The notes beneath the pieces are model-generated. The model saw only the letters and a program-made list of their open reading frames with translations. It was not told the origin of the DNA and searched no databases. From a virus: a stretch of DNA of 20,918 bases. The position numbers and the translations under genes were made by a program. Location of the stretch: the IMG/VR virus record IMGVR_UViG_3300027747_002908, positions 1 through 20,918 of that record. One strand, given 5' to 3'. Of the stretch, positions 1 to 20,918 are shown piece after piece; within the stretch, counting starts at the first letter, position 1, and each line of letters starts with the position of its first letter.

Positions 1-364
1 TTAGTAGTTCAAGAAAATCATTCTTATTAAAGAAAACGTCTGTGTCTATCATCAGAGTAAATTCTGAATTAGTTTTTTGAATTAGTGGCAAGAGCTTATT
101 TCTATAATGAGAAAGAAGTACCAGTCTCTCTATATTTGCTACTGATCCAAATTTTGGAGAATTCAAATTTTCACTACATAGTTCTCCATCCTTATCTGAT
201 AACCAATTTTTGAGAATATTTCTCGTATTATCCTTTGAGTCGTTCTCATAAAAATAAAAATCAAAACTAGTATCAGGTATAGACGCTAGTGATTCTATGT
301 TCTCAAGAGACTGTGATATGTATTTCTCGGAGTCTCTCCATAGTCCAATTATAGAAATCTTCAT
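1..364 (-). CDS. Glycosyltransferase with DXD motif, 3' end beyond window edge
   Basis: The reading frame starts at ATG 364 and stays open to the window edge, giving 121 residues and no stop. The N-terminus MKISIIGLWRDSEKYI and the segment FYFYENDSKDNTRNIL fit a GT-A nucleotide-binding fold. The motif MIDTDVFF near residue 110 supplies the DXD metal and sugar-nucleotide site, preceded by RNKLL. This order (YENDS...T, R..RN.L, DXD) recalls the GT69/Anp1-like mannosyltransferase group, but the exact family is uncertain. An AAAGGA ribosome site lies just upstream of the start. It is the last visible gene of the leftmost minus-strand block and probably adds a sugar in the same glycan pathway as its neighbours. 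The C-terminal half cannot be seen. Confidence 0.75.
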   Translation of the reverse strand, partial: MKISIIGLWRDSEKYISQSLENIESLASIPDTSFDFYFYENDSKDNTRNILKNWLSDKDGELCSENLNSPKFGSVANIERLVLLSHYRNKLLPLIQKTNSEFTLMIDTDVFFNKNDFLELL

Positions 365-378
365 AAAATTAAATCCTT

Positions 379-406
379 TGTATACTACCGTATGGTTATA
401 TGTGAA
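379..406 (-). promoter_or_regulatory. Candidate sigma70-type promoter upstream of the edge glycosyltransferase
   Basis: On the minus strand, TTCACA (401-406) and TATACA (379-384) are separated by 16 bases, in the gap between the small conserved gene and the partial glycosyltransferase. The -35 matches consensus at five of six positions and the -10 at four. The predicted start falls next to the ribosome site, giving a short leader. It is read from sequence only and could be chance in AT-rich DNA. Confidence 0.35.
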
Positions 407-610
407 TTATTCTTTGTTAAGATAAGTATCTGAGTCATAGCAGGTCCAACTTCTGAAGTCTTCAAATCCTTGTTCGCTTACGCATATTTTTGGACCGAGC
501 ATCAGTCCCCTACCTTTGTATCTTTTTATAGCCGAGACTATCGCAGCATTATGATCGCCGCAGTCTATGATAAATTTTAAATTTCCGGACTTAACATAGT
601 ATTTTGGCAT
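407..610 (-). CDS. Small conserved hypothetical protein (MPKYYVKSG start)
   Basis: I choose the ATG at 610 over the one at 634. It gives MPKYYVKSGNLKFII and 67 residues, and its ATG sits two bases after the stop of the upstream gene (TAA-TA-ATG), the stop-then-start spacing also seen at 5418 and 2468. The start at 634 would add eight residues (MVFLFGII) and overlap the upstream gene. The sequence looks like a compact one-domain protein with a KYYVKSG strand and a GPKICVSE..FEDF segment. From memory it resembles small proteins of unknown function in large phages, but I cannot name a family. No signal peptide or membrane segment is visible. Confidence 0.7.
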   Translation of the reverse strand: MPKYYVKSGNLKFIIDCGDHNAAIVSAIKRYKGRGLMLGPKICVSEQGFEDFRSWTCYDSDTYLNKE

Positions 611-612
611 TA

Positions 613-1143
613 TTATACCGAAAAGAAATACCATCTTTTATAGGAGTCTATATTTTCTGAACAATTAATATGATCTAAATATGACTTAATTTCTTCCCAT
701 GTAGAAAAAATCATTTGATGAGGAATTGTTCCAAATAGCCAATCCGGAGTTTGTTTTTTACCTTGTACCATATGCACTATAATAGGTTTTTTCTGTCTGT
801 TTGCCCAAAAAATTTCTTCTAGAGTTCCGCAAGGATGTACGTCAAGATCAAGATTAACTATCATAAAGTCACTGATATCTACTAATCTTAAATCTACTGC
901 TCGTATGGTCTTCATCATGGAAGAGAGTTCATCGTAATTTTCTTTTGCTTTGAGTTTGGTTTTAATAGCATGAACATCATAATCTTCTAATCCTATATTA
1001 GATGGTTTACTTATGGGATTAAAAACTTCTATTCCTAGATTTGTAAGAAACGGAGTTATATTATCTCTCCATGTGGCACCCCTATCTGCAACTCTGTCCA
1101 TAGCACCGGCTAAGTATACTCGTTGATTTTTAAGTCTATTCAT
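613..1143 (-). CDS. Nucleoside 2-deoxyribosyltransferase-like protein
   Basis: The 176-residue product begins with RVYLAGAMDRVADRG.TWR, the typical first strand and loop of the nucleoside 2-deoxyribosyltransferase-like fold, followed by VFNP. The later stretch RLVDISDFMIVNLDLD, then GTLEEIFWA and KKPIIV, matches the catalytic Glu region and following strand of this family. Such enzymes move or hydrolyse deoxyribose on nucleosides or nucleotides; phage members may salvage or modify DNA precursors. Substrate specificity cannot be told. The ATG lies ten bases after the stop of the glycosyltransferase-methyltransferase gene. The last 20 or so residues (SENIDSYKRWYFFSV) look like a lineage-specific tail. 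Confidence 0.75.
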   Translation of the reverse strand: MNRLKNQRVYLAGAMDRVADRGATWRDNITPFLTNLGIEVFNPISKPSNIGLEDYDVHAIKTKLKAKENYDELSSMMKTIRAVDLRLVDISDFMIVNLDLDVHPCGTLEEIFWANRQKKPIIVHMVQGKKQTPDWLFGTIPHQMIFSTWEEIKSYLDHINCSENIDSYKRWYFFSV

Positions 1144-1152
1144 AGTAATTTA

Positions 1153-2316
1153 TTAGTTATAGTATATCCATGAAGAACATTCTGGTATTTTGACTATTTT
1201 TTTATTTTCGAAAGATTCATCTACTGCTCTCATTACTCCTGGCCAACTTGGAGTATAATCATGTCCACCAATAATTCCTCCTTTTTTAATCTTTGGCAAC
1301 CATGCTTTGATATCTTGGATAAGACATTCGTATTCGTGACAAGCATCTAAAAATACAATATCAATAGAATTATCTTTATATAGTTGTGATGCCTCTATTG
1401 AGGTCATGCGAATGGGATTAATGACACTACCTACTGGTTTTATGTTATCTAAAAATAAATCATACAATGTATCGCTCTTAACATATTGGTCATTAATATG
1501 CTGACTCTCATTTGAGCCTTTCCATGTATCAATACAGTCGAATTTAATTTTTTTATTAGTATTCATAATATTAACAGCTAGATAAGAAGAACTTTTACCT
1601 TTCCAGCTTCCAACTTCTACTATATGACCACCATCTCTAATTATTCTGGTAAAATAGTCATATACATTTTTGTAATCAAACCAATCTTCACCAAATTGTG
1701 GTTGATGATAGATATGTTTTATAGAGTTAAGATCAGATGAGACTATCTTCTCTGTTTTTAAACAATCTCCCTCGTTTGTTGGTATAACTAATTCCCATGG
1801 AGTATCATAACAATATAGTTCTGTGCCAGAATGGTATCTTAATTGGTTGTCTATATTGCGTATTATTCCATTATTCTTAATATTTTCTACAATAAATTTA
1901 GCCCCATTAAGATTTGTTATATATCCTTCTCCCCATTCTCCTAGTCTTAGGATTTTAATATAATCATTATGAAATAATTGTGTTAGTTGCTCTGTGTATG
2001 TAATAAAATTAGTACCTAGTACTAGGTCATCTTCTAAAAAACATAGATAGGGAATATTTTTTTCAACTTGATATTGTAATATATTGTACTTAGTTAAAAA
2101 ATTTGCTAATGTTCCATATGTTTCAAAATCATGATCTAGACTTCTATATTGGAGTCCTGAATCTCTATATTCTTGAATTGTTTCTTCTTTATTATATCCA
2201 TTGATAGATTTGAATATTTTGATATAAGGAAATTTTTGAATATTTTGATTAATAATAGACATTCTTTCTTCTGTCATTAATGATAATATAAAGTATTCGA
2301 TATTTAATTGTTTCAT
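1153..2316 (-). CDS. Fusion: GT25-like glycosyltransferase plus class I methyltransferase
   Basis: This 387-residue protein joins two enzymes. Residues 5-180 resemble GT25: YFILSL..EER near the N-terminus, then CFLEDDLVL with the acidic EDD at 95-97. Residues 215-387 form a SAM-dependent methyltransferase of the Methyltransf_24 type: IVEVGSWKGKSS (232-243) is the glycine-rich SAM loop, FDCIDTW follows, SIDIVFLDACHEYE (317-330) is the motif IV region, and KKGGIIGGHDY closes it. One polypeptide could add a sugar and methylate it, or bring the two steps together. The ATG at 2316 has no clear ribosome site and starts five bases after the stop of the small membrane gene, suggesting translational coupling. 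Domain calls are firm; substrate is unknown. Confidence 0.85.
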   Translation of the reverse strand: MKQLNIEYFILSLMTEERMSIINQNIQKFPYIKIFKSINGYNKEETIQEYRDSGLQYRSLDHDFETYGTLANFLTKYNILQYQVEKNIPYLCFLEDDLVLGTNFITYTEQLTQLFHNDYIKILRLGEWGEGYITNLNGAKFIVENIKNNGIIRNIDNQLRYHSGTELYCYDTPWELVIPTNEGDCLKTEKIVSSDLNSIKHIYHQPQFGEDWFDYKNVYDYFTRIIRDGGHIVEVGSWKGKSSSYLAVNIMNTNKKIKFDCIDTWKGSNESQHINDQYVKSDTLYDLFLDNIKPVGSVINPIRMTSIEASQLYKDNSIDIVFLDACHEYECLIQDIKAWLPKIKKGGIIGGHDYTPSWPGVMRAVDESFENKKIVKIPECSSWIYYN

Positions 2317-2321
2317 AAAAT

Positions 2322-2468
2322 TTAGTCTAAGAATAAGAAAGTAAATAAGCTATTAGATGGTTTAACTGCAAATAATGGATTACTTTTGGCTTGTTTAACA
2401 GATCTTAATCCATGCATTATTCCCAAACCTATTGAAAGCATTAAAAAAAATAGTAAAATGATTTCCAT
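2322..2468 (-). CDS. Small single-pass membrane protein, 48 residues
   Basis: An open frame of 48 codons begins at ATG 2468, preceded by GGAG at good distance (GGAGTAATTATG), and ends with TAA at 2322-2324. The N-terminus MEIILLFFLMLSIGLGIMHG is a hydrophobic segment of about 18 residues, followed by LRSVKQAK and a polar tail ending LFTFLFLD. It would sit in the inner membrane with a short cytoplasmic tail. It exactly fills the gap between the FkbM gene (stop at 2471) and the fusion gene (start 2316), which supports it being real. Function unknown. Confidence 0.65.
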   Translation of the reverse strand: MEIILLFFLMLSIGLGIMHGLRSVKQAKSNPLFAVKPSNSLFTFLFLD

Positions 2469-2470
2469 AA

Positions 2471-3310
2471 TTACTCCAAATTTAGGGTGTCAAAATACCT
2501 TTTACAATCTTCGTTACTGGCTATATAATTCTGTTTTGCTATATGAATAAGATTTTCTATATTCATTGGAGAAGCCATATCGAATAAGTGTGTGTAAAAT
2601 TTTTCGTTGTCTTTATGAATACAAACTACATCAAATACACAGAATGGGAAAATCTCATTTTTATCTATACTAATCAAACTATTATTATTCTTGATAAAGT
2701 AAAGATAGTTTAAGTTGTCAAGTACATCGAATAGATCTTTTGGTAATTTTTTATGAAGTCTTAAGCAGTGCCCATTTACTTCGATAAGTAATGGGGGCTT
2801 ATTTGCTTCTAGTGTTTTTATTGAACCAATTAGTGCTTCTGGCTCATTTCCTTCAATATCATATTTTATGGCGGAAACTTTTCTGTCTCCAACTAAAGAG
2901 TCTAAGGTAGTAGATTCGTCTGATCCAGTATCATCTTGTAACGCAGAACCAAATGGTCCGTACTGGGAACTAAAATTACATTTTTTATTACTATCTAACA
3001 GGATCTTATTGTGTATTTCTACATTCTGTTTATTTTCGAAAGTTTTCTGTAAGCATGAGACATTATCTGGCGCTCCATCTATTAGAATCATTTTTTGATT
3101 ATAGAACATAGATGGAACAAAAGAGAATGTTCCTATGTGAGCGCCACAATCAACAACATATGACTCATCGTCATTCTCTAATATAAATTCGTTTAGAAGC
3201 AACCAGTTATTGTATCCAAAAAGATGTCCAGATTTTAGATAGGAAATAACTGGATCCTCACTATCTATAAAAAAGATATTCTGGTTATTTATTTTGATCG
3301 AATCTATCAC
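2471..3310 (-). CDS. FkbM family methyltransferase
   Basis: The product has 279 residues. YVVDCGAHIGTFSF is the SAM-binding motif I, MILIDGAPDN is the acidic end of strand 2, and the block TTLDSLV....VSAIKYDIEGNEPEALIGS is the signature of the FkbM family, followed by PPLLIEVNGH. These enzymes usually O-methylate sugars or lipids, which suits the surrounding glycosyltransferases. The start codon is GTG at 3310 with a strong GAGGT ribosome site six bases upstream. A good promoter lies immediately before it, so this gene may head the transcript covering the left end of the window. Confidence 0.9.
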   Translation of the reverse strand: MIDSIKINNQNIFFIDSEDPVISYLKSGHLFGYNNWLLLNEFILENDDESYVVDCGAHIGTFSFVPSMFYNQKMILIDGAPDNVSCLQKTFENKQNVEIHNKILLDSNKKCNFSSQYGPFGSALQDDTGSDESTTLDSLVGDRKVSAIKYDIEGNEPEALIGSIKTLEANKPPLLIEVNGHCLRLHKKLPKDLFDVLDNLNYLYFIKNNNSLISIDKNEIFPFCVFDVVCIHKDNEKFYTHLFDMASPMNIENLIHIAKQNYIASNEDCKRYFDTLNLE

Positions 3311-3326
3311 TGGTTACCTCGGTAGT

Positions 3327-3355
3327 ATTTTACAATGAATGAATGAGGAAGTCAA
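3327..3355 (-). promoter_or_regulatory. Strong sigma70-like promoter before the FkbM gene
   Basis: On the minus strand, TTGACT (3350-3355) and TAAAAT (3327-3332) are spaced by exactly 17 bases, each matching consensus at five of six positions. Transcription would start near 3320, at the GAGGT ribosome site, leaving a leader of about ten bases before GTG 3310. It lies in the 81-base gap between the GT90-like and FkbM genes, where nothing else is seen. The -35 context CTTGACTT is shared with the promoter at 5643-5670. Confidence 0.6.
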
Positions 3356-3391
3356 GGCGGGACAATAAATTACTGAAAAGAACTACTATAA

Positions 3392-4351
3392 TTAGGATTT
3401 TATAAATAAACCCGAAATGATTTTATCAATTATAGAGCGTAAAAACTCTTCTGGATTTATCAAAAAGTCAGAAAATATAGACTCACAATAATTTTTCCCA
3501 TTATTTACTATCTCAGATACATGATCAAGATTTTTTGGATCCAAGATATATTCATGAATAGAAAAACAATCATCTAGTGAACTTTTCATATAGCAGTTAT
3601 CTGCTGGTATGTGGTCAAACAATTGGAAATGATTTTCTGATGGATTTATGTATACAGGTATAGAATTTGACATCATTTGCCAATACAGCCTACTCCAGCA
3701 TAAAGTATTGCCGTCTATATTTACTAGAATTTTATTTTCTAGTTGACTATTAACAGTTATTGGATCGTGTAGAGTAGACTCAATTAGAGGATATCGCTCT
3801 ATCCATTCGGAATGAGTATGCTGTAATAATGGACAGATATATCCTTTATGTTTAATATTATCAATGCATGATATGCTATACTTTACTCTTGTATTATTTT
3901 CTAGACTTCCAGTCGAAGCTCCTATAAAAATTGAACTATCATTTTTCTTTTGAAATTCAATATCTTTTTTTGCTAAATTAAGATTATGAAATAATATTCT
4001 ACTAAAAAAATCAATATTTGGAATTAATACTCCATTAGCATCTTTAGTTTTGCATAGACATAGGACTGGGAATTTTTTGTTATAAGATACAGATAATAAA
4101 TCATTTAAGCATAAAAGAATTCCGTTATCTATTGGAACATATTTATCCATAGATGGACCGATATATGGCATTATCAACTGTAGTCTTTGTAGTGTTCCTT
4201 GGGATAATCCTGGTTTGGTTATTACCCTAATACCACCAGACTCTTTTAACAGAAAGACGCATTCGTTGTCTAGTGAGTTTAATTCATTATCCTCAAACGT
4301 CTTAAAGTTTTGTAATTCTTTATCTATTGCTGATTTAACTAGAGTATTCAT
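3392..4351 (-). CDS. GT90 (CAP10/POGLUT-like) glycosyltransferase
   Basis: The 319-residue protein carries two diagnostic segments. SIFIGASTGS (140-149) with a following Arg (R155) corresponds to the FRG-type loop of the family. KILVNIDGNTLCWSRLYW (207-224) followed by QMMSNSIPVYI matches the CAP10 block, with D213-G214, R221 and SNS at 228-230. Known members transfer xylose or glucose to proteins or capsule, or modify lipopolysaccharide. The N-terminal 130 residues are less conserved. No signal peptide or membrane segment is seen, so it should act in the cytoplasm. The ATG at 4351 has only a weak AAAAGA ribosome site. Donor and acceptor are unknown. Confidence 0.75.
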   Translation of the reverse strand: MNTLVKSAIDKELQNFKTFEDNELNSLDNECVFLLKESGGIRVITKPGLSQGTLQRLQLIMPYIGPSMDKYVPIDNGILLCLNDLLSVSYNKKFPVLCLCKTKDANGVLIPNIDFFSRILFHNLNLAKKDIEFQKKNDSSIFIGASTGSLENNTRVKYSISCIDNIKHKGYICPLLQHTHSEWIERYPLIESTLHDPITVNSQLENKILVNIDGNTLCWSRLYWQMMSNSIPVYINPSENHFQLFDHIPADNCYMKSSLDDCFSIHEYILDPKNLDHVSEIVNNGKNYCESIFSDFLINPEEFLRSIIDKIISGLFIKS

Positions 4352-4390
4352 TATCTTTTAGTTTGTTTTTAGATATTTAGTTTTTTTGAA

Positions 4391-4942
4391 TTACTTCTTG
4401 TAATTATAGATAAAGACAGTATATCTTCCCCAGATATCATCTATTAAATCGCTGATAAAATTCCAGTTTCCACCAGCTAGTCCACTACCAAATTTAGGAG
4501 CATGAATTTCAATATTTTCTGATTTGTTAGCGAAGCCAGTGTTATTCTGTATAAAAGAAGATAGCGTAATCATGCTCTTAACTAATGCAGCGTAGTTTAA
4601 TGGACGATTATTAGAATTGTTTCTGATGCCATTCTGAGAAATCATATTAACAAAATATAGTTTATGTCTATATTTTGAATCTTCTTTAACTTTTAAGATC
4701 TGAGAATGACCAAGATTATTTTTAAGAAAGGTTTTTCCCAATAAATGATAATTAGTCTTTACGTCTGGATAGTGATCGGCAGTCTGTGATGCAAAACCTG
4801 CACCAAACAAATCAATATTATTGCATACGTGTGGGACAAAAATTGTTGATCCCATGTGACCTGCAGATATTCTCTTCTCAATAGATTCGAATAAGTCATT
4901 ATTGGTTAGAATATAGCTATTTTTATTTGTTTTGGTTATCAT
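4391..4942 (-). CDS. Macro-domain protein (ADP-ribose-1''-phosphate phosphatase-like)
   Basis: This 183-residue protein is a single macro domain. FVPHVCNNIDLFGAGFA (35-51) corresponds to the first ligand loop, with the GAGF glycines. YFVNMISQNGI follows, then RPLNYAAL. IHAPKFGSGLAGGNW (146-160) is the second phosphate-binding loop. The layout recalls the Poa1p/Appr-1-p phosphatase branch more than the ADP-ribosyl-protein hydrolases. It may remove or bind ADP-ribose made by host defence or phage enzymes. The ATG is preceded by GGAG at ideal spacing and overlaps the end of the zinc-ribbon gene by 20 bases, so the two are coupled. A deoxyribosyltransferase-like gene lies in the same block. Confidence 0.85.
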   Translation of the reverse strand: MITKTNKNSYILTNNDLFESIEKRISAGHMGSTIFVPHVCNNIDLFGAGFASQTADHYPDVKTNYHLLGKTFLKNNLGHSQILKVKEDSKYRHKLYFVNMISQNGIRNNSNNRPLNYAALVKSMITLSSFIQNNTGFANKSENIEIHAPKFGSGLAGGNWNFISDLIDDIWGRYTVFIYNYKK

Positions 4943-5195
4943 TATTTGCTCCTATTTTGCCCCATTTCCCTATTGGACATTCTTGATCGGCCCATGCTAA
5001 TTTGTTTAGGAATCTTTTTTTTGTGTTTATATTACATCCGCAAATAGAACATTCTTTTTTGATCGAATTGAATTCCTCACACTGTTGGCAAATAGAGAAT
5101 CTTTGTAAAATTTCAGATTGGGTGCTTTTTGGAAACCCAGCCCATACGTGGAAAAACAAAGATTTAAGGAATATTTGAATTCTTAGAAAGATCAT
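4923..5195 (-). CDS. Small zinc-ribbon protein
   Basis: The 90-residue product has a C-x2-C pair (C36, C39), a C-x2-C-x-C cluster (C49, C52, C54) and a final CPIGKW (C73), spaced like a small treble of zinc-binding knuckles. The pattern RF.IC..C..F....C..CGC....K....W....CPIGKW is one I associate with short conserved phage proteins of unknown role. The first 20 residues are hydrophobic and aromatic. The gene overlaps the start of the upstream gene's end by 32 bases and the downstream macro-domain gene by 20, so all three are probably co-translated. A role in metal-dependent nucleic acid or protein binding is likely but not shown. Confidence 0.7.
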   Translation of the reverse strand: MIFLRIQIFLKSLFFHVWAGFPKSTQSEILQRFSICQQCEEFNSIKKECSICGCNINTKKRFLNKLAWADQECPIGKWGKIGANNDNQNK

Positions 5196-5418
5196 CTTTA
5201 ATTGTTTCTTTTATGGCTATAAGGTTATTATCTTTGTCTAAAGTAAAAAGTTGAACTTTATCTATTATAGTATTCCCTGATAGCCATCTGGATGATCCTG
5301 TTTTTAAATCTATACATAATCTATTACCATTAGACTTATGATCGCAAGTTACTACTAACTTACTATTGTCTAATATAAATGATTCACCATTATCTAATTC
5401 TTCAATATAGTTTGGCAT
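5164..5418 (-). CDS. Small conserved hypothetical protein, beta-rich
   Basis: The 84-residue product begins MPNYIEELDNGESFIL and alternates short strands and turns (LVVTCDHKSNGNRLCIDL, GSSRWLSG, VQLFTLDKDNNLIAI). This looks like a small beta-barrel, but I do not recognise the family. The ATG is two bases after the stop of the upstream gene (TAA-TT-ATG). The end overlaps the zinc-ribbon gene. No signal peptide or membrane segment is present. Confidence 0.65.
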   Translation of the reverse strand: MPNYIEELDNGESFILDNSKLVVTCDHKSNGNRLCIDLKTGSSRWLSGNTIIDKVQLFTLDKDNNLIAIKETIKDDLSKNSNIP

Positions 5419-5420
5419 AA

Positions 5421-5633
5421 TTATCTATTATAAAATCTCTCCCAATTTTCCCACTCTTCTTCGTCAATTTCTTGTTTTTTTTGTCTAAATTCTTGTTTTC
5501 TTTTTGATTCAGCAACTCTTTCTTCTTCTTGTTGCTTTTTATCCAAGAATTTCTTTTTATTTAGATTCTCTCTGCGAAAATCTTTTCGGTTTCCTGAGTC
5601 GTCTTTCATATTATTTTGAGTGTTTTGTGTCAT
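5421..5633 (-). CDS. Highly charged, helical small protein
   Basis: The 70-residue product is almost entirely Lys, Arg, Glu, Gln and Asn, with KKFLDKKQQEEERVAESKRK forming a predicted long helix or coiled coil, and ends EEEWENWERFYNR. It is the first gene of the minus-strand block that runs leftward, directly after a good promoter, which supports it being expressed. It could bind nucleic acid or a partner protein; no family is recognised. The 5' end has almost no leader, see the promoter entry. Confidence 0.6.
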   Translation of the reverse strand: MTQNTQNNMKDDSGNRKDFRRENLNKKKFLDKKQQEEERVAESKRKQEFRQKKQEIDEEEWENWERFYNR

Positions 5634-5642
5634 GTCTAACTT

Positions 5643-5670
5643 ATGATATCTCTAGCGATCACAAAGTCAA
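5643..5670 (-). promoter_or_regulatory. Sigma70-like promoter for the leftward block
   Basis: On the minus strand TTGACT (5665-5670) and TATCAT (5643-5648) are 16 bases apart, each five of six to consensus. Transcription would begin near 5636, only about three bases before the ATG at 5633, so the transcript would be nearly leaderless. The -35 box sits in CTTGACTT, as in the promoter at 3327-3355. Confidence 0.55.
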
Positions 5671-5773
5671 GAAAAAAAATAAAAATTTACCTCATTGCAA
5701 GCCTGAAGTAACCTAGTTAATATTATGCAGCCGGTGCAGATTATCTTATACCTTCTAGGGTTATATACACACA
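5671..5773. other. Divergent intergenic region between the two glycan blocks
   Basis: This stretch separates the leftward block from the rightward glycosyltransferase operon. It contains an A-rich run (5671-5690) and should hold the promoter of the rightward operon. TTGCAA near 5695 followed 17 bases later by TAATAT is a weak candidate, and TTATATAC just before the ATG at 5774 is another possible -10 element. I cannot choose between them. No ribosome site stands out before ATG 5774. Confidence 0.4.
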
Positions 5774-7018
5774 ATGTCCAATAAAATATTCGTTGAGTTA
5801 GCTTCGTATAGAGATCCACAATTGACTATCACCATTGATGATATGTTAAAGAAAGCTAAGGATCCTGAACAATTCACTTTCGGCATATGCTGGCAACATG
5901 ACGAGACAGAAGACATAAATAGATATGATAATGATTCTAGATTCAGGGTAAGCAAACATCATTATAATGAAAGTCAGGGGCTTGGGTGGGCAAGAGCGAT
6001 TACAAATACGCTTTATGATGGTGAGGCTCTTGTATTACAGTTAGATAGTCACCATAGATTCGATTATAACTGGGATCAAATGATGTTGGAGGATTTTAAT
6101 CAAGCAAAATCTTTATGCGAAAAACCTATTTTGACAACATATTTAACTCCATTTCAACCAGAACAAGAGAAATACGATCTAGCCCCATGCTTAATGAGTC
6201 AATATGAGTTTAGTTATGATAGTCTTTTAATGAGTAGACCATATTATATTGGAGACTATAAACAAAGATCAAAAGTAATAAGAGGCAGAACTATAAGTGG
6301 TCACTTTTTACTAGCTGAAAGCGAATTTATTAGTGATGTTCCTTATGATCCAGATATTTATTTTGGAGGATATACTGAAGAAACAACATTAAGTGTTCGT
6401 GCTTTTACTCACGGATATGATTTCTATAGTCCTTATAGACAATATATTTGGCATGAATATACTAGAAATAATAGACCAAAACACTGGGAAGATCACGGAA
6501 CTGTATCACAAACTAAAAAAACTAGTGGAGAAAGAGATATTTATGCTCGTAAAAAAACTCGTCAATTATTTGGACAAGAAGATCATGGCATAGATATGGG
6601 TATTTATGGATTAGGAAATAAGAGAACCCTACATGATTATGAAGTTTTTGGAGGATTTGACTTCAAAAAATGCAGAATACAAGATTATACATTACAGGTT
6701 AATGAGCCCCCTAATCCTAGTGATTGGGAAAATGGTTTTATCTCACATAAATATGATATAAATTGCGAGTGGGACACTGAGTTTTTTAAGAAGTTTAATG
6801 CTCAAAACCCCGACTTCCTAACATTCTCACTGCATAATAATTCTGGCAAAGAACTTTTTAGAAAAGACTTTAATATCTCAGATTCCCCAGAGTATGTTAA
6901 ATTAATCAATAATAGATATCTAGCTAGTTTTTATTCTCAAGATAAACCAGACAAAATTGTTATGTATCTTTTTGATAAAGATAAGCAATGGAGCGAAAGA
7001 TACGAGAAACAAATCTAA
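5774..7018 (+). CDS. GT60-like N-acetylglucosaminyltransferase (Skp1 GlcNAc-transferase family)
   Basis: The N-terminal two thirds match the GlcNAc-transferase family known from Skp1 hydroxyproline modification. IFVELASYRDPQL is the typical opening, FTFGICWQHD and GLGWARA follow, and LVLQLDSHHRF (87-96) holds the DXH metal site at D91 and H93. Further on, SGHFLLAESEFISDVPYDPDIYFGGYTEE and YIWHEYTRN complete the domain near residue 240. Residues 290-414 form an extra C-terminal domain, probably beta-rich, that I do not recognise and that could target the enzyme to its acceptor. Bacterial and phage members usually act on unknown acceptors. It is the first gene of the rightward operon. Confidence 0.85.
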   Translation: MSNKIFVELASYRDPQLTITIDDMLKKAKDPEQFTFGICWQHDETEDINRYDNDSRFRVSKHHYNESQGLGWARAITNTLYDGEALVLQLDSHHRFDYNWDQMMLEDFNQAKSLCEKPILTTYLTPFQPEQEKYDLAPCLMSQYEFSYDSLLMSRPYYIGDYKQRSKVIRGRTISGHFLLAESEFISDVPYDPDIYFGGYTEETTLSVRAFTHGYDFYSPYRQYIWHEYTRNNRPKHWEDHGTVSQTKKTSGERDIYARKKTRQLFGQEDHGIDMGIYGLGNKRTLHDYEVFGGFDFKKCRIQDYTLQVNEPPNPSDWENGFISHKYDINCEWDTEFFKKFNAQNPDFLTFSLHNNSGKELFRKDFNISDSPEYVKLINNRYLASFYSQDKPDKIVMYLFDKDKQWSERYEKQI

Positions 7019-7033
7019 CAATAGGTTTATAAT

Positions 7034-8215
7034 ATGAGAATCGCATTTGTTTTAATAGGTAATAGCAGAAGAAGTAATTATCTCAATGGAGATACTCTAA
7101 GATATGGAGGAGGAGGCGGCTCGGGGACTGACACTAGTACTATTTTAGTAGCAGAGTATCTTGCGTCACAAGGACACGATGTGGTAATAGCCACAGACAA
7201 ACTAGAGCCTGCATTAGAACAAAAATATGCATATGAAGGTAAGTTTTTTCCTAAAGGAGATAAAATAAGAGGAGTACAATATACTGATATAGAATTTAAC
7301 TATATCGAAAATAAAGAATTTGATATCCTTGTAAATAGCTTATGGTTTCAAGACTATAAAAGTCTTCCAATTAAAATAACAAAAGCTATTGTATACTGGT
7401 GTCACATGCAATGGATATATGGCATAGGAGAAGCAATAGAATATTGTAAAACTAATAATCTAAATCTTGGATTTGTTAATATATCAAATTGGGAAAGTCA
7501 AATGAATGACGGAACTATAAAACACGCATCTGCGATATATAATAAGACATATAGGACACTAATTCCTAATCCTATTGCTGATGATATTATAACACAAGTA
7601 TTGAATGAAAATATAGAGAAAAAACCACACAAATTTATCTTCCATGCCTCTTGGCCAAGAGGAGGAAATGTAGCGCTTGAAGCTGTCAGAAGATTAGATT
7701 TTCAAGATAAAGAATTTCATGCTTTTGATTATTTAATGGTTATTCATGATCATAAAGATATGTTCTTTCATATGCATAATGGGGTTGATAAGTATACTCT
7801 CTTCAAACACTTAGCCGAAAGTGAGTATTTTGTTTATCCTTTATATACTCCTTACCAAGATGTTCATAAAGATACGTTTTCCTGTGTTGTTGCTGAAGCA
7901 TTGGCCTTGGGTGTTATTCCAATAACATATCCTCTAGGTGCCTTACCTGATATTTTTGGAGAGTATTGTGCATGGATAGATTTTCCAAAGGACAAAAATG
8001 CAGAGACGATGCAAAAAGAATCACTCTCAAAAGATCTAGAAGGTTCTTTTAGAGATAATATAGATAATATTGTTAATAAAATATTATTCTTAGAATCTAA
8101 TCCAGATATTAAAAATAGCCTTCGTCTGAAAAGTAAAGACTTCGTTATGGATTCTTTCAGTGTAAATAAAGTTGGACAAATGTGGAGTAATTTTTTCTTT
8201 GAATTAAGTAATTAA
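7034..8215 (+). CDS. GT-B fold glycosyltransferase (GT4-like)
   Basis: The 393-residue product starts MRIAFVLIG and has a glycine-rich loop GGGGGSGTDTSTILVAEYL (25-43), typical of the N-terminal acceptor half of GT-B enzymes. The C-terminal half has FHASWPRGGNVALEAV (203-218), replacing the more common RxxxxKG donor loop, then LAESEYFVYPL and DTFSCVVAEALALGVIPI (280-297), where the EALALG segment matches the E-x7-E donor-binding region of GT4. It lies 15 bases after the GT60-like gene in the same operon. Sugar and linkage are unknown. Confidence 0.8.
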   Translation: MRIAFVLIGNSRRSNYLNGDTLRYGGGGGSGTDTSTILVAEYLASQGHDVVIATDKLEPALEQKYAYEGKFFPKGDKIRGVQYTDIEFNYIENKEFDILVNSLWFQDYKSLPIKITKAIVYWCHMQWIYGIGEAIEYCKTNNLNLGFVNISNWESQMNDGTIKHASAIYNKTYRTLIPNPIADDIITQVLNENIEKKPHKFIFHASWPRGGNVALEAVRRLDFQDKEFHAFDYLMVIHDHKDMFFHMHNGVDKYTLFKHLAESEYFVYPLYTPYQDVHKDTFSCVVAEALALGVIPITYPLGALPDIFGEYCAWIDFPKDKNAETMQKESLSKDLEGSFRDNIDNIVNKILFLESNPDIKNSLRLKSKDFVMDSFSVNKVGQMWSNFFFELSN

Positions 8216-8222
8216 TACTATT

Positions 8223-8933
8223 ATGGAAAAACTATTTGATTTTGTAGATGAAGCATTCTATATTAATCTAGATCATAGGACAGATAAAAATAAGATACTA
8301 ATAGATCATTTTACTGAAATAGGAATAAATAGATTTGTCAAAAGATCAAGAGGAATTTATCCACACGAGTTAGGTTATCAGTTAAGAGAAGAGACAAACA
8401 CCTATCCTCATGAAGCATACGCCAGAGGATGCACATATGCACAAATTGCTATTATAGAATACGCTAAACAAAAAAAACTGAATAATATTCTATACTTTGA
8501 AGATGATGCCAAATTTTATACGGATGGAGGATATGATCCATTACACATTATTAATACGGCTATACAAGGATTAAAAAATATACCAGATTGGCAAATTCTA
8601 TATTTAGGAACAAATCCTGGAGATAGAGATACCTATTTAAATATGGTAGCCCCCAATTTAGTTAAAATAAATGAGTCTATAGCTAATCACGCCGTATTGC
8701 TAAATCATACTATTTTTGATTCTATTCTAGAAAAAGCTAAAGAAAAAGATTTCAATCACCTTGATTCTCATTTTTCTAGTGCCTTTACAGAAAAATATAT
8801 GGTGTATCCATTATGTGTAAGTCAAAGATGTGGTTTAGAAAATGATATTGGAGATATTAAATATACTGGTATGTGTGATGATTTCTGGTTAGATAGATAC
8901 AAAAAAGAAATAAGGACACTATATGAAAATTAG
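8223..8933 (+). CDS. GT25 family glycosyltransferase, copy 1
   Basis: AFYINLDHRTDKN (11-23) and ILYFEDDAKF (89-98) are the two hallmark segments of family 25 (lipooligosaccharide galactosyltransferase-like), with the EDD at 93-95. The protein has 236 residues, close to the usual length. GCTYAQIAIIEYAK corresponds to the G.xGC..SH helix of the family, with Ala-Gln in place of Ser-His. It starts seven bases after the previous gene, and its last 11 bases overlap the next gene, another GT25. Residues 150-236 differ from the second copy, so the two probably use different acceptors. Confidence 0.85.
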   Translation: MEKLFDFVDEAFYINLDHRTDKNKILIDHFTEIGINRFVKRSRGIYPHELGYQLREETNTYPHEAYARGCTYAQIAIIEYAKQKKLNNILYFEDDAKFYTDGGYDPLHIINTAIQGLKNIPDWQILYLGTNPGDRDTYLNMVAPNLVKINESIANHAVLLNHTIFDSILEKAKEKDFNHLDSHFSSAFTEKYMVYPLCVSQRCGLENDIGDIKYTGMCDDFWLDRYKKEIRTLYEN

Positions 8934-9603
8934 TGATTTTTTTGAAAAAGGATATTATGTCAATCTTGACAAAAGACCAGAAAGAAAAGAATGCTTTCTT
9001 AATGATATGTCAAAAGTCGGTCTCGAATCATTTTTTGAAAGATTTCCGGCTTTCTATCATGGAGATAAGTCTGATTTTAATTATTTAACTACACATCAGG
9101 CTTGTGGAAGAAGTTTAGTTACAGTTATTAAAAAAGCATATGATTTAGGATACAACAATGTTCTAGTATTTGAAGATGATGCTTATTTTTTAGATGATAC
9201 ATTGGAATATGTTGAAAGTTCACTAGATACACTTTCTAATATCAATGATTGGCATATGATTTATTTAGGTGGAATGTTACTAGATCATGAACTTAATTTA
9301 GTTGGTAAGAATCTATTAAAACAAAATAATCTATTAACTACTCATGCTATAGGATACAGTAGAGAAGGTATGAAAAAAGTTATAGAGGGATGGAGATGGA
9401 ACGAAGGTGGAGGAGCAGCAATTGACGGTTGGTTTGCTGGAGAAGTACATTATGGCATTCCTTATTTTACCAAATACGTCACCTATCCACTAGCTGTAGT
9501 TCAATATGAGCATAGACCTAGCGATCTAAACGGTGGAGTATCTGCTGGTTTGGAAGACTATACTAGGGGCTATATAAATAAACCAATTAATAAGCTATAT
9601 TAA
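8923..9603 (+). CDS. GT25 family glycosyltransferase, copy 2
   Basis: The 226-residue protein shows YYVNLDKRPERK (11-22) and VLVFEDDAYF (80-89), with the EDD at 84-86, and THQACGRSLVTVIKKA in the conserved middle helix. It is a paralogue of the gene just upstream and of the N-terminal half of the fusion protein at 1153-2316. The start lies inside the end of copy 1 (11-base overlap beginning TATATGAAAATTAG). The C-terminal part has a Gly- and Trp-rich segment (GWRWNEGGGAAIDGWFAG) not seen in copy 1. It likely extends the same glycan. Confidence 0.85.
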   Translation: MKISDFFEKGYYVNLDKRPERKECFLNDMSKVGLESFFERFPAFYHGDKSDFNYLTTHQACGRSLVTVIKKAYDLGYNNVLVFEDDAYFLDDTLEYVESSLDTLSNINDWHMIYLGGMLLDHELNLVGKNLLKQNNLLTTHAIGYSREGMKKVIEGWRWNEGGGAAIDGWFAGEVHYGIPYFTKYVTYPLAVVQYEHRPSDLNGGVSAGLEDYTRGYINKPINKLY

Positions 9604-9619
9604 TATAAAGTATAAATTT

Positions 9620-10336
9620 ATGAAACATATAATCGTATCATTTTATAATGACGTATTGCCTCCAGATATAGCAGAATTGCAGAGAAAAATTTTTAATCAT
9701 TTTGATATAGAGTTTGAGCAATATAAATTTCCTGTAGGTGTTCAACACGACACTGCAATAGATAATTATTTAACAAATATTATAGATAAGACATGGGACT
9801 TTGTATCTATTTTCGATGTTGACTGTATTCCATTAAATCGCAATGTTATTGCGAATGCTCTAAAAAAAATAGAAAATGGTAATACTCTCTATGGAAATGT
9901 TCAATGTACTCATAGCTTAGAAGAAAATACTATTAAATCTCCTCCATATGTCGGTCCTATGTTTTGTAATTTTAGTCGCAAGGTTTATGAAGAAGCTAGG
10001 CATAAATCTTTTGGCTATAATGTTTATCCTAATCCGGATGGACATATTTTAGAAGCTGATGTAGGAGAAGTTTTTACTAGAGAAAATGAAAAAAGAGGAG
10101 TAAATGTAATATACTCTTATCCTACAAAAATAAATAAATCAGGGTGGAATAAACCAACAATTTGGAATTACGATGGTAGTTTTGGCTATCCCAAATTTGG
10201 CTGGGGTTGGGGAACAGAATATGATAGTGATACATATCATAACTTCCAAATAAGAATTTCAGAAAAACTATTTGACAATATTAGTCCACAAGAACTTTTT
10301 AGAGAATACTGCAATAGCATACTATATGGAAAATAA
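9620..10336 (+). CDS. Putative GT-A glycosyltransferase with DXD motif
   Basis: The 238-residue protein starts MKHIIVSFYND and has WDFVSIFDVDCIPLN around residue 59-73, where DVD (66-68) is a good DXD metal site. VQCTHSLEENT, then YVGPMFCNFSR and HILEADVGEVF, look like substrate loops. I do not recognise the family, but position within a glycosyltransferase operon and the fold-like order support the call. Its last 11 bases overlap the fucosyltransferase start. Confidence 0.6.
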   Translation: MKHIIVSFYNDVLPPDIAELQRKIFNHFDIEFEQYKFPVGVQHDTAIDNYLTNIIDKTWDFVSIFDVDCIPLNRNVIANALKKIENGNTLYGNVQCTHSLEENTIKSPPYVGPMFCNFSRKVYEEARHKSFGYNVYPNPDGHILEADVGEVFTRENEKRGVNVIYSYPTKINKSGWNKPTIWNYDGSFGYPKFGWGWGTEYDSDTYHNFQIRISEKLFDNISPQELFREYCNSILYGK

Positions 10337-11174
10337 TTTATCTAAAAATTTTATAACAAGCTCTTTAGTAGGAAGACTTGGAAATTTAATGTTTCAAATA
10401 GCTCATGGATATTCTCAAGCCATTACTCATCAAAGAGACTATTTATATCCTCTTATTGGAACCGACGTTATTCAGTTCAAAGATAGTGTATTTAGAAATA
10501 TTAATTTTTTTAATGGCACTATAGATGATTTAAGAAAAAAATATGATACAGTATCTGTTGAGTCTACTTTTCATTATACTCCTATTTATCCAGCAGATAA
10601 TAAAGTTACTATTTTTTCTGGATACTATCAGAGTGAAAAATATTTTCAAAAAAATAAACAACAAATTAAAAAACTTTTTTCTCCTACTCAAGAATTTATA
10701 GATAAATGCTTAATAGATTATCCAGAACTACAATCAAATAATGTTACCGCTATCAATGTCAGAAGAGGAGAAGACTACTTATCTCAACCAGAAAATCATC
10801 CAGTTGTTACAGAAGAATTTATCTATAAAGCATTAGAATATATTCCAAATAAAGAATATGTATATATCATAAGCGATAATCTTCCTTGGTGTAAAGAATT
10901 TCTTCATATAGATAATGTAAAATTTGTAGAATACACAGAACTTCGTGCTTTATGGCTTCTTAGTTTGTGTAAAAATTTTATTATTTCAAACTCCACATTC
11001 TCTTGGTGGGGTGCATTTTTAGGACAAAAAGAGGGAAGCATTACAGTAGCTCCCAGCACATGGTTTGGCCCAGGAGTTCATAGTAGAGGTCATTATGAAA
11101 GAGATATTTATCTAGATGAATGGATCCAAATTCCAACCAAATGGAATAATGGTTTTATAGAATTAGCTGACTAA
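10326..11174 (+). CDS. GT11 fucosyltransferase (alpha-1,2-type)
   Basis: I take ATG 10326, giving 282 residues (MENNLSKNFITSSLVGRLGN), rather than an upstream start at 10272 that would overlap the previous gene by 65 bases. The chosen start makes an 11-base overlap, just like the GT25 pair. SLVGRLGNLMFQIAHGYSQA is the N-terminal GT11 motif, FSGYYQSEKYF follows, NVRRGEDY (144-151) is the GDP-fucose-binding HxRRxDY motif with Asn in place of His, and ISNSTFSWWGA (220-230) is the C-terminal signature. It should transfer fucose from GDP-fucose. GDP-fucose synthesis genes are not in this window, so the donor would come from the host or elsewhere. Confidence 0.9.
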   Translation: MENNLSKNFITSSLVGRLGNLMFQIAHGYSQAITHQRDYLYPLIGTDVIQFKDSVFRNINFFNGTIDDLRKKYDTVSVESTFHYTPIYPADNKVTIFSGYYQSEKYFQKNKQQIKKLFSPTQEFIDKCLIDYPELQSNNVTAINVRRGEDYLSQPENHPVVTEEFIYKALEYIPNKEYVYIISDNLPWCKEFLHIDNVKFVEYTELRALWLLSLCKNFIISNSTFSWWGAFLGQKEGSITVAPSTWFGPGVHSRGHYERDIYLDEWIQIPTKWNNGFIELAD

Positions 11175-11176
11175 TG

Positions 11177-12265
11177 TTAATTATTATACTCTTTATATTT
11201 ATGTAATGATGATCCTATTATCTGGTGCATATCATAGTATTTATACTCTGCTAATCTTCCACCAAATATAAATTTTGAACCATGATTTATCTTCTTGTAT
11301 TTTTCATATAACTCATTATTTTTAGAATTATTTATTGGATAGAATCTATCAAGGGTCACAGACCAGTCCTGACTATATTCTTTTGTAATAATAGTATTAT
11401 CATTAGATCTATTTGAAAAATGCTTGTGCTCTACTATCCTTGTAAATGGAACCTTCTCATCTGTGTAGTTGACTATAGCATTTCCCTGAAAGTCACAATT
11501 TGCTATTGATGTTGTTTCAAATCTCAAACTACGATAGTCTAATATTCCAAATTCATAATCATAGAACTCATCAATCGCCCCAGTATAAACTATTGTCTTA
11601 GCTAGACTATTCCAATATTCTCTATTTTTTAGGTAATCGTTCTCTAATAATATCTCTATCCCATCAGTCATATTGTGCATCATATCAGAGTATCCGTTCA
11701 ATGGGATTCCTTGATATTTATCATTAAAATAATTATCGTCAAAATTCAATCGTATTGGGAGTCTTTTGATAATAAATGTTGGTAGATTTTTAGGGTCTGT
11801 ATTCCATTGTTTCTTTGTATATCCATATATGAATTTATGATATATCTCCTCCCCTACCTGACTCAATATCCATTCTTCAAGATTTATTGGATTATTGATT
11901 TTTATTTTTTCTTTTTCAAGCCTATCTTTTGCTTCACTTGGTGTTGTAACACCCCATAATTGATATAGCGTGAATAAATTGACTGGAAATGAATAAATTT
12001 TTCCATCATAATTTACTTTTGGTCTATTAATATAGCTATTAAATTCCGTAAACTGATTTATGTATTGCCATACCATCTCACTAGAAGTATGAAATATATG
12101 GGGTCCATATTTATGCACGTCTATCCCACCCACTCTTTCTGTATAACAATTTCCAAATGGATGTTTTCTTTTCTCAATAATCATACAAGATTTTTTATTC
12201 TTTTTGGCCTGTTCAGCAAAACAACATCCGAATAATCCTGATCCTACTATTAAATAATCTATCAT
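11177..12265 (-). CDS. glf: UDP-galactopyranose mutase
   Basis: The 362-residue protein starts with DYLIVGSGLFGCCFAEQAKK, an FAD-binding GxGxxG loop, and continues with IEKRKHPFGNCYTE, VHKYGPHIFHTS, NRPKVNYDGKIYSFPVNL, FIYGYTKKQWNTDPKNLP and GIPLNGYSDMM, all characteristic of Glf. It converts UDP-galactopyranose to UDP-galactofuranose using reduced FAD. Length is near the usual 370-390. It converges on the fucosyltransferase, with only two bases between the stop codons. Its presence implies galactofuranose in the glycan built by the surrounding transferases. A specific galactofuranosyltransferase is not obvious in the window. Confidence 0.93.
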   Translation of the reverse strand: MIDYLIVGSGLFGCCFAEQAKKNKKSCMIIEKRKHPFGNCYTERVGGIDVHKYGPHIFHTSSEMVWQYINQFTEFNSYINRPKVNYDGKIYSFPVNLFTLYQLWGVTTPSEAKDRLEKEKIKINNPINLEEWILSQVGEEIYHKFIYGYTKKQWNTDPKNLPTFIIKRLPIRLNFDDNYFNDKYQGIPLNGYSDMMHNMTDGIEILLENDYLKNREYWNSLAKTIVYTGAIDEFYDYEFGILDYRSLRFETTSIANCDFQGNAIVNYTDEKVPFTRIVEHKHFSNRSNDNTIITKEYSQDWSVTLDRFYPINNSKNNELYEKYKKINHGSKFIFGGRLAEYKYYDMHQIIGSSLHKYKEYNN

Positions 12266-12282
12266 AATATCTTATACGTTGT

Positions 12283-12311
12283 CCTATAGTGTAATTAATC
12301 AATGTAGACAA
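12283..12311 (-). promoter_or_regulatory. Candidate promoter for glf
   Basis: On the minus strand TTGTCT (12306-12311) and TATAGG (12283-12288) have a 17-base spacer, each matching consensus at four of six positions. The start site would be about ten bases before ATG 12265, again a very short leader. The gap 12266-12392 is otherwise without genes. Confidence 0.35.
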
Positions 12312-12348
12312 CAAAAAATAATTCTGTTCTCTCCATGTGGTCTCAAGA

Positions 12349-12354
12349 TATAAT
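12349..12354 (+). promoter_or_regulatory. Perfect -10 box before the small secreted protein
   Basis: TATAAT lies 39 bases upstream of the chosen ATG at 12393 and matches the -10 consensus exactly. I see no good -35 box 16-18 bases upstream, so an activator or phage factor may be needed, or the match may be chance. Confidence 0.4.
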
Positions 12355-12392
12355 AGTTTGTGTCCCATCAAATTCTACAAAGGAACTTGGAT

Positions 12393-12689
12393 ATGTATAA
12401 AATTTTGCTGACTCTATTAATGTTCTTGACTATGACAACAGCTTATTCTCAACAGCATACAATATCGAAAACTGAGTATGGTAATCCTTTTTCAGATTTC
12501 AATCCTTTTGACACCAGATACTACTATCCTGGATTCGCTTTACCAAATGATTTTGATCCTATTCCAGATACTCCTCGTAATAGAAAAATGTATCCTGGAC
12601 TATTTGAGTTGCATGACTGGCAAATGATGCAGTTAAGACAGCGTGAACAAAAACTAAATCAGCATAAGCGCATATCTAACAGATTCTAA
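12393..12689 (+). CDS. Small secreted protein with signal peptide
   Basis: I take ATG 12393, with AAAGGAA seven bases upstream; the frame is also open from a GTG at 12360 but that start has no ribosome site. The 98-residue product opens MYKILLTLLMFLTMTTAYSQQ, a signal peptide likely cut after AYS. The mature part is rich in Pro, Tyr, Asp and Phe (NPFDTRYYYPGFALPND) and ends in a basic, Gln-rich helix (MMQLRQREQKLNQHKR). No family is recognised. It is a lone rightward gene between glf and the protease pair, and its last 14 bases overlap the end of the subtilisin gene on the other strand. Confidence 0.65.
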   Translation: MYKILLTLLMFLTMTTAYSQQHTISKTEYGNPFSDFNPFDTRYYYPGFALPNDFDPIPDTPRNRKMYPGLFELHDWQMMQLRQREQKLNQHKRISNRF

Positions 12690-13599
12690 AATTTAGAATC
12701 CCATATCCTTGATATCTTTTTGATCTGAAACTAGGATTTGCAATATTATTGCACATAGACCCTAATACTTTAAGATAGTCATCTTTATTATTTAGTGTGT
12801 ATTTTTTTGTTTGTCTATTGAAAGACAAAAGAAGAGCAGCACACCCAACAACGAATGGACTACTCATACTTGTACCAGACATTATAGCATAAGAGTCATT
12901 GGGAACACAACTCAGTATATTATGTCCCGGAGCAAGAAAATCCAAGCTTTCTCCACTACAACTAAAATTTGTACGATTTAAATTTTCGTCTATTGCTGCT
13001 GTGCTTATTGTTTCTTCATATCTAGCTGGGTACATGATCTCTGAATCTGGACCAGAATTTCCAGCAGCACAGAAGATTATTACTCCTTTAGAAGAAGCAT
13101 ATCTGACTGCTTCTTCGATTGCTTTTGAGTTTTGTGGTGATCCTAAAGACATAGAAATAAAATCTGCACGATTATCTGCTGCCCACACTATACCCTTCAC
13201 TACGTCATTTAAATTTCCATTCCCCTTATCGTTTAGTGATTTAATTGGTATAATTTTTGCTTTTGGTGCCACTCCAACCATTCCTAAACCATTATTCGTT
13301 GCTGCTATGGTTCCAGCAGTGTGCGTGCCGTGACCGGAACGATCAACAGGGTCTTTTCCTGGCTCCACAAAATTTATACCTTGTAAAAGATTATCTTTAA
13401 TATCTGGATGGTCCAAATCACATCCAGTATCTATTACCGCAATCCTTACGCCTTCTCCATTAGAACATTTCCATTGAGATTGTATATTAAATTTTTTAAT
13501 TTCCCATCCTAATACTTGAGGATCTTTGGGAGATAGCCCAAACACATCTTCTCTAATATATGGCAACAGACTACATTCATTTTTATTCCTTCTCTTCAT
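12676..13599 (-). CDS. Subtilisin-like serine protease (S8), no signal peptide
   Basis: All three catalytic residues are present in family context: D57 in VRIAVIDTGC, H90 in SGHGTHTAG, and S244 in SGTSMSSP, with the oxyanion Asn N181 in CAAGNSG. At 307 residues it is a compact catalytic domain with a short N-terminal extension (about 45 residues) and no signal peptide or long propeptide, so it resembles the intracellular subtilisins. It should act in the cytoplasm or be carried in the virion. Its start overlaps the end of the trypsin-like gene by 17 bases, making a coupled two-protease unit. Several Cys residues (C44, C60, C214, C231) are unusual for a secreted subtilisin. Confidence 0.93.
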   Translation of the reverse strand: MKRRNKNECSLLPYIREDVFGLSPKDPQVLGWEIKKFNIQSQWKCSNGEGVRIAVIDTGCDLDHPDIKDNLLQGINFVEPGKDPVDRSGHGTHTAGTIAATNNGLGMVGVAPKAKIIPIKSLNDKGNGNLNDVVKGIVWAADNRADFISMSLGSPQNSKAIEEAVRYASSKGVIIFCAAGNSGPDSEIMYPARYEETISTAAIDENLNRTNFSCSGESLDFLAPGHNILSCVPNDSYAIMSGTSMSSPFVVGCAALLLSFNRQTKKYTLNNKDDYLKVLGSMCNNIANPSFRSKRYQGYGILNFRIC

Positions 13600-14341
13600 T
13601 ACAACTCTCCATTGTTTCTCTTATCCATTTTATATATGTACTAACTCTACTATGACAACTTTGATCTGTATATGTTCCATTAGGTTTTCCATCTTTAGCC
13701 ATCACAGAAGAATGGATACCGGCGAGCTTTCCATCTATAAAAAGACCACCCCCACTGTCACCACTAGCAATTAAAAACTCAAGCTCTGTGAACTTCTCTT
13801 GCCTTCTAGATGGAGAGCAAACGAGTACATTACGTTGTATTGAATCGATATAATTTGAACCACCCCTACGTTTTTTATCACTCGTATTTGCACCAGTATT
13901 AAAATCCCCAGTATTACCCCATCCTGCCATACAGCATATCTTACCAATCTCATCACTAGATTCATACAATTCAGGATACTTATCAAATGCAAATGCTTTT
14001 TCACTATACCCTAAAGCAATATCATAATATCCAAATACATCTGTTTTATAATTTGGATTTAAAAATACTTTAGATAACTCATATGTTTCTTCTTTGATTG
14101 TGACTGTCCATGTTTGACAATTATCGACAACATGTGCAGCAGTTATAATCCAATGAGAATCAATAATAACGGCTGATCCACAAGATAATCCTACGCCATC
14201 AAAACAACAGAGCTTCACGGTATGCTCAAATTTTTCTCCATATTCTAAATATTTAGAATCTGGAGTATTTGGATCAATCGTACCAGCAAAAGATAAAGAA
14301 ACAAAGAGAAAGATGCCCATAATTAAAGTGAGTATTTTCAT
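13583..14341 (-). CDS. Exported trypsin-like serine protease (S1)
   Basis: A signal peptide (MKILTLIMGIFLFVSLSFAG, cleavage near residue 19) precedes a chymotrypsin-fold domain. The triad is H70 in IITAAHVV, D107 in YYDIALGY, and S196 in SGDSGGGLF. Cys pairs C45-C46, C54, C75, C136-C137, C175, C229 and C248 suggest a disulfide-bonded, extracytoplasmic enzyme; the usual Cys before GDSGG is missing (IASGDSGG). The residue six before the active serine, the specificity pocket base, falls at E190/F189 in LEFLIASGDS, so trypsin-type Lys/Arg specificity is not assured. AAGGAG lies at ideal distance before ATG 14341. It is the first gene of the protease pair. Confidence 0.92.
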   Translation of the reverse strand: MKILTLIMGIFLFVSLSFAGTIDPNTPDSKYLEYGEKFEHTVKLCCFDGVGLSCGSAVIIDSHWIITAAHVVDNCQTWTVTIKEETYELSKVFLNPNYKTDVFGYYDIALGYSEKAFAFDKYPELYESSDEIGKICCMAGWGNTGDFNTGANTSDKKRRGGSNYIDSIQRNVLVCSPSRRQEKFTELEFLIASGDSGGGLFIDGKLAGIHSSVMAKDGKPNGTYTDQSCHSRVSTYIKWIRETMESCNEEKE

Positions 14342-14377
14342 TAATAACTCCTTTTGGGCAGAGAGAAGAGATTGGTA

Positions 14378-14683
14378 TTAGGGTCTATTTTTAACCCTAT
14401 TTAAATACACCGCACAATCTTCTATAACCATTTTATTATAGCTTTTAAAATTCATTAAATGACCAAATAAAAGATGACATGGAGTAGAGCATAAAGTAAC
14501 AAGATTTGATGGATCTAATTCTAGTTCAGGACTAATATGAACTGGGATCTTATGATGTACTTCTAATTTTGTATCTCTACCACAAGCAATACAACATGGA
14601 TTATTTTTAAGATGATTTTTTCTTACTGTTTGCCATTTTGGTGATCTAACAGCATATCTGAGTTTATTCAGAAAGTTAAACAC
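14378..14683 (-). CDS. HNH endonuclease
   Basis: The 101-residue protein has a CIACG knuckle, LEVHHKIPVH with the paired catalytic His, LELDPSNLVTLC with the Asn, and PCHLLFGH, the full HNH zinc-finger nuclease order. The start codon is GTG, directly after the TGA of the actin-like gene (TGAGTG), so translation is probably coupled. It could be a free-standing homing nuclease, or a packaging or DNA-processing enzyme; HNH proteins of this size beside terminase genes help packaging, but no terminase is present here. Confidence 0.85.
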   Translation of the reverse strand: MFNFLNKLRYAVRSPKWQTVRKNHLKNNPCCIACGRDTKLEVHHKIPVHISPELELDPSNLVTLCSTPCHLLFGHLMNFKSYNKMVIEDCAVYLNRVKNRP

Positions 14684-15685
14684 TCATAACACCTTTGCTG
14701 CAATTAAGCATCCTTTTGCTACCGCATGTAAAGGGTCTGCCGCGTGCTTGACAGTCTTAATAGTTAATGGAAATCCGTTCTCTTGAAGTTTTGATGCAAA
14801 TAATTCGATATATCCATTAGCTTGTGAAGTCCCTCCAGCAACTACTACTGTTATGGGATCTTTAAATTTTGGTAATGATTTATGATTTGTAAGAGCAGCA
14901 CTTAGTTGCTTTGTAGTATAATCTATCAATCTTTCATAATATGCTGAGACAGCGCCAAGAATAGGATTATCATTTGGTTGACCAATAGTAAATCCTCCAT
15001 TCTCTTTTTCGGCTTGAACAACACTGTCTGGTTCTCCAGTAGCTACAGAACTCATTCTATCAATCCAGTCACCACTCTTTGTTGTACTAAATACTACAGT
15101 CGGTTCACCATTCAGCATTACACAAACATTAGTCATACCAGCACCACAGCTTACAGCTATTCCAGTATAATCAGTGTCCTCTAACTCAGCATAGCACAAA
15201 GCCTCTGCTTCATTTATTGCTCTAGCAGAATATCCACATTCGCCCAAAATAGTCTTGACTATATCTTCATGATAACCAACATCAAAATCTTCATCTTCTT
15301 GATCAACAGGTTGTGCTGGAATACAGAATACTAATTTCTCATTTTCTTCTGTGGCTTGTCCTACTACTTCTTTTAAGATAAAGGCTAAAATACGTTTAGC
15401 ATCTTTTTCTTTAGCAGAAACAACGCCTTTATACATCGGTCTTTTTGCTGTGTCATTTCTTTCGATTGCTTTCTCTATTGCATCCTTCCCTAAGAGGATA
15501 AATGCTCCATCACTATCTTTAATAAAAACTTTTCCAGCTAATCCTTTTTCAATCATTTTTGTGGCTACTGGAGTTGTTGGTTTAATGATATAAAATGCGT
15601 CTCTAAAATCTTTATAGACTATATTTTTACCAGAATCTCTAGATAAGACAATATAACTTGTACCAACATCAAGACCACAACCCAT
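14684..15685 (-). CDS. Actin-like ATPase (ParM/MreB/Hsp70 superfamily)
   Basis: GLDVGTS (4-10) is the phosphate-1 loop, IAVSCGAGMTNVCVM (176-190) is a variant phosphate-2 loop, and VVVAGGTSQANG (280-291) is the adenosine loop, spaced as in ParM-like filaments. INEAEALCYAE (158-168) is the connecting segment before phosphate 2. The length of 333 is normal. It could form a filament that positions or segregates phage DNA. A strong AGAGGTGA ribosome site stands before the ATG. The gene three bases upstream encodes a membrane-anchored coiled-coil protein, a plausible tether. The phosphate-2 loop has SCGAGMTN in place of the usual DxGxGTT, so ATP hydrolysis may be altered. Confidence 0.85.
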   Translation of the reverse strand: MGCGLDVGTSYIVLSRDSGKNIVYKDFRDAFYIIKPTTPVATKMIEKGLAGKVFIKDSDGAFILLGKDAIEKAIERNDTAKRPMYKGVVSAKEKDAKRILAFILKEVVGQATEENEKLVFCIPAQPVDQEDEDFDVGYHEDIVKTILGECGYSARAINEAEALCYAELEDTDYTGIAVSCGAGMTNVCVMLNGEPTVVFSTTKSGDWIDRMSSVATGEPDSVVQAEKENGGFTIGQPNDNPILGAVSAYYERLIDYTTKQLSAALTNHKSLPKFKDPITVVVAGGTSQANGYIELFASKLQENGFPLTIKTVKHAADPLHAVAKGCLIAAKVL

Positions 15686-15688
15686 AAG

Positions 15689-16021
15689 TCACCTCTTCAT
15701 ATTCTTAAGTTTATTGATTGAATCACTAATATCCTCAGTTGACTGTTTAATTTCTCCTAAGTTCTCATATTTTTTTTCGAGATTATCAGTCTTTATTTCT
15801 GTGACAAATTTAGTATCATTAATTACTATTTTTGTCTTTTCTTCCTTATTATTATCAAAAAAATTAGTCGGTTTACTTAAACCATTAGTATTAGATACAC
15901 CGCAGCTTGCTTGTTTTCCAATAAAATAGCCGATAAAAAACAAACACACCCCTATTGCTAGGAGTGTGATTGAGAAGAGAATTATTGTTGGAGTATTTAT
16001 TATTAGTGATATTTCATTCAT
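15689..16021 (-). CDS. Single-pass membrane protein with coiled-coil tail
   Basis: The 110-residue protein has a strong transmembrane segment (TIILFSITLLAIGVCLFFIG, residues 12-31) near the N-terminus, a short polar stretch, and a helical, charged C-terminal half (TDNLEKKYENLGEIKQSTED) likely to form a coiled coil in the cytoplasm. No family is recognised. It overlaps the end of ruvB by eight bases (ATGAATGA) and lies three bases before the actin-like gene. That order suggests it links the filament to the membrane, as an inference. Confidence 0.65.
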   Translation of the reverse strand: MNEISLIINTPTIILFSITLLAIGVCLFFIGYFIGKQASCGVSNTNGLSKPTNFFDNNKEEKTKIVINDTKFVTEIKTDNLEKKYENLGEIKQSTEDISDSINKLKNMKR

Positions 16022-16931
16022 TTTTATATGAGCCTATAACCCTTCCCTTTTGAGTTCTTACAACAAAACCCTTTCTAACAAGATAAGGCTCTATACTATT
16101 TTCAATGGTCTCTATAGCAATACCAGTCAATGATGAAATACTTTTAAGACCTAATGCAGAACCTTTGTTCTTTAATAGAACTGTTAAATACATCTTATCA
16201 TACACGTCTAGCCCGTCTTTATCAATCCCCTGATTAACAAAAATATCATCAACACTGAGCTTCCTATCTGTATAATAAGCAACACAGTTCTTATACCATT
16301 GTAGTCTACCATTTAAAATTCTAGGTGTTCCCTTGCTCCTTTTGGCAATTTCTAATAAATCCTCATCGCTTATCATTAGTCCAAGCTTTTCAGCATTCAA
16401 CCTTGCAAGTTTAGCTAGTTCAATCTCATTATAGAACGACAGATGCTCTTTAATTTGAAATCTATCATAAAATGGTTGACTTAAAGAACCGCCACTAGTT
16501 GTTGCTCCTACAATTGTGAACATAGGAAGTTCGATAGTTTCTGGTTTTTCTTTATCATCATCATCTTTGATTGTGATATTCAGAACAAAATCTTCCATCA
16601 CAGGATAGAGAAATTCTTCTACAATTTTTGGAAGCCTATGAATTTCGTCAATAAACAATACTGACCTTGGTTCGATACCCATAATATATGGTAGAATATT
16701 TTTGATACTACGGACTCCTGCTCCGTTGATAGTATATAGATTCACACCCATCTCTGTTGCTATAGCACTAGCAATGGTGGTCTTTCCTAGCCCCGGTGGG
16801 CCGTCTATTAAAACATGAGGCATCACGCCAGCAGAGTTTTTACAACCGGCCACAATGATGCCTAGTCTTGTTATAACTTCCGACTGACCAGTAATTTCAC
16901 TAAAACGAGTAGGTCTAATTGTATTAGCCAT
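16014..16931 (-). CDS. ruvB: RuvB-like Holliday-junction branch-migration ATPase
   Basis: I choose ATG 16931, which has GGAG seven bases upstream and gives 305 residues; a TTG at 16943 is in frame but has no ribosome site of its own. IRPTRFSEITGQ, the Walker A loop GPPGLGKT (44-51), Walker B VLFIDEIH (91-98), sensor 1 GATT (142-145) and sensor 2 KGTPRI match RuvB closely. The C-terminal winged helix (ALGLKSISSLTGIAIETIEN, then EPYLVRKGFVVRT) is also present, so all three RuvB domains are complete. A change worth noting: the PLRDRF motif that carries the arginine finger region reads PFYDRF, losing its first Arg. The upstream gene, overlapping by eight bases, encodes a RuvA domain III-like partner. 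Confidence 0.93.
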   Translation of the reverse strand: MANTIRPTRFSEITGQSEVITRLGIIVAGCKNSAGVMPHVLIDGPPGLGKTTIASAIATEMGVNLYTINGAGVRSIKNILPYIMGIEPRSVLFIDEIHRLPKIVEEFLYPVMEDFVLNITIKDDDDKEKPETIELPMFTIVGATTSGGSLSQPFYDRFQIKEHLSFYNEIELAKLARLNAEKLGLMISDEDLLEIAKRSKGTPRILNGRLQWYKNCVAYYTDRKLSVDDIFVNQGIDKDGLDVYDKMYLTVLLKNKGSALGLKSISSLTGIAIETIENSIEPYLVRKGFVVRTQKGRVIGSYKNE

Positions 16932-17334
16932 TTTTTTCTCCAAAGTTAGATAACGAAAATTTTATTAGAGTAGAACAATCCAAGCTTTTACAAGTAATAT
17001 AGGCTTTTTTAATCAAATCCTGTGCTTCTTGCTTAGAAAAACCATAAGAAAATAATGCCTTACAACAAGTTTCTAGTATTTTTGGATCAATTTCCTGATC
17101 TTTATTACTGTTTGACTTGATATTAGTGGTATTTTTTTTCTTCTTGTAAAGAATTTTTACATCCTCTACTACCTTTGGTTTTAAAATAGTATTACAGTCA
17201 CAGACTATGATAAATTTATCATACTGTGCTTGATTGAGTCTAACCCAATGAGTAGTAGAACAGGTAGGACAAGTATACCCCAGCGTCAGGTCTAAGTCAA
17301 TTGGTCTCAGGTTTTTGATTTTGTTTGCTATCAT
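16924..17334 (-). CDS. Zinc-finger protein with RuvA domain III-like C-terminus
   Basis: The N-terminal 50 residues carry CPTC (C22, C25) and CDC (C45, C47), a likely zinc knuckle. A Lys/Asn-rich linker (62-79) follows. Residues 84-131 read ILETCCKALFSYGFSKQEAQ, then DLIKKAY, and a final CSTLIKFSLSNF. This has the A-L--LGY--QEA----K and LI--AL pattern of RuvA domain III, the small three-helix domain that binds RuvB. RuvA domains I and II, which bind the junction, are missing, so the zinc finger may do DNA binding instead. The stop overlaps the ruvB ATG (ATGGCTAA), the strongest context support. It is a recognition by eye and needs a profile search. Confidence 0.6.
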   Translation of the reverse strand: MIANKIKNLRPIDLDLTLGYTCPTCSTTHWVRLNQAQYDKFIIVCDCNTILKPKVVEDVKILYKKKKNTTNIKSNSNKDQEIDPKILETCCKALFSYGFSKQEAQDLIKKAYITCKSLDCSTLIKFSLSNFGEKNG

Positions 17335-17740
17335 CTTCTTCTTTCACCCAAAAGATAAAATCATTTTGATCAGTATCAAATGCACTATCCAATATTCCTT
17401 TATTAACTAAAGCATTCAGAATATTACTAACCATTCTACTATTAAGATCTTCTATAATTATTTGAAGAACATTGTCATTTAAACAATATCTTGTTTCTTT
17501 CGTTTTCTTATTTATTTGTTTTCTTGCATGATTTTTTATGATTACCGCTGATTCATCACGGGTTAATGTATCATCCATCTCTGAGAGTTCTTCCTTTGTT
17601 AGCATCGCCAATGAAGAAGATAATGGATCATTAGCCATCTCATTACTTACTCCAAAAAACTTAAAGACTAAAGACCTAGCATGATCAACAAAATCATCAA
17701 AATCTTTTATAAGAAACCACTGTTCATTGTCCTGATTCAT
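17297..17740 (-). CDS. Hypothetical protein, possible winged-helix
   Basis: The 147-residue product is helical and acidic, with LTKEELSEMDDTLTRDESAV in the middle and VSNILNALVNKGILDSAFDT near the C-terminus, which looks like a helix-turn-helix or winged-helix read-head, followed by NDFIFWVKEED. I do not recognise the family. It overlaps the previous gene by four bases (ATGA) and the next by 38, so it belongs to the replication operon. Confidence 0.6.
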   Translation of the reverse strand: MNQDNEQWFLIKDFDDFVDHARSLVFKFFGVSNEMANDPLSSSLAMLTKEELSEMDDTLTRDESAVIIKNHARKQINKKTKETRYCLNDNVLQIIIEDLNSRMVSNILNALVNKGILDSAFDTDQNDFIFWVKEEDDSKQNQKPETN

Positions 17741-17976
17741 GACACTAATGTTTCTCCTTCATATTTAGGAATTTCTGTCCACTTGAGTTTAACAGAAAAA
17801 TTGGGCTTGTAAATGGTTACTGTCCTACCGGTTTTATTATCTATTTCGATTATCTTTTCGGCTATAATCCTATCTTCATTCAGAGCTTTTTCTATGTATG
17901 AAATAGCTTCAGCCATACCAGAGCATCTCATATTGTATTCTGGTCTATTAAACTTTATATCAAAGTATGTAGTCAT
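17737..17976 (-). CDS. Small hypothetical protein
   Basis: The 79-residue product begins MTTYFDIKFNRPEYNM and contains alternating charged helices and strands (AEAISYIEKALNEDRIIAEK, then TVTIYKPNFSVKLKW). It looks like a small alpha-beta fold. No family is recognised. Four-base ATGA overlaps on both ends tie it into the operon. Confidence 0.6.
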   Translation of the reverse strand: MTTYFDIKFNRPEYNMRCSGMAEAISYIEKALNEDRIIAEKIIEIDNKTGRTVTIYKPNFSVKLKWTEIPKYEGETLVS

Positions 17977-18227
17977 TTTTTCTTATTAAGCTCTGTTTGG
18001 CAGTTGTTGTGCTCGTCTACAAAAGTTCTCTCGAAACCAAGTTCTGCCATTATTGGCATTTTATAAAAAGTAATAGTAAATCTTACATTTCCAGAATCAT
18101 CATTCATTTTTGTCCATTCTATTCTTTGTGCTTTGCTCATATGAGTAGCTAAATCATAAGCTATATATGGAGTTTCAGTAAATGAACTAAAAAACATCGC
18201 TAAATATAAAAGTGTTGCTGGTAACAT
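17973..18227 (-). CDS. Small hypothetical protein with hydrophobic N-terminus
   Basis: The 84-residue product opens MLPATLLYLAMFFSSF, a short hydrophobic stretch without basic residues, so a signal peptide is possible but atypical. The rest (RIEWTKMNDDSGNVRFTITF) is mixed and ends in basic KKK. The ribosome site GAGG overlaps the stop of the upstream gene. No family is recognised. Confidence 0.55.
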   Translation of the reverse strand: MLPATLLYLAMFFSSFTETPYIAYDLATHMSKAQRIEWTKMNDDSGNVRFTITFYKMPIMAELGFERTFVDEHNNCQTELNKKK

Positions 18228-18236
18228 CCTTGTCCT

Positions 18237-18656
18237 CTAGTTTAGAATATCGAACAGTCCCTCATAGTAACTTGGTTGTTGTAAAAAGTGAACAGCATTT
18301 GCTACTAAGTGATTTCTATACTCAATATCCAGCTTATTATGAATAAAATATTTTGTTTTATAGATAGGCTCTTTATAATGATTGTTCCCCAAATACAGAG
18401 AGTTTTTGAAGTTCCCTGATTTGGAGAAGTAATCATTCACAGGTAACGAACCTTTAGGAAAGCTAGAGTTAATATACCATACATTTGAAGGATATTCAAC
18501 TATGTCATTTAAAGTTTCGTATAACATTTTTCCCCAAGCATCCCAGGCATCGGGATCAAACTTGAAGTATTTTTTATACTGACTCTCTAAATTGTCCTGA
18601 CTACTATCATCGTAGTCATCATCATCATAGTTATAATTTTCATCTTCTTGTGGCAT
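18237..18656 (-). CDS. Hypothetical protein with acidic N-terminus
   Basis: The 139-residue product begins with an Asp/Glu/Tyr-rich stretch (residues 4-19) and continues with YKKYFKFDPDAWDAWGKMLY and several aromatic-rich helices. AGGA precedes the ATG at 18656, three bases after the primase stop. The same acidic bias appears in the rIIB-like tail and in the primase linker. No family is recognised. Confidence 0.6.
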   Translation of the reverse strand: MPQEDENYNYDDDDYDDSSQDNLESQYKKYFKFDPDAWDAWGKMLYETLNDIVEYPSNVWYINSSFPKGSLPVNDYFSKSGNFKNSLYLGNNHYKEPIYKTKYFIHNKLDIEYRNHLVANAVHFLQQPSYYEGLFDILN

Positions 18657-18659
18657 GAT

Positions 18660-19796
18660 TTATCCTATACAAAATTTATCACTGATCTTAGACGCTAGTT
18701 CTTTGGCAGCATTAGACAAGAATCTGTTGTTGCTAAAGTAGAGAGGCGTTGAGACTTGATTAAGGAACTCCACGACCGTTTTTAAAAGCTTGGTCTGGGA
18801 ACCGTCAAGATCTAAATCCTCGCCTCCAGCGTCAACAGGAAGCGAATCAAGAGAGTCTGTATCGTCCTCACTAACAGGAGATACTGGCACGGGATCACCA
18901 TAAGCTTTTTGAAAAACTGTACTCTTAGTATGAACATAAACAGGCTTACAATAATCTGAACTATTATAGTCTTTAGGATTTGATGCTCTCATCTGATTTG
19001 CAATCGTTGCAGCAACATTAACTGATACTGGAACTCCACTAACATCAGACCTCTTATAAGCCTTGGAATATTCCTTAAACCATTCATCACTAGTCTTATT
19101 AGCAACAAGATTAACAACAGCAGAAACACCATCAAGAGCTTGTTTAAGATGCTCAATATTTACAGGATTGCCAGTTGATCCCGACAGAATACTTGTAAAG
19201 TAAGACTGCTTTCCTTCCCAGCCTTTTCTCCACCAAGTATATGGGATACGATAAATCTGATTAATCTTGATAGCTCGGGCATCACCCTCAAAATAGTTTA
19301 CCAATTTCTTTTGAATACCATTCCAATAAGTCTTATGAGGACTATTTGTATTATGATCCAGAATCCAATAGCACTGATAACCATTACGAGTATCAATAAC
19401 CCAGCTTGGCTTTACGGGAAAACTATTGATCTTAGCTAAAAACTCTTTCTTCTTTGTCATAACAATGCTAGGCTTAAAGTAACTACCGTTAGCATCTCGT
19501 CCAGCATCCATATCAACGAAACAAGCACGAATCCTGCTAATAGCATATTGTTTGCGTCCACCATTAACATAGAAGTAAGCATCAGCACCTTGACTATCGT
19601 TTGCAATAGCAACAGTAGTAAGATTGTCCGTATGATTCATACTACTGATCTTCTTACGAGGATCACCATTATAGCAAAAAATCTGCTGACTACCCAAAGA
19701 CTCAAAAAACTTATTTCGTAAAGTAATCTGATCTCTTGTTCCAATAGCACTATGAGTCTTATCGAACGGATTAAAAGCCAAAGTATCGCTAAACAT
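18660..19796 (-). CDS. Archaeo-eukaryotic-type primase (RepB/phage primase-like)
   Basis: Residues 85-200 resemble the AEP catalytic domain: ISRIRACFVDMDAG holds the metal-binding DMD (95-97), WVIDTRNGYQCYWIL (132-146) is the second motif, EGDARAI (170-176) supplies a further acid, and IYRIPYTWWRKG (181-192) is the family's third motif. In many members the second motif has His; here that position is Gln (Q141), so activity could be modified. A Ser/Asp-rich linker (300-335) joins a short C-terminal helical domain that could bind a helicase. The 378-residue length suits a stand-alone primase. AAGGAAA precedes ATG 19796. It probably primes phage DNA replication. Confidence 0.75.
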   Translation of the reverse strand: MFSDTLAFNPFDKTHSAIGTRDQITLRNKFFESLGSQQIFCYNGDPRKKISSMNHTDNLTTVAIANDSQGADAYFYVNGGRKQYAISRIRACFVDMDAGRDANGSYFKPSIVMTKKKEFLAKINSFPVKPSWVIDTRNGYQCYWILDHNTNSPHKTYWNGIQKKLVNYFEGDARAIKINQIYRIPYTWWRKGWEGKQSYFTSILSGSTGNPVNIEHLKQALDGVSAVVNLVANKTSDEWFKEYSKAYKRSDVSGVPVSVNVAATIANQMRASNPKDYNSSDYCKPVYVHTKSTVFQKAYGDPVPVSPVSEDDTDSLDSLPVDAGGEDLDLDGSQTKLLKTVVEFLNQVSTPLYFSNNRFLSNAAKELASKISDKFCIG

Positions 19797-19879
19797 TTGT
19801 TTTCCTTTTTTCCAACTTCCTATCTACAATTTTTGATATTGGGACAGTAAACACTACCATCAAAAGCAATATCTAAAAA
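19797..19879 (-). other. Leader between the tRNA-like element and the primase
   Basis: This 83-base stretch starts with a T-run (minus strand, 19875-19880) directly after the tRNA-like element and ends with the primase ribosome site. I see no convincing promoter or gene in it. The T-run could help end transcription from rIIB, but there is no strong hairpin directly before it apart from the T arm. Confidence 0.35.
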
Positions 19880-19959
19880 AGATGGTAACGGAATCGAACC
19901 GTTATTGTATGATAGTAGAAACTATATAGGTACTATCTTACAAGTTCCAAACACCATCT
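19880..19959 (-). ncRNA. tRNA-like element: acceptor stem and T arm, no D stem, one long hairpin
   Basis: Read on the minus strand, the 80-nt element has a perfect seven-pair acceptor stem (AGATGGT/ACCATCT), a canonical T arm (AACGG TTCGATT CCGTT), and between them a nine-base single strand containing GG (GTTTGGAAC) and one long hairpin: TTGTA and GATAGTA pair with TACTATC and TACAA, 12 pairs with one A-A mismatch, closed by a 13-base loop. There is no D stem and no seven-base anticodon loop. CCA is not encoded; a T-run follows. This matches the tRNA-like domain of tmRNA in layout more than a normal tRNA, but lacks its tag-encoding part and G3-U70 pair. It begins eight bases after the rIIB stop. 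Confidence 0.6.
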
Positions 19960-19966
19960 TAGCTTT

Positions 19967-20863
19967 TTACTTATAGAAACCGTTGCTCCCATCTTCATCA
20001 TCCATCTCATCTTCTTCGTCACTATCAAGATCGTCCTCATCTTCATCTTCATCGTCAAACTGATCCCAATAGTTCTCATCATAATCATTCAGATAATCAT
20101 CCTCATCATCTTCGTAATCATCTTCACTGAAATTGGCCTTGTAAAGAGGCTTGAGCAATTCGCCCTCATACTGTCCAACTACCTCATAACGACAAGTGCG
20201 AAGCTTTTCACAATTAGAATCGCTTGGAACACTGACTACATCCTTGGGATTGATCTTAACGATCACGATACGGTCTCCAGCTTCCAGACTACCATAGTTA
20301 GCAACATAATTCAATGCTCCAGCATGAAGCCCATTAGAACAACCACGACCACGATCATCGTCAACCTTTGCTCTTTGCATTTCGCAAACCTGACCAACGC
20401 GGTTGTCAAAAACTCCTCTATACTTATCCTTAAAGTCTGAACGAACAGCCTTATAAGCGAGAAAGAAACCATCCTCAGTAATGGGAAGATGCTCATGCTC
20501 CAAGAAATCATACAGTTCCTTCTGACTCTGCATACTTGGATTTTCCATGATATTATTCAGGAAATTAACAAGGGGCTGAAAAGGCAATCCCTTGCTCATA
20601 AACTCTAGAATACGCTTACTAATACTACCATGAACTTCCTCACCCTCGTAGAGAACTTGTCCATTCTTGATCTCCACAAGACCATCGCTAAAAGTAGCAA
20701 CAGCTTTCTGAACATCAACAACTTCCAGTAGTTCATCTGCCGTAGCAGTAGGAAGTCTTTCCAGAATCAACTTATAGTTGATATGATCTGGCAACACCTG
20801 ATAACTCTGATTATTAAGAACCAGCGTCAAATTACCATCCACAAACATAAACGGAACAGCCAT
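19967..20863 (-). CDS. rIIB: rIIB-like protein
   Basis: The core FQPLVNFLNNIMENPSMQSQ...ELYDFLEHEHLPITEDGFFL (95-134), YKAVR.DFKDKYRG, NRVGQV, then CSNGLHAGALNYV (175-187) and DRIVIVKINPKDVVSVPSD with KLRTCRYEVVG match T4 rIIB and its homologues. T4 rIIB works with rIIA in membrane-associated lysis control and exclusion by lambda rex; its chemistry is not known. No rIIA is seen, though it could lie beyond 20918. Residues 247-291 form an extreme Asp/Glu tail, not typical of T4 rIIB. AGGAG stands before the ATG. The gene looks richer in G+C than the left half of the window. Confidence 0.88.
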   Translation of the reverse strand: MAVPFMFVDGNLTLVLNNQSYQVLPDHINYKLILERLPTATADELLEVVDVQKAVATFSDGLVEIKNGQVLYEGEEVHGSISKRILEFMSKGLPFQPLVNFLNNIMENPSMQSQKELYDFLEHEHLPITEDGFFLAYKAVRSDFKDKYRGVFDNRVGQVCEMQRAKVDDDRGRGCSNGLHAGALNYVANYGSLEAGDRIVIVKINPKDVVSVPSDSNCEKLRTCRYEVVGQYEGELLKPLYKANFSEDDYEDDEDDYLNDYDENYWDQFDDEDEDEDDLDSDEEDEMDDEDGSNGFYK

Positions 20864-20918
20864 AATCCAAACTCCTAGTTTCTAGTTACGATACCTGTGA
20901 TACTCTCATTTTACACTA
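20864..20918 (-). promoter_or_regulatory. rIIB upstream region, cut by the window edge
   Basis: The 55 bases before rIIB hold its AGGAG ribosome site. I see no confident -35/-10 pair; TATCGT is a weak -10 candidate with no good -35 inside the window. The element may continue past the edge. Confidence 0.3.

Follow-up and report, generated by a model that had tools for sequence, protein, structure and literature searches.

In the textbook RuvAB system of bacteria, junction recognition and motor regulation are fused in a single protein, RuvA, which acts as a tetramer. Domain III of cellular RuvA binds RuvB at a site made up of the presensor-1 hairpin and helix alpha3, keeps the motor tethered, and favours both the hydrolysis of ATP and the exchange of nucleotide (PMC9477746; PMC10272136). 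On the motor side, replacing either the arginine finger or the wing arginines with alanine leaves P. aeruginosa RuvAB unable to carry out branch migration (PMC10071043). The stand-alone resolvases of phages, such as T4 endonuclease VII and phage RuvC, have been described without a RuvB-like ATPase, and in a survey of 224 jumbo phages RuvC was uncoupled from any ATPase of this kind (PMC7824862); the argument from rarity that accompanied the initial annotation of a phage RuvB at the present locus still stands. We found no phage RuvB with a RuvA-like adaptor among the open-access papers searched, and closed journals may hold an earlier description.

The locus lies in IMG/VR virus record IMGVR_UViG_3300027747_002908, of which positions 1 to 20,918 were analysed; this whole stretch of 20,918 nucleotides is what we call the window. 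The genes of interest form a minus-strand run, given here from rIIB at its upstream end to an actin homologue at its downstream end, together with the features that lie within them:

19967-20863, minus strand: rIIB
18660-19796, minus strand: weakly primase-like protein
Between the primase-like protein and the 147-aa protein, minus strand: small proteins
17297-17740, minus strand: conserved neighbour of 147 aa, its gene overlapping the adaptor gene by 38 bases
16924-17334, minus strand: adaptor of 136 aa, with a zinc ribbon, a flexible linker and a RuvA domain III-like tail
17149-17313, minus strand: zinc-ribbon head of the adaptor (residues 8-62), CxxC...CxC, with invariant P11, Y20 and W30
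16933-17091, minus strand: three-helix tail of the adaptor (residues 82-134), RuvA domain III-like
16938-16941, minus strand: GGAG, the ribosome-binding motif of the RuvB gene, lying within the adaptor gene at its 3' end and read from the sequence
16014-16931, minus strand: RuvB of 305 aa, ATG start, with AAA+ large and lid domains and a RuvB_C winged helix
16524-16586, minus strand: presensor-1 hairpin stretch of RuvB, placed by alignment to E. coli RuvB
Between RuvB and the Volactin gene, minus strand: small probable membrane protein
14684-15685, minus strand: Volactin-family actin homologue (PF25216, E=7e-64)

Judged by its sequence, the product of 16014-16931 is what it had been called at the outset, a complete and genuine RuvB with all motor motifs. 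The Pfam models RuvB_N (1e-45), RuvB_C (3e-17) and AAA_lid_4 all match above cut-off, the NCBIfam equivalog NF000868 gives 293.1 bits against a cut-off of 282, and solved RuvB structures align with the protein end to end (phmmer, E=9e-65); the older and stricter model TIGR00635 places it at 269, under a cut-off of 299. An alternative, TTG-started reading frame extends to 16943. Walker A, Walker B, the arginine finger (DRF), sensor 2 (GTPRI) and the wing (RTQKGR) are kept, and across 61 distinct phage RuvBs aligned to E. coli RuvB the Walker motifs, DRF, GTPRI and the wing RTxKGR are retained with few exceptions. For the presensor-1 hairpin we number positions on what we take to be the E. coli RuvB sequence, which agrees with an E. 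coli-like PDB chain over the compared stretch. The position equivalent to I150 is kept in the window protein and that equivalent to I148 is a Glu; in the phage RuvBs at large Glu or some other polar residue predominates at the latter, and most of the other hydrophobic hairpin positions are present.

The adaptor and RuvB genes share eight bases (16924-16931), just as first annotated. The RuvB ATG at 16931 and the GGAG motif that precedes it within the adaptor gene make translational coupling of the two probable. The last 48 residues of the adaptor had been proposed to be a RuvA domain III; the identity holds, and the domain runs slightly longer, over about residues 82-134. Searches with the single sequence are weakly suggestive: Pfam RuvA_C is matched at E=0.0099, below its gathering cut-off, and the only NCBIfam match is TIGR00084 (ruvA), at E=0.001 over model positions 136-201 of 202, where the whole adaptor reaches 18.7 bits, the cut-off being 85. 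Five of 39 family members match RuvA_C at E up to 0.1. A profile of the 39 homologues, run against all PDB sequences, places first 1ixs_A (E=2.3e-4), which is Thermus RuvA domain III co-crystallised with RuvB, and second 1ixr_A (E=1.2e-3), the full Thermus RuvA; five further RuvA chains are among its 14 matches, and the Thermus domain is matched over 53 residues without a gap. A profile of the tail alone gives this domain 23.3 bits, compared with a best score of 7.6 in 5000 shuffles of it. The AlphaFold2 model of the adaptor (mean pLDDT 84) has helices at 84-95, 101-115 and 120-135, and its best PDB matches by Foldseek are again RuvA chains, with a probability of 0.99 and an rmsd of 1.2 A over 47 residues, and a TM-score of 0.76 to 1ixs_A by the length of that chain; the Foldseek E-values for these chains are about 0.5-1, and the structure match supports the assignment without deciding it. 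Against predicted viral structures the model found no convincing match. On the family profile, the shuffle control and the AlphaFold2 structure match together, we regard the tail firmly as a RuvA domain III.

RuvA domains I and II are absent from the adaptor and a zinc ribbon stands in their place, in agreement with the CxxC...CxC zinc module initially annotated. Among the 39 homologues the ligands C22-x2-C25 and C45-x-C47 are invariant, a few members carrying C-x4-C as the first pair, and P11, Y20, W30 and V44 are invariant as well. AlphaFold2 draws a ribbon, a beta hairpin bearing two Cys knuckles, with pLDDT above 90 over most of its length, and the weaker PDB matches of the head in this model are ribosomal zinc ribbons; the head would accordingly be expected to bind zinc. 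Its mean net charge over the family is about +6, the basic N-terminus counted, it is better conserved than the tail (mean information of 2.57 against 1.95 bits), and the linker between the two varies from 6 to 61 residues. A basic, better-conserved head on a variable linker fits the expectation for a flexibly tethered targeting module. While the protein shares its C-terminal domain III with the RuvA family (TIGR00084, PF07499), it has neither the N-terminal OB domain nor the helix-hairpin-helix domain II, and since these junction-binding domains are missing we do not file it as a RuvA. The pair as a whole resembles bacterial RuvAB in joining a RuvB equivalog with all motor motifs to a domain III partner on a flexible linker, encoded by adjacent genes, and differs from it in having the zinc ribbon instead of domains I-II and hence no known tetrameric junction clamp.

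The same gene pair was found in other phages. A scan of IMG/VR with RuvB gave 193 relatives, of which 80 were kept, and a separate adaptor scan, with a pattern from a 10-row subset of the 39-row alignment, gave 160, of which 80 were kept. In every one of the 79 adaptor loci with enough flank in the set examined (kept loci plus one genome hit), a RuvB lies directly downstream, its start falling -4 to +20 bases from the end of the matched adaptor stretch. The pair is carried by a large group of uncultured lake phages, which is jumbo-sized, given that member contigs reach 230-244 kb. A search of annotated phage records with the adaptor returned no match at E up to 1. The only match in the genome collection is L146 (RFVO01000059.1), a phage-like contig assigned to the bin of a Chitinophagia (Bacteroidota) MAG, and this bin membership is a weak hint at the host of the group. 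Both genes are under purifying selection, judging by the pairs divergent enough for dN/dS to be estimated: values lie at about 0.1-0.5 for the adaptor and at 0.02-0.1 for RuvB.

The view that the adaptor is dedicated to RuvB is right in one direction, in that RuvB lies downstream of it in all 79 testable loci, and does not hold in the other: 13 of the 61 distinct RuvB genes have no adjoining adaptor, and four adaptor-less contigs of 113-230 kb have no adaptor match anywhere, although such absences are provisional in contigs that may be incomplete. The 230-kb relative G002 showed no hidden match to domain III or to the zinc head, and at L066, checked for a frameshifted adaptor, only the upstream gene was seen. 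On the RuvB tree, parsimony places about nine changes in adaptor presence, at least four of them forced by well-supported branches. The adaptor has been lost several times independently and, with RuvB kept where it is gone, is not strictly essential. The RuvB hairpin is unchanged in the adaptor-less phages, with no erosion seen, and may therefore still be bound by some partner, perhaps the RuvA of the host. Loci L005, L008, L009 and L012 are among those in which the adaptor is cleanly lost and RuvB and its hairpin are retained.

Profile searches over 20 relatives of 93-238 kb supply the genomic context. RecA is present in 18 of the 20 and endonuclease VII in 14, the gene for the latter adjoining a DNA ligase gene in the genomes read through. 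These phages are in this respect like those with stand-alone resolvases, and unlike them in having a RuvB. Unlike the bacterial RuvABC resolvasome, they showed no RuvC: PF02075 matched nothing in the 20 relatives (the control was positive in 8 of 14 genomes). Nor was RuvA_N detected in the 20, and so no full RuvA was found elsewhere in them. One relative genome that was read through encodes DnaB together with a Toprim primase, SSB, ligase and a polymerase III alpha split around an apparent proofreading exonuclease, the exonuclease and SSB having been recognised from sequence by eye. In relative G002 (L119:12124-16528) polymerase III alpha is split into a PHP and catalytic part and a fingers-HhH-OB part, with an apparent proofreading exonuclease gene between the two. 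A T4-like replisome was considered and rejected in view of the DnaB, Toprim primase and split polymerase III of bacterial type that the relatives carry.

Among the neighbours in the window, the 147-aa protein adjoins the adaptor or RuvB in the examined loci and carries an invariant SN..L..L...D....DF.FW-like pattern; its AlphaFold2 model is winged-helix-like (pTM 0.71), with weak MarR-like fold matches at a probability of 0.5 or less, and it is a possible third component of the pair. Volactin is a cell-shape actin of Haloferax. The phage gene is conserved at about 87% in the large relatives, only two huge uncultured phages (LR745208 and LR756511) have it among annotated phage records, and its product may position phage DNA. 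At 12676-14341, also on the minus strand, a subtilase-like protease gene adjoins a trypsin-like one with a signal-like N-terminus, and both protease families are present in relatives as well. Positions 1-12265 hold a large block of glycosyltransferase-, methyltransferase- and UDP-galactopyranose-mutase-like genes, recognised by eye, which suggests elaborate sugar modification by the phage.

We propose, with a probability of roughly 0.55, that the phages encode a reduced RuvAB motor in which a zinc ribbon replaces the junction-binding domains and which works together with an endonuclease-VII-type resolvase. RuvB would be the usual hexameric DNA translocase. The adaptor would dock through its domain III on the RuvB presensor-1 hairpin, as RuvA does, a step well supported by homology, and once docked it would tether the ring and stimulate or time its ATP cycle. 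The basic zinc ribbon on its flexible linker, in place of the tetrameric RuvA clamp, would deliver the motor to its target. The likeliest substrate would be branched or single-stranded DNA arising from the phage's own RecA-driven recombination and replication, and the junctions would finally be cut by the endonuclease-VII-type enzyme. The domains, the gene pairing, the lack of RuvA domain I and RuvC in the relatives and the co-occurrence of RecA and endonuclease VII genes are observed; docking, stimulation of the ATPase, binding of DNA through the zinc head and branch migration as the output are what we infer. The completeness of RuvB, arginine finger and wing included, counts for this proposal, as do the domain III identity of the tail, the basic and better-conserved zinc head on its variable linker, the 79/79 pairing, the purifying selection and a genomic context with RecA, endonuclease VII and replication genes and with neither RuvC nor RuvA_N found; the docking step draws on what is known of RuvA domain III, which binds RuvB at the hairpin and alpha3 and stimulates its hydrolysis of ATP. 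Counting against it are the several losses of the adaptor with the RuvB hairpin retained, which show that the adaptor is not strictly needed and that host RuvA might substitute; the mostly polar residue at the I148 equivalent; the tetrameric working form of RuvA, of which the adaptor gives no sign here; and the endonuclease-VII fold itself, which occurs in homing nucleases too. More tentatively, the adaptor may represent an undescribed class of RuvB loading factor, a domain III carried on a zinc ribbon, whose target is something other than a free Holliday junction, for example a stalled phage fork, a D-loop or a replisome protein.

The main rival, which we consider unlikely, agrees that domain III docks on RuvB and has the zinc head target a protein, be it the replisome, RNA polymerase, SSB or the packaging machinery, with RuvB acting as a general duplex translocase away from Holliday junctions. 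The lack of RuvA junction-binding domains in the 20 large relatives would suit this, and so would the invariant Trp and the fixed non-ligand residues of the head, as in a protein-binding surface, and the constant presence of the winged-helix-like conserved gene next door. Zinc-finger partners of eukaryotic RuvB-like proteins are reported (ZNHIT2 with RUVBL1/2, PMC5460035), and the likeness of a small zinc protein paired with a RuvB-like ATPase is a functional analogy only: the zinc domain of the ZNHIT proteins is of another kind, they lack a RuvA domain III, and we claim no homology. Yet the strongly basic head and the RecA and endonuclease VII context fit DNA recombination at least as well.

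It is improbable that the adaptor is mainly a host decoy, its domain III competing with host RuvA for host RuvB and so disabling junction processing. RuvA and RuvB do hetero-complement across species (PMC9477746), and several lineages do without the adaptor, as is common for genes directed at the host; but it sits directly upstream of the phage RuvB gene, usually overlapping it, in all 79 testable loci, a coupling that a decoy would not need, and a decoy would also poison the phage's own motor.

The clamp-loading function that had been entertained as an alternative to branch migration is disfavoured, and we judge it very improbable that RuvB and the adaptor replace the T4 gp44/62 or DnaX complex. 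The idea was attractive at first, since RuvB is the sole AAA+ protein matched by phrog_168, a phage clamp-loader family, in 20 of 20 large relatives, and their polymerase III would normally use a clamp. It was dropped because no sliding clamp was detected in the 20 relatives, either of the DnaN type (no PF00712 match) or of the T4 type (no PF02916 match above cut-off), and because RuvB keeps the DNA-gripping RuvB_C wing, which clamp loaders lack, having a collar domain instead; RuvB families also outscore clamp-loader families by far. That the domain III likeness is a chance match to a UBA-like three-helix fold, the adaptor being an unrelated small zinc protein beside RuvB, is hardly credible, for while the single-sequence scores lie under curated cut-offs, it is contradicted alike by the profile, the shuffle control, the structure match and the presence of RuvB as an obligate neighbour.

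Under the reduced RuvAB reading, evolution appears to have split the functions of RuvA, keeping the motor and its regulator and swapping the recogniser, and this makes testable the long-standing question of whether domain III alone is enough to load and drive RuvB and whether the head alone sets the substrate. Jumbo-sized phages, previously thought to use resolvases without RuvB, would also be seen to have a junction pathway based on it, and the adaptor would be a small natural means of retargeting a DNA translocase. Should the loading-factor reading prove true, RuvB would be a modular motor, and exchanging the head carried on domain III would change its specificity.
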